Source: Bacteroidales bacterium (lineage in GTDB: Bacteria > Bacteroidota > Bacteroidia > Bacteroidales > UBA12077). From it: a stretch of DNA of 64,000 bases. Made by a program: the position numbers and the translations under genes. This document shows positions 1-64,000 of this stretch, piece after piece; within the stretch, counting starts at the first letter, position 1; every line of letters begins with the position of its first letter. The stretch lies in assembly GCA_016342685.1 (NCBI GenBank), contig JAEINU010000002.1, positions 453,085 to 517,084 on the forward strand. The letters run 5' to 3'. The notes under the pieces were generated by a model. That model worked only from the letters and a program-made list of their open reading frames with translations. It did not search any database and was not told the origin of the DNA.

Positions 1-83
1 ATTCAAAACAAGTTAGTGATAAATATCAAATTATGAAATTAATAATATTTATTTTTGATTAAAACAACTTGATTGAGATAGAT

Positions 84-91
84 TATCTTTG
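84..91 (+). promoter_or_regulatory. Bacteroidota-type -7 promoter element
   Basis: TATCTTTG is an exact match to the Bacteroidota primary-sigma -7 consensus TAnnTTTG. It lies 23 bases before the ATG of the membrane/NUDIX gene, which suggests a very short leader. No convincing -33 element is visible, so the call rests on one motif and its position. Confidence 0.45.
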
Positions 92-114
92 CTTTTCTTT
101 ATTTTATTTAAGAT

Positions 115-1188
115 ATGATCAATAAAAATTTTATTAAGTCTATTCTACCAGGCTTGCTCCCATTGTTTATTTTTATTATTGCTGATGAAATCTGGGGAAC
201 CAGAATTGGATTGTATGTAGCTCTAATTTTCGGCTTACTAGAATTAGTATATACCTACATCAGAACAAAGAAAATTGAAAAATTTATTCTTTCTGATACT
301 CTATTATTATTAGCCTTGGGAGGTATCTCAATCATTCTAGATAATGATATCTTTTTTAAATTAAAACCAGCAATAATCGAATCAATTCTTGCCATAATAA
401 TAGGTATATCGGCTTTTGGTCCTAGGAATCTTATTCTGAACATGAGCAAACGATATTTAAAAAATATAGATATCCCTCTTGAACAATCACGCTTAATGCA
501 GAAAAGCATGAAAGGAATATTTTATATTACTTCTTTTCATATTGTTTTAATTATATATTCGGCTTTTTTCTTATCCAATGAAGCATGGGCTTTCATAAGT
601 GGAGGCTTATTCTATATAATTTTTATTGGGTATTTTGTTTTTGAATTTCTAAAAAACAAACGTAAAAAGATCAAGATCGAAACAGAAGAAATCCTACCAC
701 ATATTGATCAACAAGGAAGTGTTATTTCTGTTCATCCAAGAAGTTCGTTTCACAAGGGAGGAAAAGATAAAATGTTACATCCGGTTGTTCATTTGCATGT
801 TTTCAATTCTAAAGGAGAAATATATTTACAAAAGCGTCCAATAGATAAGCTTGTTCAACCAGGAATGTGGGATACAGCAGTTGGTGGTCATATTAGTGCC
901 AATGAAGATTTACAATTGGCCTTAAAACGGGAAATAAAAGAAGAAATTGGATTGGAAAATATAGACATCAAATTCCTTAAGAATTACATTTGGGAAACTG
1001 AAATTGAACTAGAAATGGTTTATATGTTTATTTCAAATACAGATAAAAAACCAAAACCCAACAAGACAGAATTAGATGGCGGAAGATTTTGGAAAATTGA
1101 TGAAATTAAAAAAAACATTGAAAAACATATCTTCACTCCCAACTTTGAGAATGAATTCGAAATTCTAATAAATACAATTATCAATTAG
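115..1188 (+). CDS. YciB/septation-protein-A-like membrane domain fused to a NUDIX hydrolase
   Basis: Residues 1 to about 180 form several hydrophobic helices that resemble the YciB/IspZ (intracellular septation protein A) family, including the pattern DNDIFFKLKPAII that this family carries between helices. A basic linker (KNKRKKIK) follows, then a cytoplasmic NUDIX domain from about residue 205 to 357. The NUDIX box is complete: G-x5-E-x7-REIKEEIGL at about residues 260-282, and the domain looks closest to the isopentenyl-diphosphate isomerase-like/YfcD type. NUDIX enzymes cleave nucleoside diphosphates linked to another group; the substrate cannot be read here. The gene is monocistronic and converges on the LytTR regulator with 8 bases between them. 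The fusion is unusual; the two domains are usually separate genes. Confidence 0.8.
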   Translation: MINKNFIKSILPGLLPLFIFIIADEIWGTRIGLYVALIFGLLELVYTYIRTKKIEKFILSDTLLLLALGGISIILDNDIFFKLKPAIIESILAIIIGISAFGPRNLILNMSKRYLKNIDIPLEQSRLMQKSMKGIFYITSFHIVLIIYSAFFLSNEAWAFISGGLFYIIFIGYFVFEFLKNKRKKIKIETEEILPHIDQQGSVISVHPRSSFHKGGKDKMLHPVVHLHVFNSKGEIYLQKRPIDKLVQPGMWDTAVGGHISANEDLQLALKREIKEEIGLENIDIKFLKNYIWETEIELEMVYMFISNTDKKPKPNKTELDGGRFWKIDEIKKNIEKHIFTPNFENEFEILINTIIN

Positions 1189-1196
1189 AAAAATTC

Positions 1197-1925
1197 CTAT
1201 TCATCTAAACCAAATAATTCAGAAACCCTTGGCTTAAAGCTTTTACCAACTGGCAGTTTTTCTCCCGAAATCTCAATCACATTTCCTTCAAGAGCATCAA
1301 TTTTTTTTACGGAAACAATGTATGATTTATGAATTCGGATAAACTTGTTCTCGGGTAATTTCTCTTCCAATTCTTTCAATGAAGCTAAGGCTGTTACATT
1401 CTTTTTTCCTTCGGAGTGAAAGGTAACATAGGCTTTTTGTCCTTCAATAAATATTAAATCGTCGTAATTAATTTTATAATACTTTCTGTCCGCACGAATA
1501 ATGATATAATCCTCATGAAAATCTGTCTGATTATAATCTGAACTTGGAACATCCTTCTTGCCTTTTGCCAGCATTGCATTATTTACTTTATTTACTGCTT
1601 TTAAAAACCGATTAAAAGAAAAAGGTTTTAATAAGTAATCCGAGATATCCAATTCATAACCTTCCAAAGCGTATTCTTTATAGGCGGTTGTAAGAATTAC
1701 AAAAGGTTTTCGATCCAAACTTCGCAAAAAATCCAATCCAGTAATTTCAGGCATCTGAATGTCCAGAAACATTAAATCCACTTTACCTTTTTCAAGCAAT
1801 TCATATGCTTTTAGTGGCGAATTAAAATCACCAACAAACTCTAAAAAAGGAACCTTGGAAATATAATCCTTCAAGTATTTACGAGCCAAAGCTTCATCAT
1901 CTACAACAGCACATCGGATTTTCAT
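1197..1925 (-). CDS. LytTR-family response regulator
   Basis: This 242-residue DNA-binding regulator has an N-terminal receiver domain (acidic DDE near residue 9-11, phospho-acceptor Asp in LMFLDIQMP near residue 55, KPF at about 100) and a C-terminal LytTR domain (about residues 140-240). It is encoded directly after its partner kinase, with start and stop codons overlapping by one base, so the pair is cotranslated. LytTR proteins bind paired direct repeats about two helical turns apart, and such a pair lies in the intergenic region in front of the divergent efflux operon. I infer that the efflux operon is its target. Confidence 0.93.
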   Translation of the reverse strand: MKIRCAVVDDEALARKYLKDYISKVPFLEFVGDFNSPLKAYELLEKGKVDLMFLDIQMPEITGLDFLRSLDRKPFVILTTAYKEYALEGYELDISDYLLKPFSFNRFLKAVNKVNNAMLAKGKKDVPSSDYNQTDFHEDYIIIRADRKYYKINYDDLIFIEGQKAYVTFHSEGKKNVTALASLKELEEKLPENKFIRIHKSYIVSVKKIDALEGNVIEISGEKLPVGKSFKPRVSELFGLDE

Positions 1926-2947
1926 TATGAGTTAATTTTTAATTTTACCGTAAACTTATCATCACTATTATAAATATCTAAGCTATACTTATTTGGATAT
2001 AATAAATCTAAACGTTGTCGCACATTTTTAATCCCCAAGCCATTACCTGAAAGTATTTTCCCTATATTCGGAATTGAATTCTCAATTTCTAAGATTAGTG
2101 CATTTTTTTCTGAGCTTAAATTAATATTTACATATGCTTTATCAACTTCTTCTACCTTACTGTATTTGAATGCATTTTCGATAAAAGGAATAAATAACAT
2201 GGGTGCAATATCAATATCTGTCCTTACTTTTGAATTATCAAAACTTATACTTTGTTCATGCTCAGATTTCATTTGTTGGAAAGCAATAAAATTAGATATA
2301 TATTCAATCTCAGCATCCAATTTTACTACATCATTGCTACAATCGTAAAAAACATAACGAAGCATTTCAGAAAGTTTTAATATACTTTCTGGAGCCATTT
2401 CTGATTTGGTATAAGTTAAAGAATAAATATTGTTCAGAGCATTAAATATAAAATGTGGATTTATTTGTGCTTTTAATAACTTTATCTCTGTTCCTAATTT
2501 CTCTTCTTTTAAAAATTTCTCGTTTTCTGCTTTTCTTTTTAACTCCGTAGCTAACAATAATGTTATACTAATAAAATTAGCCATTGAAACCATCCCAAAA
2601 GAGCGAAGTATTGGAAAATAAATAGGCATTTCCATTTTGGCTGTATGCGCAAATTTTGACAACTCTCTTGGAGTAAGTGTAGTATCTAAAAAAAAATTAA
2701 GCCCTGTTAATATGAATATTACTATAAGATTAATAATAATAAACCTTCGTCTATTTTCAATAAAATATTTTGGGAACAGCCAATATTCATTAATTAATAA
2801 AACCCCGATAAAAGTACCCGAAGAAACCAATGCTCCAATAAGTGCATATTGGAAAGGGAAAAAATAAATTCCTGTTGTTAAGAAAAGGATTGTAAATGAT
2901 ATCCAAATAACAAATTTGAGCCAACCTGAAATATATGTTTTTATCAT
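1925..2947 (-). CDS. LytS-like membrane sensor histidine kinase
   Basis: Four predicted transmembrane helices occupy residues 1 to about 135. A short coiled region follows, then a His_kinase domain (PF06580 type) with the phospho-acceptor in QINPHFIFNALNNI near residue 165 and a C-terminal HATPase domain ending in GNGLGIKNVRQRL. No periplasmic or other sensory domain is present, so sensing probably occurs in the membrane. It phosphorylates the LytTR regulator encoded immediately downstream. It is divergent from the RND efflux genes, with 252 bases between start codons. Confidence 0.92.
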   Translation of the reverse strand: MIKTYISGWLKFVIWISFTILFLTTGIYFFPFQYALIGALVSSGTFIGVLLINEYWLFPKYFIENRRRFIIINLIVIFILTGLNFFLDTTLTPRELSKFAHTAKMEMPIYFPILRSFGMVSMANFISITLLLATELKRKAENEKFLKEEKLGTEIKLLKAQINPHFIFNALNNIYSLTYTKSEMAPESILKLSEMLRYVFYDCSNDVVKLDAEIEYISNFIAFQQMKSEHEQSISFDNSKVRTDIDIAPMLFIPFIENAFKYSKVEEVDKAYVNINLSSEKNALILEIENSIPNIGKILSGNGLGIKNVRQRLDLLYPNKYSLDIYNSDDKFTVKLKINS

Positions 2948-3086
2948 AATAATCTAATTTTTCTCCAAATTTATTTCTGTTTGTATCACACTTCAAGTTT
3001 TTTGAACAAATACCTAAATTCCATTAACGAAAGTACAATTTTATCTAATGATCGTCAAATAAAACCATTATTCACAAAACTAGTTT

Positions 3087-3116
3087 ATTGGTTCAAACAA
3101 TTCAATGCTTGGTTCA
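3087..3116. promoter_or_regulatory. Paired direct repeat, candidate LytTR operator
   Basis: TTGGTTCAA occurs at 3087-3095 and again at 3108-3116, exactly 21 bases apart, on the same face of the helix. The pair sits between the LytS/LytTR pair and the RND efflux operon. The arrangement matches how LytTR regulators contact DNA. The link to this particular regulator is inferred from adjacency. Confidence 0.5.
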
Positions 3117-3199
3117 ATAGATTTTATAATACGCGTAAGGGTTCATAACATTGCTCCCAAACTGAAAATATTTATAATCATCAAAAATATCACAAGAAA

Positions 3200-4315
3200 A
3201 TGAAATCAAAAATTTTATACACAATTGGAGCGATAACAGTTATCTTACTCTCTGTTTTAATTACAGGTAAATTAATAATGAGCAAACCTGTTACTAAAAC
3301 AAACGAACTATCAGAAAATCTGCTAACCGTAAAAGCAAACACTACCAAAAATACAAACTACGACTCAAACATAAAATATAGAGGACGAATATCATCATAT
3401 GAGAACATTTCTCTTTCTGCTGAGGTAAGTGGGAAAATTATGCAGGGTGGTATTCCATTTAAAACAGGACAGACATTTAAAGAGAATGACCTTTTAATTC
3501 AGATCTATAATGAAGATGTAAAAACAGCTTTAATGTCTGGGAAAAGCAGCTTTTTACGCACAATATCAACAATACTTCCTGATATGAATATCGATTTTCC
3601 AAATGAATATGCTAAATGGACAGCGTTTTTTAGTCAGATTAAAGTAGATAAAAAATTACCTAAGCTACCTGAAACCAAAACAGAGCAAGAGCAAATTTTT
3701 CTTGCATCAAAAGGTGTTCTAAGCGAATACTATTCTTTAAGACAGCAAGAAATCAATTTAAAGAAATATAAAATTTATGCCCCATTTGATGGAAGTTTTA
3801 AAACAGTTTCACGCGAGATCGGTTCCGTTGCTAGCATGGGAGCTGAATTAGCTTCAATAATCCGCACCGATAAATTAGAAATTATTGTTCCGGTTTTACC
3901 CGAAGATGCAAAATGGATTAAAACAGAAAATCAAGTTAAACTCATTGGAAATCAATCTACGAAAATAGGAAAAGTATCTAGGATTGCAGATTTCGTTGAT
4001 GCTTCTACTCAGTCGATTAATATTTATATTGATTATTATCCAAACGGCGAAAATGCATTTATAACTGGCGAATTTATTGATGTTCAATTTAATATCGCAA
4101 AGAAAATTACCGGAATAAAAATTCCTCGTGAAGCATTACTCGATAATAATCAGGTTTATCTTATTCAAAATCAAATACTAAAATTAAGAACAATAGGAAT
4201 TGAACGAATGCTCGATGATCATATAATCATATCAGGAATAAAGGATGGAGAAACTATTGTAATGGAATCTCTTGCAAATATAACTGAAGGTACAAAAGTG
4301 TTAACTAGAATTTAA
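3200..4315 (+). CDS. RND efflux periplasmic adaptor (membrane fusion protein)
   Basis: An N-terminal signal-anchor (residues 7-28) leads into a HlyD/AcrA-like adaptor. The first half of the lipoyl/barrel-sandwich region is around VSGKIMQGGIPFKTGQ (about 75-95), the alpha hairpin is short, the second half includes YAPFDGSFKTV (about 195), and beta-barrel and membrane-proximal domains follow to residue 371. It bridges the inner-membrane pump and the outer-membrane channel encoded next. It is the first gene of a three-gene operon (34 bases to the pump). The transported substrate is not evident. Confidence 0.92.
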   Translation: MKSKILYTIGAITVILLSVLITGKLIMSKPVTKTNELSENLLTVKANTTKNTNYDSNIKYRGRISSYENISLSAEVSGKIMQGGIPFKTGQTFKENDLLIQIYNEDVKTALMSGKSSFLRTISTILPDMNIDFPNEYAKWTAFFSQIKVDKKLPKLPETKTEQEQIFLASKGVLSEYYSLRQQEINLKKYKIYAPFDGSFKTVSREIGSVASMGAELASIIRTDKLEIIVPVLPEDAKWIKTENQVKLIGNQSTKIGKVSRIADFVDASTQSINIYIDYYPNGENAFITGEFIDVQFNIAKKITGIKIPREALLDNNQVYLIQNQILKLRTIGIERMLDDHIIISGIKDGETIVMESLANITEGTKVLTRI

Positions 4316-4349
4316 TCATTGAGATTTAGAATCATTAAAACGAAATAGA

Positions 4350-7300
4350 ATGAAAAAGATATTATCAGCCTTTGTAAAATATCCTTTCTACGGCAAGATT
4401 GTTATCGTAATCCTTTTATTAATTGGATCAATAGCTCTTCTTTCAATGAGAAAGGCCACATTTCCATTAGTTGAGTCAAAAATAATTACGGTTGCCGTTA
4501 GTTACCAAGGAGCGACTCCAAAAGAAATGGAAGATGGAGTAACGACTCTAATTGAAAATGGAATTCGTGGAATTCCGGGAATCAAAGAATTCTCCTCTAT
4601 TTCTAGTGAAAACTTTGCCCAAGTTACAATTATAGGATTAAGCAATTACGACATGGACGAGCTTTTGTCTGATGTTAAAAATGCAGTGGATGGAGTTTCC
4701 AATTTCCCTGCAGGAGCAGAAAAACCGATTGTTTCAAAAAACAGAGCCAAAGATATGGCTATGTTTATTACGCTTTCTACCCACGACAACGATTTGTTAA
4801 AACTAAATAAAGCTGCAAATCGAATTGAAGATGATTTTTTAGCGTCGGGAAAAATATCGCAAATTACCATTATGGGTTTACCCAGCAGAATGGAACTTGC
4901 CATAGAAATTGACGAAACTCAATTAAGAAGATACCAAATTACTTTTGATGAAATTAAGAATGCCATTGCTGCCAACAATCTCGATATTCATGGTGGAACG
5001 ATTAAAAATCCACGCGAAGAAATTAAGGTTATTAGTAGACAAAGAACTGTTAATCCCAATGAGTTAGAACAAATTGTTGTTAAGACAAACTCCGATGGAC
5101 GTACAGTTAAGATTGGTGATTTAGCAAATGTCACATTGCAGTTCGAAGAAACGCCTAATGGAAGTTATGTTAAGGGAGATCCTAGTGTTACTTTTATGAT
5201 TCAAAAGTTAATGACGGAAGATCTTGAAGATATTTCAGTTTATGTAAACGACTATGTAAAAGAGTATAATCGAACACATAAAAATACTAAAATCGAAGTC
5301 TTAATGGATTTTCTTGATATTATAGATGGTCAGCTTTCCATCTTAATTCAGAATGGTTTGATGGGTGTATTTTTTGTAATCTTAATGCTTTCACTTTTAT
5401 TAAATTTCAGATTATCACTTTGGGTTGCCTGGGGAATTCCTGCAGCGTTCTTAGGAATGTTTATAGTGGCAGCAATCAGCGGAGTAACCATAAATATTAT
5501 TTCTCTTTTTGGTATGATTCTGATCATCGGAATTTTAGTCGATGATGGTGTTGTTATAGGGGAAAATGTATTTACACATTTTGAAATGGGAAAATCTCCA
5601 CGGAGGGCAGCTATTGATGGTACGGTTGAAGTTTTACCTGCTGTTTTTACTTCTGTAGCAACAACAATAATTGCTTTTACGCCTTTGTTTTTTATTGAAG
5701 GTAACTTAGAAATGATGTCCGAAATGGCTTTTGTTGTAATTATATGTTTGCTATTCTCATTAGCCGAAGGAATTTTTGTTTTACCCGGACACTTAGCAAA
5801 CCCAAGGGTTCTAAAACCTATGAACAACAAATCCTTTTATGGCAAATTAAGAAATAAACTCGATAAAGGCTTAATGTATGTTCGCGATAAATTATACATT
5901 CCATTTGTTAGAAGAATTCTGAATCATAAAGGACTCAGTCTTGCAACAGTAACAGCTTTATTTATATTAACGATAGGTTTGGTTGCTGGTGGAAAAATTC
6001 CATTTACATTTTTCCCACAAACTCCTTCGGATATGTTTACCGTTGATTTAGCATTGAAGCCCGGAGTAAACGAAGAAATTACCAAAGAAAAATTATTCCG
6101 AATCGAAACTCAAATTTGGGAAGTAAATCAGGAATTAATGAAAGAAAATGGCGATACAATTAATTATGTTTCGGCAACGCAAGTGACCATAGGAAATTCA
6201 TTCAGCGGCACAGAATCCGGAACAAATGCTGGAATGATCCGCGTATTTTTAAATCCATTAGAAGATACTCAGGTTAACGATCAACTAATAAAAAGAGCCA
6301 TTACTAAAAAAGCAGGTAAAATACCAGAAGCATACAAATTTGCTGTTGGAGCCTCGAATCGTTTTGGCGCACCTGTATCTATAAGTTTATTAGGATATGA
6401 TACCGAAGAATTGGAGCAAGCTAAAGTTAAGTTAGAAGATGAACTTAAGAAGATTCCGTCGTTATTTAATATAACCGATAACAGTCAGATTGGAAGTCAA
6501 GAAATTCAAATTTCATTAAAGCCTGAAGCTTATGTCCTTGGATTAACTCAAAGTTCCTTAATGATGCAGGTTCGTAATGGATATTATGGTGCTTTAGCGC
6601 AACGAATGCAAGAAGGAAAAAATGAAATTTGGGTCTATGTTCGTTATCCATTAGACAATCGAGAAACCGTTGGTCAGTTAGAGAATATGATGATAAATAC
6701 GCAACAAGGTCAATTTCCTTTATCACGTGTTGCTGAACTATCTACAAAACGAAGTATGAGTAAAATCAATCGTTACAACGGTAGAACAGAAATTCGTATT
6801 GACGCTTATTTAAAGGATCAAAATGCTGCTGTACCACCTATTTTGGAATACATCGAAGCTGAAATTTTGCCAACAATTATGGAAGAACATTCCGAGATAG
6901 AATACATGCACCAGGGACAGCAAAAAGATTCCAACGAACAAATGGGTAGCATTCTTAAATATTTTGGAATAGCATTCTTAGTTATTGTGTTAATTATCAT
7001 GATTTACTTTAAATCATTCTTACAAGGATTTATGATTCTATTAATGATTCCGCTAGGTTTTGTTGGAGCAATTTGGGGGCACGGAATACACGGACAAGCC
7101 ATATCGATGATGAGTTTATGGGGCTTTGTAGCACTATCGGGAACTATTATTAACGATGCCATTGTGTTCTTATCCAAATACAATCAAAATATGGTAACTG
7201 GAATGACAGTTGTTGATGCTGCAATAGGTGCAGGAAAAGCAAGATTTAGAGCAATTCTACTAACAACCATAACAACTACAGCTGGATTAATGCCATTAAT

Positions 7301-7547
7301 TTTGGAAAACAGTCCTGATGCACAATTCTTGGTACCTATGGCAATTGCTTTGGCTTACGGAATACTTTTTGGAACTGTATTTATCCTACTAATTCTTCCA
7401 TTACTAATTGTTATGATGAATAGGTTAAATGTTCGAATTAAAAACTTATTCAGTAAGGAAACTTTTACACCTGAATCGGTTGAAGTAGCTGTTATCAATC
7501 ATCAGATTGAAATGACACTGGATAAAGCAATGGAAAAAGAATTTTAA
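4350..7547 (+). CDS. RND-family efflux pump, AcrB/MdtC-like permease
   Basis: The 1065-residue inner-membrane pump has the family's usual length and internal duplication. Helix 1 lies at residues 13-33, a periplasmic porter domain follows, helices 2-6 start near residue 335 (GILVDDGVVIGEN carries the TM4 acidic pair), a second periplasmic half follows, and helices 8-12 start at about residue 870. Proton-driven export through a TolC-type channel is the expected function. The subfamily resembles the multidrug (HAE-1) type rather than heavy-metal pumps, but substrate specificity cannot be assigned. It sits between the adaptor and TolC genes. Confidence 0.94.
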   Translation: MKKILSAFVKYPFYGKIVIVILLLIGSIALLSMRKATFPLVESKIITVAVSYQGATPKEMEDGVTTLIENGIRGIPGIKEFSSISSENFAQVTIIGLSNYDMDELLSDVKNAVDGVSNFPAGAEKPIVSKNRAKDMAMFITLSTHDNDLLKLNKAANRIEDDFLASGKISQITIMGLPSRMELAIEIDETQLRRYQITFDEIKNAIAANNLDIHGGTIKNPREEIKVISRQRTVNPNELEQIVVKTNSDGRTVKIGDLANVTLQFEETPNGSYVKGDPSVTFMIQKLMTEDLEDISVYVNDYVKEYNRTHKNTKIEVLMDFLDIIDGQLSILIQNGLMGVFFVILMLSLLLNFRLSLWVAWGIPAAFLGMFIVAAISGVTINIISLFGMILIIGILVDDGVVIGENVFTHFEMGKSPRRAAIDGTVEVLPAVFTSVATTIIAFTPLFFIEGNLEMMSEMAFVVIICLLFSLAEGIFVLPGHLANPRVLKPMNNKSFYGKLRNKLDKGLMYVRDKLYIPFVRRILNHKGLSLATVTALFILTIGLVAGGKIPFTFFPQTPSDMFTVDLALKPGVNEEITKEKLFRIETQIWEVNQELMKENGDTINYVSATQVTIGNSFSGTESGTNAGMIRVFLNPLEDTQVNDQLIKRAITKKAGKIPEAYKFAVGASNRFGAPVSISLLGYDTEELEQAKVKLEDELKKIPSLFNITDNSQIGSQEIQISLKPEAYVLGLTQSSLMMQVRNGYYGALAQRMQEGKNEIWVYVRYPLDNRETVGQLENMMINTQQGQFPLSRVAELSTKRSMSKINRYNGRTEIRIDAYLKDQNAAVPPILEYIEAEILPTIMEEHSEIEYMHQGQQKDSNEQMGSILKYFGIAFLVIVLIIMIYFKSFLQGFMILLMIPLGFVGAIWGHGIHGQAISMMSLWGFVALSGTIINDAIVFLSKYNQNMVTGMTVVDAAIGAGKARFRAILLTTITTTAGLMPLILENSPDAQFLVPMAIALAYGILFGTVFILLILPLLIVMMNRLNVRIKNLFSKETFTPESVEVAVINHQIEMTLDKAMEKEF

Positions 7548-7553
7548 TTACAC

Positions 7554-7614
7554 TGTCACCCTGAGCCTGTCGAAGGGTGATTTTACCTCATGCTTCGACA
7601 AGCTCAGCATGACA
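7554..7614. repeat. Dispersed intergenic palindrome (cttcgacaagctcag type)
   Basis: An imperfect inverted repeat in which ctgagcctgtcgaagg is mirrored by cttcgacaagctcag. It lies between the RND pump and tolC-like genes. Related copies are at 11389-11459, 15198-15254 and 52518-52602, with a fragment at 9137-9162. No protein is encoded. It looks like a non-autonomous miniature repeat that settles between genes. Confidence 0.7.
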
Positions 7615-7636
7615 TAATATTTAATAATATAAAAAA

Positions 7637-8947
7637 ATGAAAACAAAAATAATAATGAGTTTAGCACTATTGATAGCAAGCATTCCATTATTTAGTCAGG
7701 AAAACAACCGACTAAGTGTAGAAAATGCAGTAAATAAGGCTTTGGAAAACAATTACGGAATTGTAACCGTAAAGAAATCTCTCGAAATAAACGAACTCAA
7801 TAATACCTGGGGTAATACAGGCGCTTTGCCAACTGTAAGTTTTACAGGAACAGGAAGCGAATCATGGAACAATAACAATAATGATGATTATACAAGCACA
7901 AGCCTGAGTGGTTCGGTTAATTTAAATTGGGTTTTATTCCGCGGATTTGGTGCTCGAATTACAAAACAAAACTTAGAAAAGTTGGAAAAAATGTCGGAAG
8001 GAAACCTGGCAATAACTGTTGAGAATACCATTGTTGATGTAATTCTGGCCTATTACAATATTCTTCTTGCTGAGAATAATATGGAAACTGCCGAAAAGAA
8101 TATGAACTTATCCGAAGATCGTTACGAGCAAGAGAAACAACGAAAACAACTTGGGACTTCGGTTACATATGATCTCTTACAAGCGCAAAACTCCTATCTG
8201 GAAGATAAATCAAATTATTTAACGGCTAAATCAGCTTATAGTAATTCAAAAAGACAATTGAATAATTTGCTAGCAGAAGATTTAAATACTGATTATATAT
8301 ATACATCATCGTTTGATATTGCATCAAAAGATTTCGATCAAACCAATCTTGAAGCTAAGATGTTAGCAAATAACAATACCTTGAAGAATCAATATATAAA
8401 TCTTGAAATGGCAAAGCTAGATATTAAATCGGCTAAGAGTGCTTATTACCCAACCATTTCGGCGGGTGCTTCTGGTGCATATTCCGATAATGAGATGGAT
8501 TACGAAACCATGAATAATATGGATAATTCGTCGTCGGGATTTAATACAAGTGTAAACATGAACGTTTCCTATTCTATTTATGAAGGTGGATCGCGAAGAA
8601 GGGCTTTACAAGCAGCCAAAATAAATCAGGAAATTTCTGAGATAGAAACAAAAGATATGGAGCAGCAATTAAAGAATCAATTGGCTCAGGAATTTGAATT
8701 ATACCAAGTAAGACAAGAATTGTTGACTCTTGCCGAAGAAAATCTGAAAGCTGCGGAATTGAATATGGAGCTGTCAAAACAAAAATTCGAGAACGGTTCA
8801 ATTAACTCATTTAATTACCGAGATATTCAGCAAATGTATTCGAATGTCTCTATGAGTTATCAGAATGCAATGTACAATCTTATACAAAGTTACCATACTT
8901 TGCTAAGACTTACTGGTGGCGTAATTGATGATTATAATGCAAACTAG
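7637..8947 (+). CDS. TolC-like outer membrane efflux channel
   Basis: This 436-residue protein has a cleavable signal peptide (to about residue 20, IPLFSQ) and two repeats of long amphipathic coiled-coil helices, as in the OEP family. YNILLAENNMETAEKN and the corresponding C-terminal EELLTLAEENLKAAELN-like stretch mark the two halves. Beta-strand segments rich in Ser, Gly and Asn lie between. It completes the tripartite RND system with the two upstream genes. The 89-base gap holds a dispersed palindrome, so readthrough is likely but not certain. Confidence 0.92.
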   Translation: MKTKIIMSLALLIASIPLFSQENNRLSVENAVNKALENNYGIVTVKKSLEINELNNTWGNTGALPTVSFTGTGSESWNNNNNDDYTSTSLSGSVNLNWVLFRGFGARITKQNLEKLEKMSEGNLAITVENTIVDVILAYYNILLAENNMETAEKNMNLSEDRYEQEKQRKQLGTSVTYDLLQAQNSYLEDKSNYLTAKSAYSNSKRQLNNLLAEDLNTDYIYTSSFDIASKDFDQTNLEAKMLANNNTLKNQYINLEMAKLDIKSAKSAYYPTISAGASGAYSDNEMDYETMNNMDNSSSGFNTSVNMNVSYSIYEGGSRRRALQAAKINQEISEIETKDMEQQLKNQLAQEFELYQVRQELLTLAEENLKAAELNMELSKQKFENGSINSFNYRDIQQMYSNVSMSYQNAMYNLIQSYHTLLRLTGGVIDDYNAN

Positions 8948-9092
8948 TATCATGTCAAGCTTTAAGTTTCGGGTCGACCTGACAGAGTTTTTTTAAACCT
9001 GTCAGAGTCTGGTTGTAAAACTCTGACAGGTCATTCTGACTCTGGTCAGGTTTTCAACTGAAAAAGCATCGTTGACTTGACACTAGTGATTA
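8943..9092. repeat. Nested inverted-repeat element downstream of the efflux operon
   Basis: An outer arm pair (ctagtatcatgtcaag and cttgacactag) encloses inner arms of the acctgacagag / ctctgacaggt type that repeat three or four times. The single strand could form a long branched hairpin. It encodes nothing. Similar acctgacaggt elements are common between Bacteroidota genes. With the terminator that follows, it fills the 295-base gap before the next gene. Confidence 0.6.
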
Positions 9093-9104
9093 ATAGTTAA
9101 ATAT

Positions 9105-9136
9105 AAGAGTCAGGCTGATTACCTGACTCTTTTTTT
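9105..9136 (+). terminator. Rho-independent terminator of the efflux operon
   Basis: A perfect 10-bp stem, AAGAGTCAGG with CCTGACTCTT, closes a 7-base loop and runs into seven T residues. It terminates rightward transcription from the RND/TolC genes. Confidence 0.85.
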
Positions 9137-9242
9137 ATGCTTCAATAAACTCAGCATGACAGGAGTTATTTATACAATCACTCTATCCAAATAACAATCA
9201 GATAACGTAAAGTACCCAGAAAGCTTCTATGAACACCCTCAT

Positions 9243-9722
9243 TTATTTTGACACTCTCTTAAACGGGAAATCCGATTTTCGATATTCTCCATCCTGTGTA
9301 CCTTCAATATACGCAAAGATCGAATCTGGTTGTGGATTGGAATAAACAATTCTTTGAGGAAAATCGTGCTCTTTGTTTTCGAAGATAAACTTATCGCCTT
9401 CACTTGAGATTAATTTAAATGTAATGGAATTTCCATCGTTCTGATTTTTTGTTGTTGGTGTTAATAACAAATCATTTCCATTCTGCTCAAGCAACATAGT
9501 TTCAGCAAATACAGTATCGCTATTTACCAAAGCAAAACTCTCGCCATAAAAAACTGTATCGTTTTTCTTTTCCCATGATTCATACATTTCCATCTCATTC
9601 GAAATATTTTCCCAATTGCCAATTAACCATTTAAGTTTTTCAATTTCGGGTTTATTTATATCTTTTGAATTGCACGAGACCAATAAGATTGAGATTCCAA
9701 CAATAGCCAATACTTTCTTCAT
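9243..9722 (-). CDS. Small lipoprotein, DUF6265-like
   Basis: About 159 residues with a lipoprotein signal peptide whose lipobox is LLVSC, so the mature protein is lipid-anchored. The rest is a lipocalin-like beta-rich domain (LKWLIGNWEN, FENKEHDFPQRIVY) that resembles the DUF6265 family of unknown function. The ATG at 9722 is chosen because the signal peptide begins there; a longer frame reaches 9797 but overlaps the upstream gene. It starts 1 base after that upstream zinc-ribbon gene ends, so the two are cotranscribed. Confidence 0.75.
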   Translation of the reverse strand: MKKVLAIVGISILLVSCNSKDINKPEIEKLKWLIGNWENISNEMEMYESWEKKNDTVFYGESFALVNSDTVFAETMLLEQNGNDLLLTPTTKNQNDGNSITFKLISSEGDKFIFENKEHDFPQRIVYSNPQPDSIFAYIEGTQDGEYRKSDFPFKRVSK

Positions 9723-9723
9723 A

Positions 9724-10494
9724 TTATAGATTTTTACAATTATGACCACAATCGAAACAATGATATTTCTTCCGATATGGAGGAAAAGGAGATACAAATA
9801 AGAATGACAATACTATAAATAAAATATCCCATTTATAATCGATAGCCCAACCAAACTTTATATTATTCGAACCACAATTCGGACATTTCTCGGTACTTTC
9901 TTTATCAATATCTAAATTTTCAATCAACTCTTTTTCAATATAGAATTCATTAGTTTTAACTCTAAAGTATTTAAAAAAGTCTCTTTCAAAATCGAATAGC
10001 TCATACCAAAATTGCTTCCACATAAATACAAATTTTAGATTGTTTTGTTGTAAGAAATCTTTTGTATCAGTGATTATCTCCTTTGCTTCTTCTTCAGAAA
10101 AACCTTTTGAAACGATCAATTTAATAAGCTCTGATTCATTATCCTGAATTTTTGAATTGCTTAGAAAACGTTTCTTAAACTCCAAAATAAACTTTTGTCT
10201 TTCAAACTCATTCAGAAACAATACCTCCTTTTGATATTCACTCTCATCATCCCAAAGAAAATTATTTTCCAATTTTGTTAAAATCAATTTTGCTTTCTCG
10301 AATTGATCCGAACTCACTTTAAGTTTCACACCACCAACGGCTACTGAATTAAAAGGATTCACATTTACCATATTTTCATCAAATACAAAACACTGAATAC
10401 CTTCAGTTTCCAATCTTCCCTTTACAATATGACAATCTATAGGATAGGTTGAATTAAATACTGTTTTTAGTACTATTTTACTCGACTGTTCCAT
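9724..10494 (-). CDS. DUF2007-domain protein with C-terminal zinc ribbon
   Basis: The N-terminal 75 residues match the DUF2007 'putative signal transducing protein' pattern (VFNSTYPIDCHIVKGRLE ... FEKAKLIL). The middle is helical and unrecognised. The C-terminus has a zinc-ribbon with CPNCGSNNIKFGW and CFDCGHNC flanking a hydrophobic helix that is probably membrane-inserted. Function is unknown. It is cotranscribed with the downstream lipoprotein (1-base gap) and follows the metallo-beta-lactamase gene by 22 bases on the same strand. Confidence 0.7.
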   Translation of the reverse strand: MEQSSKIVLKTVFNSTYPIDCHIVKGRLETEGIQCFVFDENMVNVNPFNSVAVGGVKLKVSSDQFEKAKLILTKLENNFLWDDESEYQKEVLFLNEFERQKFILEFKKRFLSNSKIQDNESELIKLIVSKGFSEEEAKEIITDTKDFLQQNNLKFVFMWKQFWYELFDFERDFFKYFRVKTNEFYIEKELIENLDIDKESTEKCPNCGSNNIKFGWAIDYKWDILFIVLSFLFVSPFPPYRKKYHCFDCGHNCKNL

Positions 10495-10516
10495 CTAATC
10501 TAAACTTTATCAATAC

Positions 10517-11275
10517 TTACTTTTCAAGTGCCTTCTTATTTTTCACTAAATCAATCGTATGACTTAATAAGTTTATTCCTCCAACATCGCCATGTCCTGG
10601 CACCACTTTTTCTATCTCAGGATATTCTTCAATTATCTTTTCTATGGTTAAATCATAATTAGCCATATCTGCATCACCTGTAAACCCTAAGGTAATTGCA
10701 TTACCTGATTTTATTAAACAACCACCAAACAGTATTTTATATCTTGGTATCCAAACTACAATATTATCGGGTGTATGGCCACCACCAAAATACCTGCATA
10801 CAAGTTTTAATCCATTTAAATCAACAATCAATTCATCTTTAAATGGAGTTGATGGAACGGGCAAACGAAGTTCCTTACATTTATACACAGTATGATTACT
10901 TGCAATTGACTCAATTCCTTGACTTTGAATATACTCTAATCCACCAATACAATCGAGATGAAAATGACCACTTACTAATTTAATTAGCTCAACCTCCATT
11001 GAGTCCCTTAGATACTTAACAAGTATTTCTGTTTTTTCATTATCAAAAGGAGTATCAATCATTATGGCTTGTCCCTTATGAATAATTAGCATTCCATTAG
11101 AAGAAAACCTTCCAAATTGCTCGCTCTCTTCCCATGTAATATGTCTAAAAATTGAATCACTAAGTTGTTCAATTTGAACATCATCATTAATATAAATCTG
11201 CTTATTTTCCTGGGCTTTCGCTTGACAAATGCCTAAAAATAGGCCAAGTAACATTAATATTTTTCTCAAACTCAT
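10517..11275 (-). CDS. Subclass B1 metallo-beta-lactamase
   Basis: A 252-residue exported hydrolase with signal peptide (to about residue 21). The zinc site reads as B1: HFHLD (His116, His118, Asp120), GGGHTPDN (His196), FGGCLIK (Cys221 with Lys224 three residues on) and VPGHGD (His263). B1 enzymes hydrolyse penicillins, cephalosporins and carbapenems in the periplasm. The usual Asn233 position appears to be Phe (GFTGDAD), which may affect substrate handling. No integron, IS or transposon is visible around it, so it looks like an intrinsic chromosomal gene. The nearest relatives should be chromosomal Bacteroidota B1 enzymes. Confidence 0.88.
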   Translation of the reverse strand: MSLRKILMLLGLFLGICQAKAQENKQIYINDDVQIEQLSDSIFRHITWEESEQFGRFSSNGMLIIHKGQAIMIDTPFDNEKTEILVKYLRDSMEVELIKLVSGHFHLDCIGGLEYIQSQGIESIASNHTVYKCKELRLPVPSTPFKDELIVDLNGLKLVCRYFGGGHTPDNIVVWIPRYKILFGGCLIKSGNAITLGFTGDADMANYDLTIEKIIEEYPEIEKVVPGHGDVGGINLLSHTIDLVKNKKALEK

Positions 11276-11388
11276 TTTGTATAATTAAATAGTGTGATAT
11301 AAAATTAAGAAACATTAATCACATTAAATAATCTACAATATGATTCATTACTGTAAAAAAGAGCTTGTCCAAAAAAAACTCTTTTTTT

Positions 11389-11459
11389 TGTCATTCTGAG
11401 CTTGTCGAAGAATCTTTTCTCTTTAATACTGAAATATTTCAACAAGCTCAATTTGACAT
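11389..11459. repeat. Dispersed intergenic palindrome (cttcgacaagctcag type)
   Basis: tgtcattctgagcttgtcgaag and the partly degenerate mirror caacaagctcaatttgaca flank an AT-rich centre, in the gap between the beta-lactamase and rsgA genes. It belongs to the same family as the copy at 7554-7614. Confidence 0.65.
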
Positions 11460-11502
11460 ATTTAATTAATGACCTTATTTTTTGTACAACCTCTTTCTAG
11501 TA

Positions 11503-12588
11503 CTATTTCTTTTTAATTTTCTTAACCTTCTTTACCATTTTTGCAAAATCTTTTCCTTTTCTTCTTTTCTCCTGTTCCGTCGATTCAAAATGATCTTTTT
11601 CTCGTTGCATCTTCAAATAATTTTCATATGATTCCTTATTAATCTCATTATTCTGAACCGCATCCAACACAGCACAATGCTTTTCGTGCATATGTGTACA
11701 ATCCTTAAATCTACAATTTCGAGAAAGCTGATCGATCACTTCAAAAGAAAGTTTTAATCCATCCTGCATGTCTGCAATTCCAACTTCCCTCATTCCGGGA
11801 TTATCAATTAATATTCCACCACTATCCAATACAATTAATTCTCGATGACTGGTAACATGTTTCCCTCTATTAGTAATTTCTCCAATATTACCAGTTTCCA
11901 TTAGCGCTTCTCCCATAATTGTATTTATTAAGGTTGATTTTCCCACACCCGAGGAACCAAGCAAACAATAGGTTTTGTACTTTTCGATAGTATTTTTCAA
12001 TTCGTCCAATCCAATTTGAGTTTCATTGCTAATTCCAATTACTGGAACACCTTTAATTCTTTCTTCGATTGATTTCTTAATTTCCGCTAATTCCTCATCA
12101 TCCACTAGATCAACCTTACTGATAATAATAATTGGCTTTACTTTTGAATTATTGCAAATCGTAAGATATCGTTCAATTCTATTAATACTAAAATCTCGAT
12201 CTATCGATTGTACAATAAACGCAAAATCAATATTAGTTGCTATAATTTGCTTCTCACCAAATTTACCAACAGCACTTCTTTCCAAAATTGTCTTTCGTGG
12301 AAAAACTGAATGAATTAGTAATTTTCCTTCGTCGTATTCGGTTACACCAACCCAATCGCCTACAGCGGGAAAATCAGCTCTACTTTGCGATGAATAAATT
12401 AGATTACCAACAATCTCGGCCTCAAAATCGCCACTTTGTGTTTTTACTATATATCTTTCTTTATGTTCTGAGATAACTCTCCCAACATTTAATAAATCAA
12501 GCTTTTGCTTTGATCTACATCTCTCGAAATATTCATTATATCCGAAATCTTCTAATGTATATTGATTTTTATTCGAATTGCTTTTCAT
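11503..12588 (-). CDS. rsgA: Ribosome small subunit-dependent GTPase A
   Basis: RsgA/YjeQ is a circularly permuted GTPase that checks late 30S subunit assembly. The permuted motif order is visible: an OB-fold in the first 100 residues, SKVD (G4) at about 165, GSSGVGKSTLIN (G1) at about 220, DNPGMRE (G3) at about 270, then the C-terminal zinc finger with CRFKDCTHMHEKHC at about 297-310. A Lys-rich tail ends the protein. The start at 12588 (MKSNSNKNQ) is preferred over an upstream in-frame ATG at 12615 because the extra residues are not family-like. Confidence 0.93.
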   Translation of the reverse strand: MKSNSNKNQYTLEDFGYNEYFERCRSKQKLDLLNVGRVISEHKERYIVKTQSGDFEAEIVGNLIYSSQSRADFPAVGDWVGVTEYDEGKLLIHSVFPRKTILERSAVGKFGEKQIIATNIDFAFIVQSIDRDFSINRIERYLTICNNSKVKPIIIISKVDLVDDEELAEIKKSIEERIKGVPVIGISNETQIGLDELKNTIEKYKTYCLLGSSGVGKSTLINTIMGEALMETGNIGEITNRGKHVTSHRELIVLDSGGILIDNPGMREVGIADMQDGLKLSFEVIDQLSRNCRFKDCTHMHEKHCAVLDAVQNNEINKESYENYLKMQREKDHFESTEQEKRRKGKDFAKMVKKVKKIKKK

Positions 12589-12856
12589 TTTTCTAATCCT
12601 TATGATTATACCCAAACACCCAATATAAAATATTTATAATGGATATTAAATTATTTGTTGTGATTTTACGAAATATGCAAGCATTACAATACTTTCAATG
12701 TATTATAATTATTGAAATAAAAAATTGCAAGCACTTGCCAGTTAAACCAGCAACAATTGCTCTGAAGAAAGATTGTGTATTAAATTTGAACTCATAAGTT
12801 ATAAAAGCAGTAAGTTTTTTGAGTATCAACAAACTAAACTATCTAAAAAATGGTAT

Positions 12857-12892
12857 AAAAAAAAGCGTGGATACCTAAAATCCACGCTTTTC
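12857..12892 (-). terminator. Terminator closing the TM1266-TonB-hydG operon
   Basis: An 11-bp perfect stem (AAAGCGTGGAT and ATCCACGCTTT) with a 7-base loop. On the minus strand it is followed by a run of T. It lies 20 bases past the stop of the last TM1266-family gene. Little else is seen in the 12616-12911 interval. Confidence 0.85.
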
Positions 12893-12911
12893 TCTTTCAA
12901 TACCCTAAAAT

Positions 12912-13172
12912 TTAATCCACAAAAACCATCTTTTGTGTTTGAGCGCCATCAACAGCGATCAACTCTTTTTCAAGCTTGTCCATCTCGGACACATCGCCCG
13001 TTAGTTCAAGTAAAAGCAACCCGCTTGTACTACAAACATCATCTGTTACTTCGTGTAAACCTAAACGGGTTTTAATTGAGCAACCATATTTAGTAAGTAC
13101 TGTCTGTACTTTGCCTGCTTCCTTTTTCCTATCGGTGATTAATACACCTAATATTCTGGTTTCTTTTGACAT
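12912..13172 (-). CDS. TM1266-family iron-only hydrogenase system putative regulator (copy 1)
   Basis: An 86-residue ACT/ferredoxin-fold protein of the TM1266 family, which is found almost only next to [FeFe]-hydrogenase genes. Family features visible are RILGVLITDRKKEAGKVQ, IKTRLGLHEV and LLLLELTGD. Biochemical function is unproven; a regulatory or maturation-assisting role has been proposed. It is the last gene of the leftward operon that includes hydG. It closely resembles the next gene (copy 2), so the pair arose by tandem duplication. Confidence 0.88.
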   Translation of the reverse strand: MSKETRILGVLITDRKKEAGKVQTVLTKYGCSIKTRLGLHEVTDDVCSTSGLLLLELTGDVSEMDKLEKELIAVDGAQTQKMVFVD

Positions 13173-13218
13173 AATTATAATTTAGAATCTCAATTTAACA
13201 AGTTACAAGTTACAAAAA

Positions 13219-13482
13219 TTATTTCCCTAAGTCAAAAATCATTTTCTGAACATTTATTCCACCAATTTCATTTAGTTCATTTTCAAGACTTTCCCACATA
13301 GAAACTTCTCCTGTTAATTCAAGAATAACAAATCCATTTCTGCTACAAACATCTTCGGAAAGTTCGTGAAAACCTAAACGAGTTTTAATCGATGTAGCAT
13401 ATTTACTTAGTACTTTCTGCGTTCTACCTGCTTCTTTAATACGATCGAGAACATTTATACCTATTACTCTTTTTTCTTTCAT
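13219..13482 (-). CDS. TM1266-family iron-only hydrogenase system putative regulator (copy 2)
   Basis: An 87-residue paralogue of the downstream gene, sharing GVLITDR-like GINVLDRIKEAGRTQ, SIKTRLGFHELS and VILELTGEVS. The small alpha/beta fold has no cofactor motif. It lies 251 bases downstream of hydG in the same direction. The stretch between (13483-13733) has only an inverted repeat, so cotranscription is likely. Confidence 0.88.
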   Translation of the reverse strand: MKEKRVIGINVLDRIKEAGRTQKVLSKYATSIKTRLGFHELSEDVCSRNGFVILELTGEVSMWESLENELNEIGGINVQKMIFDLGK

Positions 13483-13582
13483 ACAATTATTTATGGATTA
13501 TAGGTTTATAAAAGGGGGACTGAAAGTAACAACACTGTCATTCCCTTGAGCTTTTCTCATGAACAAAGTGAGTAAAAAGGGA

Positions 13583-13619
13583 ATCTCATATTTAACAGTA
13601 AAACAGCCTAATATGAGAT
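13583..13619. repeat. Perfect 10-bp inverted repeat in the hydG-TM1266 gap
   Basis: ATCTCATATT at 13583-13592 mirrors AATATGAGAT at 13610-13619 across a 17-base loop. It is flanked by tgtcattccc-type sequence related to intergenic repeats. The surrounding 13483-13733 interval has no gene. The hairpin could protect or attenuate the transcript between hydG and the TM1266 pair. Confidence 0.5.
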
Positions 13620-13733
13620 ATCCAATCAAGTTGGAGATGACAAACAATAACTTTTCAGACAAGCCCTTTGGGTATTAGATAATATAAAATTAATAAAAAA
13701 ACTAATACCTAAAAGCTAATCGCCAATAGCTAA

Positions 13734-15161
13734 TTAAAAATACATATCTCTTTCGCCATTTTTAATTTTCTCAATTCTCTCTTTCAGTTGACCAACAACT
13801 TTATCACTTTCTAAACCTTTAATTTCTTTATCGATAATTTTCCAAGCTTTAACCGCAGTTTCTGGAGTTGCATAATCTTCGATATACTCTGCCAATGTTA
13901 GAATTGCGTTTGGAGTACAAAATCGTTTAATAAATCCGGGAACCGAAAATTCCATAAAGTGCTCACCTGTTCTTCCCAAACGATAACATGCTGTACAGAA
14001 CGATGGTAAGTACTCATTTTCAATAAGTTCATCAATAATTTCTGCTAAAGATCTATTATCATTTATTGCGAATTGCTCACGATTTAAGTTTTGCTCTTCA
14101 TTACGACTCGCATGATATGCTCCAAGTTCTAATTTTGTTCCACCATCAATTTGAGAAATACCAAAAGCCATCACTTCATGACGCACTTGCTCAGACTCAC
14201 GAGCTGTTAAAATCATTCCTGTATAAGGAACCGCTAAACGTAAAATAGCTATAAGCCTTACAAATTCTTCGTCGTTAACAATGTATTTTGGATCAACATC
14301 GATTGACGAAGCATCCTGTATTCTTGGGAACGACAATGTATGTGGACCAACATTATAACAAGCTTCAAAATGATTTGTATGACGAACCATTGCCATCACT
14401 TCGTATCTCCAATCATACAATCCAAATAAAGCCCCAATTCCAACATCATCTAGCCCCGCTTCTTGTGCTCGATCTAAAGATGTTAATCTATAATCAAAAT
14501 CCATTTTTTTACCACCTAAATGATATTTCTTATATTCCTCTGGGTGATATGTTTCCTGGAAAACCTGATAAGTTCCAATACCTGCTTCTTTAACTGTTCT
14601 AAAACCTTCAATTTCTAATGGTGCAGCGTTTATATTTACACGACGAATTTCACCATTTCCTTTTTTAACACCATAAACAGTTTTTACATTTTCAGCTATA
14701 AACTCAGGTGAATAATGCTTGTGTTCGCCATAAACTAAAATTAAACGTTTCTGTCCGTTATCTTCCAAAGCTTCAACTTCAGCAATTAATTCCTGCTCAG
14801 AAAGTGTTTGACGAACTGCATCTTTATTGGTAGCTCTAAAACCACAATATTTACAATTATTTGTACACTTATTTCCAACATATAAAGGCGCAAATAGAAC
14901 AATTCGATTACCATAAATCTTGGTTTTTAAATCCTTAGCACCTTGCTTAATTTCTTCAATTAACTCAGGATCTGTAGCATTAATTAAAACAGCAGTTTCT
15001 TCTAAACTAAGACGTTCTTTATTGAGTGATTTTGCAATTACTTCGCGAACTCTTTCTTTAGTTGGTTTTGTATTATTGATAAAATCCCAAATCTCTTCCG
15101 GATCAATAAATGGTTTCATTCTTTGATCCTTAATCTTGTATTCTTCTGGATAAAACTTCAT
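13734..15161 (-). CDS. hydG: [FeFe] hydrogenase H-cluster maturase HydG (radical SAM tyrosine lyase)
   Basis: HydG cleaves tyrosine to make the CO and CN ligands of the H-cluster, delivered as an Fe(CO)2CN synthon. The radical-SAM motif CTNNCKYCGF (CX3CX2C) is at about residues 84-93, and the C-terminal auxiliary-cluster motif CTACYRLGRTGE (CX2C with conserved context) is at about 383. At 475 residues it has normal length. The start at 15161 (MKFYPEEYK) is chosen because a longer frame to 15263 only translates a dispersed intergenic repeat. HydE and HydF are not in this window. The neighbours are TM1266-family genes and a TonB receptor. Confidence 0.96.
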   Translation of the reverse strand: MKFYPEEYKIKDQRMKPFIDPEEIWDFINNTKPTKERVREVIAKSLNKERLSLEETAVLINATDPELIEEIKQGAKDLKTKIYGNRIVLFAPLYVGNKCTNNCKYCGFRATNKDAVRQTLSEQELIAEVEALEDNGQKRLILVYGEHKHYSPEFIAENVKTVYGVKKGNGEIRRVNINAAPLEIEGFRTVKEAGIGTYQVFQETYHPEEYKKYHLGGKKMDFDYRLTSLDRAQEAGLDDVGIGALFGLYDWRYEVMAMVRHTNHFEACYNVGPHTLSFPRIQDASSIDVDPKYIVNDEEFVRLIAILRLAVPYTGMILTARESEQVRHEVMAFGISQIDGGTKLELGAYHASRNEEQNLNREQFAINDNRSLAEIIDELIENEYLPSFCTACYRLGRTGEHFMEFSVPGFIKRFCTPNAILTLAEYIEDYATPETAVKAWKIIDKEIKGLESDKVVGQLKERIEKIKNGERDMYF

Positions 15162-15197
15162 ATGATTATTTTTTAATTGTATTTGATATAAGGCATA

Positions 15198-15254
15198 TTT
15201 CGACAGGCTCAATATGACATGCTTTTTATCATCCTGAGCTTGTCGAAGGGTGAC
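15198..15254. repeat. Dispersed intergenic palindrome upstream of hydG
   Basis: tttcgacaggctcaatatgaca mirrors atcctgagcttgtcgaa. It fills most of the gap between the TonB receptor stop and hydG. It belongs to the same family as the copy at 7554-7614. Read as protein in one frame it gives a spurious N-terminal extension to HydG. Confidence 0.68.
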
Positions 15255-15293
15255 CATTTTCACTATTTTAAAACACTATATACTTCAACATTG

Positions 15294-17687
15294 TTAAAAT
15301 AAAATTTTCATTTTAATATAATAGTTTCTTCCCGGCTCTATACTTATAGCTCCTCTATTGGTTGCCAAATGATTCGTATACGCTCTATCACCAATATTTT
15401 CTATTCCTCCAAAAAACTGAAGCTTAAGAAAATCAAAATTGATAACCGTAGAATTTAATTTTAAATCAAATCGAGCAAATCCTTTTGTTTCTGTTTCACC
15501 TTCTGCTACTTTATCTTGATCGGCAAAACCAATTGCAACCAAATCCACACCAAAATACTTCGGCAGATTATATCGTATTCCAACTCTTCCGTTTGCCGGT
15601 GTAATTAATGGTAAATCGATTTTATTCTTAGTATCCTCACCACGCACATAAGAACCTGCTCCATGCACCACAAAATTCTTGTAGAAATTATATTGAAAGC
15701 TTAAATCGGCACCATACAATCTTGCTTCATCAACATTCGCATTAATCAATGCTGGAATCGTGTCTACGGCTCCTGTTGTATAGGAGTAAATAAACTCACC
15801 CGATTCTTCCACAATCATATCCGAAAGCCAATTCACAAAACCATTCACTTTAAACTGAAATTTTGGTTTCCAGACACGCATTCCAATATCTAAAGAATAT
15901 CCTTTTTCAGGATCAAGGTTTGGATCGCCCAATCGAACTTTGCTTCCTAAATCGATATATTTAAAACTTTCTTCCAAAGATGGTGCACGAAATGATCGCC
16001 CTGTATTTACACTTAGATCCATATCATCGGTGAGTGCATACAAAATGCCTAAATTGGCACTCCACGATAATTTATACTCCTCGTTCTCGTCGAAAGTAAT
16101 TCGTTGATTTGGGGGCGAATCATTTCTTGTACCATTCATTATCAAATAATCGTAATCGAAAGCTTGCTCATTTGCAATTCTGATTCCATCTAAACGACCT
16201 CCAATAATTAATTTCAAATCGTCATCTAAGAAACTTTGCTCATTTTGTAAATACAAACCCACACTTCCAAAACAGGATTCTGGGATTGGAGTTTCTCCAC
16301 GCACAATATTGTTTGTAGCTGCAATATCTCCATTAATATCTAATACATCCATTCGAATATATTTCTCACGGCTTGTTTCTAGTTTTCTTCTCCAAACATC
16401 TACTCCAGCAATAAAATTGTTGTTATCGCTAAAGCTCCAATCGGTTTGAATTTGAGCACCGTCAGTTGTATGCTCTCCACTTGGAGTAAATAATTCAGGT
16501 GTTGTGATAGATGTTGGTGTTGTAGTTGAAATATTTGGAGTTAAATCAACATCACGAACAATGTATTGATGAAAATATCTTACATTCAATTTCTTAAAAG
16601 ATTCCGAAATATCTTTAATCTCGTAATTAGCCGAAAACATTTGCCGTTTAGCATCGGTATAGGTTGCAGTCGATGGACCTGGTAAAGCTGCCCCTCCAGG
16701 AATACCAACATTATCGGCATCAAAGTATTGATATTTTAATTTTAAGGTATGATTCTCTTTTAATTTTAATCCGAAGCTTGCAGAAACACTTTTATCTTCG
16801 AACTGACTATTTGGAATTGTTCCTTCGGGAGTACTAACATCGTTTGCATCACGCAATGCCCCACTTAAACTGGCATACCAATTTTTTGATCCCGATTTAA
16901 AACTTACTTTTCGAGTAAATAATTCATTAACCGAACTATACCCCCCCTTAAAACTTCCATTAAAGTAAGTAGATGAATTAAAATAAGCTTCGTTTGTAAT
17001 CACATTCACAATTCCACCCATAGCACCAGTGCCATAAAGCGAAGACGAAGCACCTTTTATTACTTCGATACGTTCAATATCATCCACATCAAAAAACGAC
17101 ATAGAGGCCATTAAATCGGTTGCTGTTTCTATTCTGTTTCCATCAACTAACATAACGATTCGTTGTTGACTTAATCCTCGAATATTTATCCCTGTAGCCC
17201 AAACGCCATCACTTGCCATCGCAACGCCCGGTTCCTGTGCTAATACATCTGAAGCTGTAAAAGACGATGATCGCTCAATCTGCTTTTTATCAACAATTTC
17301 TATAGGAACAGGAACATCTTTAATTTTAATTTCCTGTCGCATACTACTGACAATCACCTCACCTATATCAATCAACTCTTTATCAACCTGAATATCTTTA
17401 GTCTGATTGGAGCTAATACTTAGTTCATCTGTTGAATTTATATACCCGATGTAAGAAGTTAGAATTTGATATTCACCTTTTTCAATTCCACGAATAATAA
17501 AATCACCATTTAATTTTGTAATAGCAAAATAGTTATTTGATTGATTTTGGTTGATTAATTGTACATGAACGCCACCTAATTTTTCATTGGTTTCGGAGTC
17601 CATAACCGTTCCCCTTAACTCAAATTGCTGTGCAAATGAATTAAGAGAAATAAATAAAAAAAATAAAAGTTTAACTGTTTTCATCAT
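15294..17687 (-). CDS. TonB-dependent outer membrane receptor
   Basis: A 797-residue receptor: signal peptide (to about residue 19), a carboxypeptidase-like beta domain (about 22-105, typical of Bacteroidota), a plug (about 115-230, with INIRGLSQQRIVMLVDGNRI and GASSSLYGTGAMGGIVNV), and a beta-barrel ending in the C-terminal aromatic YYIKMKILF. The plug is of the BtuB/FepA/CirA metal-chelate type, with no SusD partner gene, so a siderophore, cobamide or other small chelate is more likely than a glycan. It overlaps the upstream TM1266-family gene by 17 bases, so it is translationally coupled and shares its Rex-controlled promoter. Confidence 0.92.
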   Translation of the reverse strand: MMKTVKLLFFLFISLNSFAQQFELRGTVMDSETNEKLGGVHVQLINQNQSNNYFAITKLNGDFIIRGIEKGEYQILTSYIGYINSTDELSISSNQTKDIQVDKELIDIGEVIVSSMRQEIKIKDVPVPIEIVDKKQIERSSSFTASDVLAQEPGVAMASDGVWATGINIRGLSQQRIVMLVDGNRIETATDLMASMSFFDVDDIERIEVIKGASSSLYGTGAMGGIVNVITNEAYFNSSTYFNGSFKGGYSSVNELFTRKVSFKSGSKNWYASLSGALRDANDVSTPEGTIPNSQFEDKSVSASFGLKLKENHTLKLKYQYFDADNVGIPGGAALPGPSTATYTDAKRQMFSANYEIKDISESFKKLNVRYFHQYIVRDVDLTPNISTTTPTSITTPELFTPSGEHTTDGAQIQTDWSFSDNNNFIAGVDVWRRKLETSREKYIRMDVLDINGDIAATNNIVRGETPIPESCFGSVGLYLQNEQSFLDDDLKLIIGGRLDGIRIANEQAFDYDYLIMNGTRNDSPPNQRITFDENEEYKLSWSANLGILYALTDDMDLSVNTGRSFRAPSLEESFKYIDLGSKVRLGDPNLDPEKGYSLDIGMRVWKPKFQFKVNGFVNWLSDMIVEESGEFIYSYTTGAVDTIPALINANVDEARLYGADLSFQYNFYKNFVVHGAGSYVRGEDTKNKIDLPLITPANGRVGIRYNLPKYFGVDLVAIGFADQDKVAEGETETKGFARFDLKLNSTVINFDFLKLQFFGGIENIGDRAYTNHLATNRGAISIEPGRNYYIKMKILF

Positions 17688-17934
17688 TATCTCGATTCTT
17701 TAGAAGTACTGATTTAACCTGAATGCCTTTTAAACGGCCAAGTTGCCCGGTTAAAGAACCAATTTCATCTGTTGTACCTTCTAGAACGAGAGAAATAATA
17801 TTTTGACCATTGCTGCGTGGCAACCCCTGTCGGCCAATAATAATGTTGGAATGTTTGAATGCAATTTCGTTCATTTGCTGAACTACATTGCTGTTTTCGA
17901 TTAATATAAGTGCGGTTCCAATTCTCTTTTCCAT
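17671..17934 (-). CDS. TM1266-family hydrogenase-associated regulator (copy 3, divergent)
   Basis: An 87-residue member of the TM1266 group, more diverged than the two copies near 13 kb (GTALILIENSNVVQQMNEI, IIIGRQGLP, ISLVLEGTTDEI). It is the first gene of the leftward operon that runs through the TonB receptor and hydG. A good Shine-Dalgarno (GGAGGA, 6 bases before the ATG) is present, unlike most genes in this window. A Rex-like operator overlaps the promoter about 80 bases upstream. Role unproven. Confidence 0.8.
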   Translation of the reverse strand: MEKRIGTALILIENSNVVQQMNEIAFKHSNIIIGRQGLPRSNGQNIISLVLEGTTDEIGSLTGQLGRLKGIQVKSVLLKNRDNDENS

Positions 17935-18013
17935 CAGATTTCCTCCGGATTAGATTTATTCTTTAACCTCGAAAAAGACGTATCCGTTTCTCAGTAAGAG
18001 TAAATAGTTATTA

Positions 18014-18031
18014 CTGTTAATTATTTAACAA
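18014..18031. promoter_or_regulatory. Rex operator-like palindrome
   Basis: CTGTTAATTATTTAACAA matches the classical Rex operator TTGTTAA-N4-TTAACAA at 13 of 14 defined positions. It overlaps the -7 element of the leftward TM1266-TonB-hydG promoter, a position suited to repression. Rex releases DNA when NADH is high, so the operon should open when the cell is over-reduced. A rex gene lies 5 kb away in this window. Confidence 0.75.
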
Positions 18032-18036
18032 AGATA
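18029..18036 (-). promoter_or_regulatory. -7 promoter element of the leftward TM1266 operon
   Basis: On the minus strand TATCTTTG matches TAnnTTTG exactly. It overlaps the end of the Rex-like palindrome. The implied leader to the ATG at 17934 is about 85 bases, long enough for extra control, but I recognise no riboswitch there. Confidence 0.55.
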
Positions 18037-18162
18037 GAAAGTTTTTTTCGAAAAGTAAATATGATATATAACAGGTATCAAGATAAAAGTTAAAAGTTAA
18101 ATATTGAATGTTGAAAGTTTAAGCTTACTTGTTGTAAAGGTTTTAGTAAGTTAAAATTTAAT

Positions 18163-18170
18163 TAGATTTG
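18163..18170 (+). promoter_or_regulatory. -7 promoter element of the ABC importer genes
   Basis: TAGATTTG matches TAnnTTTG and lies 17 bases before the ATG of the binding-protein gene. The leader would be very short. The upstream AT-rich stretch has repeated aagttaaa units of unknown meaning. Confidence 0.5.
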
Positions 18171-18187
18171 CATAAAAAGCAGAAATC

Positions 18188-19153
18188 ATGAAAAGATATT
18201 TACTCCTACTAATTTTTATTTCTACAATTTTTTCAGCCTGTAACTCAAAGAAGGAAGATCAACAAATTAAAATTGCCACACTGAAAGGTCCTTCGGCAAT
18301 GGGAATGGTAAAAATGATTGAGAATTTGAATGAGAATAAAAATTCTGATATTGAAATCACTATATATAATGAACCTATTCGGGTACGTAAACTTATGCTC
18401 AAAGGAGAAGTTGATTTTGCTATTTTACCAACTACCATGGGAGCTATTCTCTATAACAAGGGCGTTCCGTATCAATTAGCTGCAATTCCAGTTTGGGGAA
18501 CTCTATATTTATTTGGAAACGACACAAGTATTACAACATGGGATGATTTAAAAGGCAAAAAAATCAATCTTATGGCAAAAGGAATGACTCCGGATGTACT
18601 TTTTAAGCAGTTACTTATAAAAAATAATATTGATCCTGAAAAAGATGTAACTCTTGACTATACTTTCCCTACACATATTGATTTAGCAAATGCTGTGGCT
18701 GCTGGGCAGGCTGAATTAGGAGTAATTTCAGAACCTCTGGTTAGTTTAGTAATGCAAAAAAACAAAAAAGTTGCTCCTATTTTTGATTTAAACACTGAGT
18801 GGCAAAAGGTTTATGAAAAAATCCCAATTGCTCAAACAGCCTTATTAGTGAATAAAGATTTTGCTGCTAACAATAAAGAACAATTGCAATTTATTCTAAA
18901 TGAATACAAAAACTCAACCGATTGGGTAAATAATAATATTGAAGATGCAGCAAAGCTAATTGTAAAGTATAAAATTCTACCAAATGCAGAAGTAGCAGAA
19001 TCTTCAATCCCTCGATCAAATCTTAATTTTATAGAAGCCAACACCTTAAAAAAACAAATTAGTGATTATTTTCAGATATTTTACGAAATGAATCCTGACA
19101 TTATTGGTGGGAAGATTCCAGATAAGAACTTTTATTTGAATTGCGAAGAATAA
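18188..19153 (+). CDS. ABC importer substrate-binding lipoprotein (NMT1/SsuA-like)
   Basis: A 321-residue lipoprotein with lipobox IFSAC (Cys18) and a periplasmic-binding-protein-like type II fold of the NMT1/TauA/SsuA group (LKGPSAMGMVKMIE, FAILPTTMGAIL, DWDDLKGKKINLMAKGMTPDVLFKQ-type segment). The family takes up sulfonates, nitrate, pyrimidine thiamine precursors or riboflavin; this copy cannot be assigned. The permease and ATPase follow, interrupted by a receiver-domain gene. It is divergent from the TM1266-TonB-hydG operon, which suggests that the receptor and this importer move the same compound across the two membranes. Confidence 0.85.
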   Translation: MKRYLLLLIFISTIFSACNSKKEDQQIKIATLKGPSAMGMVKMIENLNENKNSDIEITIYNEPIRVRKLMLKGEVDFAILPTTMGAILYNKGVPYQLAAIPVWGTLYLFGNDTSITTWDDLKGKKINLMAKGMTPDVLFKQLLIKNNIDPEKDVTLDYTFPTHIDLANAVAAGQAELGVISEPLVSLVMQKNKKVAPIFDLNTEWQKVYEKIPIAQTALLVNKDFAANNKEQLQFILNEYKNSTDWVNNNIEDAAKLIVKYKILPNAEVAESSIPRSNLNFIEANTLKKQISDYFQIFYEMNPDIIGGKIPDKNFYLNCEE

Positions 19154-19233
19154 AAAATAATCGTAAATTTAATATCTGTTTCAACAATTTATTCGTTAAA
19201 ACGTATAATAATAAGATTCTAAAATTAAACGAT

Positions 19234-19623
19234 ATGGATTCATCAACTACATACGACTGGGAACACAAAAGTATTTTAATTGCAGATGATGAATTAACAA
19301 ATTTCATTATCATTGATAAATTATTGCAAAAAACTGGCATTAAGGTCTTTCATGCCGAAAATGGAGAGCAAGCAGTTAAGATATTTAACGAAAATCCTGA
19401 TATTAATGTAATATTAATGGATATTCGCATGCCTGAAATGGGCGGATTGGAGGCCACTAAATTTATACGAAGTGTAAATAGAAATACACCTATAATTGCT
19501 TTTACAGCTTATGCCTTATCTGATGATGAAGCTATTGCATTAGAATTCGGTTGCGACGATTATATATCAAAACCCGTTCGTCCTGAATTTCTTCTAAAGA
19601 AAATAAACGAACATATTACATAA
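19234..19623 (+). CDS. Stand-alone receiver-domain protein
   Basis: A 129-residue REC domain with the acidic pair ADDE (near residue 18), phospho-acceptor Asp in VILMDIRMPEMGG (about 66) and KPV (about 115). It has no output domain, as in CheY/Spo0F-like proteins or detached hybrid-kinase receivers. The start at 19234 (MDSSTTYDW) is preferred; a longer frame to 19141 overlaps the binding-protein gene and gives an atypical basic extension. It is inserted between the binding-protein and permease genes, an unusual position. Its kinase is not obvious. Confidence 0.85.
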   Translation: MDSSTTYDWEHKSILIADDELTNFIIIDKLLQKTGIKVFHAENGEQAVKIFNENPDINVILMDIRMPEMGGLEATKFIRSVNRNTPIIAFTAYALSDDEAIALEFGCDDYISKPVRPEFLLKKINEHIT

Positions 19624-19703
19624 GGATTATTGCAAATTTGCAACACGTTTCTTTTCTTTTTAAAAGCTTTCAATCTAAATTCAATTATTATTTGTAATTT
19701 TCC

Positions 19704-20474
19704 ATGCAAATAAGTCAGTGCATGAAACTAATCCCATCAAAAAATAAAATCATATCCTTTTTTTCGGTATTGTTATTATTCTTTATTTGGAAAATTATTT
19801 CGGCACTTTATAACTCCGAATTAATTCTTCCATCGCCGGAATCAACATTAATTTCGACCATTAAACTTATACTTAGTGAAAACTTTTTGTTAATCGTGGG
19901 AATAACAATTTTGCGCGGATTAGTTGGTTTTGCTTTTTCGTTTATTCTCGGAATTGGATTGGGAATTTTAGCTGGAATAAACAACTCATTTAATGCATTT
20001 TTAAAACCAATATTAGTTACAATACGTTCTACTCCAGTAATTTCATTAATTCTTCTAGCTTTAATCTGGTTTAAAATAGACATGGTTCCAATTTTTATTG
20101 CATTCCTTACAATGTTTCCGTTTATATGTACAAATATTATTGACGGAATTAGAAATGTTGATCAAGAACTAATTGAGATGGCACAATTCTATCATGTTGG
20201 GAAAAGAAACATTATTAAACAAGTTTATTTACCGGCTATCACACCATTTATATTTAGCGGAGCATCAAGTGCAATGGGCATTGGATGGAGAGCCATCATT
20301 ATTGGCGAAGTTTTAAGTCAGCCTCAATTTGGAATTGGTACTTTAATGCATACAGCACAAACTTATCTTTTAGTAAATGATGTTATTGCCTGGACAATAA
20401 TTGCTGTAATTATTAGCTATCTATTTGAAATTATTATTCGTAGGGTTGAAAAATACATTATTGACTGGAAATAA
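19704..20474 (+). CDS. ABC importer permease (SsuC/TauC-like)
   Basis: A 256-residue BPD_transp_1 permease with about six transmembrane helices and the EAA loop near residue 170 (ELIEMAQFYHVGKRNIIKQVYLPAITP). It forms the membrane channel for the binding lipoprotein and the ATPase encoded 2 bases downstream. A second in-frame ATG at 19722 gives MKLIPSKNK and could be the true start. Confidence 0.9.
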   Translation: MQISQCMKLIPSKNKIISFFSVLLLFFIWKIISALYNSELILPSPESTLISTIKLILSENFLLIVGITILRGLVGFAFSFILGIGLGILAGINNSFNAFLKPILVTIRSTPVISLILLALIWFKIDMVPIFIAFLTMFPFICTNIIDGIRNVDQELIEMAQFYHVGKRNIIKQVYLPAITPFIFSGASSAMGIGWRAIIIGEVLSQPQFGIGTLMHTAQTYLLVNDVIAWTIIAVIISYLFEIIIRRVEKYIIDWK

Positions 20475-20476
20475 TT

Positions 20477-21178
20477 ATGTCGTTAAAAATTAGAAACTTA
20501 AATCAATCTTTTATCGATATTAATCTTTTTGAAGATTTTAATATTGATATTCAAGAAAATACAATAAGTTGTATTCTTGGACCTTCGGGTTGTGGAAAAA
20601 CGACACTTTTAAATATTATTGGCAAAACAACACAAGCCAATTCTGTAAATCTTGAAGGATTTGATGATAAAAATATATCCTATATTTTTCAGGAACCCCG
20701 ATTATTGCCTTGGAAAACGGTCAGAGAAAATATCTCTTTTGTTTTAAATAATAGCGCCCCCACAGAAGAAAAAAGTGAAATTATCGACAGATACATTAAG
20801 CTAGTTGAACTTGATAAATTTGCAGATTATTACCCTTCGAAATTAAGTGGCGGAATGAAACAAAGAGTTGCTATAGCTCGTGCATTCTCGTATCCGTCAG
20901 ATATTATTTTAATGGATGAACCTTTAAAAGCTTTGGATTTAAAATTAAAACTAAATCTAATAAAAGCTTTTCGACGTATATGGCAATTAGATAAACGAAC
21001 AGTAATTTTTGTTACCCACGATATAGACGAAGCCCTGCTTTTGGGAAATGATATTTATGTATTTAGCAAAGCTCCAGTAAACATTAAAGAGAAATTTACA
21101 ATAAATACTAAAGAACGAAACTTGAACTCACCTGAAATAATTGACCTAAAAAATAAGATTTGGGAAGTAATGGAGTAA
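20477..21178 (+). CDS. ABC importer ATPase (SsuB/TauB-like)
   Basis: A 233-residue ATP-binding subunit: Walker A GPSGCGKTT (about 36), Q-loop FQEPRLLPW, signature LSGGMKQR (about 128), Walker B IILMDEP, D-loop and switch His in VTHD. FQEPRLLPW is typical of the taurine/sulfonate/nitrate importer family. It is the last gene of the importer set, only 2 bases after the permease. Confidence 0.93.
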   Translation: MSLKIRNLNQSFIDINLFEDFNIDIQENTISCILGPSGCGKTTLLNIIGKTTQANSVNLEGFDDKNISYIFQEPRLLPWKTVRENISFVLNNSAPTEEKSEIIDRYIKLVELDKFADYYPSKLSGGMKQRVAIARAFSYPSDIILMDEPLKALDLKLKLNLIKAFRRIWQLDKRTVIFVTHDIDEALLLGNDIYVFSKAPVNIKEKFTINTKERNLNSPEIIDLKNKIWEVME

Positions 21179-21224
21179 GGATTAGTTTAAAGTTGTGAGT
21201 TAAAAGCTAAAAATGATTTATAGT

Positions 21225-21896
21225 TTAACTCTTTAATAAAATCATAAAAGTAAAAGCTATAAAATTAATGATGGAATGAAATCCTAGTCCATATATAAAT
21301 CCGTAATTTATTCTTAAATATCCGCAAATAAACCCCATAATAATCTGAGGCATTGTGATTAATGGAAATAACAATAAAGTTGTTAAAGTAAGTTCGCCAA
21401 AGTTAAACACATGCATAAATCCAAAAGCAACTGCCGAAAAATAGAACATCAATTTAAAATGCTTTTTTTCGTTGAGTTTAACGAAATATTTAAGGTGAAA
21501 AATCAAAATTACAACAATAAAAACTAAGGTAATTTTATATAAATAGCCAACACTATTTTTAATAAAAAACTGATAAGCAAGGAATCCCAGGAAGATAAGC
21601 AAGCTAGAAATTAAATTTACTTTATTGGTTTTTAGATTCAATCTAAAGATTGCTTCCTCGAAAAAAGGCCCGATAAGAACCATATAAAAAAACAATGCCA
21701 ATGGCTCGAAATTTTCTGCTAGCAAGCTATTTTTATTTGGAGGAACTAAACCCAAACTTGCAAATGGAGCGATCATAATACCAATTGCAATAGCTGCCAA
21801 AAAGTAAAACGAACAAAGTTTTAAGAACTCCTTTATTGAAAACTCATGAAGCTCATCTGAAGATTCTGGGTATTTTATAAATTGTAAAAACTTCAT
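21225..21896 (-). CDS. CPBP-family intramembrane protease
   Basis: A 223-residue polytopic membrane protein with the CPBP (Abi/Rce1-like) motifs: EEAIFR in the third or fourth helix (about residue 80), FMHVFNF (about 160) and a later FHSIINF (about 206) that complete the Glu/His active site. CPBP proteins cleave prenylated or other membrane peptides; the target is unknown. It lies 6 bases after ribF and is probably the last gene of the long hydrogenase-Rex operon. Confidence 0.85.
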   Translation of the reverse strand: MKFLQFIKYPESSDELHEFSIKEFLKLCSFYFLAAIAIGIMIAPFASLGLVPPNKNSLLAENFEPLALFFYMVLIGPFFEEAIFRLNLKTNKVNLISSLLIFLGFLAYQFFIKNSVGYLYKITLVFIVVILIFHLKYFVKLNEKKHFKLMFYFSAVAFGFMHVFNFGELTLTTLLLFPLITMPQIIMGFICGYLRINYGFIYGLGFHSIINFIAFTFMILLKS

Positions 21897-21902
21897 ATTA
21901 AA

Positions 21903-22832
21903 TTAGTAAATCAATTCCTCGATCTCGGATTTGTCTTTTTCAAGCTGATCTTTTAAACTCCCTGAAGTATCTAACTGAAGCTCGTTACGCATTCGTTTGT
22001 GAAATGCAATGGTAGCAATTTTACCTCTTAAGTTGTAATTGGAATCGTAATCAAACAAATGCATTTGAACGCTTGGCTCTTTTTCATCACAATAGGTTTT
22101 TATATTAAGCATCCCACGATAACGATTCCCATCGCATTCGGCACTTATAGCATAAACACCGCCGAGTGGAATTAACTTAACATCTTCTTCGATAATTACT
22201 TCAAGTGTTGGAAAACCTATTTCTTTGCATTTTGCTTTTCCACTTTTTAACTCGCCTGTTATAATAAAAAAATGATCAAGATAGGCATTTGCTCTTTGTA
22301 CACGCCCGTCTAACAATGCTTTTCGAGTTATCGTAGAACTTACTGTTTCGTTTTCTAAATCTTGCTCTGGAATTTCTTCAACGGTAAAATCATGTGTTTT
22401 GGTTAAATCATATAAATAAGAATAATCGCCTTCGCGATTGTGCCCAAAATGATGATTAAAACCAACAATTATTATTTTTGCATGAAGTTTAGCAAGCAAA
22501 ATACCTTCGACAAATTCATTAGAAGTTGTTTCGGCAAATTCTTTGGTAAAATCAATGATTACCAAATGATCCAGACCAGCTTTTTCTAATAAAATAATTT
22601 TCTCTTTCTGACTATTAATTAGTTTTAAGTCTTTGGCAGTTTCGGGATACAAAACCCTTCGTGGATGCGGATGAAATGTAATTAGAACAGACTCACCCTG
22701 AACACTTTTAGCTAAATAATTTAACCGATCAATTATAACTTTATGTCCAAAATGAACACCATCGAATGTTCCTGTAGTAACTACAGGATTTTTAATATTA
22801 CTTAAAGTATCAAAACTTCTGTGAATCTGCAT
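21903..22832 (-). CDS. ribF: Bifunctional riboflavin kinase / FAD synthetase
   Basis: RibF makes FMN and then FAD. The N-terminal nucleotidyltransferase half has TTGTFDGVHFGHK (about residue 20) and FNHHFGHNREGD (about 125). The C-terminal kinase half starts near residue 185 with GFPTLEV and GGVYAI. Its 309 residues match the family. It sits 35 bases downstream of rex, inside a string of hydrogenase genes whose products need FMN, which may explain the linkage. Confidence 0.95.
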   Translation of the reverse strand: MQIHRSFDTLSNIKNPVVTTGTFDGVHFGHKVIIDRLNYLAKSVQGESVLITFHPHPRRVLYPETAKDLKLINSQKEKIILLEKAGLDHLVIIDFTKEFAETTSNEFVEGILLAKLHAKIIIVGFNHHFGHNREGDYSYLYDLTKTHDFTVEEIPEQDLENETVSSTITRKALLDGRVQRANAYLDHFFIITGELKSGKAKCKEIGFPTLEVIIEEDVKLIPLGGVYAISAECDGNRYRGMLNIKTYCDEKEPSVQMHLFDYDSNYNLRGKIATIAFHKRMRNELQLDTSGSLKDQLEKDKSEIEELIY

Positions 22833-22867
22833 TTGTGTTCGGCAATTTGCTTTTTGTCTAACTTTTT

Positions 22868-23494
22868 TTACTCGTTTTTCTCTTTCACAAAGTAAGCAAC
22901 CTTTTCTAGAGAAGTAATCATATCATACTCTTCTAAATATACGTTTGGTGAAACATTTAATGAGGTTGAAGTATAATTTAGAATACCTTTTATTCCAGCC
23001 ATTATAAGAGTTTCTGTAACAGCTGCTGCATCTTCGGGTGGAACAGTTAATATACCGATCGAGATATCTTGCTCTTTAATAATTCTACCCATTTCGCTTA
23101 TTGGATAACATTTCACACCCGAAATAACACGATTCGTTTTCTCTGGATCAGTATCAAAAGTAGCTGCAATTTTTAATCTAGTTCTTTTGCCATTAAAATA
23201 AGCAGTAATTGCTCGGCCTAAATTACCAATACCAATTATGGCGGCATTTAAACCATCCTTTGTATCAATAATATTACCAATTACATCTATTAAGGCTTTA
23301 ACATCATAACCTTTTTTAAGCGTTGTTGAATATCCTATTAACATAATATCACGTCGAACCTGAACGGCTGTAATATTGTGCAAATTAGCTAAGTCGTGTG
23401 AAAACACATGTGTTTTGCCGTTTGCCAAACAATTTAGCAGTGTTCTGCGATATTCGCTTAATCTTCCTATAGTTTTTTCTGGAAGTTTGCTCAT
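22868..23494 (-). CDS. rex: Redox-sensing transcriptional repressor Rex (copy 1)
   Basis: A 208-residue Rex with an N-terminal winged helix (LSEYRRTLLNCL; ITAVQVRRDIMLIG, about residues 10-60) and a Rossmann fold (IIGIGNLGRA, about 93-102) that senses NADH/NAD. It represses fermentative and hydrogenase genes and lets go when NADH rises. It is embedded in the hydrogenase operon that carries a Rex-like operator at its head, so feedback control is likely. A second, diverged Rex is encoded at about 55 kb. Confidence 0.95.
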   Translation of the reverse strand: MSKLPEKTIGRLSEYRRTLLNCLANGKTHVFSHDLANLHNITAVQVRRDIMLIGYSTTLKKGYDVKALIDVIGNIIDTKDGLNAAIIGIGNLGRAITAYFNGKRTRLKIAATFDTDPEKTNRVISGVKCYPISEMGRIIKEQDISIGILTVPPEDAAAVTETLIMAGIKGILNYTSTSLNVSPNVYLEEYDMITSLEKVAYFVKEKNE

Positions 23495-23531
23495 AGTTTA
23501 TGATTTTATTTTTTTGTTAATATACAAAAAA

Positions 23532-24650
23532 TTATATTGGCAAAGTAACAACAAAAGTACTACCTACACCAACTTTACTTTCAATTTTCACATCTCCATT
23601 GTACAAATCTACAACACGTTTCACAATTGAAAGACCTAGCCCACTTCCTGTAATATGCTTAGTTTGCTCGTTTTTAACTCGAAAAAACTCCTTAAATAAA
23701 TCATCGGTTTCTTCTTTCGATAATCCAATTCCAGAATCTTCAACAACAATTTTTATATTTTTATTTTCTGATTTTAAAGTAACCTTTACTTTGCCACCAT
23801 CAACATTATACTTTACTGCATTCGATATTAAGTTATTAAAAACAATCTCCAAATCAGATGGGTCGGCATTAAGAGTAATGTTTTTATCATTAATCAATGT
23901 AATCTTAACATCTTTTTGTATTGCATACGGATTTATTGATTCTATAGCTAATTGAGCTATTTCGCCAATGTCAACATTTTGAAATTTATCTGTTTTCTTT
24001 TCCAGATTAATTTTTGTGAGATCTAGCAAATCCATGATTAAATTACGCATTCCTTTTATTCGATGTAATGATCTATCAATCATTTGATCATAAGAAGCAA
24101 TCTCTTCGCCAGCTTGCTTTTCTTGCATAATCCTTAAATATCCTTCGATAGCATTTAACGGAGCCTTTAATTCGTGCGATAAAACGGATAAAAATTGGTA
24201 TCGAACTTCTTTACCTTCTTTATTCATTTTTGTTGTCATGCCCCGCAAAAAAAGGTGCTTCGACACATTCTCAAGAGCGGATTTCAATTCTTGTGGTGTG
24301 AATGGTTTAGGAATAAAATCATAAGCACCATTATTCGTTGCTTTTACAGCTAATTCTAATGAAGCATATGATGTAATCATCATTACCAAAATATCAGGAT
24401 TGTTAATATTGATATATTCTAAAACCTCCGTCCCATGTATTCCTGGTAATTTATTGTCGAGAAGTACTATTTCAATTTTTTCTGTTTTAATTTTTTCAAT
24501 CGCCTCTTCGCCCGTTCCAACCTCTATAAGATTGAACCCAATATCGGCATCCATAAATGGATAACTAACCGTAAAATTTCTTAATATTCGGCTCACACCG
24601 GAACGAATTCCCGGTTCATCATCAACCACCATTACATTCAAATTCTCCAT
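23532..24650 (-). CDS. Receiver-histidine kinase hybrid protein
   Basis: A 372-residue cytoplasmic protein in reversed order: receiver domain first (acidic VDDE at 9-12, acceptor Asp in IVLLDNKLPG about 62, KPF at about 113), then HisKA with LSHELKAPLNAIEGY (about 158) and HATPase with GSGLGLSIVKRVV. It has no membrane segment. It follows a lone REC gene (14-base gap) and the [FeFe]-like kinase in the same operon. A phosphorelay from the hydrogenase-like kinase through the REC proteins is a sensible inference. Confidence 0.92.
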   Translation of the reverse strand: MENLNVMVVDDEPGIRSGVSRILRNFTVSYPFMDADIGFNLIEVGTGEEAIEKIKTEKIEIVLLDNKLPGIHGTEVLEYININNPDILVMMITSYASLELAVKATNNGAYDFIPKPFTPQELKSALENVSKHLFLRGMTTKMNKEGKEVRYQFLSVLSHELKAPLNAIEGYLRIMQEKQAGEEIASYDQMIDRSLHRIKGMRNLIMDLLDLTKINLEKKTDKFQNVDIGEIAQLAIESINPYAIQKDVKITLINDKNITLNADPSDLEIVFNNLISNAVKYNVDGGKVKVTLKSENKNIKIVVEDSGIGLSKEETDDLFKEFFRVKNEQTKHITGSGLGLSIVKRVVDLYNGDVKIESKVGVGSTFVVTLPI

Positions 24651-24664
24651 CGAATATTCTCGTA

Positions 24665-25060
24665 TTATATTTTTAGTAATTTATTAATTTCTTTATGCAA
24701 TTGATCTTTTCTTATTCCTTTTTCTAAATATAAATCAGCTTTAATCCATTGTTTATCGGTATCAGAATCAACGCCAAAAGATATTCCAGTTTCTGACGCA
24801 ACTGCCGTTGCCAAAATAATTGGCACATTTGGATGTTTACGCTTCATTTTATAACATAATACAAAACCACTATCATCCTTTTCCATCATTAAATCGAAAA
24901 TTGCTAAATCGGGATTTGAATTTTGAATAAGTACTTCTGCTTCTTTTTGAGTCTCTGCTGTAATTACCTCAAAACCAAAACTCTCAACATGCATTCGCAT
25001 TTGAAATAAATAATCGATATCATCATCGGCAATTAAAACTAGTTTTTTATTTTCTCCCAT
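24665..25060 (-). CDS. Single-domain response regulator
   Basis: A 131-residue REC domain: IADDD near the start, acceptor Asp in LAIFDLMMEKDDSG (about 55), and Lys in YLEKG (about 113). The MMEKDDSGF insertion is typical of a receiver subgroup that often accompanies iron-hydrogenase kinases, though I recall that only loosely. There is no output domain. It lies 16 bases after the [FeFe]-like histidine kinase and is its probable phospho-acceptor. Confidence 0.9.
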   Translation of the reverse strand: MGENKKLVLIADDDIDYLFQMRMHVESFGFEVITAETQKEAEVLIQNSNPDLAIFDLMMEKDDSGFVLCYKMKRKHPNVPIILATAVASETGISFGVDSDTDKQWIKADLYLEKGIRKDQLHKEINKLLKI

Positions 25061-25076
25061 AATACAAGCGATTTAA

Positions 25077-27068
25077 TTATTGAAATCGGGGTATTGATAT
25101 TTTAAATGTTGTACCTGTTTCACCTTTTTCTTTATCTGAATTTGACTCAACGGTTATTTTTCCTTTATGCATTTTAACAATTCCATATGCTGTGGCTAAT
25201 CCCAAGCCAGTTCCTTTTCCAATACCTTTTGTAGTATAAAAAGGTTCAAATATTTTATCGAGCGATTCGGGTTTAATCCCAACACCTGTATCTTTTAAAT
25301 AAAAAATTACATTCTCGCTATCGTCTTCTAATGTTATATCTATTGCTCCGCCTTTGGGCATTGCATCTATTGCATTTTTTATCAGATTTGTCAAAATCTG
25401 TGTCATTTGTTCATTATCAAGCATTGCAATTTCATCCTTTAAATTATCAGAATAAATTGAAACAGTTACATTTTTTGGAATGATAACCGCTTCTGTACTT
25501 TGCTCTGCAAGTTTTATAATATTTATCTTACTTGAGTTAACCTGATTTTTACGGGCAAAATTAAGCAATCCTCCGACAATTTTCTTACATCGATTCGTTT
25601 GATCAACAATTAATTTCATATCCTTATAAACATCTGAATCTTTTGGGGCCTCATCAAGCAAAATATTCGCGTACATAACGATTACTCCTAGCGGATTGTT
25701 CAACTCATGAGCAATTCCTGCAGAAAGCTGACCCATACTAGCCATTTTTTCAGATTGCTTTAATGCTTGTTGAATTGATGAAAGTTTATCGTTTGTTACG
25801 GCTAATTCGGAAACTGAATTATGTAACTTTTCAATTGTGTAAGGCAGGCACATTTCCACTTCAGCCAATCCTTGAGCAATTGCTGTAGCATGTTCTTCAC
25901 AAGAGGCATATCCACAAGCACCGCAATTTAGATGATCTTTAAGTTCAATTTTCCCCATCGATTCAAGCACTTTCTTAATTTCTGCGTGATCTGGGAACTT
26001 AAATGTTTTTTTCTTTGCTTCGAATTTTATGGAAAGATCGATATCTAAATATTCCTCGAGATACTTGCTCCATTCTTTTTCGTTCAGATTCTGAATTTTT
26101 TTATGCACGTAATTATTTACTAAAACCCTTCTTGCATAATGACGTCCCTTTGTTTTCATTCCAGGCCCCATAATACAACCTTCACAACTCAACAATTCCA
26201 GATGTTGATTATGTATCAATCCATCCTCATATTCACGAATGGCTTCCTGAAAATCTTTTCTCCCTTCAGCAACAATTATATTACCTTCCATAACATCATC
26301 GGTTATTCCGGCTGTTTGCAACAATCCACGACTTATAGGAAAAATAGCACCTTTACCTCCAAGTGGAGGATCAAAATCTGTCGCTTTTACTGTTTTTTGA
26401 GTGATTCCCCTTTCTTCGAAAATATCACGTAACTCAGAAAAAGTTATCATTTCGTCAACTTCGTCTGATTCCGATTTTTTGGCAACACATGGCCCAACAA
26501 AGGTTATATTTATATTATCACCATATTTTTTTCTCATTACTCTCGACATGGCTACCATAGGAGATGCAATTGGCGCTAGATCCTTAACTAGAGCAGGATG
26601 ATAATGTTCTATATATGAAACAACTGCTGGACAATCCGATGAAATATAGCATTTTTCAGTTCCCTGATCTATAATCTCTCTATACTTTTTTGCAACTAAA
26701 TCGGCACCAAATGCCACTTCAGAAACAACATCAAAACCAATAGCTCTAATCATAGATACAAAGATCTTATAATTTGCAATTTCTTTAAATTCAGCTGGAA
26801 AACTTGGCGCTACTATTGCAATGTTCTTTTTTCCGTTCTCGAGTAAATCAAAAACACCCTCGGTTGTATTTAAAAATACTTTTGCTCCCTGACTGCATAC
26901 CTTGGTGCAATTTCCACAAACAATACATCGTTCGTTTAAAACTTCAGCTTGCCCATTAATAATTTTTATTGCTTTTGCAGGACATTCGCGCACACAAGTA
27001 TAACATACCCTGCATCTGTTTTTAACAGTATATACCAAATCGCGTTCTGAATTCCTTTTTTTATTCAT
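25077..27068 (-). CDS. Sensory [FeFe]-hydrogenase-like histidine kinase (group C1 type)
   Basis: Domains in order are two [4Fe-4S] ferredoxin motifs (CRVCYTCVRECP, CIVCGNCTKVCS; residues 18-60), a [FeFe] hydrogenase large-subunit domain (about 70-360), a PF04060 FeS motif (CGACGYASCEEH, about 385) and a HisKA/HATPase kinase with AHELNNPLGVIV (about 455). The H-cluster ligands are present as SSDCPAV, GPCVAKK and SCEGC, but the proton-shuttle Cys of the first motif is Asp and the last pair is C-x2-C instead of C-x3-C. This fits H2 sensing rather than turnover. It lies 10 bases after hydA in the same operon. Confidence 0.9.
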   Translation of the reverse strand: MNKKRNSERDLVYTVKNRCRVCYTCVRECPAKAIKIINGQAEVLNERCIVCGNCTKVCSQGAKVFLNTTEGVFDLLENGKKNIAIVAPSFPAEFKEIANYKIFVSMIRAIGFDVVSEVAFGADLVAKKYREIIDQGTEKCYISSDCPAVVSYIEHYHPALVKDLAPIASPMVAMSRVMRKKYGDNINITFVGPCVAKKSESDEVDEMITFSELRDIFEERGITQKTVKATDFDPPLGGKGAIFPISRGLLQTAGITDDVMEGNIIVAEGRKDFQEAIREYEDGLIHNQHLELLSCEGCIMGPGMKTKGRHYARRVLVNNYVHKKIQNLNEKEWSKYLEEYLDIDLSIKFEAKKKTFKFPDHAEIKKVLESMGKIELKDHLNCGACGYASCEEHATAIAQGLAEVEMCLPYTIEKLHNSVSELAVTNDKLSSIQQALKQSEKMASMGQLSAGIAHELNNPLGVIVMYANILLDEAPKDSDVYKDMKLIVDQTNRCKKIVGGLLNFARKNQVNSSKINIIKLAEQSTEAVIIPKNVTVSIYSDNLKDEIAMLDNEQMTQILTNLIKNAIDAMPKGGAIDITLEDDSENVIFYLKDTGVGIKPESLDKIFEPFYTTKGIGKGTGLGLATAYGIVKMHKGKITVESNSDKEKGETGTTFKISIPRFQ

Positions 27069-27078
27069 AATCCGTTAA

Positions 27079-28803
27079 TTACAATAAAACATCCCGTTGT
27101 GTATACTTAGTATGTAAAAATTTTACACATTTCTCACTCATCGGCTCACCCAAAAATTCTTTATACAACTCCAAAATACCAGAGTTTTTATGTGCTACAT
27201 TTATCGCTTCTTTATCGTCGAGATCGTAAATAATTTTTGCTCTATTCTTTAAAGCTTTATCATCGTTCGTAAATACTTGTCCGCCTCCATTTATGCATCC
27301 TCCTGGACATGCCATTACCTCAATAAATTTAATGTCACTTTTCCCATCACGTATTTCCTTTATCAAATTATTTGCATTTTTAAGTCCACTAACAACTGCA
27401 AATCCAATTTGTTGCCGTCCAATTTTTACATACGTTTCTCTACGTTCTTTTGTTCCTCTTAACTTAGCAATTTTTATGTTTGTTAACTCTTTCTCTGTTA
27501 AATGAAAAGCCAAAGTTCTAGCAATACTTTCGGCTAAACCACCTGAAACAGCAGGCATTTTACCAGCAGAACTTCTATTATTAAAAGGAGCATCAGATTT
27601 TTCTTCGTCTAAAGATTGAACATCAATCCCATATAAATGAATTAATTTTACTAATTCGCGAGTTGTTAGAACAACATCGATATCCGAAACGCCTTTATGT
27701 GTCATCTCTTCGCGTTGCGCCTCAAATTTCTTAGCTGTACATGGCATTATTGAAACTGAAAATATTTTATTGGGTGATATATCTTCCTTTTCGGCAAAGT
27801 AGCTTTTTATCATTGCTCCCATCATTTGTTGGGGAGATTTGCTTGTCGATACATTGTCTATCATATCTGGATGCGATTGTTCCATATGCTTTATCCACCC
27901 AGAACAACAACTACTAAACATTGGAAGATTTTCATCGTTTTTTATTCTATCGGCTAGTTCGGCCGACTGCTCATATATTGCTAAATCAACACCAAAGGAT
28001 GTATCGAAAACCTTATCAAATCCGATGCGTTTTAAAGCTGCAACAAGAATTCCGCTTATATCTTTACCTGATCGCAATCCCAACTCATCAGCAAGAGAAA
28101 CTGCAATGCTTGGAGAAAACTGAGCTATTACGTTCATCTCTGGATTATTAATCATATCCTGAACAATGTCAAAATTCGTTTTCTCGTGTAAAGCACCTGT
28201 TGGGCATGTCATAATACATTGCCCGCAATTAATGCAATTAGAGAAGTTCAAATCCTTATTCATTGATGTCGAAATCGCAGTTTTATTTCCACGCCTCATA
28301 AAATCAAAAGTAGAAACATCCAAGATTTCTTCACAAACACGAACACAGCGACCGCATAAAATGCATTTTGCAGGATCTCTAATTATTCCCGGACTAGAAT
28401 GATCTGAATTTAATTTTGATTTATCGCCTGATATTCTTCTTTCGCGAACATTTAGTTCTACGGCTAAATCCTGCAGCTCACAATTTCCATTACGTATGCA
28501 GTACAAGCAATCATCGGGATGGTTTGACAGAAGCAGTTCAACTAACATTTTTCTTGCTCGTATAACCCGAGTTGAATGAGTCTTTATTTTTAATGATTCA
28601 TCAACAGGAAACGAACAAGATGGAATTAAATCAGTTTTACCTTCTACTTCAACAACGCACATTCTGCACGCTCCGGTTGGTGTAAAACCATCCATTCGAC
28701 ATAAGGTAGGTACTTTAATCCCATTATTATAAAGAGTTTCAAGGATGGTGTCTCCTTTATTTGCCTTTATGTTTTTACCATTAACTTCTATTTCTATAAC
28801 CAT
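27079..28803 (-). CDS. hydA: [FeFe] hydrogenase catalytic subunit HydA (second hydrogenase)
   Basis: A 574-residue group A3-like catalytic subunit. In order: a plant-type [2Fe-2S] domain (CRMDG, CRMC; about 35-60), a His-ligated [4Fe-4S] with HPDDCLYCIRNGNC (about 95), two [4Fe-4S] motifs (CILCGRCVRVC, CINCGQCIMTC), and the H-domain with SSCCSGW, MPCTAKK and MACPGGCINGGGQ, all four H-cluster Cys retained. SSCCSGW has Ser where the usual TSCCPGW has Pro. It makes or takes up H2 with HydB and HydC encoded upstream and is likely electron-bifurcating with NAD(H) and ferredoxin. Confidence 0.95.
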   Translation of the reverse strand: MVIEIEVNGKNIKANKGDTILETLYNNGIKVPTLCRMDGFTPTGACRMCVVEVEGKTDLIPSCSFPVDESLKIKTHSTRVIRARKMLVELLLSNHPDDCLYCIRNGNCELQDLAVELNVRERRISGDKSKLNSDHSSPGIIRDPAKCILCGRCVRVCEEILDVSTFDFMRRGNKTAISTSMNKDLNFSNCINCGQCIMTCPTGALHEKTNFDIVQDMINNPEMNVIAQFSPSIAVSLADELGLRSGKDISGILVAALKRIGFDKVFDTSFGVDLAIYEQSAELADRIKNDENLPMFSSCCSGWIKHMEQSHPDMIDNVSTSKSPQQMMGAMIKSYFAEKEDISPNKIFSVSIMPCTAKKFEAQREEMTHKGVSDIDVVLTTRELVKLIHLYGIDVQSLDEEKSDAPFNNRSSAGKMPAVSGGLAESIARTLAFHLTEKELTNIKIAKLRGTKERRETYVKIGRQQIGFAVVSGLKNANNLIKEIRDGKSDIKFIEVMACPGGCINGGGQVFTNDDKALKNRAKIIYDLDDKEAINVAHKNSGILELYKEFLGEPMSEKCVKFLHTKYTQRDVLL

Positions 28804-28821
28804 GCTTTTTTGTCTAAATGG

Positions 28822-30780
28822 TTATTTACTAATAATGGCTGAAAACTTGCATGTATCATAACAAATTCCACAACCAATACATTTATCTTGTACAATAAAA
28901 TGAGCATTTTGCGGCGATCCAATAATTGCTCCAGTAGGACATTTTTTTGCACATAATGTACAACCTGTACATGCATCAATATTAATTTCAAATGTCCTTA
29001 ACTCCTGACAAATTCCGGCTTCGCAGTTTCGCTCAAAAATATGTTCCTCATATTCATCTCTAAACCATTTTAAAGAACTTAATACTGGGTTTGCAGCTTT
29101 TCGCCCCAATCCACACATAGAAGTATCTTTAATAACTTCGGCTAAATTTTCAAGTTGCATTACTCCTTTAAAACGTTGTAATGTTGTATTTCCATTATCA
29201 TCTTTTGGTCTTTTACTTATATTCTCAAGAATTTCATGCATTCGTCGAGTGCCTTCTCTACATGGAATGCATATTCCACAACTTTCTTCCTGAAGAAAAT
29301 TCATGAAATACTTTACCATATCAATAATACAATTGTCTTCATCGAGAACAACCATACCAGCAGATCCCAAAGATATACCAGCCTGACTTATTGCTTCATA
29401 ATCTATTTCAATATCTAAATGATCTTCGGTCAAACAACCACCTGATGGACCACCAATATGTAATGCCTTGAATTTTTTCCCTTGTACAATACCTCCCGAA
29501 ATACGAAATATTATATCTCTTAGTTTAGTTCCCATTTCAACTTCTACCAAACCTTTATAATCCACTTTACCTGAAATTGAAAATACTTTCGTTCCCGAGC
29601 TACCTTCTGTTCCTAAAGATTTAAACCAATTAGCCCCTTTCTCAATAATTATTGGAATATTTACTAAAGTTTCAACATTATTAACTACAGTTGGTCTTCC
29701 AAACAAACCTTTAGTTGCAGGATATGGCGGTTTAGAATGTGGTTTTCCGCGTTTACCTTCAATGCTGCTAATTAATGCTGTTTCTTCGCCACAAACATAA
29801 GCTCCTGCACCTTCTTTTATTATTATATCTAAATTATAACCACTATTTAATATATCATGCCCAATTATTCCATATTCCTTAGCTTGCTTAATTGCATTTT
29901 TTAATCTTGCAACTGCAATTTCATATTCTGACTCAATATAAACATATGCTTTCTGAGCTCCAATAGCATATGCAGATATCGAAATTCCCTCAATTATTTT
30001 ATGTGGATCGCTTTCTATTAATAAGCGTTCCATAAAAGCACCAGGGTCACTTTCCCCAGCATTACAAATCAGATACTTTTGCTCACTTGCTGTTTCAAGT
30101 GCCACTCTCCATTTCTTTCCTGTGGGATATCCTTCTCCCCCACGACCACGCAAATTACTATTTTCAATTTTCTCACAAACTTCTTCGGGAGTATTGTTTC
30201 GTATTGTTTTTAAAAATGATTTATATCCTCCTGTAGCAATATATTCTTCAATTGAATTTGGATCGATAAATCCACAATTCTTTAAAACCAATCGTTGTTG
30301 ATTTTTAAAATAGGGTAATTCATCCATAAATGGAACTTGTTCCCATTGCTCAAAAATATCATTCCTAACCTGACATAAAACGGCTTCTTCATGAATGTAA
30401 TTATTGAATGTTCCGTCCAAAATAGAAATGTAATTTTCTAAAGAAACATTTTTAAAATATAATTTTGTTTTCCCTGGCAAGTGAACTGACAGAATAGGCT
30501 CATATGTAGTCAAGCCTAAACTACCAACATCTATAACCTGAGCATCAAAATTACGATCATGAACATATTCCAAGAGTCCTAATTTTATTTCATCAACCCC
30601 AATAATTCTTGATGGGGTGTTTACACCAATTGTTATTATTGGCTTATTAATTTTATCACGTTTTATAGCCGCTAATTTTGCAACAACTTCTTTATCCAAT
30701 GTTTCATGGGCATTGTGTAAAACTTTGGTTATCAGAAAATCTTTATTAAGCTCATTAATCTTATCCATTTTACTTATCAT
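28822..30780 (-). CDS. hydB: HydB, NuoF-like flavin subunit with degenerate N-terminal ferredoxin domain
   Basis: A 652-residue NADH/FMN subunit. The NuoF core runs from about residue 150 (RGRGGEGYPTGKKW, CNAGESDPGAFME, YVCGEETALISS), with SLBB and the CGICIPCREGTRR [4Fe-4S] motif (about 505) and two C-terminal [4Fe-4S] motifs (CTGCTLCAKKCP, CIGCGICYDTC). The N-terminal Trx-like region (about 30-120) has lost all four [2Fe-2S] cysteines that the 43-45 kb paralogue retains. The NAD-site motif also differs (AGESD instead of ADEGD). It overlaps hydC by 11 bases, so they are coupled. Confidence 0.93.
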   Translation of the reverse strand: MISKMDKINELNKDFLITKVLHNAHETLDKEVVAKLAAIKRDKINKPIITIGVNTPSRIIGVDEIKLGLLEYVHDRNFDAQVIDVGSLGLTTYEPILSVHLPGKTKLYFKNVSLENYISILDGTFNNYIHEEAVLCQVRNDIFEQWEQVPFMDELPYFKNQQRLVLKNCGFIDPNSIEEYIATGGYKSFLKTIRNNTPEEVCEKIENSNLRGRGGEGYPTGKKWRVALETASEQKYLICNAGESDPGAFMERLLIESDPHKIIEGISISAYAIGAQKAYVYIESEYEIAVARLKNAIKQAKEYGIIGHDILNSGYNLDIIIKEGAGAYVCGEETALISSIEGKRGKPHSKPPYPATKGLFGRPTVVNNVETLVNIPIIIEKGANWFKSLGTEGSSGTKVFSISGKVDYKGLVEVEMGTKLRDIIFRISGGIVQGKKFKALHIGGPSGGCLTEDHLDIEIDYEAISQAGISLGSAGMVVLDEDNCIIDMVKYFMNFLQEESCGICIPCREGTRRMHEILENISKRPKDDNGNTTLQRFKGVMQLENLAEVIKDTSMCGLGRKAANPVLSSLKWFRDEYEEHIFERNCEAGICQELRTFEINIDACTGCTLCAKKCPTGAIIGSPQNAHFIVQDKCIGCGICYDTCKFSAIISK

Positions 30781-31225
30781 TATTCAAGTAATATTCAATA
30801 ATCTCAGGAATTTTATTAACGTTCACTTCTGTATAATACCTTTCGTTAATAGCCATTACAGGTCCTAATCCACATGCACCCATACAAGTTGTTTCTTCCA
30901 AGCTAAATAAACCATCTTTAGTAATTCCCCCATTCTCAATCCCCAATCTTTTCTTAATCTCATTAATGATAATTAGGTTTGAGTTAATATGGCACGATGT
31001 TCCATTGCAAATTCGGATATGATATTTAGCCTTTGCCTCGAATCTAAATTGATTGTAAAAAGTTGCCAAACCATAAATTTTGCTTGTTGGCATATTTAGA
31101 TATTTTCCTACTTTAATGATAGATTCTTCTGATAAGAATCCATAGTTTTTTTGAATGTCTTGAAGTATAGGAATAATGTTATCCCGTTGAACAAAAGGAT
31201 ATTTTTCGAGTATAGATTCAATCAT
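30770..31225 (-). CDS. hydC: HydC, NuoE-like [2Fe-2S] subunit (second hydrogenase)
   Basis: A NuoE-type Trx-like ferredoxin of about 151 residues with a helical N-terminus (YGFLSEESI) and [2Fe-2S] ligands in CNGTSC (about 90) and CMGACG (about 128). It shuttles electrons between HydB and HydA. The start at 31225 (MIESILEKY) is preferred over the in-frame 31252 because a -7 promoter element at 31242-31249 would remove the longer start. It is the first gene of a nine-gene leftward operon. Confidence 0.92.
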   Translation of the reverse strand: MIESILEKYPFVQRDNIIPILQDIQKNYGFLSEESIIKVGKYLNMPTSKIYGLATFYNQFRFEAKAKYHIRICNGTSCHINSNLIIINEIKKRLGIENGGITKDGLFSLEETTCMGACGLGPVMAINERYYTEVNVNKIPEIIEYYLNNDK

Positions 31226-31241
31226 AATGCAAGTATTCAAA

Positions 31242-31249
31242 CAAATATA
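31242..31249 (-). promoter_or_regulatory. -7 promoter element of the leftward hydC operon
   Basis: Minus-strand TATATTTG is an exact TAnnTTTG match, 17 bases before the hydC start. The Rex-like palindrome begins 28 bases further upstream. The same geometry (27 bases) recurs at 49180/49214. Confidence 0.55.
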
Positions 31250-31276
31250 CAAATTTAAATCGTTACAATATAAACA

Positions 31277-31294
31277 TTGTTATTTAATTAACAG
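31277..31294. promoter_or_regulatory. Rex operator-like palindrome between divergent hydrogenase operons
   Basis: TTGTTATTTAATTAACAG matches TTGTTAA-N4-TTAACAA at 12 of 14 defined positions. It lies between hydC (leftward) and the [2Fe-2S]/sensor/phosphatase genes (rightward), so one protein could control both. It sits upstream of the leftward -7 element, near the expected -33 region. Confidence 0.65.
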
Positions 31295-31403
31295 TGAAAT
31301 CTACAATAATTTTATTTATTTTTACGTGAAATTAGAGAAGGTATTTCGATTAGCTTAATAAATTAGCTATCTTGCATTATTAACGTATTACTTTAAATAA
31401 TTA

Positions 31404-31649
31404 ATGAAGACAGAAATTGTAATTTGTTTAGGAAGTTCGTGTTTTTCGAGAGGGAGTAAAAAAACTGTCCAGTTTATTAAAGATTACATTAAAGAAAATC
31501 AACTTGAAGATAAAGTATATTTCCACGGAAATCATTGTTCCGGAAATTGTGCAAATGGCCCAATTGTAAAGATCAATGATAAGGAATACGAAAACGTATC
31601 GCCAGACAATATTGTATTTTTACTTGATAGCATATTAAAGAAAGACTAG
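31404..31649 (+). CDS. Small Trx-like [2Fe-2S] ferredoxin
   Basis: An 81-residue Trx-like [2Fe-2S] domain with ligands in CLGSSC (residues 9-14) and CSGNCANGP (about 45-53). It is equivalent to the N-terminal domain of NuoF-type HydB or to HndB. It is the first gene of a rightward set with the [FeFe]-like PAS sensor (11-base gap) and the phosphatase. It could pass electrons to that sensor or stand in for the cysteine-free N-terminal domain of the divergent HydB; neither is shown by sequence. Confidence 0.85.
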   Translation: MKTEIVICLGSSCFSRGSKKTVQFIKDYIKENQLEDKVYFHGNHCSGNCANGPIVKINDKEYENVSPDNIVFLLDSILKKD

Positions 31650-31660
31650 AATTTAGAATC

Positions 31661-33520
31661 ATGAATCCAATTGTACAGATATTAAAAGATAAATGTAATC
31701 TGAGTTATTCTTGCGTAAGAGTATGTCCGGTTAATGCTATTGAGGTTAAAGTAAATGTTAATTACGCTCATATAATCCCAGAAAGATGTATTGGATGTGG
31801 CGCATGCACTTCTGTTTGTCCTGAAGATGCTATTGTTTATAGAGATTCAAAGCAAGAAGCAAAAAGAATTCTGAAAACCAAAGAAAAGAAAATTGCAATT
31901 GTAGCACCAAGTATTTCTGGTGAATTTCATGATATTACAGATTACAGAAAATTTGTTCAGATGATCAAACATTTGGGATTTGATTATGTAAATGAAGTAT
32001 CTTTTGGAGCAGATATTATAGCCTTAAAATATGCAGAACTCTTTAAAAACTTTAAAGGTAAATATTATATATCAACAGCTTGCCCTGTTGTAGTTCAGAA
32101 CATTCAGAAATTTCAACCTGAGCTCTTAGGCAATTTAGCTCCATTGGTTTCTCCTATGATTGCAACCGCCAAAATTGCTAAAAATTTATATGGGAATGAT
32201 TCTAAGATTATATATATCGGTCCGTGTATTGAGAGCAAAAATGAAGCTTTATTATTTGATGAAGATAGTAAGATCGATTCTGTTTTAACATTTCAAGAAC
32301 TTCGTGAACTCTTTACAGAATTTGATATTCATGAATCAACCTTAGAATTTTCTGAGTTTGATGCTCCAATAGGATATAAAGGTTCTTTATTCCCAATATC
32401 AAATGGATTACTTCAAGCTGCTGATATTAGCGAAAGCCTCCTTGATGGAAATGTAATCACAGCGGAAGGAAAATCTAATATATTAAATGCTACCAAACAG
32501 TTTCATTCTGATATTGAAACCATTAAAAAACATTTTAACTTATACTTCTGTGAAGGTTGTTTGATGGGACCTGGAACAACAAAAGGTGGTGAAAAATATA
32601 TACGCCATACACGTGTTGCAAATTACGCAAATAAAAGACTTGAGAATTTTGACCTCGATAAATGGGAAAAAGAAGTCGCTAAATTCTGGAATTTAGATTA
32701 CACAAGAACTTTTACGGCTGACGATCAACGAATTAAAGCTCCAACAGAAGAGAAAATTCAAGAAATTTTAAAAGCAATTGGGAAAGAAGATAAAGATACC
32801 GATCTTGGTTGTAATGCATGTGGTTATAATACTTGTCGTGAGTTTGCGATAGCTGTAGCCAAAGGATTAGCTAAAATTGACATGTGCCTTACTTTCTCAT
32901 TAAGAAACAGACACGATTACATAAAAGCATTAAAAAACACGAACGAAAAATTAGCACAAACACAAAAAGCATTAAAAGATTCGGAGAATTTAGCTCAAAA
33001 AGAAAAAGAAGCAGCTCAAGAAGCATCAGACACCGTAAGTAGCATGCTACAAAAACTACCTTCAGGTCTTGTTATTTTGGATAAAAATTTAAAAATTGTT
33101 CAATCGAACAATAGCTTTATTGAGATGCTTGGAGAAGAAGCTAAAGCCATTGATGAAGTAATCCCGGGTCTAGTAGGTGCAGATATGAAAACCTTACTTC
33201 CATTCAATATTTATAATTTATTCAGTAATGTTTTCTCTACAAGTAACAATATATTAAATAGAGATATCCACATAGAGGATAAACTTCTGAATTTATCGAT
33301 ATTTATTATACGAAAAAATAAAATTGCTGGAGCTGTATTCCGTGATATGTACTCTCCTGAAGTTCGCAGAGAAGAGGTAATAAAAAGAGTTACAGATGTA
33401 ATTGACAAGAACCTTACTATGGTTCAGAAAATTGGATTCCTTTTAGGCGAAGGAGCTTCAGAAACTGAGCAGATGCTTAATTCCATTATTGAACTTTATA
33501 AAATGCATAAAAAGGATTAA
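31661..33520 (+). CDS. Sensory [FeFe]-hydrogenase-like protein with PAS domain (group C3 type)
   Basis: Two ferredoxin motifs come first: one is C-x5-C-x3-CP with Ser at the second ligand position (CNLSYSCVRVCP), the other is complete (CIGCGACTSVCP). A [FeFe] large-subunit domain follows (about 75-355), then a PF04060 FeS motif (CNACGYNTCREF, about 387), a coiled stretch and a PAS-like domain (about 460-580). H-cluster Cys are in STACPVV, GPCIESK and FCEGC: the proton-shuttle Cys is Ala and the final pair is C-x2-C. It has no kinase. The SpoIIE phosphatase gene begins 2 bases later, which matches the phosphatase-linked C3 sensory group. Confidence 0.9.
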   Translation: MNPIVQILKDKCNLSYSCVRVCPVNAIEVKVNVNYAHIIPERCIGCGACTSVCPEDAIVYRDSKQEAKRILKTKEKKIAIVAPSISGEFHDITDYRKFVQMIKHLGFDYVNEVSFGADIIALKYAELFKNFKGKYYISTACPVVVQNIQKFQPELLGNLAPLVSPMIATAKIAKNLYGNDSKIIYIGPCIESKNEALLFDEDSKIDSVLTFQELRELFTEFDIHESTLEFSEFDAPIGYKGSLFPISNGLLQAADISESLLDGNVITAEGKSNILNATKQFHSDIETIKKHFNLYFCEGCLMGPGTTKGGEKYIRHTRVANYANKRLENFDLDKWEKEVAKFWNLDYTRTFTADDQRIKAPTEEKIQEILKAIGKEDKDTDLGCNACGYNTCREFAIAVAKGLAKIDMCLTFSLRNRHDYIKALKNTNEKLAQTQKALKDSENLAQKEKEAAQEASDTVSSMLQKLPSGLVILDKNLKIVQSNNSFIEMLGEEAKAIDEVIPGLVGADMKTLLPFNIYNLFSNVFSTSNNILNRDIHIEDKLLNLSIFIIRKNKIAGAVFRDMYSPEVRREEVIKRVTDVIDKNLTMVQKIGFLLGEGASETEQMLNSIIELYKMHKKD

Positions 33521-33522
33521 TA

Positions 33523-34707
33523 ATGAGCCACAAATTTTACATAGAAGTTGATTGCCAGCAGAAAAACCATGATGGAGAAAGGATTTGTGGAGATGTTTTC
33601 CTTTCGGAGAGAATCAAATCTGAAGAAAGAACGGTTATTGTTCTTTCGGATGGTATGGGTCATGGAGTAAAAGCAAACATGCTTGCAACTCTCACATCTA
33701 CAATGGCTCTGAATTTTACAAAAGAACATAAGAATGTAAACCGAATTGCCGATATTATTATGAATACTCTGCCGGTATGTAGTAAACGGCAAATCAGTTA
33801 TTCTACATTTACAATTATTGATATTGAACCAGACGGAAAAACAACCATTCTTGAATACGACAATCCAGAAACAATAATAATTCGAGAGAATCAAATATTC
33901 AACCCTGCTTGGCAATGCATCATGCTTGAAAGTGAAAAAAATGCCGGTAAAATCTTAAAAAGTTGTACATTTTATGCTCAAAAGGAAGATCGAATACTTT
34001 CCTTTTCGGATGGAATAACTCAATCTGGCTTAGGTAGTGAAAAATACCCATTTGGCTGGGGACATAGCAATCTAGAAGACTTTACCAATCGCTTAGTAAA
34101 TAATAATCACCAAATATCAGCAAATAAATTAGCTGGAAAAATTGTAAATGTTGCATTCCAGAACGATGGATATAAAGCAAAAGATGATATAAGTTGTGCA
34201 TCAATATATTTTAGAGATCCCCGAAAATTATTAGTTTGTACTGGACCTCCTTATGAAGAAGAAAATGACAAAGAGCTTGCTGATGCTGTAAGAAACTTCA
34301 ATGGCAAAAAGATTCTTTGTGGAGCTACAACAGGTGATATCATATCACGTGAGCTTGGCGTTGAAATTGAAGATAGTTTTGAATTCCACGATCCAGATTT
34401 ACCTCCTGTTTCTTACATGAAAGGAATTGATCTTGTAACTGAAGGTATTTTAACTCTTAGTAAAGTAAACGAAATATTAAAGGTATATAACAACAATTAT
34501 ATATTAACCAAAGGCCCTGCTGACCAAATTGTAAAACTACTAAAAGATAGCGACGAAATTCAATTTATAATAGGCACAAGAGTCAATATTGCCCACCAAG
34601 ATCCAAACCTTCCTGTAGAACTTGAAATACGTAGAACAGTGGTTCGTAGAATTGCTGAAAAACTAGAAAAGAATTTTCTTAAGGAAGTAAGTATGAGATT
34701 TATTTAG
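33523..34707 (+). CDS. SpoIIE-family (PP2C) serine phosphatase
   Basis: The first 230 or so residues form a PP2C/SpoIIE domain with the metal-binding motifs VLSDGMGHG (about 44-52), FSDGITQSG (about 165) and DDISCASIYF (about 225). The remaining 150 residues form an extra C-terminal domain that I do not recognise by name (KKILCGATTGDIISREL onwards). Such phosphatases usually act on a Ser/Thr-phosphorylated antagonist in an anti-sigma partner switch. It is translationally close (2 bases) to the [FeFe]-like PAS sensor, which probably controls it. Its 3' end overlaps the convergent VOC gene by 8 bases. Confidence 0.9.
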   Translation: MSHKFYIEVDCQQKNHDGERICGDVFLSERIKSEERTVIVLSDGMGHGVKANMLATLTSTMALNFTKEHKNVNRIADIIMNTLPVCSKRQISYSTFTIIDIEPDGKTTILEYDNPETIIIRENQIFNPAWQCIMLESEKNAGKILKSCTFYAQKEDRILSFSDGITQSGLGSEKYPFGWGHSNLEDFTNRLVNNNHQISANKLAGKIVNVAFQNDGYKAKDDISCASIYFRDPRKLLVCTGPPYEEENDKELADAVRNFNGKKILCGATTGDIISRELGVEIEDSFEFHDPDLPPVSYMKGIDLVTEGILTLSKVNEILKVYNNNYILTKGPADQIVKLLKDSDEIQFIIGTRVNIAHQDPNLPVELEIRRTVVRRIAEKLEKNFLKEVSMRFI

Positions 34708-35065
34708 ATTTACTCCAAAAATACTGAAACTCAATATTTCTACCTTCTGGGTCTTTTGCATAAAAATGATAAATACGATACATTGGATTATCTTTTGGAG
34801 TATCTAAGGCATAATTCTTTAATTGCTCACACATCTTATCAACTTCGTCCTTCGTTGAGTAAAAGAATGTAATCATTCCTAAATCATCAACTTTATCTCT
34901 TTGACAAAAGCCAAATAGCATATTTTCAAATTTAAAGATCTGACAGCCCCCTTGCTCTAACCACAATTTACAACCAATCTTCTCTGTGTAGAATGTATAT
35001 AATTCGTGCTGTTTTTTCGTCTGAAAAAATACAATTCCACCTTTTTGTTGTTTTACAATATTCAT
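34700..35065 (-). CDS. VOC-superfamily (glyoxalase/bleomycin-resistance-like) protein
   Basis: A 121-residue single VOC domain with the paired beta-alpha-beta-beta-beta pattern (IVFFQTKKQHELYTFYTEKIG; IYHFYAKDPEGRNIEFQYF). DPEGRNIEFQ is the usual C-terminal metal-side Glu motif. Enzymatic role is unknown. It follows the histone-deacetylase-like gene by 11 bases on the same strand. Confidence 0.82.
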   Translation of the reverse strand: MNIVKQQKGGIVFFQTKKQHELYTFYTEKIGCKLWLEQGGCQIFKFENMLFGFCQRDKVDDLGMITFFYSTKDEVDKMCEQLKNYALDTPKDNPMYRIYHFYAKDPEGRNIEFQYFWSKSK

Positions 35066-35076
35066 TACAGATTTCT

Positions 35077-35979
35077 TTATGAATAAATTTCCTTTGCAAT
35101 CCGATATGTATTACAATGAGCATCGATAATATCTTCGATATTTGAAGCGTATCCACCTCCCATTGAAGCAGTAATTGGAATTTGATGTTTGTGAGCAATC
35201 TCCAAAACTATTCGGTCACGATCGGCACAGCCTTTTTTAGTTACATTTAACATTCCAAGCGTATCGTTTGTAAGAATATCAACACCCGATTGAAAAAATA
35301 TAAAATCTGGCTTCACTTTATCTATAAGTTTTGGGAGTTCTTTTTGTAAAATCTGTAAATATTCTGAATCGCTTGTTAAATGATCTAAAGGAATATCGAG
35401 ATTTGACTTTGACTTTCGTAAAGGAAAATTATTTTCGCAATGCATACTAAAAGTAAACACGCGATCGTCATTGGCGAAAATACTTGCAGTTCCATTTCCT
35501 TGATGAACATCTAAATCGACAACCAGAATTTGCTTTAACTCATTTGTATTTAACAAATACTGCGATGCCACTGCTATATCATTATAAATACAATATCCTT
35601 CGCCGTAATCGCGATGAGCATGATGTGTTCCCCCAGCAACATTAAACCCAACTCCATTTTCCATTGCTAAAATCGCTGCTTGTGTGGTTCCTGCTACAAT
35701 CAATTCCTCTCTACGAAGCAATCCATTATTTAGTGGAAAGCCAAGTCGTCGTTCCTCCGTTTTTGTAAGCTCCTTATTTTTTAGCTTTCGCATATATTCA
35801 AGGCTATGAACTAATAATGCTAATTGATCACCCTCCAGCTGGGGCTCAAAAAAATTGTGAGATGTAAATGTTTTCTCTTTTATTAATTGAATTGGGATTC
35901 CTGTATACTTATCCATCGGAAACCGATGTCCTTCAGGCAATGGATGATGGTAAGAAGGTGAATATGCAATGTAAATCAT
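35077..35979 (-). CDS. Histone deacetylase family hydrolase (class IV/AcuC-like)
   Basis: A zinc amidohydrolase of about 300 residues with the family's catalytic motifs: GGTHHAH (paired His, about 117-122), DLDVHQGNGT (Asp and His zinc ligands, about 153) and a Gly-rich MGGGY near the C-terminus. Bacterial members deacetylate small amines or acetyl-lysine; the substrate here is unknown. The start at 35979 (MIYIAYSPSYHHP) matches the family N-terminus better than the in-frame 36027. Confidence 0.9.
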   Translation of the reverse strand: MIYIAYSPSYHHPLPEGHRFPMDKYTGIPIQLIKEKTFTSHNFFEPQLEGDQLALLVHSLEYMRKLKNKELTKTEERRLGFPLNNGLLRREELIVAGTTQAAILAMENGVGFNVAGGTHHAHRDYGEGYCIYNDIAVASQYLLNTNELKQILVVDLDVHQGNGTASIFANDDRVFTFSMHCENNFPLRKSKSNLDIPLDHLTSDSEYLQILQKELPKLIDKVKPDFIFFQSGVDILTNDTLGMLNVTKKGCADRDRIVLEIAHKHQIPITASMGGGYASNIEDIIDAHCNTYRIAKEIYS

Positions 35980-36098
35980 AAAAAATAAAAGATCGATTGT
36001 ACTAACAAAAATAGCAGAAAATACCAAGCGAGCTAATTTATTTCAAACTATCTATTTGTTTTATTGATGAATAATACAATTTGATTCTCAGATATAAT

Positions 36099-36590
36099 TT
36101 ACTTAAGCCTTAAAAAATTTGGAAATTCATTTAGCAAAGTATTATGCATATCTGATTTATCATCTAAAAAAGAAAAATCTTTAAAATCAAATCCTGGTGC
36201 AACAGAACATCCAACTAAACTATATTCTCCAGTTGTTTCAGCAGCCTGAAAAACGCCTCCTTTTACAATTGAAACATAAACGCCATTTTCTTTTCCAATT
36301 ACGTTTTCCTCAATATGTTTTCCATCAAACTCAATAAGTTTTAAAGGATCTCCTTCATAAAAATTCCAGATTTCGTCGTGTAAAACACTATGAAATCGAC
36401 TAAACTGCCCTTTACAAAGTAAAAAATAGATATGGGTGACTGAATTTCTATTCTCGTTAATTTGATTTGATAATACAACTTGTCCTGAACGATACACTTC
36501 TTTATAAAATCCACCTTCGGGATGTGGAATCAAATTATACTTAGCAATAATATTCCTTATTTCGGGTGTTAGTTTATTTATTTCATTCAT
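36099..36590 (-). CDS. Cupin-domain protein, DUF985 family
   Basis: A 163-residue single-domain cupin with the DUF985 signature HPEGGFYKEVYRS (about residues 22-34) and FSRFHSVLHDEIWNFYEGDPL (about 78). Function of the family is unproven. It stands alone between two leftward genes, with a terminator from the upstream FKBP gene just before it. Confidence 0.87.
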   Translation of the reverse strand: MNEINKLTPEIRNIIAKYNLIPHPEGGFYKEVYRSGQVVLSNQINENRNSVTHIYFLLCKGQFSRFHSVLHDEIWNFYEGDPLKLIEFDGKHIEENVIGKENGVYVSIVKGGVFQAAETTGEYSLVGCSVAPGFDFKDFSFLDDKSDMHNTLLNEFPNFLRLK

Positions 36591-36604
36591 AACATAAGTT
36601 TACA

Positions 36605-36628
36605 AAAAAGAGGCTATTTAAAAGCCTC
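36605..36628 (-). terminator. Terminator of the FKBP gene
   Basis: GAGGCT and AGCCTC form a 6-bp stem with a 7-base loop. On the minus strand a run of T follows. It lies 26 bases past the stop of the FKBP-type isomerase gene. Confidence 0.75.
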
Positions 36629-36653
36629 TCTCAATAATAAGATATTTTCGATA

Positions 36654-37337
36654 TTATTCAACTCCCATTAACTCAACTGTAAAAATTAGCAATGCATTTG
36701 ATGGAATAGAAGCTCCTGCACCACGTTCTCCATATCCCAATACTGGCGGTATATATAGCTCCCACTTTGCACCTGGCCTCATAAGCTGCAATGCTTCTTG
36801 CCATCCTTTAATTACCTGATTAACCCCAAAAGTTATTGACTCTCCTCTTTCGTAAGAACTATCGAAAACGGTTCCATCTAATAATTTACCTTCGTAATGA
36901 ACTCTAACTTTATCGGTTGATAAAGGATTTTGTCCTACTCCTTCTATAATTACCTTATACTGCAATCCACTTGGCAATGTAACAACACCTTCTTTTGCTT
37001 TATTCTCTTCTAAAAAAGCATTTGCTTTTTCAAGATTTTCAACTACCCTTTTTTCCTGTAGATCAATTAAAAAAGCTTGAATTAATGAATGAGCATCTTC
37101 AACTGTTATTTTAACATCGTTGCCATTAATAATATTTTCTATCCCTTTATTTATTTGATTAATATTTAAATTATCAACATTAAGGTTCTTAATTGTACTT
37201 CCAAGATTAACCCCCAGTGCATAACTAATAGAGTCTATCTCGTTTACCATTTCATTCTTTTTTTTACGTTGTGCATTTGCTTCGCCAGCAAACAAAACAA
37301 ATATCAATGCAAAAATTAAACAACTTGCCTTTTTCAT
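36654..37337 (-). CDS. Exported FKBP-type peptidyl-prolyl isomerase
   Basis: A 227-residue protein: signal peptide (to about residue 23, EANAQ), FKBP_N dimerisation helices with SYALGVNLG (about 40), and a C-terminal FKBP domain (about 115-227) with VRVHYEGKLLDGTVFDSSY and GYGERGAGASIPSNALLIF. It assists folding of periplasmic or outer-membrane proteins, as FkpA/Mip do. It stands alone, closed by its own terminator. Confidence 0.93.
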   Translation of the reverse strand: MKKASCLIFALIFVLFAGEANAQRKKKNEMVNEIDSISYALGVNLGSTIKNLNVDNLNINQINKGIENIINGNDVKITVEDAHSLIQAFLIDLQEKRVVENLEKANAFLEENKAKEGVVTLPSGLQYKVIIEGVGQNPLSTDKVRVHYEGKLLDGTVFDSSYERGESITFGVNQVIKGWQEALQLMRPGAKWELYIPPVLGYGERGAGASIPSNALLIFTVELMGVE

Positions 37338-37380
37338 ACTTATATCATTTATTTTTTATTAAAGAAAATCATTTTTTATT

Positions 37381-37962
37381 CTAATTTGATTTTTTCACAA
37401 ATTTTGTGAGGATTACAATTTGTTGTCCACTCACTCTACCCTCAATTTGCTCAGCATTATCGTGTACTAAAGAAATCCCACGAACGGCTGTTCCTCGTTT
37501 AGCCGTAAAATTGGCTCCTTTAACATTTAAATCTTTTGTGAGAACAACTGTATCACCTGCATGAAGTTCTGCGCCATTACTGTCCATGTGTTTCACAATA
37601 TCGTCTTGATCAACTCCCTCGCCTGTAATTTGTGCCCAAGCCAAGGTTTCTTCGTCTAAATATAACATATCCAACAAACCTTGAGGCCATCCTTCAGATT
37701 TTAAACGACTTAACATTCTCCAAGACACTACTTGCACAGCGGGATTCTCATTCCACATGCAATCATTTAAACATCTCCAATGATTAGAATCTACTTTTTC
37801 GGGATTTTCTATTTGATCCAAACATTTGTTACAAACGTGCACACATCGATCCAAACTATTATTATTTACGGGAGGCACCTCATAAACATGCAAATTATCT
37901 TCAACACCACATAATTCACATTTTGATCCGCTTCTGGCATGTAATTCCTTTTCTACACTCAT
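37381..37962 (-). CDS. PhnA/YjdM-family zinc-ribbon protein
   Basis: About 193 residues. An N-terminal zinc-ribbon with CELCG and CNKC (residues 15-60) is followed by a central helical region and the C-terminal PhnA domain (SNGAELHAGDTVVLTKDL, VKGANFTAKRGT). The exact role of PhnA/YjdM is unsettled. The start at 37962 (MSVEKELHAR) is chosen because the upstream in-frame extension to 38025 is AT-rich and not family-like. Confidence 0.88.
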   Translation of the reverse strand: MSVEKELHARSGSKCELCGVEDNLHVYEVPPVNNNSLDRCVHVCNKCLDQIENPEKVDSNHWRCLNDCMWNENPAVQVVSWRMLSRLKSEGWPQGLLDMLYLDEETLAWAQITGEGVDQDDIVKHMDSNGAELHAGDTVVLTKDLNVKGANFTAKRGTAVRGISLVHDNAEQIEGRVSGQQIVILTKFVKKSN

Positions 37963-38074
37963 TTTATTTATTTGATATAATACTTTCTTGTTTTTAATTT
38001 CCACGAAATTAAAAATATTAATCAATCTATCAAATCTAAATGAATTTCAAATCTAAAAAGAAGAAAAAATATTG

Positions 38075-38455
38075 TTACCGTAAAACCCAATTTATTGCGG
38101 CTTCTATTGTACTAAATGGCTGTGAGAAATAATGGAAATCATCTTCTTGAACCAAAACTGGAACAACAATATCTTTATAACTATCGGTAACAATTGCGAT
38201 TTTAGCGTTTTTGAAGACATTTAAATGCTTTTTATAAAAATCGCTAATACCTTTATAATCACCACTTCTAATATTAAACGAAGCTTTTCTATAATCTAAA
38301 ATAAATCTTTTTGTATTTTGAGGTATAGTTTTATTCTCAAAAGCGATTTCCCTTGATGAAATGATATCTTGTAGGGTTATTCTCCCGAAGTAATGTTTAA
38401 ATAAAATTTTCGATTTATTATCAAATTCGTACTTACAACTGGCTTTATGTACATT
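38075..38455 (-). pseudogene. Open frame without a start codon, STAS/SEC14-like small protein
   Basis: The minus strand carries an uninterrupted frame of 126 codons that reads like a real protein (for example FKHYFGRITLQDI, RFILDYRKASFN, KIAIVTDSYKDIVVPVL and the C-terminal AAINWVLR), yet it has no ATG, GTG or TTG in frame. An ATG at 38454 opens MYIKP in a neighbouring frame that soon stops. A one-base loss near 38445 would explain this. The pattern resembles small cytoplasmic STAS/SEC14-like proteins common in Bacteroidota. It is either a fresh frameshift pseudogene, a sequencing error, or a gene with a rare start. Confidence 0.55.
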
Positions 38456-38605
38456 TTATTCACCCATATTTCTAACTAAAATTAAGCTTAAATTTATAAA
38501 CAGCAATTTCTCATTTTTGTTTACAAATTAACTAAACTTCATTAATTCAAGTTCTTAATAACATTCCAGATTTACCGATAGACCGGATATTATTTTATTC
38601 TTAGA

Positions 38606-38637
38606 CAAAAAAAGGGGCGATCAAATTTTGACGCCCC
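38606..38637 (-). terminator. Terminator of the four-repeat secreted protein gene
   Basis: GGGGCG(a)TCAAA pairs with TTTGA-CGCCCC around a short AT loop, followed on the minus strand by seven T. It lies 21 bases past the stop of the gene to its right. Confidence 0.8.
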
Positions 38638-38658
38638 CCTAATAAAAGTATTTTGAAT

Positions 38659-40389
38659 TTATTCTTTCAATATCTTAATTCCATAATTCTGAGGGTCATG
38701 GGGAGGATCGTCATTCCAATCCATAAAAGAATGTGAACCATCGCTTTCAAAGTATAAGCGGTAATTCCCTGCTGCTAATAAAATAAAATCGTTAAACATT
38801 CTGTTTTTATGTGCACCTCCTGCATGTTCTGATGCTCTATATGACATTTCCCAAATAATTTTACCAGTATCCATATTCTTTATCCAACCAGTATCGAACA
38901 TCTGTCCATCGTCACCTTCACCAATAGCGTAAATACGAACCTTAGATTCTTTTCCCATTCTAAAGTTTTCATATTCTCTTTGATTATCTCTAACCTGAGT
39001 GATTTCTACAATCACATTTTCACTTTTATACTCTTCTTCTTCGAACAATTTAATTTTTGATTTATCACTACGATTAACTGTCCATAAACTAAGTCCCCAT
39101 AACTTTTGATCGTGTGGTGGCGCAACATTCCAATTGTGGTACGAGTGTGATCCGTCCGAAGTATAGTAAGCGATGTATTTACCTTTTTTAAGTGTTCTTA
39201 CTTCGTTAACAATTCTGTTTTTATCACCTCCTCCAGCATACTCAGATTTTGACCTGCTAAATTTCCAAATAGTTTCTCTTGTTTTTGCGTCTATAATCCA
39301 ACCATAATCACTAGGCTCATAATCGGTAATTTCCCCTGCACAAATTATTCGAACATCCATCGACTCGCTAAGTTCAAAACCTTGCTTTTCGAATTCATGA
39401 TCTCTCATTCTTGTTAAATCAACTGCAGGCGTATATTCACTTACATTATCGGAAACATTTCTCATATCCTTTGCATCACACCAAAGTGAAACTCCCCAAA
39501 ACTGAGGGTCGTTTGGTGGCAATACATTCCACTTTTCAAATGAATGTGAGTCATCTGTTGTATAATTTACCTGATATTCTCCAGCTGTAAGCACAACTTC
39601 CTGATAAACAGAAAAATTCTTTCTTCCTCCACCAGCACGTTCGTAATCGGTGTCATTATTTGGCCACACTTTTTCGTGGGATTGTAAATCATAAATCCAT
39701 GCAAAATCATAAAACTCATGTCCATCGCGCTCTCCCTGACAATAAATATAAACCTTAGTATCTTTTGTTAATCCAAACTCCTTACTCTTAACTTCATTAT
39801 TGTCAACTCTTACGAAAGAAGCAATAGATTTGCTTTTCATTTTATCAATATATTCTCTTCCGTTATTTACAGAAAATCCATTGCTTTTTGAACTTAGCTT
39901 AATAAAATTTTCATTTCTATCAAAATAAGTACGCTCGTCGTCATCATATTTAATTGCTCGAACCACTTCTTTTATAACATCAGTAAAATCGTTAGAATAA
40001 TGGCTGTAAGAGTCTCCATACATTCCAGCATAATACACTTCATAAGAACCTTTTTTGAGTTTCAAATCAGCAGTAAACTCAAATTCACCATCTTTATGAA
40101 AGTATTTATTTTCATATTCGTCCAATAAATTCCAAACAACTTCTCTCGATTCACTTTCAATAATCCAGGCATAAAAAATAAGATTACTACCCCATCTCTC
40201 AATTGAAGCTCCACTACCTGAGATATCAACTGAAGCATCCTGATTTAAAGTAAAACCTGCATAATCGATTTCTCCAAGGGCGACCCGACCAATATTAATT
40301 TCGGCATTGCTTTGCGCATTTAATCTAAATGTTATTAAAAATATAACACAAGAAATCGCCAATAATTTGAATTGAAAATTTAGTTTCAT
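38659..40389 (-). CDS. Secreted protein of four degenerate repeats, function unknown
   Basis: A 576-residue exported protein with signal peptide (to about residue 26, RLNAQ). The rest is four degenerate repeats of 120-150 residues (about 28-150, 185-310, 315-435, 445-576). Each repeat has a beta-strand with D.GWI.D..T..TIW, then AGGG.KNR, then Y..DGSHS...WN..PP.D...WG. The first repeat lacks the WN..PP tail. I do not recognise a catalytic site; the repeats suggest beta-sandwich binding modules. It has no anchor or sorting signal. It stands alone between terminators. Confidence 0.75.
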   Translation of the reverse strand: MKLNFQFKLLAISCVIFLITFRLNAQSNAEINIGRVALGEIDYAGFTLNQDASVDISGSGASIERWGSNLIFYAWIIESESREVVWNLLDEYENKYFHKDGEFEFTADLKLKKGSYEVYYAGMYGDSYSHYSNDFTDVIKEVVRAIKYDDDERTYFDRNENFIKLSSKSNGFSVNNGREYIDKMKSKSIASFVRVDNNEVKSKEFGLTKDTKVYIYCQGERDGHEFYDFAWIYDLQSHEKVWPNNDTDYERAGGGRKNFSVYQEVVLTAGEYQVNYTTDDSHSFEKWNVLPPNDPQFWGVSLWCDAKDMRNVSDNVSEYTPAVDLTRMRDHEFEKQGFELSESMDVRIICAGEITDYEPSDYGWIIDAKTRETIWKFSRSKSEYAGGGDKNRIVNEVRTLKKGKYIAYYTSDGSHSYHNWNVAPPHDQKLWGLSLWTVNRSDKSKIKLFEEEEYKSENVIVEITQVRDNQREYENFRMGKESKVRIYAIGEGDDGQMFDTGWIKNMDTGKIIWEMSYRASEHAGGAHKNRMFNDFILLAAGNYRLYFESDGSHSFMDWNDDPPHDPQNYGIKILKE

Positions 40390-40593
40390 AATAAATGATT
40401 TAATTTATAATTAGCTTTTGTTATTCTTGGCAATAAATTCCTATAAACACATATTATTTTACAAGTTTAATGCCATCGTTTGTTTAATCCTGACAGATTG
40501 CTAGTTACAAGCTATACAGTGCAGAAAAATTTAAAATTTACTGTTCATTTTTGAGACAAAACTGTACGATTGCAAACACCCCAATAGCTATAT

Positions 40594-40627
40594 AAAAAAA
40601 AGCATCTCGTAAACGAGATGCTTTTTT
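40594..40627. terminator. Strong bidirectional terminator
   Basis: GCATCTCGT (40602-40610) and ACGAGATGC (40613-40621) form a perfect 9-bp stem with a 2-base loop, with A-run and T-run on opposite sides. It can end leftward transcription from the hydABC operon. The rest of the 40390-40742 interval shows no gene. Confidence 0.85.
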
Positions 40628-40683
40628 ATGGACAAAATTTGATAGTAATCAAAAACTATCTAATCACTAAACTATAATTAAAT

Positions 40684-40732
40684 CCAAGATTTGAGATCTG
40701 AGAAATGTTAACACTTCTCAGATCCAATCTTG
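40684..40732. repeat. Hairpin just past hydC (first hydrogenase)
   Basis: GATCTGAGAA and TTCTCAGATC form a perfect 10-bp stem over a 10-base loop, with further pairing outside (ccaagatt / aatcttg). It lies 11 bases past the stop of hydC and lacks a long T-run. It probably acts as a 3' RNA-stabilising hairpin or weak terminator ahead of the strong terminator. Confidence 0.55.
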
Positions 40733-40742
40733 ATACTATTTG

Positions 40743-41231
40743 TTATTTATCTTGATATTCGGCAAGAATTTCTTTTACTCCTTCGGCAGATACACGACCG
40801 TAAGTTTTGTCACCAACCAAAACTACTGGAGCCAACCCACAAGCACCTACACAACGTAAACAACTTAAAGAGTATTTTCCATCTTCAGAAGTTTCTCCAA
40901 CTTCAATTCCTAACTGACGTTTGAATTCCTGCAAAACATTATCAGCACCTCGAACATAACAAGCTGTACCAGTACAAATTGAAATCGGGAATTTACCTTT
41001 TGGTAACATTGTGAAGAACGAATAAAACGTAACAACACCGTAAACCTTAGCAACAGACATATTTAATTCCTGTGCAACAACTTCCTGAATTTCAGCTGGT
41101 AAGTAACCAAAATGCTCCTGTGTTTTATGCAGAACATTGATTAATTCGCCTTCTTCGTTATTGAAAGACTTACAAATTTCTTTGATTTTGTTTAAGTCTT
41201 GTTCTTTTAATTTAACTTTTATACTTGACAT
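40743..41231 (-). CDS. hydC: HydC, NuoE-like [2Fe-2S] subunit (first hydrogenase)
   Basis: A 162-residue NuoE-type protein with the helical N-terminus (FGYLPAEIQE) and [2Fe-2S] ligands in CTGTAC (about 86-91) and CVGACGLAP (about 127-135). It relays electrons between the flavin subunit and HydA. A clear Shine-Dalgarno (GGAGGA, 6 bases before the ATG) is present. It is the last gene of the HydABC operon, followed by a hairpin and a terminator. Confidence 0.94.
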   Translation of the reverse strand: MSSIKVKLKEQDLNKIKEICKSFNNEEGELINVLHKTQEHFGYLPAEIQEVVAQELNMSVAKVYGVVTFYSFFTMLPKGKFPISICTGTACYVRGADNVLQEFKRQLGIEVGETSEDGKYSLSCLRCVGACGLAPVVLVGDKTYGRVSAEGVKEILAEYQDK

Positions 41232-41258
41232 TGATTTTCCTCCAAAATTTAAATTTTA

Positions 41259-43034
41259 CTAGCTAATTTCAATTTTATTACTCTTATCAAAATAACCAGT
41301 ATGTAATAAATGATGCGCTTTTTCGCTCATTGGTTTACCTAAGAACTCTTCATATAATTTAATAATGTAAGGATTCTCATGAGATTTACGGATTGGTTTA
41401 CCAGCATCTTCAGCATAAATAGCTTTTGTACGAGCTTTTAAAATACTTGAATCTCCATGATGTATAGGTTGACCACCGCCACCAATACAACCACCAGGAC
41501 ATGCCATAATTTCAATTGCATGAAATTCTGATTTGCCAGCTTTTATATCTTCAAGCATTTTACGAGCATTTCCTAATCCATGAGCTATACCAATATTAAT
41601 AGGAATTCCGTCAAAATCTACAGTAGCTTTTCTTATTCCATCAATACCACGTAATTCTTCAAAATCTATTTTCTCAAGTTTCTTACTTGTTTGTATTTCG
41701 TAAGCAGTACGAACAGCAGCTTCGATTACACCACCTGTAACACCAAAAATAACAGCAGCACCTGAAGACTCACCAAGTGGTTTGTCAAAATCTTCCTTTG
41801 GTAAAGTGTTTAAATCAAGGTTTGCTGCTTTAATTAAATGAGCTAATTCGCGAGTTGAGATTGAGAAATCAACATCTGGATTACCATCAACTTTAAACTC
41901 ATCACGTTGAGCTTCATATTTCTTAGCCAGACAAGGCATTATAGAAACAACAACAAGATCTTCTCTTTTCACATTTATTTTATCAGCAAAATACGTTTTT
42001 GCAATAGAACCAAACATTTGCTGTGGAGAACGAGCTGAAGATGGGATATCTTTCATTTCAGGGAAATTGTGCTCGAAGAAATTAACCCAAGCAGGACAAC
42101 AAGATGTAAGAATTGGTAATTTAACATCTTTATCGCCATTAAGGTGAGCAGTTAATCTACCTAACAACTCAGTACCTTCTTCCATTATGGTTAAGTCAGC
42201 AGCAAAGTCAGTATCGAATACATGATCGAATCCTAAACGACGCAATGCAGCAACCATTTCACCAGTAACTGATGTTCCTGCCTCCAATCCAAACTCTTCG
42301 CCTAAAGCAGCTCTTACCGCAGGAGCAGTTTGAACAACAACTGTTTTTGTAGGATCAGATAATGCATTAATTACATCTCTTGTATGATCTTTTTCTGTTA
42401 ATGCTCCGGTTGGGCAAACAGCAACACACTGACCACAATATGTACAAGTTGAATATTCTAAATCCATTTCGAATGCTGGTCCAACAGCTGATTCAAATCC
42501 ACGATTGAAAGCAGAAAGAGCTCCAACTGTTTGGAATTCGTTGCACATCATCTCGCAACGACGACACATGATACATTTATCGAGATCTCTAATAATTGAA
42601 GGTGAGAAATCCATCTTATATTCAGACATCTCTGCATATTCTTGTCCAGGAATTTCACGAACACCTAATTTAACTGCCATATCTTGCAACTCACAGTTAC
42701 CTGATTTTGCACAAGTTAAACAGTCTTTTGGGTGATCTGAAAGAATGAATTCCATAACAGTTCTACGAGCATTAATAACTCTCATAGTATGTGTATGAAC
42801 AACCATTCCTTCTTGTACGTTAGTTGAACATGAAGGAGCTAAATTGTTTCTTCCTTCAACTTCAACAACACAAATACGACATCCACCTGGTTTGTTTTCA
42901 ATACCTAAATCTTCAAGATTCATATAACAAAGCACAGGGATATCAATTCCTAATTCTTTGGCTGCTTTATGAATAGTAGTACCTTTTTCTACTTCAATAA
43001 GCTTATCATCTATAGTTAATTTTACTTTTTCCAT
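41259..43034 (-). CDS. hydA: [FeFe] hydrogenase catalytic subunit HydA/HndD (first hydrogenase)
   Basis: A 591-residue catalytic subunit with all canonical motifs: plant-type [2Fe-2S] (about 36-70), His-ligated [4Fe-4S] with HPKDCLTCAKSGNC (about 95), two [4Fe-4S] motifs (CIMCRRCEMMC, CTYCGQCVAVC), then TSCCPAW, MPCLAKK and MACPGGCIGGGGQP. The proton-shuttle Cys is retained, so this should be fully active. With HydB and HydC it couples H2 to NAD(H) and ferredoxin. It is the standard partner to the more diverged HydA at 27-29 kb. Confidence 0.97.
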   Translation of the reverse strand: MEKVKLTIDDKLIEVEKGTTIHKAAKELGIDIPVLCYMNLEDLGIENKPGGCRICVVEVEGRNNLAPSCSTNVQEGMVVHTHTMRVINARRTVMEFILSDHPKDCLTCAKSGNCELQDMAVKLGVREIPGQEYAEMSEYKMDFSPSIIRDLDKCIMCRRCEMMCNEFQTVGALSAFNRGFESAVGPAFEMDLEYSTCTYCGQCVAVCPTGALTEKDHTRDVINALSDPTKTVVVQTAPAVRAALGEEFGLEAGTSVTGEMVAALRRLGFDHVFDTDFAADLTIMEEGTELLGRLTAHLNGDKDVKLPILTSCCPAWVNFFEHNFPEMKDIPSSARSPQQMFGSIAKTYFADKINVKREDLVVVSIMPCLAKKYEAQRDEFKVDGNPDVDFSISTRELAHLIKAANLDLNTLPKEDFDKPLGESSGAAVIFGVTGGVIEAAVRTAYEIQTSKKLEKIDFEELRGIDGIRKATVDFDGIPINIGIAHGLGNARKMLEDIKAGKSEFHAIEIMACPGGCIGGGGQPIHHGDSSILKARTKAIYAEDAGKPIRKSHENPYIIKLYEEFLGKPMSEKAHHLLHTGYFDKSNKIEIS

Positions 43035-43050
43035 CGTCCTAAAATATTTT

Positions 43051-44844
43051 TTATTTTACAATGATTGCATCAAATTTACATCTCTCTTCACAAGCACCAC
43101 ATTTGATACAAATTGCTGGATCAATATAATGTGTTTGTTTTTTATCACCACTAATCGCTCCTACCGGGCAAACTCTTGCACAAGCAGTACAACCTACACA
43201 ATTCTCTTCAACTACTTCATATTTCATTAAATCCTTACACTGACCTGCAGGGCATTTATGATCTGTGATGTGAGCAACATACTCATCCCAGAAGTTATCT
43301 AAAGTTGAAAGAATTGGGTTTGGAGAAGTCTGACCTAATCCGCAAAGTGAAGTATCTTTAATTACATAACACATGTTACGTAAACGTTGTAAATCTTCCA
43401 TCTCAGCTTTACCTTGTGTAATACGATCTAATAACTCGTATAATCGTTTGTTACCAATACGACAAGGAGAACATTTACCACATGATTCTTCCACTGTAAA
43501 ATCTAAATAAAATTTAGCGGTAGCAACCATACAATTGTCTTCGTCCATTACGATCATACCACCTGATCCCATCATTGAACCAGCAGCAAGTAAGTTATCA
43601 AAATCGATTGGAGTATCTAAGTGTTTTTCTGTTAAGCAACCTCCTGATGGACCACCAGTTTGAACTGCTTTAAATTTCTTACCATCTTTAATTCCACCAC
43701 CAATTTCGAAAATAACTTCGCGCAATGTTGTTCCCATTGGAACTTCAATTAAACCAACGTTGTTGATTTTACCAGCTAATGCAAATACTTTGGTACCTTT
43801 TGATTTTTCTGTACCAATTTTGTTAAACCAGTTAGCGCCTTTATTAATGATAGCAGTAATATTAGCGTAAGTTTCAACGTTATTTACGTTTGTTGGTTTT
43901 CCTAAATAACCTTTTTCTGCAGGATATGGAGGTTTAATAGTTGGCTCACCGCGTAAACCTTCCATTGAGTGAATCAATGAAGTTTCTTCGCCACAAACAA
44001 AAGCACCTGCTCCGTATCTTATTTCGATATCAAATTCGAAACCAGTTCCTAAAATATCAGTTCCTAATAAACCATATTCACGAGCTTGTTCAAGAGCAAT
44101 CTTAAGACGTTTAATTGCTAATGGATATTCAGCTCTGATATATATTAGACCTTTTGTAGCTCCCATTGAGTACCCACAAATAGCCATTGCTTCTAATACA
44201 GCGTGTGGATCACCTTCTAAGATTGAACGATCCATAAATGCTCCTGGGTCACCCTCATCAGCATTACATACTACATATTTTTGATCTGCTTCGTTTTTTG
44301 CTGCAATTTCCCATTTTAATCCTGTTGGGAAACCACCGCCTCCACGACCGCGTAATCCAGATTCTTTAATCTGATCAACAACATCCTTTGGAGTTAATTC
44401 TGATAAACATTTTCCTAATGCTGAATAACCATCACGAGCGATATATTCATCTACGTTTTCTGGATCGATAAAACCACAGTTACGCAATGCAATACGAATT
44501 TGTTTTTTGTAAAAATTCATATGCTTTGAGTCTTCTATGTGTTTCTTATTCTCAGGATCTTCGTATAATAATCTATTAACTTTACGACCTTTTACAATGT
44601 GCTCTTCAATAATTTCAGCACAATCTTCAGGTTTAACCTGAGTATAGAATGTATTATCAGGTTGAACTTTAACAATAGGTCCTTTTTCACAAAAGCCAAA
44701 GCAACCTGTCATTAAAACCTGCACTTCGTCTTGTAAACCTTTAGTTTCAAGTTCTTGTTTTAAATTCTCAACTATTGAATCGCTTGCTGAAGCTCTACAT
44801 CCAGTACCACCACAAACAAGCAAATACATTTTATATTTTGTCAT
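43051..44844 (-). CDS. hydB: HydB/HndC, NuoF-like flavin subunit (first hydrogenase)
   Basis: A 597-residue subunit. An N-terminal Trx-like [2Fe-2S] domain (CGGTGC at 11-16, CFGFC at 48-52) is followed by the NuoF FMN/NADH core (RGRGGGGFPTGLKW, about 168; CNADEGDPGAFMD, about 198), SLBB, the CGKCSPCRIGNKR [4Fe-4S] site (about 455) and two C-terminal [4Fe-4S] motifs (CVGCTACARVCP, CIKCGACEERC). All cofactor ligands look intact, unlike the paralogue at 29-31 kb. It has the strongest Shine-Dalgarno in the window (AAGGAGGA). Confidence 0.96.
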   Translation of the reverse strand: MTKYKMYLLVCGGTGCRASASDSIVENLKQELETKGLQDEVQVLMTGCFGFCEKGPIVKVQPDNTFYTQVKPEDCAEIIEEHIVKGRKVNRLLYEDPENKKHIEDSKHMNFYKKQIRIALRNCGFIDPENVDEYIARDGYSALGKCLSELTPKDVVDQIKESGLRGRGGGGFPTGLKWEIAAKNEADQKYVVCNADEGDPGAFMDRSILEGDPHAVLEAMAICGYSMGATKGLIYIRAEYPLAIKRLKIALEQAREYGLLGTDILGTGFEFDIEIRYGAGAFVCGEETSLIHSMEGLRGEPTIKPPYPAEKGYLGKPTNVNNVETYANITAIINKGANWFNKIGTEKSKGTKVFALAGKINNVGLIEVPMGTTLREVIFEIGGGIKDGKKFKAVQTGGPSGGCLTEKHLDTPIDFDNLLAAGSMMGSGGMIVMDEDNCMVATAKFYLDFTVEESCGKCSPCRIGNKRLYELLDRITQGKAEMEDLQRLRNMCYVIKDTSLCGLGQTSPNPILSTLDNFWDEYVAHITDHKCPAGQCKDLMKYEVVEENCVGCTACARVCPVGAISGDKKQTHYIDPAICIKCGACEERCKFDAIIVK

Positions 44845-44865
44845 CTTTATAATCCTCCTTAGCTT

Positions 44866-45267
44866 TTATTTGTCTTCATCAATTACCTGATAGTTTACAG
44901 GAATAATTCCTTCAACTAATTCGCCAAGCTTAATGTATTTTTCAATTATTTCATCAGCTTTTTCAGTATCAACATATCCGAAAACAATTGGCTCTTCGCC
45001 TGGCTTTTTAACTTCGATAGTAGGTTCAGCAAAGCAATATCCCATATCACCAGTTTGAGTTACAACAGCTTCTATGTTTCTTTTTTCTAAAGCTTCAATC
45101 AAAAAGTCCATTATTTCTTTAGCTCCAGAAGCTATACCGCTTGTAGCCATTCCGACTTTAATCTGCACGTAGCTTTCAGGGCTATCTGCCTTCTCCCTCA
45201 AGTCTACTTTTGATCGCAAATCTTCTTTCATTTTTTTAAGATCTGCTAATGTTTTGATTTTTGCCAT
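44866..45267 (-). CDS. HndB-like Trx-fold subunit of the hydrogenase
   Basis: A 133-residue protein matching HndB/HydD of NAD(P)-linked [FeFe] hydrogenases (VQIKVGMATSGIASGAKEI, about 46; GDMGYCFAEPTIEV, about 84). The ferredoxin fold is Trx-like, but only one Cys is visible, so a [2Fe-2S] cluster is unlikely. It is the first gene of the leftward HydB-HydA-HydC set and lies 98 bases after the regulatory operon; the two may be one transcript. Confidence 0.88.
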   Translation of the reverse strand: MAKIKTLADLKKMKEDLRSKVDLREKADSPESYVQIKVGMATSGIASGAKEIMDFLIEALEKRNIEAVVTQTGDMGYCFAEPTIEVKKPGEEPIVFGYVDTEKADEIIEKYIKLGELVEGIIPVNYQVIDEDK

Positions 45268-45365
45268 TTTAAATATTTATTTTAAAGTGTTTACATAATA
45301 ATAATTACAAAATTAAGGCTTCATATATTAAGAATCATCTTAAATAATGTTTCCTACAACATATT

Positions 45366-45911
45366 TTATAGAAAATATATGTCGTTCAAGTTTTCCGTGA
45401 TCATTTCTTTCAAAAATCCACGAATTTTAGGGTCACTAATTTTAATATCACCAAGAATTTCTTTCACTTCCTGGGTATTAAATTCGTATTTTTTATCATT
45501 AAAAGAATGAATGTATTTGAAATCAATTTCAGGATTAGCAGCAACCAACAAAACGATTGTTCCTGCAATATCTCCTAAAGGAGGTCGATCTATATGATCA
45601 TGTTTAAAAGCAGCTTGCACTAATGTTCCCACTCCTAATTCGGAATTTACTTTTAAATATCCGTTAGACTGCTCAGCACTGTGCTTTAATAACGGAATCC
45701 CCATTCCAACCTTTCTGGTGGTACGGGTTGTTGTATATGGATCTTCGACTTGTTTTAACATTTCGTGATCCATTCCTTTTCCATTATCCTGAATCTTTAT
45801 TTCTAAGATGTTTTTCAGAAGATTTTCATTTATGATTATTTCTATTAATGAAGCTTCTCCACTAATTGAGTTCTGAACAATATCTAATATGTGCATCGAA
45901 ATATTATTCAT
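45366..45911 (-). CDS. HATPase-domain protein without a phospho-acceptor His
   Basis: A 181-residue GHKL ATPase: N-box DIVQNSISGEAS (about 10), G1 IQDNGKGM (about 40), G2 GMGIPLLKHSA (about 69). There is no HisKA domain, so it cannot autophosphorylate on His in the usual way. It closes a six-gene set encoded just before HydABC and overlaps the PHP gene by 8 bases. A Ser-kinase or conformational-switch role is inferred from the neighbours. Confidence 0.85.
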   Translation of the reverse strand: MNNISMHILDIVQNSISGEASLIEIIINENLLKNILEIKIQDNGKGMDHEMLKQVEDPYTTTRTTRKVGMGIPLLKHSAEQSNGYLKVNSELGVGTLVQAAFKHDHIDRPPLGDIAGTIVLLVAANPEIDFKYIHSFNDKKYEFNTQEVKEILGDIKISDPKIRGFLKEMITENLNDIYFL

Positions 45912-46647
45912 TTACAATAACCTTTCTTCCGTTTTCGCCTTTAAGGGCTTTTCTAATCTCACTAAATGATTTATTTTCCATTTGAAAATAGGTATCAGTA
46001 TCGCCTATATTTTCTAAAAAGTGTGCATCGGAGCTTTGTATAAAACAATAATCTGCCAGATAATTATTTTGCTTTACAAATTCATCTTTCTTCACAAATT
46101 TTGAAATTTCCAGAGCATCAATTTTTAGATCGCTGGGAACAAAACCTAACTGACTTAATAAGGAATATCGAGCTTTATCGATATGTGCCGGTATAAACAA
46201 GCCATTCAGTTCATGAACCTTATGTTCGATTTGATTAATATCAACATCAAGAGCCGAGATCAATAGCCAGTCTATTTGCTCTAGAATATTTTCATCTTTA
46301 TCAACTACTACCTGATAACCAAATTTATTTACATCGTTCTCTATTTCGGGGAGATGTTCTTCTAAATAGTTTTGAAAATCAAATAATTCATCATCGTTTT
46401 CAAAGAACGCTAAACAATGTACTTCTTCTTTTGTAGTTACTTCTGCTCCTTTTAAAATCAGAAGATCATTGTCTTTTGCTATATCGTTTAAGGCTTTACA
46501 GTTTTTTGTACTGTTGTGATCTGTAATTCCTAAAATATCAATTTTTTTCTCTTTTGCCCTTTTAACAATACTTGCCGGGCTCATTTCTAAATCGCCACAA
46601 GGAGACAACACAGTGTGTGTATGTAAATCGACCTTGTATGTATTCAT
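45904..46647 (-). CDS. PHP-domain metal-dependent phosphoesterase
   Basis: A 247-residue PHP protein with a complete metal site: DLHTHT (residues 6-11), ITDHNS (about 41), GAEVTT (about 67), EVHCLAF (about 75), PAHID (about 152) and SSDAHF (about 205). PHP enzymes hydrolyse phosphoesters; the substrate is unknown. It often accompanies DRTGG and HATPase genes beside [FeFe] hydrogenases. The gene lies 1 base after the DRTGG gene. Confidence 0.88.
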   Translation of the reverse strand: MNTYKVDLHTHTVLSPCGDLEMSPASIVKRAKEKKIDILGITDHNSTKNCKALNDIAKDNDLLILKGAEVTTKEEVHCLAFFENDDELFDFQNYLEEHLPEIENDVNKFGYQVVVDKDENILEQIDWLLISALDVDINQIEHKVHELNGLFIPAHIDKARYSLLSQLGFVPSDLKIDALEISKFVKKDEFVKQNNYLADYCFIQSSDAHFLENIGDTDTYFQMENKSFSEIRKALKGENGRKVIVNE

Positions 46648-46648
46648 T

Positions 46649-46981
46649 TTACTTTAATAATTCGTATAATTTCCCCGCAATTTCATATGTGCGCTCCTTT
46701 GTTCTAAGAACGGGAACACCTTCTTCTTCGCTTTGCTTTGCCATATCGTCGTCTGGTTTAAAACCATTAACCAATATAACAGCAGCTAGATCTTTGAGAG
46801 ATGCTATGGCCATTACATTTTTATGTGTTTGTAATGTAACCCAAACCTGTCCTTCTTTTGAATTACCCATAACATCACTCAATAAATCTGAAACATAACC
46901 TCCAGTGATTTCTCTGTCTAAACCAGATTTACCACTAACTAACTCTAACCCTAATTTATCTAATATATCTAATACCTTCAT
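46649..46981 (-). CDS. DRTGG-domain protein (copy 1)
   Basis: A 110-residue single DRTGG domain, as found in the linker of phosphate acetyltransferases and in HPr-kinase-related proteins (LDREITGGYVSDLLSDVMGN; VWVTLQTHKNVMAIA). It probably binds a nucleotide or a regulatory ligand. It lies 12 bases after the group-D-like [FeFe] gene. A second copy is the first gene of this operon. Confidence 0.87.
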   Translation of the reverse strand: MKVLDILDKLGLELVSGKSGLDREITGGYVSDLLSDVMGNSKEGQVWVTLQTHKNVMAIASLKDLAAVILVNGFKPDDDMAKQSEEEGVPVLRTKERTYEIAGKLYELLK

Positions 46982-46993
46982 AACTAAATCCTT

Positions 46994-48346
46994 TTAGCAT
47001 TTACGGTTTAATTTTTCGTCACCCCAAATATTTTTCATTATCTCGTGAGATTGTTCCCAATCGATAATTCCTTTTTTCTCAAATATTTTTTGAATAAAAA
47101 TGCAATGATTAATTGCTGCTCTTTCCTGAACAATATCTTCGGCTAAAGCCTGACAATTAGGTGCTCCACATGCTCCACAATCGACATCAGGTAAACATTT
47201 CATTATTTCTTTTACTCGGCGCATTTTTTTCATGGCTTCTACCATACTCTTATCCAATTTCATCATGGATCGAGGTTTTATCTTACCTATGGAAACACTT
47301 TCTGTTAAGTATTCTTTATAATTGGTAATATCCTTTTGACCAACATTTGCTCCTGTTTCTTTAAAATATTTTGCTCGTTTCTTAAGACGCTCAACTGTTA
47401 AGAATCTATTTTGTGTATTTAAAACTCCACCTGCACAACTCTCATCGCAAGCACGAAGCTCAAGAAAATCTACATCCTTGATCTCTTCATTCTCTACGCG
47501 TTCCAAGAAATCCATTACATTATGCACACCATCAATTGCAAGGCACCTACCCTGCATATTGTCTGCTTCGCCATTTGTAAGACTCCAAACAGTTCCTTCG
47601 GGAGTTAATTTTTCTTTATTAGTATCAATAACTTTTGAATAATCGCCACGCTTAATTCCAGTATAAACTTTATTGAAAATAAAATCCATATTAATAACTC
47701 CTGTTATTGGAGATTTTTCTTCTCCTACCGGACTTTTAACAGCTGCAATTTTTGAAGCGCAAGGTGTAACATAAAAAATACCTATATCGGATTCATCAAT
47801 TCCTTGCGATACGAGTTTTTGCTTGTAGTATAATGCTGCTATATCTAATGGTGGATGAAGAGGGATTATATTATCGACCAACGCGGGAAACTTAACCTGA
47901 ATTAGTCTAATTACTGCCGGACAAAACGATGAAATCAAAGGTTTATTTTCCGTATTGCGTTCAGCATAATCTTTCATTGCATCTTGCAATACATCTACAC
48001 CATGCTCTGCTTCGTAAACATCTGTAAATCCTAAATCTTTTAAAACACTATAAATTTCAGAGGTTTTTACATCGTCGGGAAACTGACCAATTAATACTGC
48101 TGGTAATAATGCTACTCGGTATTTATATTGAAATATTTTATTAAAATCGTCTTGCTCAATTATAATAGCATTTACAGGACAAACACGAAAACACTCACCA
48201 CAATCAATACAACGATTTTCAAAAAGCTCTGCTTTTCCATTTTTTACACGAATTGCTTCGGTAGGACAAATATTCATACAATGACTACAGCCAATGCATT
48301 GATCTTTTTGAATTTTTAATGCGTGATGAAATACTTTTTGCTCCAT
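46994..48346 (-). CDS. [FeFe]-hydrogenase-like sensor protein (group D type)
   Basis: A 450-residue protein with two [4Fe-4S] motifs (CIGCSHCMNICP, CIDCGECFRVCP), a [FeFe] large-subunit domain (about 75-340) and a C-terminal PF04060 FeS motif (CGACGAPNCQAL, about 395). H-cluster Cys are retained in SSFCPAV, TPCASKI and ACDESCAGG, with the C-x3-C spacing kept, but the proton-shuttle Cys is Phe. No kinase is fused; its partners are the anti-sigma-type ATPase and DRTGG genes on either side. Catalysis is unlikely; H2 or redox sensing is inferred. Confidence 0.88.
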   Translation of the reverse strand: MEQKVFHHALKIQKDQCIGCSHCMNICPTEAIRVKNGKAELFENRCIDCGECFRVCPVNAIIIEQDDFNKIFQYKYRVALLPAVLIGQFPDDVKTSEIYSVLKDLGFTDVYEAEHGVDVLQDAMKDYAERNTENKPLISSFCPAVIRLIQVKFPALVDNIIPLHPPLDIAALYYKQKLVSQGIDESDIGIFYVTPCASKIAAVKSPVGEEKSPITGVINMDFIFNKVYTGIKRGDYSKVIDTNKEKLTPEGTVWSLTNGEADNMQGRCLAIDGVHNVMDFLERVENEEIKDVDFLELRACDESCAGGVLNTQNRFLTVERLKKRAKYFKETGANVGQKDITNYKEYLTESVSIGKIKPRSMMKLDKSMVEAMKKMRRVKEIMKCLPDVDCGACGAPNCQALAEDIVQERAAINHCIFIQKIFEKKGIIDWEQSHEIMKNIWGDEKLNRKC

Positions 48347-48348
48347 CG

Positions 48349-48768
48349 TTATTCGGTTATCAAGTTTGCTATTATTGTTAAACTTGTACCAACACCAACT
48401 TCACTTTTAATATAAAATTCGTCGGTATTGTTTTTTATATTTGCTAAGCCCATTCCTGCACCAAAACCCATTTCACGAACTTGTTCCGAAGCTGTAGAAT
48501 ACCCTTCTTGCATTGCAAGCTGAATATCAGGTATTCCAGGACCTTTATCATTTACTTTTATTTCTATTTTATCGGTATTAATATCGATTATCACTTTTCC
48601 TGAGTATGCATGAGCTACCACATTTACTTCCGCTTCATACAAAGCAACCACTACACGTTTAACGATTTTATGATCGCCAACCAGTTGCTTCATAATTTTC
48701 TTCAATTGGCTAGATGCATATCCTACCTTTGAAAAATCACCAGCTTCTATGTCAAACTCGAAATGCAT
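48349..48768 (-). CDS. Anti-sigma-factor-type serine kinase/ATPase (RsbW-like)
   Basis: A 139-residue GHKL ATPase: N-box VALYEAEVNVVAHAY (about 42), G1 VNDKGPGIPD (about 73), and G2 GFGAGMGLANIK (about 100). It resembles RsbW/SpoIIAB, which hold a sigma factor until a dephosphorylated antagonist binds. It is the second gene of the regulatory operon. A SpoIIE phosphatase linked to another [FeFe] sensor is encoded 14 kb away, so a partner switch is possible. Confidence 0.87.
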   Translation of the reverse strand: MHFEFDIEAGDFSKVGYASSQLKKIMKQLVGDHKIVKRVVVALYEAEVNVVAHAYSGKVIIDINTDKIEIKVNDKGPGIPDIQLAMQEGYSTASEQVREMGFGAGMGLANIKNNTDEFYIKSEVGVGTSLTIIANLITE

Positions 48769-48772
48769 ATTT

Positions 48773-49117
48773 TTAATATACAGGGTTTATACCTGCAGCA
48801 TACAATAAACCTGCAGCTTTAAAAACTGAACTTGAACATTCAATTAAAGCAATATTACTCTCTTTAGCAAGTTCTATCATTTCTTTACTGATTTTCTTTT
48901 TACGAGCAAATACAATACATGAAATATCTGACATTTCTGCAGTGCGTATTGCTTGCAAATTTGCAAGACCTGTAATCAACAATACATTTTCCGAGTCTAA
49001 AGTCAAAACATCGCTCATAAGATCAGAAGCAAAACCCATTTGCACTTCTACTTCGTTCATGGACTCACAACAAATCAATTCACCGCTTATTATTTCTACT
49101 ACTTCTTTAACTTTCAT
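48773..49117 (-). CDS. DRTGG-domain protein (copy 2)
   Basis: A 114-residue DRTGG paralogue of the gene at 46.6-47.0 kb (VEVQMGFASDLMSDVLTL; VLLITGLANLQAIRTAEM). It is the first gene of the leftward regulatory operon and lies 63 bases after a -7 element and about 100 bases from a Rex-like palindrome. Ligand unknown. Confidence 0.87.
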   Translation of the reverse strand: MKVKEVVEIISGELICCESMNEVEVQMGFASDLMSDVLTLDSENVLLITGLANLQAIRTAEMSDISCIVFARKKKISKEMIELAKESNIALIECSSSVFKAAGLLYAAGINPVY

Positions 49118-49179
49118 TTTAACAGCTAGTTAAATGCCTTTAAAATTATACAACAAATACATCAATAATTATTCTTTTG

Positions 49180-49187
49180 CAAATATA
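49180..49187 (-). promoter_or_regulatory. -7 promoter element of the DRTGG-[FeFe] regulatory operon
   Basis: Minus-strand TATATTTG is an exact TAnnTTTG match, identical to the hydC -7 element. The Rex-like palindrome begins 27 bases upstream of it on the transcript sense. Confidence 0.55.
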
Positions 49188-49213
49188 AAAACCTTTTTGT
49201 TATTATTTTCACA

Positions 49214-49231
49214 CTGTTATTTACCTAACAA
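49214..49231. promoter_or_regulatory. Rex operator-like palindrome upstream of the regulatory operon
   Basis: Read on the minus strand it is TTGTTAGGTAAATAACAG, sharing the TTGTTA-N6-TAACAG core exactly with the site at 31277-31294 and matching the Rex consensus at 11 of 14 positions. It lies upstream of the promoter that drives the DRTGG-to-HATPase genes and maybe HydABC. Confidence 0.55.
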
Positions 49232-49329
49232 GGAATACTCATAATCTACATTTCTATCACCAACTTTAAATACTAATTAAGAGACCATTAACCACCTTCT
49301 AATGTCAATATGTTTTACAACTCATTTTG

Positions 49330-49980
49330 TTATTTAGAAATAATCTCATTAAAAATCCAATCATACCATTGTTCCATATTAATATTCGCTGTGCAGGACA
49401 CTTCAAAAAATGGCACCTTTCCATTAACGTTATTTAAATCTTTAAGAAAACTTGATCTATTAAAATTTGTATATTCTAATAAATCAATTTTATTCAGAAG
49501 AATCACTTTTGCTTCTCGAAATAACATTGGATATTTAATCGGTTTATCGTCACCTTCAGTAGTACTTACTAATGCTAATTTAAAAGACTCACCCAAATCA
49601 AAATGTGAGGGACAAACAAGATTACCTACATTCTCAATAAAAATAACATCTAAATTTTCTAGATTAAATTTTGGCAAAACCTTTGAAATACTATGAGAAT
49701 CTAAATGACACCCACCCTCAGTATTTATTACAACAATTGGAACCTTATGTTTTTTTAGTCGCTGCGCATCTCGATCAGTAGCAATATCTCCTTCAATAAT
49801 TGCTATTTTGAATGTATTCTTAAGTTTCTCTAAAGTACAATCTAGTAATGTAGTTTTACCTGCTCCTGGTGAGCTAATTAGATTTACCAATAATACATTA
49901 TTCTCTTTCATTAGACTTCGAACCTCGTTGGCTTTATTCTTATTACGATCGAGAACATTTTTCATTATTTTAATTTCCAT
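49330..49980 (-). CDS. hypB: [NiFe] hydrogenase maturation GTPase HypB
   Basis: HypB inserts nickel with HypA. This 216-residue form has the P-loop ISSPGAGKTTLL (about residue 37), the metal-binding Cys/His in NLVCPSHFDLGE (about 117) and NKID (about 162), but no His-rich N-terminal nickel store. It is the last gene of the hyp set. The only [NiFe] hydrogenase in view is the group 4 enzyme at 55.9-64 kb. Confidence 0.95.
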   Translation of the reverse strand: MEIKIMKNVLDRNKNKANEVRSLMKENNVLLVNLISSPGAGKTTLLDCTLEKLKNTFKIAIIEGDIATDRDAQRLKKHKVPIVVINTEGGCHLDSHSISKVLPKFNLENLDVIFIENVGNLVCPSHFDLGESFKLALVSTTEGDDKPIKYPMLFREAKVILLNKIDLLEYTNFNRSSFLKDLNNVNGKVPFFEVSCTANINMEQWYDWIFNEIISK

Positions 49981-50008
49981 AACATTACAGGTTTAAGGTT
50001 AATTCTTT

Positions 50009-50353
50009 TTATTTCTCACCTTCTATGCTTTCTATTATTGTTTCACGCCCTTGAATTAGTTCTAAATCATTCGATCCACAAAACGAACAAACAAATAATA
50101 AATCTTCAATTTCAGTTTCTGCTTTACATTTTTTACACGCGAATTTTATTGGCAAGATTTCCAATTTTAGCCTTGCATTTTTTGCAATTGTCCCCTTTAC
50201 ACCACTTTCAAAAACAAATCGAAAAATATCAGGCACAATTTGAATCATCTTTCCAAATTGAATATTCACCTTAGTAATTTTTTTCAGATTTTCTGACTCA
50301 GCCACCTTAAGAACTATTATGATTAATTCCTCAGCAATTTTTAATTCATGCAT
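50009..50353 (-). CDS. hypA: Hydrogenase nickel metallochaperone HypA
   Basis: A 114-residue HypA: it starts MHEL (His2 and Glu3 bind nickel) and has a zinc site of two CxxC pairs (CKKC, CSFC; about 73-98). It hands nickel to HypB and the large subunit. It lies 28 bases before hypB. Confidence 0.95.
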   Translation of the reverse strand: MHELKIAEELIIIVLKVAESENLKKITKVNIQFGKMIQIVPDIFRFVFESGVKGTIAKNARLKLEILPIKFACKKCKAETEIEDLLFVCSFCGSNDLELIQGRETIIESIEGEK

Positions 50354-50408
50354 ACAATAGTTACTAGTTAAAAGTTCTCAGTTAAAAGTTGTATCCATTT
50401 AATTTATT

Positions 50409-51419
50409 CTAACATATTCGCGGTAATTGCTCGCCTTGTAGCATATTAATTATTCGCTTTCCGCCAATCTCGGTTTTACCTATTACCATTCCGGGATGAT
50501 CAGAAACCACTTCGCCAATAATTCTACTTTCTATTCCTAAAAGGTTTTTATTAAGAATCTCAATTACTCCTTCAGCATCATCGGGATGAACTACCATCAA
50601 TACTTTCCCTTCATTTGCCAAGTACAAAGGATCAAATCCTAAAACTTCACATAATCCTCTAACGGATTCTTTAACAGGAATCTCTTTTTCTTCTAGCTCG
50701 AGCCCTAAATTCACAATTCCAACAAGTTCGTTTAAAACAGTAGCAAGTCCACCGCGGGTAACATCGCGCATAAACTTCACTCGCTTACCAGCCTTTAATA
50801 CACTTTGTATTAGTTCATTTAAGCAAGCACAATCAGATTGAATATCAGTTTTAAAATCCAATTCATTTCTGGCTCCTAAAACTGCAATTGAATGATCCCC
50901 AATAGTTCCATTAACTAATAACTTATCTCCCACACTCACTTTCTCACCTGAACCTATGTAAGTATAATCATTTTCGAAAATTCCTATTCCTGTAGTATTA
51001 ATAAATATCTTATCACATTTCCCATTATTCACCACTTTTGTATCGCCAGCAACAATTTTGATATTAGCCAACTTAGCTTGAACAGAAATTGATTCCACAA
51101 TCCTTTTCAGATCTTTTATCGGTAATCCTTCTTCCAAAATGAAAGAAACTGTCAGATATTTAGGAACTGCTCCTGAAACAGCTAAATCATTCACAGTTCC
51201 ACAAACTGCTAACTTTCCAATATCTCCTCCGGGGAAAAATATCGGATCGATAACAAACGAATCTGTAGTACATGCAATTTTATTTGAATCAATCTTTAAA
51301 ATTGCAGAATCAGATAAAATCGATCTTGGATCACCAAATGATTTGATAAATATATTTTTTATCAAATCCTGCGATGCCTTACCGCCACCTCCATGATTCA
51401 GTGTTATCAGTTCATTCAT
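50409..51419 (-). CDS. hypE: Carbamoyl dehydratase HypE
   Basis: HypE turns the HypF-derived carbamoyl group on its C-terminal Cys into a cyanide ligand. The AIR-synthase fold starts with LNHGGGGKASQDL, and the protein ends PRIC, the thiol acceptor. The start at 51419 (MNELITLNHGGGG) is preferred; an in-frame upstream ATG would overlap hypD far more. The overlap with hypD is 8 bases. Confidence 0.95.
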   Translation of the reverse strand: MNELITLNHGGGGKASQDLIKNIFIKSFGDPRSILSDSAILKIDSNKIACTTDSFVIDPIFFPGGDIGKLAVCGTVNDLAVSGAVPKYLTVSFILEEGLPIKDLKRIVESISVQAKLANIKIVAGDTKVVNNGKCDKIFINTTGIGIFENDYTYIGSGEKVSVGDKLLVNGTIGDHSIAVLGARNELDFKTDIQSDCACLNELIQSVLKAGKRVKFMRDVTRGGLATVLNELVGIVNLGLELEEKEIPVKESVRGLCEVLGFDPLYLANEGKVLMVVHPDDAEGVIEILNKNLLGIESRIIGEVVSDHPGMVIGKTEIGGKRIINMLQGEQLPRIC

Positions 51420-52497
51420 AACTACCATATTTATAATACGCTGCACAAGCACCTTCACTTGAGACCATACATGCTCCGATCGGATTTGAAGGTGAACAGA
51501 CCTTATTAAACAGCTTACAATCTTTCGGCGTTTTTAAGCCTCGCAAAATATCGCCACAAATACATGCTGAATTTTCATTTTCAACATCCACCTTAATATC
51601 AAATATTAGTTCTGCATCATAATTTTTATATTTATTTTTAAGCCTTAATCCACTATTTGGAATCTCACCTATTCCGCGCCAGTAATCATTTCGAGTTTCA
51701 AAAATTTCATTCATTATAGCTTGAGCTTTTGTATTACCTTCCATTGTTACAGCTCTTGAATATTGAATTTGCACTTTAGGGCTTCTATCAACAACTTGAT
51801 TAACCAACATTTCAATCGATTGCATTAAATCCATAGGCTCGAATCCTGTTACTACACAAGCAATTCGGTACTTCTCTGGAATAAAATTATAAATCCGTGA
51901 TCCTGTAATTGCACTTACATGACCAGGGCAAATAAATCCATCAATTCTTACTTTATCGTTCAATAAAGCTTCCATAACAGGTGGCATTATTTTATGTGCA
52001 CTCAGTAAATAAAAATTTGAGATATTTTCTTCGAAAGCCTTTTGAATTGCAACAGCTGAAGCTGGAGCAGTTGTTTCAAAACCAATCCCAAGGAATACTA
52101 CTTTTTTATCTCGATTAGCTTGAGCAATTCTTAAAGCTTCCAAAGTTGAATACACAATTCTAATATCTGCACCTTTTGATTTTTCATTCTCCAAACTACT
52201 CTTAGATCCCGGAACGCGAATCAAATCACCGTAAGTTGTTATTATTACATTATCAATTCCCGAACACAAAATCGCTTTATCAATAAAACTAATACTAGAA
52301 ACACAAACAGGACAACCTGGGCCTGATATCAACTTTATTCCTTTAGCTAATAATGAAGGAATTCCAAATCGATGAATTGCCATAGTGTGACCTCCACACA
52401 CTTCCATAAGTGATATATCCAAATCTCTAAACCGACTTAGTCTTTTAGAGATTATTTCAACTATCTCTGCGTCTCTGTATTCATCTATAAATTTCAT
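51412..52497 (-). CDS. hypD: Fe(CN)2CO assembly protein HypD
   Basis: HypD scaffolds the Fe(CN)2CO unit with HypC. Signature motifs are CGGHTMAIHRFG (about 40), GPGCPVC (about 67) and CPGHVSAITG (about 190). The C-terminal [4Fe-4S] Cys cluster (CICGDILRG ... CKLFNKVC ... GACMVSSEGAC) is complete. It has the usual 361 residues. Confidence 0.96.
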   Translation of the reverse strand: MKFIDEYRDAEIVEIISKRLSRFRDLDISLMEVCGGHTMAIHRFGIPSLLAKGIKLISGPGCPVCVSSISFIDKAILCSGIDNVIITTYGDLIRVPGSKSSLENEKSKGADIRIVYSTLEALRIAQANRDKKVVFLGIGFETTAPASAVAIQKAFEENISNFYLLSAHKIMPPVMEALLNDKVRIDGFICPGHVSAITGSRIYNFIPEKYRIACVVTGFEPMDLMQSIEMLVNQVVDRSPKVQIQYSRAVTMEGNTKAQAIMNEIFETRNDYWRGIGEIPNSGLRLKNKYKNYDAELIFDIKVDVENENSACICGDILRGLKTPKDCKLFNKVCSPSNPIGACMVSSEGACAAYYKYGSYE

Positions 52498-52517
52498 TTT
52501 ATCAAATCTTAACTATA

Positions 52518-52602
52518 CACTTCGACAAGCTCAGTGTGACATACAGTTTTCGACAAGCTCATACTAACGACAAGAATCATGCTTCTAAAAGCTCAGCATG
52601 AC
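52518..52602. repeat. Dispersed intergenic palindrome in the hypC-hypD gap
   Basis: Two or three copies of cttcgacaagctcag-like sequence, partly degenerate (cttcgacaagctcagtgtgac, ttcgacaagctcat, gcttctaaaagctcagcatgac). They interrupt the otherwise tight hyp operon. It belongs to the same family as the copy at 7554-7614. Confidence 0.65.
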
Positions 52603-52614
52603 CAATACCTTTAT

Positions 52615-52830
52615 CTACTCATCATTCATTTCACGTAGCAATTGCAAAGTTATAAGAGCTTCTTTTTCATCAATAATTTGCAAAGCAAAACCCGCATGCA
52701 CTAAGACAAAATCCCCCACCTTTACATTATCAACCATTTGGATTCCAATATTTACAATTGTACCACCAACATCAGCTTCGGCTGCCTTATCTTCTATTTT
52801 TATAATCTTACCCGGAATACTTAAACACAT
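52615..52830 (-). CDS. hypC: Hydrogenase maturation chaperone HypC
   Basis: A 71-residue HypC/HupF that starts MCLSIPGKI, where Cys2 binds the Fe(CN)2CO unit. The start at 52830 is set by this conserved N-terminus; a longer in-frame start would bury Cys2. It lies 1 base after hypF. Confidence 0.95.
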   Translation of the reverse strand: MCLSIPGKIIKIEDKAAEADVGGTIVNIGIQMVDNVKVGDFVLVHAGFALQIIDEKEALITLQLLREMNDE

Positions 52831-52831
52831 A

Positions 52832-55045
52832 TTATAAATAGTTTGATGCAACAACTAATTGACCTAAAGCTATTCCACCATCATTGGGTGGTACTATGCG
52901 ATTCGTGTAGACTTCAAAATTATTTTTAGTAAGTATTTGTATTGATTTCTCAAGTAAATATCGATTTTGGAAAACACCACCAGAAAGCACAACTTTTCTT
53001 AATCCAACATCGCTCTTTATCCGTAATGCAATATTTAAAATTGCTTGAACTATCGTATTATGAAACTTTGCAGAAATTTCTGATGCATCCAATATATTAA
53101 TGTCTGAAAGAATTTCGTTTAAAGTATTCCCAAACTGAAGAATTCCATTCTCAAAATCAAAAGGATAAAAGCTTGTTACACTTTTATCAAGTATAGATTC
53201 TAACCGAATTGGAGCTTCTGCATCAAAGTTTTGCTTTGAACAAATATTAAGTAAACATGCAACAGCATCAAACAATCTACCCGCACTGGAAGTTACTGGA
53301 GAGTTAATATTTTTGGCAAGCATTCTTTTTACTAACTCAATTTCATTGCCTTGCACAGCTTTAAAACATTCCAAATCATCAACATTTCCTATTGAATATT
53401 TAGTTAAATATGATAAAAGCATCCGCCATGGTTCTTCAACTGCTTTATCTCCTCCCGGCATTTGAATATAATCGAAATGCGCATATCGATCGAACGATTT
53501 AGTATCACAAATTAAAAACTCACTGCCCCAAATATTTCCATCAGATCCATAACCTGCTCCATCGAAACATATTCCTATAACCTTTTCATTTATCTGGTTC
53601 TCACACATACACGAAACTATATGCGCGTGATGATGCTGAACTTTTACAATTGGAATTTTGTTTCCATTAATATTTTTATCATTTAATTTTTCTGCAAATT
53701 TTGTAGAAAGGTATTCAGGATGCATATCGCATGCGATTATTTTTGGTTTAAATTTGAAAAGTTCAAAAAATCGTTTTGCTGAATTTTCATAAAAATTATA
53801 TACATCCAAATTTTTAAGATCGCCAATATATTGACTTAAAATTGCCGAGTTCTTTTTACCAATGCCAAAACTGTTTTTTAATTCAGCCCCAGTCGCAAAA
53901 ACACCTTCAATATTTTGATTTAGATATACTGGTTTAGGAACGAAACCGCGAGATCTACGAATAATTTGAATATTATTACCAACAACTTTTACTACAGAAT
54001 CGTCCAAGGGATTTATAATTGCTCGATTATGACTTACAAAAATATCTACCTTATTTTCAAGACTGTTCCGCGCAAAAGCATCATCAGAAACAATTGAATT
54101 ACCTGAACTATTCGCACTCGTGTAAACGATAGCTTTTGTTTTTAATTTTCCAAACAATAAATAATAAAAAGGCAAATAAGGCAGCATAGCTCCGATAGAA
54201 TTCAGATCATTATTTACAGATTTACACAATTCTGCTTTTTGTTCTAAAATAACAATGGGTTTTTGCCAGGATTCTAAAACATCTTGTTCTTTCCTATTTA
54301 CATCACAATACTTTTTAATCGTATCAAAATCCTTAAACATCACTGCGAAAGGTTTCCCATCACGAACTTTAACTTCTCTTACTCTTAATACAGCTTCATT
54401 ATTATTAGCATCACATATAATATTATATCCACCTAAACCTTTTATACAAATTACTTTTCCCTGATCAATACTTATGGCAACTTCATTAATGATCTTTTCA
54501 ATATCATCTTCATTATTTAATAAATATTTCGGACCACAATTATTACAAGCAACCGGTTGGGCATGAAATCTCCTATCCAATACTTCAAGATACTCTTTTT
54601 CACAAACTTCACACATTTCGAATTCCGACATAGATGTATTACACCTGTCGTAGGGTAAATTTTCAACAATAGAAAAACGCGGACCGCAATTAGTACAATT
54701 TATAAAAGGATAGTTTACGCGATGCAATTGAGATTTAAGATCCTGCAAGCAATCATTACAAACTCCAATATCAGGACTAATTTCAGTAATTTTTTCATTT
54801 GCAACGCTAGGAAGAATTTCAAAATCTGAAGATTTAATATCTGCAATATCTTCTAATCTAATATTATTTATACAAGCGGCTGGTGGAGCAAAATTTAGAA
54901 TATCAGATTTAAATTTATCAATTCGTCCAGTATCTCCTGAAATTTTAACAATAACGCCGTCGGTACAATTAGCAACATTCCCCTTTAAATCATATTTTTT
55001 TGCTAAACGATACACAAAAGGTCTAAAACCAACACCTTGAACCAA
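52832..55045 (-). CDS. hypF: Carbamoyltransferase HypF
   Basis: HypF makes the carbamoyl group for the cyanide ligands. The acylphosphatase domain (VQGVGFRPFVYRLAKKY), zinc fingers with paired CxxC (CNDC, CTNC, CEVC, CNNC; about 95-180), a YrdC-like domain (about 190-370) and a Kae1-like domain with HHHAHIVSCM (about 460) are all present. The only standard start in frame is a TTG at 55045. The first beta-strand of the acylphosphatase domain (KTSVSISIEG) is encoded upstream to about 55078 with no ATG, GTG or TTG, so the real start may be a rare ATT or the 5' end may be damaged. Confidence 0.93.
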   Translation of the reverse strand: MVQGVGFRPFVYRLAKKYDLKGNVANCTDGVIVKISGDTGRIDKFKSDILNFAPPAACINNIRLEDIADIKSSDFEILPSVANEKITEISPDIGVCNDCLQDLKSQLHRVNYPFINCTNCGPRFSIVENLPYDRCNTSMSEFEMCEVCEKEYLEVLDRRFHAQPVACNNCGPKYLLNNEDDIEKIINEVAISIDQGKVICIKGLGGYNIICDANNNEAVLRVREVKVRDGKPFAVMFKDFDTIKKYCDVNRKEQDVLESWQKPIVILEQKAELCKSVNNDLNSIGAMLPYLPFYYLLFGKLKTKAIVYTSANSSGNSIVSDDAFARNSLENKVDIFVSHNRAIINPLDDSVVKVVGNNIQIIRRSRGFVPKPVYLNQNIEGVFATGAELKNSFGIGKKNSAILSQYIGDLKNLDVYNFYENSAKRFFELFKFKPKIIACDMHPEYLSTKFAEKLNDKNINGNKIPIVKVQHHHAHIVSCMCENQINEKVIGICFDGAGYGSDGNIWGSEFLICDTKSFDRYAHFDYIQMPGGDKAVEEPWRMLLSYLTKYSIGNVDDLECFKAVQGNEIELVKRMLAKNINSPVTSSAGRLFDAVACLLNICSKQNFDAEAPIRLESILDKSVTSFYPFDFENGILQFGNTLNEILSDINILDASEISAKFHNTIVQAILNIALRIKSDVGLRKVVLSGGVFQNRYLLEKSIQILTKNNFEVYTNRIVPPNDGGIALGQLVVASNYL

Positions 55046-55108
55046 ACCTTCAATTGATATGGAAACTGAAGTTTTAATATTAAAGAGCTTTAAGTTTCAA
55101 AAAACATA

Positions 55109-55744
55109 TTATTCTATAACCTTTTCGGTGTAATAAATTACACTCTCAAGTTCGTCGCAGAGATTTATGTTGTTTACAATAATATTTTCTGGAGTTTTAA
55201 GCATTACCGGTGCAAAATTCAGAAATCCCTTAATTCCTAAATCTATTAACCTATCTAATACATCCTGGGCTGATATTTCGGGAACAGCTATAATTGCCAC
55301 CTTAACATGGAATTTTTTAATAATATCATCTAACATTTCTAGTGGCAAAACAGGAATTCCCCAACGTCTGGATTGTTTGGATGGGTCAATATCAAACGAT
55401 GCCACAATAATCATTTTTCGCAAAAGAAATCTTTTATACTGAACCAAAGCTCTTCCAATATTACCCATTCCAACAATTACTACATGCTGATTGTGCTGAT
55501 ATTTAAACACTTCGTCTATTGCTCGTAATAAATCGTTAATTTGATAGCCCCCTTTTTTATTCCCCCTAATTTTAAAAAAAGAAAAGTCTTTCCGCACTTG
55601 CTCTGCAGTAACTCCCGCTTCTTCTCCTAGATTATGTGAAAAGATCCGATCAAATCCCTTGCGCTTAAATCCTATCAAACATAATCGATAAGTAAACAGT
55701 CGCTTTAGATTACTCTTAATATTATATTTTGTGTTTTGTTTCAC
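55109..55744 (-). CDS. Redox-sensing repressor Rex (copy 2, divergent)
   Basis: A 211-residue Rex paralogue with the winged helix (TYRLCLIGFKRKG; VTAEQVRKDFSFF) and Rossmann fold (IVGMGNIGRALVQ, about 92). It begins with GTG. It is the first gene of the hyp operon and divergent from the [NiFe] hydrogenase genes. Rex sensing of NADH is the family function; its target may differ from copy 1, as no clear classical site lies in the divergent region here. Confidence 0.9.
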   Translation of the reverse strand: MKQNTKYNIKSNLKRLFTYRLCLIGFKRKGFDRIFSHNLGEEAGVTAEQVRKDFSFFKIRGNKKGGYQINDLLRAIDEVFKYQHNQHVVIVGMGNIGRALVQYKRFLLRKMIIVASFDIDPSKQSRRWGIPVLPLEMLDDIIKKFHVKVAIIAVPEISAQDVLDRLIDLGIKGFLNFAPVMLKTPENIIVNNINLCDELESVIYYTEKVIE

Positions 55745-55916
55745 AATAAAAAACGCATTAATAACATTTTTTACAAGTTATGCAAGTTTTTTGTGAATAA
55801 AAAATATACATCTTAAATACTGGTTTCCTTTTGCTTATGTATTTTTATAATATGTTGTATAGCATCTTTTCTTTAATTCTCTTGACTTTTGGTTTTTTAC
55901 CCTATTAATTTTATAT

Positions 55917-56936
55917 GTGAATAATATCACATATATGAAAAATTATTATTCATTATTAATTTCTGATTGGAATGCGGTAATTGAAAAAACATTACCCAAT
56001 TATTCAATATATGCTCCTTTAAAAGAAAACGACTCCTTAGACTACGAATTAATTGATTTAGAAAACCTAAGTAATATTTCATATAACATCCCAAAACCCA
56101 CTACTCCTCTAAAAACATTCTTTTTACCAATTAAAGAGAATTTAACAACGGAATTAAAGTCAGAAAAGAAACGAATTATTATTGGCTCCCCAAATTGTGA
56201 TATTCAAGGATTAAAAATTTTGGATGAAATATATCTGGACAAAGATTTTGTGGATACATCATATCAAAACAAAAGAGAGAATACGCTTTTAATAGGAACT
56301 GCATGTTACGAAACTTTAGAACATTGTCATTGTATGTCTTATGGAATAAGACCATTTTCTATGGAGACTGCAGATATTTCATTATCTAAGGTTGATACAA
56401 GAATACATTTAGAAGTACTTTCTGAAAAAGGTGAACAATTCATTTCAGAGATAAAAGAGTACTCAGCCATTTCGAATTCCCCAGAATCAGAAATAAAAGA
56501 TATTGAGCTAAAACAAAGCAAAATAGAAAATGAAATTATTGCCAATAACACAGGATTACCGGACTATAAAAAAACAGGGGAAATTGTACAAAAAGCAAAA
56601 GATGAAATTTGGAATAAATACTCATCGAAATGTGTGTCATGTGGAGCATGTGCAACAATTTGTCCCACTTGTACATGCTTCTTATTAATTGACAAACCCA
56701 ATTTTGAAAAAGTGCGTCAATTAGATGCATGTCAATACCCAGGATTTGAACGTGTAGCGGGTAACGAAGACGCTTTACACGAGCTATCAATAAGATTTAG
56801 GAACAGATACTTCTGTAAATATGTTTGGAAACCCCAAAAATTCAAATCCTTAGCATGTACCGGATGTGGCAGATGTATAGAAGCATGTATTGGCAAAATC
56901 AATAAAAACGAATTATTCAGAGAATTAGCAAACTAA
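55917..56936 (+). CDS. Sulfhydrogenase beta / AsrA-like [4Fe-4S] subunit
   Basis: A 339-residue iron-sulfur subunit related to the beta subunit of archaeal sulfhydrogenase and to anaerobic sulfite reductase A. C-terminal [4Fe-4S] motifs are CVSCGACATICPTCTC (about 239) and CTGCGRCIEAC (about 318). Conserved CDIQGLKILDEIY and ACYETLEHCHC segments precede them. It passes electrons between the flavin subunit and the hydrogenase core. GTG at 55917 or ATG at 55935 could start it. It is the first gene of the rightward [NiFe] operon, 2 bases before the flavin subunit. Confidence 0.88.
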   Translation: MNNITYMKNYYSLLISDWNAVIEKTLPNYSIYAPLKENDSLDYELIDLENLSNISYNIPKPTTPLKTFFLPIKENLTTELKSEKKRIIIGSPNCDIQGLKILDEIYLDKDFVDTSYQNKRENTLLIGTACYETLEHCHCMSYGIRPFSMETADISLSKVDTRIHLEVLSEKGEQFISEIKEYSAISNSPESEIKDIELKQSKIENEIIANNTGLPDYKKTGEIVQKAKDEIWNKYSSKCVSCGACATICPTCTCFLLIDKPNFEKVRQLDACQYPGFERVAGNEDALHELSIRFRNRYFCKYVWKPQKFKSLACTGCGRCIEACIGKINKNELFRELAN

Positions 56937-56938
56937 GA

Positions 56939-57763
56939 ATGTCGAACAAAACGAACATATACAAACCCATTAAGGCAAAATTGTTAGATGTAATTACAGA
57001 ATCTCCAACAATTAAAACTTTTATTATGGAACCTGAAGAAGAGTTTTCATTTAAAACAGGTGAATTTATAGAATTAACAGTGGATGGAATTGGAGAAGCT
57101 CCATTTACTCCATCTTCATCACCACTTGAAACAAAACAGATTGAAGTTACGGTGATGAAAACTGGTTATGTTACTCAATATCTTCATGAAATGAAACCCG
57201 GTGAAACTTTAGGAATTCGAGGACCATTTGGGCGAGGTTATCCTGTTGAAAAATTTTACGATAAAGAAGTTCTGATATTAGGTGGAGGTTGTGGTTTTGC
57301 CCCAATCCGATCATTACTGTATAATCTCGAAGCAATATCAGATAAATTAAGAAAAGTAACACTTTGTTATGGCTCCAAAACACCTGATGAATGTATTTAT
57401 CAACCATATGTAGATCAACTCAGAAACACTCCAAAATTTGAAGTTCTAAGAACTGTTGATGAACCTAATGAATCTTGGTCAGAATCAGTTGGAGTTGCTA
57501 CCGTTTTACTTGATAAAGTTAAAGTTGACATAAAGAATTCAATTGCTGTTTGTTGCGGCCCACCAATCATGATGAAGTTCGGAACGTTTAAACTTCTTGA
57601 AATGGGTTATCCTGAAAATGACATCTTTTTATCGATGGAAAAAAACATGTCGTGCGGATTGGGAAAATGTGGTCATTGCATGATGGGAAAATATTTTGTT
57701 TGCAAAGAAGGACCTGTATTTACATACGATGAAATTAAAGATCAACCAGATATCTGGAGTTAA
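56939..57763 (+). CDS. Sulfhydrogenase gamma / AsrB-like FAD-NAD(P)H subunit
   Basis: A 274-residue ferredoxin-NADP reductase-like protein: FAD-binding beta-barrel (about 10-100, GPFGRGYPV), NAD(P) Rossmann half (ILGGGCGFAPIRSLLY, about 104) and C-terminal [2Fe-2S] loop with CGLGKCGHCMMGKYFVC. It should move electrons between NAD(P)H and the beta subunit. In a group 4 hydrogenase operon this links the ion-pumping enzyme to NAD(P)H rather than only ferredoxin. It is 5 bases from the next gene. Confidence 0.9.
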   Translation: MSNKTNIYKPIKAKLLDVITESPTIKTFIMEPEEEFSFKTGEFIELTVDGIGEAPFTPSSSPLETKQIEVTVMKTGYVTQYLHEMKPGETLGIRGPFGRGYPVEKFYDKEVLILGGGCGFAPIRSLLYNLEAISDKLRKVTLCYGSKTPDECIYQPYVDQLRNTPKFEVLRTVDEPNESWSESVGVATVLLDKVKVDIKNSIAVCCGPPIMMKFGTFKLLEMGYPENDIFLSMEKNMSCGLGKCGHCMMGKYFVCKEGPVFTYDEIKDQPDIWS

Positions 57764-57768
57764 ATATT

Positions 57769-58269
57769 ATGGACAAAAAGATATTAATAGATTTAAGCAA
57801 GTTTAGAGAGTGTGGCAATAGCAGTTGCGATATAACTCCACCTGAAGGATTTTTTAGTCATTTAACAAATACGAATGGTTTAAAATCAATAAGAGAATTA
57901 GCTGTATTTCAATTAACGTGTCGGAAATGTGAAGATGCGCCTTGTATCAGTGTTTGTCCTTTTGAAGCATTGGAGAAAGACTCCGATGGATTAATTCATA
58001 GATATACCAATTTATGTATCTCATGCAAATCATGTGTTACAATTTGTCCATTTGGTACTATGATGACAGACTTTTTTGATCATCATAGAAAGAAAGACTT
58101 GTTTTTTGATTTATCTGATGAGCATGAAGTAAAAGAATTTATTAAAGCATGTCCGTTAGGCTCAGTATCCTTGGTTACTATGGATGAAAATCCAGAAGAA
58201 AATATTTACAAGTTAAATGACAATGTTTTAGTCAAAGAAAATATTTGGAATACTAAAGAAAGTACTTAA
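57769..58269 (+). CDS. Di-cluster ferredoxin subunit (HycB/CooF-like)
   Basis: A 166-residue [4Fe-4S] protein with CRKCEDAPCISVCP (about 45-58) and CISCKSCVTICP (about 84-95), plus extra Cys pairs early (ECGNSSCD) and late (KACPLGS) that could complete further clusters. It is the electron link between the diaphorase module and the NuoB/D-like core. It follows the flavin subunit and precedes the membrane subunit (27-base gap). Confidence 0.88.
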   Translation: MDKKILIDLSKFRECGNSSCDITPPEGFFSHLTNTNGLKSIRELAVFQLTCRKCEDAPCISVCPFEALEKDSDGLIHRYTNLCISCKSCVTICPFGTMMTDFFDHHRKKDLFFDLSDEHEVKEFIKACPLGSVSLVTMDENPEENIYKLNDNVLVKENIWNTKEST

Positions 58270-58296
58270 AGTTAAAAGTGCCTAAAATCAAAAAAA

Positions 58297-59229
58297 ATGG
58301 CAGAGCAATTATTTTATTTTCTAATTTATCCGGGACTTCTTTTTGCAGCAGTCATAGGTGCTTTTTTATCGTGGTACGATAGAAAAATAACAGCATGGGT
58401 GCAATTCCGAAAAGGCCCACCTTTATTTCAGCCATTTTACGATTTCTTTAAGTTGCTTTTAGTAAAAGAAACCATCTTACCAAAGCATGGATCTAAAGGA
58501 GTATTTTTAGCTGCACCAATTTTTGCAGTATTTGGCGCATCAATTGCTGGCGTATTTATTCTACTCCCAGTTATGGGAATCGAAACCGGATTCAAAGGAG
58601 ATATCATTGTCATATTCTATCTTTTAACTATTCCATCGTTAACTTATATAATTGGAGCATTAGCTTCTGGAAATCCTTTAGCTGCATTGGGTGGCTCCCG
58701 TGAAATGAAACTTATTTTAAGTTACGAATTAACTTTCATACTAGTTCTTGCCGGAATTATTCAAAAAGCTGGAATGACAATCAGCTTTAGCGAAATAATA
58801 TCATTGCAGACCTTAAACGGAGTATTTGCCGGAAGCTTATCTGGTATCATATTGTTTATAGTATTTATTTTCTGTATTCAGGCAAAACTTGCCTTAGTAC
58901 CATTCGATGCCCCAGAAGCAGAAACTGAAATTTCTGAAGGAATCATGATTGAATATTCAGGAACTCCTTATGCTATGATCAAGCTTACAAAATATATTAT
59001 GTTTTTCATACTTCCTGCATTCCTGATTGGATTGCTATGGGGCGGACTAAATTTCGAAGGAATAAATATTCTTTGGTCAATATTAAAAATATTATTTGTA
59101 GTGCTATTACTTACTCTAATTAGAAATACAAATCCTAGAGTAAAAATTAAGCAAGCTATCAGATATTTCATAGTATGGATGAACTTACTAGCTATAATAG
59201 CAATTGTGCTATCATATTTTGGATTATAA
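58297..59229 (+). CDS. NuoH-like membrane subunit of group 4 [NiFe] hydrogenase
   Basis: A 310-residue protein with about eight transmembrane helices, homologous to EchB/HycD/MbhM/NuoH. The conserved loop VQFRKGPPLFQPFYDFFKLL (about 30-49) and PFDAPEAETEISEGIMIEYSG (about 206-226) carry the acidic residues of the quinone-cavity/E-channel. It anchors the hydrophilic arm. It is 12 bases from the NuoB-like gene. Confidence 0.94.
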   Translation: MAEQLFYFLIYPGLLFAAVIGAFLSWYDRKITAWVQFRKGPPLFQPFYDFFKLLLVKETILPKHGSKGVFLAAPIFAVFGASIAGVFILLPVMGIETGFKGDIIVIFYLLTIPSLTYIIGALASGNPLAALGGSREMKLILSYELTFILVLAGIIQKAGMTISFSEIISLQTLNGVFAGSLSGIILFIVFIFCIQAKLALVPFDAPEAETEISEGIMIEYSGTPYAMIKLTKYIMFFILPAFLIGLLWGGLNFEGINILWSILKILFVVLLLTLIRNTNPRVKIKQAIRYFIVWMNLLAIIAIVLSYFGL

Positions 59230-59241
59230 AAATTAATTATC

Positions 59242-59652
59242 GTGGGATTTAAAGAATTCTGTTTTAAAAAATCTTTGTGGTTGTTTCATTTCGGTGGTGC
59301 TTCATGTAACAATTGTGATATTGAAATACTCGATTGTCTTACTCCGCGATATGATGTTGAGCGATTTGGGATGTTGCTTGTTGGAAGTATTAGACATGCT
59401 GATGTATTACTTGTAAATGGCTCCATTAATCAGAGAGATAAAAGCAGATTATTAGAAATATATGAACAAGCTTCAAAACCAATAGTGGTTGTTGCAATTG
59501 GTGCTTGTGGTTGTACAGGAGGAATATTTGCCGAAGGAAATACATTTGCAGGACCTGTTGATAAAATCATTCCGGTTGATGCATATATTCCTGGCTGTCC
59601 GCCAAAGCCTGAAGCGATTCTAGCAGGAATTGTAAAACTTTTAAATAAGTAA
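59242..59652 (+). CDS. NuoB-like small subunit of group 4 [NiFe] hydrogenase
   Basis: A 136-residue small subunit (EchC/HycG/MbhJ type) with the proximal [4Fe-4S] ligands in ASCNNCD (about 17), GACGCTGG (about 92) and PGCPPKPE (about 117). It begins with GTG. It passes electrons to the NiFe site in the NuoD-like subunit. It is 12 bases from the next gene. Confidence 0.94.
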   Translation: MGFKEFCFKKSLWLFHFGGASCNNCDIEILDCLTPRYDVERFGMLLVGSIRHADVLLVNGSINQRDKSRLLEIYEQASKPIVVVAIGACGCTGGIFAEGNTFAGPVDKIIPVDAYIPGCPPKPEAILAGIVKLLNK

Positions 59653-59664
59653 AAGAGATTCGAT

Positions 59665-60102
59665 ATGAATACGGATGAAATCTTAAAAAATATTAAAGAC
59701 AAATTTAGTGCTGATGTACTTGATGTTTTCAAAAAATGGGAAACAAGAGCTACCATCACCATTAACCCTGCATCTCTTTTACAAATCGCTGAATATGTAT
59801 TTAAAGATCTTGAATTCAGATTTATTATTGCGACAGCAAATCATACAAAAAAAGGATTTGAGATACTTTATCATTTCAGCAAAGATGATATTGGTTTAAT
59901 AGCAAATTTAAATGTGATTCTTCCTGCCGACAAGCCTAAAATAGAGTCATTATCAAATATGTTTTCGGCTACAAACTGGATTGAACGAGAGATCCATGAG
60001 TTATATGGCATCGAATTTTTAAACCATCCCGAACCTGAAAAATTAATTTCTGAAGGCAACTGGGCCGAAGGAGTTTATCCATATAGAAGAGAGTTTAAAT
60101 AA
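59665..60102 (+). CDS. NuoC-like subunit of group 4 [NiFe] hydrogenase
   Basis: A 145-residue NuoC/EchD/MbhK-like protein with the family C-terminal motif WIEREIHELYGIEFLNHPEP (about 112-131). It braces the small and large subunits. A 109-base gap of AT-rich sequence with no visible feature separates it from the large-subunit gene. Confidence 0.9.
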   Translation: MNTDEILKNIKDKFSADVLDVFKKWETRATITINPASLLQIAEYVFKDLEFRFIIATANHTKKGFEILYHFSKDDIGLIANLNVILPADKPKIESLSNMFSATNWIEREIHELYGIEFLNHPEPEKLISEGNWAEGVYPYRREFK

Positions 60103-60211
60103 GAAAGATTAAAGTTAAAAGATAAAAGAATGATGAATAACGAACCTAAAATCTAATCAAGTAAAATAAATATAGGATATAAAAGAAACAGGAAATAAGC
60201 AACTAAATAAA

Positions 60212-61405
60212 ATGGTTAAAAAAACACTCATACCAATTGGACCATACCATCCGCTTCAGGAAGAACCTGAACTATTTAAGTTGTATTGCGAAGGTGAAAT
60301 CGTAAAAGACATTAAATGGGAAACAGGTTATAACCACCGTGGTATTGAGCAATTAAGCGAGAAAAAAACCTTCGATCAGTCTTTCTTTCTTGTAGAAAGA
60401 ATCTGTGGAATTTGCTCTACATCACATCCATTTGCATTTGCTAATGCAATTGAAGAAGCTGGCAATATTGAAATTACAAACAGAGCAAAATATATACGAA
60501 CAATTATTGGGGAGTTGGAACGAATTCATAGTCATTTACTTTGGGTTGGGCTTGCTGGTCACTTTTTAGGATACAATACTGTTTTTATGTGGGCTTGGAA
60601 ATATCGTGAACCAGTTCTTGATTTATTTGAAATGATTTCTGGAAATAGAAATAGCTACGCCATGTTTAAGGTTGGTGGAGTTCGAAGAGATATTGAAAAT
60701 AATAAGATATCAGAAATAGTTAAAGTTCTCGATTTAGTTAAAAAGAAAACCGATATGTTGGTTGGTGCTGTAATGGACGATCCGGTAATTCATGCCAGAA
60801 CGAAAGGTGTTGGTATTCTAAGCAAACAAGATATTTTTGATTATGCAGCCGTTGGACCAACAGCTCGTGCTTCAGGAGTCGCTATTGATGTTCGAAAGGA
60901 CGACCCGTATGCTGCTTACCCTTTAGTTAACTGGAAAGTAATTACAGCAGAAAAAGGTGATGTTTTTGCCAAAGCTGAAGTTCGCTTATTGGAAATGTAC
61001 GAATCAATATCCATTGTAGAACAATGTTTAGAAGGATTGAAAAAAGAAAAAGAAGGAGATATTGAAGTTAAAGTAAAGGATATACCTGCCGGTTGGGGTA
61101 CCGGGCGCGCAGAAGCTCCACGCGGCGAAGTTTTTCATTATGTTTTAACCGATGGATCAAATTCACCGGCAAGACATAAAATACGCGCCCCTAGCTATAC
61201 CAATATTGCAACTTTTAAGAAATCATGTATTGGACAAACCATTTCGGATGCAACGATTTCTTTAGCTGCAGTTGATCCTTGCTATTGCTGTACTGAACGA
61301 ATGGCTGTTGCATACGATAGTAAAACAGGATACAGAATTCTAAATGGAAACCAGCTTATTGCTTTATCTGCAAAAAGAACGCAAAATATTAAGAATCAAT
61401 CTTAA
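60212..61405 (+). CDS. NiFe-binding large subunit of group 4 hydrogenase (NuoD/EchE-like)
   Basis: A 397-residue catalytic subunit that keeps both NiFe Cys pairs: RICGICSTSH (about 66-75) and DPCYCCTER (about 350-358). Complex I NuoD lacks these, so this is a true hydrogenase. The C-terminal stretch after the second pair is about 40 residues and may be cleaved by a maturation protease, but none is encoded in view. The hyp genes that build its metal site are divergent and adjacent. Confidence 0.95.
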   Translation: MVKKTLIPIGPYHPLQEEPELFKLYCEGEIVKDIKWETGYNHRGIEQLSEKKTFDQSFFLVERICGICSTSHPFAFANAIEEAGNIEITNRAKYIRTIIGELERIHSHLLWVGLAGHFLGYNTVFMWAWKYREPVLDLFEMISGNRNSYAMFKVGGVRRDIENNKISEIVKVLDLVKKKTDMLVGAVMDDPVIHARTKGVGILSKQDIFDYAAVGPTARASGVAIDVRKDDPYAAYPLVNWKVITAEKGDVFAKAEVRLLEMYESISIVEQCLEGLKKEKEGDIEVKVKDIPAGWGTGRAEAPRGEVFHYVLTDGSNSPARHKIRAPSYTNIATFKKSCIGQTISDATISLAAVDPCYCCTERMAVAYDSKTGYRILNGNQLIALSAKRTQNIKNQS

Positions 61406-61414
61406 AGGTTCGAT

Positions 61415-63280
61415 ATGAATGAAATAACATACATAATTTGTTTACCAATATTCGCAGGGATATTACTATTTGCTATTCCTGAGAAACTTAAAACAGTTAA
61501 AGGAATATTTGCAAGTATAATTACTCTGTATGGTCTTTATCAATCAATATTGATATTTAATGGTCAGATTGGAGTTTTTGATCTAAAACAACTTATTAGT
61601 GATTCTGGTATTTGTCAGTTATTTGGTAACTCATTAAATGATGCTGCTAAATATGCAACATTTAACATTGATTCTCTGAGTCAGTTAATTATTTTATTCA
61701 TCAATATTTTTGCTGTTTTAATTGTAATATATTCTCTTTTTTATATTGATAAGAAAAAGAAAGTTTACAATTATTACGCATTCTTTCTAATTACATTGGG
61801 AACATCCAACGGAGCAGTATTATCGAACAATTTATTATTGTTCTTGACTTTCTGGGGAATTTTAGGTTTCACATTATACAAGCTTATCAAGAGTGCAGAT
61901 GAAGAAAGTTCTTCGGCTGCAAAGAAAACACTGGTTATTGTAGGAGCTTCAGATGGCATTATGATCTTAGGCATTGCAATTATTTGGAAGCTTACAAATA
62001 CACTAAGCATTAATGAAATAAGTCTGGCAACCAATAATGCTTTAACAATTACAGCTTTCCTAACTTTATTAATTGGAAGTTTTACAAAGGCCGGTGCTTT
62101 TCCTTTTCATACTTGGGTTCCCGATTATGCTAAAAGTGCCCCCGCATCTTCAACAGCATATATGCCAGCTTCACTGGATAAATTACTGGGAATCTATTTC
62201 CTTGCAAGAATCTGCAATAATATGTTTGTATTAAATCAATGGTTAACATTTACTTTATTAACTATTGGTGTAATAACCATTATTACAGCTGTAATGATGG
62301 CGCTAGTGCAGCACAATTACAAAAAACTACTTGGATTCCATGCTGTTTCCCAGGTTGGATATATGATTGTCGGCTTTGGGCTTGGAACTGTAATTGGTAT
62401 CGCTGCCGGGTTATTCCATATGCTTAATAATGTATTATATAAAACAGGACTTTTCCTAGTTTCTGGAAATGTGGAAAAACAAACTGGTAAAAATGACATT
62501 GATGATCTAAGTGGATTATCTAAGACCATGCCTATAACATTCATCTGTGCTTTAATATTTGCATTATCAATCTCGGGTATTCCGCCATTCAATGGATTTG
62601 CATCGAAATGGATGATTTATCAGGGAATTATTGAATTTGGGCAAGGAACAGGAATTGCAAACCAATTATGGATTGTATGGTTAGGTTTGGCTGTTTTAGG
62701 ATCGGCATTAACGCTAGCTAGTTTTGTTAAATTTATTTCTGGCCTATTCTTAGGAAGAAGACAAAAAGAATTTGAAAAAGTTAAAGAAGTCAACATACTC
62801 GGATGGTTACCAATCAGCTTAATTGCTATTGGATGTATCGTGTTTGGAGTTTTCTCAACCAAGTTTATTGTTCCAAAATTATTTAATCCGATAGTTGGAG
62901 AAATTAAATTAATCGGTATGTGGAACTCAACTACCGTTTCTATTCTGGTTCTAGCTTCGATTGTTCTTGGACTAATAATTTATATGATTGGAAATATTAA
63001 AAACTTTAGAACGGAAGATAGCTTTGTGGGTGGAGGAGAAACCATGCGTGAAGATGCACATTTTTCTACAACCGGATTTTATGAATCCATTAAGAATTTT
63101 GGATTCCTATCAACTCTATACAAAAAAGCTGAAGAACGTTGGTTCGATATATATGATATCTCCAAGAAAATCATCTTTTGGATTAGTAAAGGACTTAAAG
63201 CAGAGCATACTGGAATATTAACCAATTATGCCATTTGGGTTTTTGCAGGATTAATAATCATGTTACTTATTTTAATTTAA
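61415..63280 (+). CDS. Antiporter-like membrane subunit (NuoL/MrpA/HyfB-like)
   Basis: A 621-residue protein with about 16 transmembrane helices. The ion-path residues are visible in GSFTKAGAFPFHTWVPDYAK (about 222-241) and YMPASLDKLLGIYFLARIC, and in the AVSQVGYMIVGFG segment. The C-terminal 90 residues, ending in a final helix, resemble the lateral-helix/anchor of MrpA or NuoL. It should pump H+ or Na+. It is the first of a set of Mrp-like genes and lies 9 bases after the catalytic large subunit. Confidence 0.92.
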   Translation: MNEITYIICLPIFAGILLFAIPEKLKTVKGIFASIITLYGLYQSILIFNGQIGVFDLKQLISDSGICQLFGNSLNDAAKYATFNIDSLSQLIILFINIFAVLIVIYSLFYIDKKKKVYNYYAFFLITLGTSNGAVLSNNLLLFLTFWGILGFTLYKLIKSADEESSSAAKKTLVIVGASDGIMILGIAIIWKLTNTLSINEISLATNNALTITAFLTLLIGSFTKAGAFPFHTWVPDYAKSAPASSTAYMPASLDKLLGIYFLARICNNMFVLNQWLTFTLLTIGVITIITAVMMALVQHNYKKLLGFHAVSQVGYMIVGFGLGTVIGIAAGLFHMLNNVLYKTGLFLVSGNVEKQTGKNDIDDLSGLSKTMPITFICALIFALSISGIPPFNGFASKWMIYQGIIEFGQGTGIANQLWIVWLGLAVLGSALTLASFVKFISGLFLGRRQKEFEKVKEVNILGWLPISLIAIGCIVFGVFSTKFIVPKLFNPIVGEIKLIGMWNSTTVSILVLASIVLGLIIYMIGNIKNFRTEDSFVGGGETMREDAHFSTTGFYESIKNFGFLSTLYKKAEERWFDIYDISKKIIFWISKGLKAEHTGILTNYAIWVFAGLIIMLLILI

Positions 63281-63286
63281 AATAGC

Positions 63287-63814
63287 ATGGAATTAACACT
63301 TTCAATATTATTAGGATTTATGATTATCGGAGCCATATTCGCTCTTCATGCTAAAGATTTGCTTTCGGCTGTTATTGCTGCAGGAATTGTGGGCTATAGT
63401 CTTGTAATATGCTTTTTGTTATTAAAAGCTCCTGATTTAGCTATAGTTCAAATTGTGGTAGAAACAATTACTCTGATAATAATGGTAGCAGTTGTTCTAG
63501 ATAGTACCCGTCAAGAATTAAGTGTTAAAATTGATCGACAACAAATTATCAATATTTCACTTGCAGTTATTTTTATGCTTGTTCTGGTATTTTTCTTTAT
63601 CCAAGCAATAAATACACTTAATCCATTCGGAGAACATTCTTTAAGAATGGCAAGTGCTTATGTTGGAGAAACTGCAAGTAAAACAGGAAGTGCCAACCTA
63701 GTTACAGGAGTATTATTTGATTTTCGTGGATATGATACTTTAGGCGAAGCTACTATTCTATTTACAGCGGCAATTGGTGTATTAACTATTTTAAGAATTA
63801 AAGGAAAGAAATAA
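63287..63814 (+). CDS. MbhD-MbhE-like (DUF4040) membrane subunit, fused
   Basis: A 175-residue protein with about five helices. Residues 1-80 match MbhD/MrpA C-terminal ([40 protein letters not shown]). Residues 90-175 match MbhE/MrpB-type ([20 protein letters not shown]). In Pyrococcus Mbh these are separate genes; here one protein covers both. It lies 4 bases before the next gene. Confidence 0.87.
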
Positions 63815-63818
63815 AACT

Positions 63819-64000
63819 ATGCAAGGAATGTCTCTCATAGTAAAAAAAGTAGCTCAGCTAATAACAGGCTTTGTATTTCTTTATGGAATATACATCATTG
63901 TTCATGGACATCTTACACCTGGCGGTGGTTTTGCCGGCGGTGCAATTTTAGCAGGCGCATACATTCTACAAATCCTTGCGTTTGGGCGAGATCCTTTACA
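63819..64000 (+). CDS. MrpB/MbhF-like antiporter subunit (partial at right edge)
   Basis: The first 60 codons of a membrane protein are present; the gene continues past the window. Helix 1 (QLITGFVFLYGIYIIVHGHL) and the family motif GHLTPGGGFAGGAILAGAYI (about 31-50) place it with MrpB/MnhB/MbhF. It starts 4 bases after the DUF4040-type subunit, in the same operon. The remaining Mrp subunits would lie to the right. Confidence 0.9.
   Translation, partial: MQGMSLIVKKVAQLITGFVFLYGIYIIVHGHLTPGGGFAGGAILAGAYILQILAFGRDPL

Follow-up and report, generated by a model that had tools for sequence, protein, structure and literature searches.

Where would a group 4 [NiFe] hydrogenase draw its electrons from when its operon opens with sulfhydrogenase-like beta and gamma genes and runs on into a set of Mrp antiporter genes? 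This question is raised by a hydrogenase operon on the + strand of contig JAEINU010000002.1 of a Bacteroidales bacterium (GCA_016342685.1), which is severed by the end of the 64-kb window (the whole stretch of DNA analysed).

Operon architecture, NiFe core and membrane arm

On the contig, the full operon reads HydB-HydG-CooF/HycB-NuoH-B-C-D-MrpA-like-MbhDE-MrpB-C-D-E-F-G-NuoI-HycI. The genes, order and strand given by an earlier sequence-only reading agree with the open reading frames of the window and with our domain scans. The final gene to lie wholly inside the window is an MbhD-MbhE fusion corresponding to the MrpA C-part (63287..63814, +; PF13244, PF20501), while MrpB starts at 63819 (+), is truncated by the window end at 64000 and reaches contig position 517340. 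The sequence-only reading had pointed past 64 kb for the remaining Mrp subunits, and MrpB, C, D, E, F and G are indeed present there, followed by an extended NuoI (contig 520580-521194, 3' of MrpG) and a HycI-type protease gene (contig 521191-521634, 3' of NuoI), so that its proposal of Mrp antiporter subunits in the operon now extends to the full complement. Intergenic gaps inside the window are 2–27 bp, apart from 109 bp upstream of NuoD.

The core comprises a NuoH/MbhM-like membrane subunit (58297..59229, +; PF00146, E 2.3e-62), a NuoB/MbhJ-like small subunit with the proximal [4Fe-4S] site (59242..59652, +; PF01058), a NuoC/MbhK-like subunit (59665..60102, +; PF00329) and a NuoD/MbhL-like NiFe large subunit (60212..61405, +), which together with NuoI make up the subunit set of a group 4 [NiFe] hydrogenase. 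The best PDB matches of the large subunit are 6cfw_L of Mbh (E 1.4e-82) and 7z0s_E, HycE (4.9e-75), with identities of 41% to MbhL and 35% to HycE as read from an alignment that includes one row (L178) in the wrong reading frame. Its NiFe ligands C65, C68, C357 and C360 are invariant in 86/86 sequences, as the sequence-only reading of a group 4 enzyme with intact Cys ligands would have it; here and below, invariance was counted over distinct full-length sequences, others being excluded for length, X characters or contig ends. The group 4 motifs are given as L1 C[GS][ILV]C[AGNS]xxH and L2 [DE][PL]Cx[AGST]Cx[DE][RL] in the available text of PMC7886697. The L1 stretch, CGICSTSH, conforms, and the L2 stretch, DPCYCCTER, keeps the ligand Cys and has Cys at one side position where the motif has [AGST]. 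In the NuoB-like subunit, C22, C25, C89 and C119 are invariant (79/79). The large subunit carries a 34-aa tail past R363, the residue that aligns with the final residue of the Mbh chain, and this tail is likely cleavable; the operon also has the HycI-type protease gene. In a 25-row tree with few references and long branches, eight clade rows, MbhL and HycE were split with support 100/100 from Nqo4 and 14 Bacteroidota NuoD rows, the latter script-filtered from L006-L033 and L051-L062. HydDB group 4g is polyphyletic according to the part of PMC11291895 available.

As judged from its genes, the membrane arm is made up of NuoH, two antiporter-like subunits and MrpB, C, E, F and G. One antiporter-like subunit is a 621-aa MrpA N-part/NuoL-like protein (61415..63280, +; PF00361) that matches 7qru_A, 6cfw_H and 6u8y_X (Mbx, 618 aa; residues 30-606 covered), and the other is the 507-aa MrpD. 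Ion pumping by this Mrp-type arm is predicted from homology.

The HydB/HydG module and its linker proteins

The operon opens with a HydB/AsrA-like FeS beta subunit (55917..56936, +), for which ATG 55935 is, by eye, a more likely start than GTG 55917. Profile scores of 155.6 bits for ShyB, 129.1 for AsrA and 124 for HydB did not reach the curated cut-offs of 690, 323 and 750, and its best PDB match is 9nez_B, the P. furiosus sulfhydrogenase I beta subunit (E 1.5e-30); 16 Cys are invariant in 61/61 sequences. It is followed by a HydG/AsrB-like gamma subunit with FAD, NAD(P) and [2Fe-2S] domains (56939..57763, +; PF00970, PF00175, PF10418), whose best PDB match is 9nez_C of the same enzyme (E 4.8e-48) and whose Cys 239, 244, 247 and 255 are invariant (73/73). 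Every ShyB, HydB, ShyC and HydG equivalog score lies under its cut-off, although the closest solved structures are sulfhydrogenase I beta/gamma. The gamma-subunit sequence does not distinguish NADH from NADPH preference.

Could this pair serve another enzyme, as the sequence-only reading had allowed? The genome scan gave one PF00374 match and two PF00346 matches, both of them within a single gene. This single NiFe large-subunit gene leaves neither a group 3b enzyme nor a complex I NuoD available to HydB/HydG; the large and small subunits of the operon are Nuo-type, unlike the alpha/delta hydrogenase subunits of group 3b. A second HydB was likewise not found in the genome (completeness 100, contamination 1.84), where the next-best match was the CooF-like gene (E 0.005). 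With one PF00374 match, one 49-kDa gene and no second HydB, partnership with another NiFe enzyme was rejected. An identity as AsrABC sulfite reductase was also rejected, with 0 NIR_SIR (AsrC-type) matches in the genome.

Between this module and the core lies a CooF/HycB/DmsB-type ferredoxin with two [4Fe-4S] sites (57769..58269, +; Fer4_11 and others). Its best PDB match, 6cz7_B (E 1.3e-14), is not a hydrogenase subunit; next come HycB3/HycB4 of HDCR (7qv7; 1.8e-11, 6.7e-11) and HycB of formate hydrogenlyase (FHL; 7z0s_B, 1.8e-9). Eight Cys are invariant (76/76), corresponding to only two of the four cluster sites of HycB, which, like the 6cz7_B match, weighs against the NAD(P)H:H2 reading given below. 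NuoI best matches HycF of FHL (7z0s_F, 3.1e-21), with Mbh 6cfw_N weaker (1.6e-12), and it scores 104 bits against the FHL FeS model, whose cut-off of 204 is not reached. In HycF, the quartet Cys117/120/155/158 lies in an extension contacting HycB, according to the available text of PMC9474812. NuoI C126 and C129 match HycF Cys117 and Cys120 in alignment position and, like C190 and C193, are invariant (59/59), while the second pair falls outside the HycF alignment and the spacing between pairs is 60 residues versus 34 in HycF. Since such an extension contacts HycB in FHL, its presence on NuoI suggests that a dedicated partner, and not free ferredoxin, binds at this point, although ferredoxin could enter at NuoI or CooF.

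Distribution and regulatory surroundings

The sequence-only reading had proposed surveying the diaphorase-core-Mrp order, and we did so in Bacteroidota, to which all conservation counts refer. Relatives were sampled as the best 80 of 396, picked by large subunit. Of 99 loci compared, 87 remained once identical large subunits were removed, of which 69, 64 and 57 had enough flank for the respective comparisons. HydB/HydG and CooF lay no more than 3.2 kb upstream of NuoH, on the same strand and in order, in 69/69 testable distinct loci, from which L169 and L151 had been excluded owing to N runs, and the full Mrp set, NuoI and HycI followed the core in order in 57/57. This conserved order in Bacteroidota argues that the arrangement is more than chance and agrees with the earlier view that a sulfhydrogenase-type beta/gamma module shares an operon with the core. 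An apparent loss of the module in the relative L169 was discarded because N runs interrupt the cluster on both sides.

Across Bacteroidota families the module has a recurrent but patchy distribution. In the source genus, the large subunit was found at a minimum of 90% identity in 10/20 genomes, own included; some of the genomes without it are incomplete, while G400, G404, G405 and G408 are 93-98% complete and still without it. It occurred in 5/5 genomes of the sister genus and in 18/59 genomes overall in this sample. At order level, HydG was present at 63% identity or more in 20/393 genomes from 13 families, the operon being checked in 9 of those 20. A further 17 genomes had HydG at 37-40% identity, and of the two inspected, L183 had no HydB nearby and L184 placed it, by eye, beside Hdr-like genes. 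At phylum level, 2/395 genomes (own and G267) matched better than E 1e-100; in the class of G267, the large subunit appeared in 2/197 genomes, one of which (G814, L179) has a contig that begins at the large subunit, leaving the input genes beyond view. The operon is also present in the named strain Labilibacter sediminis CG51.

Upstream lie a divergent Rex-type redox regulator (55109..55744, -; PF06971 and PF02629) and the NiFe maturation genes hypB, hypA, hypE, hypD, hypC and hypF (49330..55045, -; TIGR00073, TIGR00100, TIGR02124, TIGR00075, TIGR00074, TIGR00143), of which hypA, with 86.4 bits for TIGR00100, scores slightly under the cut-off of 88.1. A rex gene lies within 600 bp of HydB in 57/64 testable loci and is not adjacent in the other 7, including both named strains (L. 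sediminis CG51 at L147, and L166). Such a neighbour would fit control of the operon by NADH/NAD+. Scored against what we take to be the Rex box consensus, a site with two mismatches spans 55729..55746 (no strand) and overlaps the predicted rex start. Sites with at most two mismatches occurred in 59/77 upstream regions (shuffles give 0.4), a set that includes near-duplicates and two mis-cut regions thousands of bases long (L079, L157). Since the site found most often covers part of the predicted rex start, some of this signal may be coding. A second candidate operator, ATGTGA-N6-TCACAT (55915..55932, no strand), lies 2 bp 5' of the likely HydB ATG and, with three mismatches to the Rex box, is a possible Rex or Crp/Fnr-type operator. 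Its TGTGA-N6-TCACA core is also compatible with Crp/Fnr-type regulators. A promoter/terminator scan gave a signal no higher than shuffles.

Electron path, alternative readings and known systems

We give about an even chance to the view that the complex is an NAD(P)H-linked, ion-coupled, membrane-bound NAD(P)H:H2 oxidoreductase. Electrons would pass from NAD(P)H through FAD, [2Fe-2S], the HydB clusters, CooF, NuoI and NuoB to the NiFe site. The CooF protein would sit on NuoI in the way that HycB sits on HycF in FHL, beta/gamma would stand where FdhF does, and turnover would be tied to Na+/H+ movement, as it is in Mbh. We thus read the complex as a formate-hydrogenlyase-like chassis, presumably reversible, with a sulfhydrogenase beta/gamma module in place of formate dehydrogenase. 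Electron transfer from NADH to H2 either costs energy or is roughly energy-neutral. NADH, at about -280 to -320 mV, is too weak a donor for both H2 formation and pumping at ordinary H2, and ion influx would most likely drive H2 release from NAD(P)H, whereas at high H2 the complex would run in reverse, with H2 uptake, NAD(P)+ reduction and ion export. The fuller claim, in which the NAD(P)H-linked, ion-coupled complex works mainly by releasing H2 at the expense of the ion gradient, is doubtful. The sequence-only reading had envisaged H2 reducing NAD(P) at the expense of an ion gradient, which reverses the energetics: H2 to NAD(P)+ is downhill at high H2, and it is the step from NAD(P)H to H2 that would need the gradient. 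The genome also has Rnf- and Nqr-type genes (separated by eye) and V- and F-type ATPase genes (by eye), which were counted in favour of our preferred reading. In turn, an NADH-dependent [FeFe] hydrogenase in the window (891 bits with the group A6 model, against a cut-off of 765) provides the cell with another NADH-H2 enzyme and weighs against that reading, as do the patchy distribution of the operon, the seven loci without an adjacent rex and the displaced second Cys pair of NuoI.

Ferredoxin might instead share the work. In an unlikely though arguable alternative, a three-way enzyme would pump ions while balancing ferredoxin (via NuoI/CooF), NAD(P)H and H2, much like an Mbx with an active NiFe site; both NuoI and CooF resemble ferredoxins, one of the two antiporter-like subunits resembles the 618-aa Mbx chain 6u8y_X, and Ech and Mbh use ferredoxin as donor in the available text of PMC9356269 and PMC5037454, but the NuoI extension points to a fixed partner and domain scans return one flavin domain, that of HydG. 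Less probable again is a plain ferredoxin-dependent Mrp-linked hydrogenase (group 4d/4g-like), beside which HydB/HydG would act as a mere electron shuttle linking ferredoxin to NAD(P)H. The core is nearest Mbh among PDB entries and group 4g is putatively ferredoxin-coupled in the accessible part of PMC5037454, yet beta/gamma accompanies it in every testable locus and the operon carries HycB/HycF-type linker proteins.

The same linkers would suit an enzyme that uses formate through a molybdopterin subunit from another locus, and the genome has three molybdopterin-enzyme loci, one of which (L172) adjoins, by eye, a NuoF-like gene; the Saganbacteria RX5A cluster contains such an enzyme too. All three loci sit on other contigs (C38, C2 and C9), however, no molybdopterin enzyme or formate dehydrogenase occurs in the window operon or its contig continuation, and the 3.2-kb limit leaves no molybdopterin gene between HydB and NuoH in 69/69 loci (that interval only), which makes this very improbable. 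We consider it slightly more improbable still that beta/gamma belongs to a sulfite/polysulfide reductase (AsrA/AsrB or sulfhydrogenase activity), yielding an H2-driven sulfur reductase: group 3b enzymes are described with sulfur reductase activity in the consulted part of PMC8542988, and AsrA and AsrB were matched at 129 and 196 bits, but under cut-offs of 323 and 289, and the genome encodes no NIR_SIR protein.

Several known enzymes resemble the proposed NAD(P)H:H2 oxidoreductase in part. P. furiosus Mbh (6cfw, group 4d) has the nearest solved large subunit and an Mrp-type membrane arm; it takes electrons from ferredoxin and has one antiporter-like subunit and no known diaphorase. P. furiosus sulfhydrogenase I (9nez, group 3b) has the beta and gamma subunits that best match HydB and HydG among solved structures. 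It is a soluble enzyme that brings an alpha/delta hydrogenase part of its own and has no known membrane arm. P. furiosus Mbx (6u8y) likewise has two antiporter-like chains, of which one has 618 aa, and is hydrogenase-related but not known to keep the NiFe ligands, which, unlike in Mbx and complex I, are intact in the Bacteroidales large subunit. E. coli FHL-1 (7z0s) has a single antiporter-like subunit and is not known to carry an Mrp B-G set. It shares the HycB-HycF-HycG-HycE relay, a Cys-extended NuoI and a large-subunit tail past the last ligand, but has FdhF in place of HydB/HydG and four clusters in HycB, as described in the available text (PMC9474812). Mbx, for its part, is called a ferredoxin:NADP+ oxidoreductase in the available part of PMC6349859. 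In the accessible descriptions, T. onnurineus Fdh2-Mfh2-Mnh2 (PMC8965080) also clusters an input module, a membrane hydrogenase and a Na+/H+ antiporter module, but its input is a formate dehydrogenase, as in the T. litoralis FHL (PMC2432063), for which no beta/gamma pair is described there. The Asgard group 4 complex combines a group 4 NiFe core, an L-like subunit with an HL helix and two antiporters, but with ferredoxin as proposed donor and no sulfhydrogenase module in the text available (PMC11291895).

The closest likeness, by gene description rather than sequence comparison, comes from another phylum and is RX5A, whose single region holds group 4 subunits, Mrp-like subunits, cooF, asrA, asrB and a molybdopterin enzyme, so that the suggestion that the module combination may be undescribed does not stand (PMC6349859, available part). 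There, an Mbh-like function is hypothesised, Zixibacteria and Omnitrophica are named as nearest relatives and NAD(P)H is not named as donor; the Bacteroidales operon differs in having no molybdopterin oxidoreductase. We found no other report of a matching gene set, including any in Bacteroidota, in the PMC papers searched, a scope outside which most subscription papers fall. Tentatively, and with less than even confidence, the genes may define an uncharacterised class of respiratory complex, an NAD(P)H:H+ (H2) oxidoreductase whose Mrp arm holds two antiporters and whose beta/gamma pair, recruited independently, acts as NuoEFG does for complex I. If true, anaerobes would spend a Na+/H+ gradient to move NAD(P)H electrons onto protons without ferredoxin or bifurcation. 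This would add to bifurcation another way of making H2 from NADH and would independently parallel the NADH module of complex I. As HydG occurs in 13 families of the order and the operon in L. sediminis CG51, whether an ion gradient drives NAD(P)H to H2 can be assayed directly. In the available parts of PMC6349859, PMC8542988 and PMC5037454, ferredoxin is the presumed donor of Mrp-linked group 4 enzymes outside archaea, or else the donor is described as unknown; in the Bacteroidales operon, such a hydrogenase comes with genes recognisable as an input module for NAD(P)H.

The operon and its surroundings

The window, G000:C23:453085-517084, comes from a 4.77-Mb genome of 54 contigs (completeness 100, contamination 1.84); positions 55917-64000 of the window carry nine complete plus-strand genes, followed by the start of MrpB. 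The contig extends 255 kb beyond the window, where family matches identified, on the same strand, MrpB, MrpC (NuoK-like), MrpD, MrpE, MrpF, MrpG, an extended NuoI and a HycI-type protease; these are followed by a 135-aa protein lacking a confident family assignment and by a membrane protein with weak similarity to DsbD_2. The 135-aa protein (13647-14054 of locus L002) is present in 54 of 99 loci, many loci ending before its place. Family matches on the opposite strand revealed a Rex-type regulator and hypF, C, D, E, A and B. The sequence-only reading had named a group 4 [NiFe] hydrogenase, a sulfhydrogenase-type NAD(P)H module and Mrp subunits; these components are real, were correctly read in their parts, and are conserved where present.

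Among distinct Bacteroidota loci with enough sequence, HydB-HydG-CooF lies on the same strand within 3.2 kb upstream of NuoH in 69/69, and the downstream order of a complete Mrp set, then NuoI, then HycI is kept in 57/57. The same gene order was found in three genomes from other families of the order (loci L180, L181 and L182) and in a more distant lineage (locus L089, genome G267), whose large subunit is 58% identical. In a genome scan, the titles of the best 80 of 396 relatives all name Bacteroidota; nearly all of these 80 are metagenome-assembled, the strains being Labilibacter sediminis CG51 and Marinilabiliaceae JC017. HydG with at least 63% identity occurs in 20 of 393 genomes of the order, across 13 families, and all nine of those 20 that were examined contain the operon; within its own genus the distribution is patchy (10/20 genomes).

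A divergent Rex gene lies within 600 bp of the operon in 57 of 64 loci and is absent from that spot in seven, including both named strains. Rex-box-like sites with at most two mismatches to the consensus were identified in 59 of 77 upstream regions (shuffles predict 0.4), where the 77 include near-duplicates and two mis-cut regions spanning thousands of bases (L079, L157), and the commonest site overlaps the predicted rex start, such that part of the signal may be coding. The sites are putative, and their TGTGA-N6-TCACA core would also fit Crp/Fnr-type regulators.

Catalytic core and electron input

Structural comparison of the large subunit placed Mbh (6cfw_L, E 1.4e-82, 41% identity) and HycE (7z0s_E, 4.9e-75, 35%) closest, with complex I after these. 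A 25-row tree of few references and long branches puts the large subunit and seven relatives on one side together with MbhL and HycE, and Nqo4 and 14 Bacteroidota NuoD on the other (100/100). All four NiFe cysteines are unvarying in 86/86 distinct full-length sequences, and the four cluster cysteines of the small subunit are kept in 79/79. In the L2 motif, DPCYCCTER (window 61277-61291, large-subunit residues 356-360), a third cysteine, C359, sits between the two NiFe ligands. C359 is invariant in 86/86, while the published motif has A/G/S/T at this position, and it is possibly a clade signature. Since the Mbh chain ends at an arginine aligned with R363, the 34 residues beyond R363 look like a piece cleaved at maturation; the operon itself carries the HycI-type protease gene.

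HydB and HydG match the sulfhydrogenase beta/gamma and AsrA/AsrB models, every score falling below the equivalog cut-off; their best solved match is P. furiosus sulfhydrogenase I, and their FeS-site cysteines are invariant among distinct full-length relatives. Searches of the same genome found no second NiFe large subunit, other 49-kDa gene, second HydB or sulfite-reductase-type protein. Another HydB-HydG pair, with 26% and 39% identity to the window's proteins, occurs at 771-7631 of locus L184 (G424:C135), adjoining genes that are Hdr-like by eye, so the order may also employ this module in another way.

NuoI is nearer to formate hydrogenlyase HycF than to MbhN, and carries four extra cysteines beyond its two clusters (C126, C129, C190 and C193; invariant in 59/59). 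HycF has a quartet, Cys117, 120, 155 and 158 (CxxC-x34-CPxC), in a C-terminal extension that interacts with HycB, according to PMC9474812. In the alignment, C126 and C129 fall on Cys117 and Cys120; the second pair, also CPxC, is not covered by it and has a spacing of 60 rather than 34 residues. The CooF-like gene lies between HydG and NuoH; its product keeps two cluster sites, whereas HycB has four (PMC9474812), and among solved structures it matches the ferredoxin subunit 6cz7_B best and HycB-type chains next. In the simplest model, electrons would follow a formate hydrogenlyase relay with HydB/HydG standing in for FdhF.

Proposed ion coupling and direction

Two antiporter-like subunits were identified: a 621-aa protein resembling MrpA and, over residues 30-606, the 618-aa Mbx subunit, and an MrpD/MbhH-like protein. 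Both contain many invariant lysines, histidines and acids. By homology, the complex is probably ion-coupled.

Reported potentials are about -280 mV for NADH in cells, -414 mV for H+/H2 and about -500 mV for ferredoxin (PMC9304861). Applying the Nernst equation, with 29.6 mV for each tenfold change, we obtain for H+/H2 about -296 mV at a pressure of 10 Pa and about -266 mV at 1 Pa. NADH-to-H2 transfer is thus uphill or approximately neutral, yielding too little to pay for pumping, and therefore ion influx would drive H2 release. At 1 kPa H2 (-355 mV), the reverse reaction yields about 14 kJ/mol, which could suffice to move approximately one ion outward against some 150 mV. Given this arithmetic from 1 Pa to 1 kPa, we prefer ion-driven H2 release, with modest likelihood.

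An NADH-dependent [FeFe] hydrogenase cluster with NuoE- and NuoF-like genes (window 40743-48346) lies about 11 kb upstream of the operon; it includes a group A6 enzyme (41259-43034, above the model cut-off) and a second, weakly FeFe-hydrogenase-like protein (46994-48346). Because this cluster is present in the genome as well, H2 cycling between the two hydrogenases is possible. Rnf- and Nqr-type genes (distinguished by eye) occur in the same genome, as do V- and F-type ATPase genes (likewise by eye). The V-ATPase rotor subunit (G000:C4:360806-361216; loci L176 and L177) contains LPGTQGLYGF and FPELYAI, and is presumably similar to the Na+-binding type known from Enterococcus hirae; a shorter c-type subunit lies about 1.3 kb away amid F-type genes.

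Relation to known systems

Mrp-linked group 4g enzymes are described in Omnitrophota and Cloacimonadota, with ferredoxin taken as the Cloacimonadota donor (PMC8542988); the group 4g role is called undetermined (PMC5037454), and Asgard archaea are reported to have a group 4 complex with two antiporters (PMC11291895). The literature searched, with subscription papers mostly outside it, yielded neither biochemical work on a group 4 enzyme with a sulfhydrogenase module nor a report of one in Bacteroidota. The suggestion that the combination was perhaps undescribed did not hold: PMC6349859 reports a group 4 hydrogenase of Saganbacteria RX5A, termed enigmatic there, that is accompanied by Mrp-like subunits and by cooF, asrA and asrB as well as a molybdopterin oxidoreductase. 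Compared with that cluster, what is new here is a simpler gene set, lacking the molybdopterin enzyme and recurring in Bacteroidota, with a predicted function. The closest plan is that of formate hydrogenlyase, from which the operon differs in its input module.
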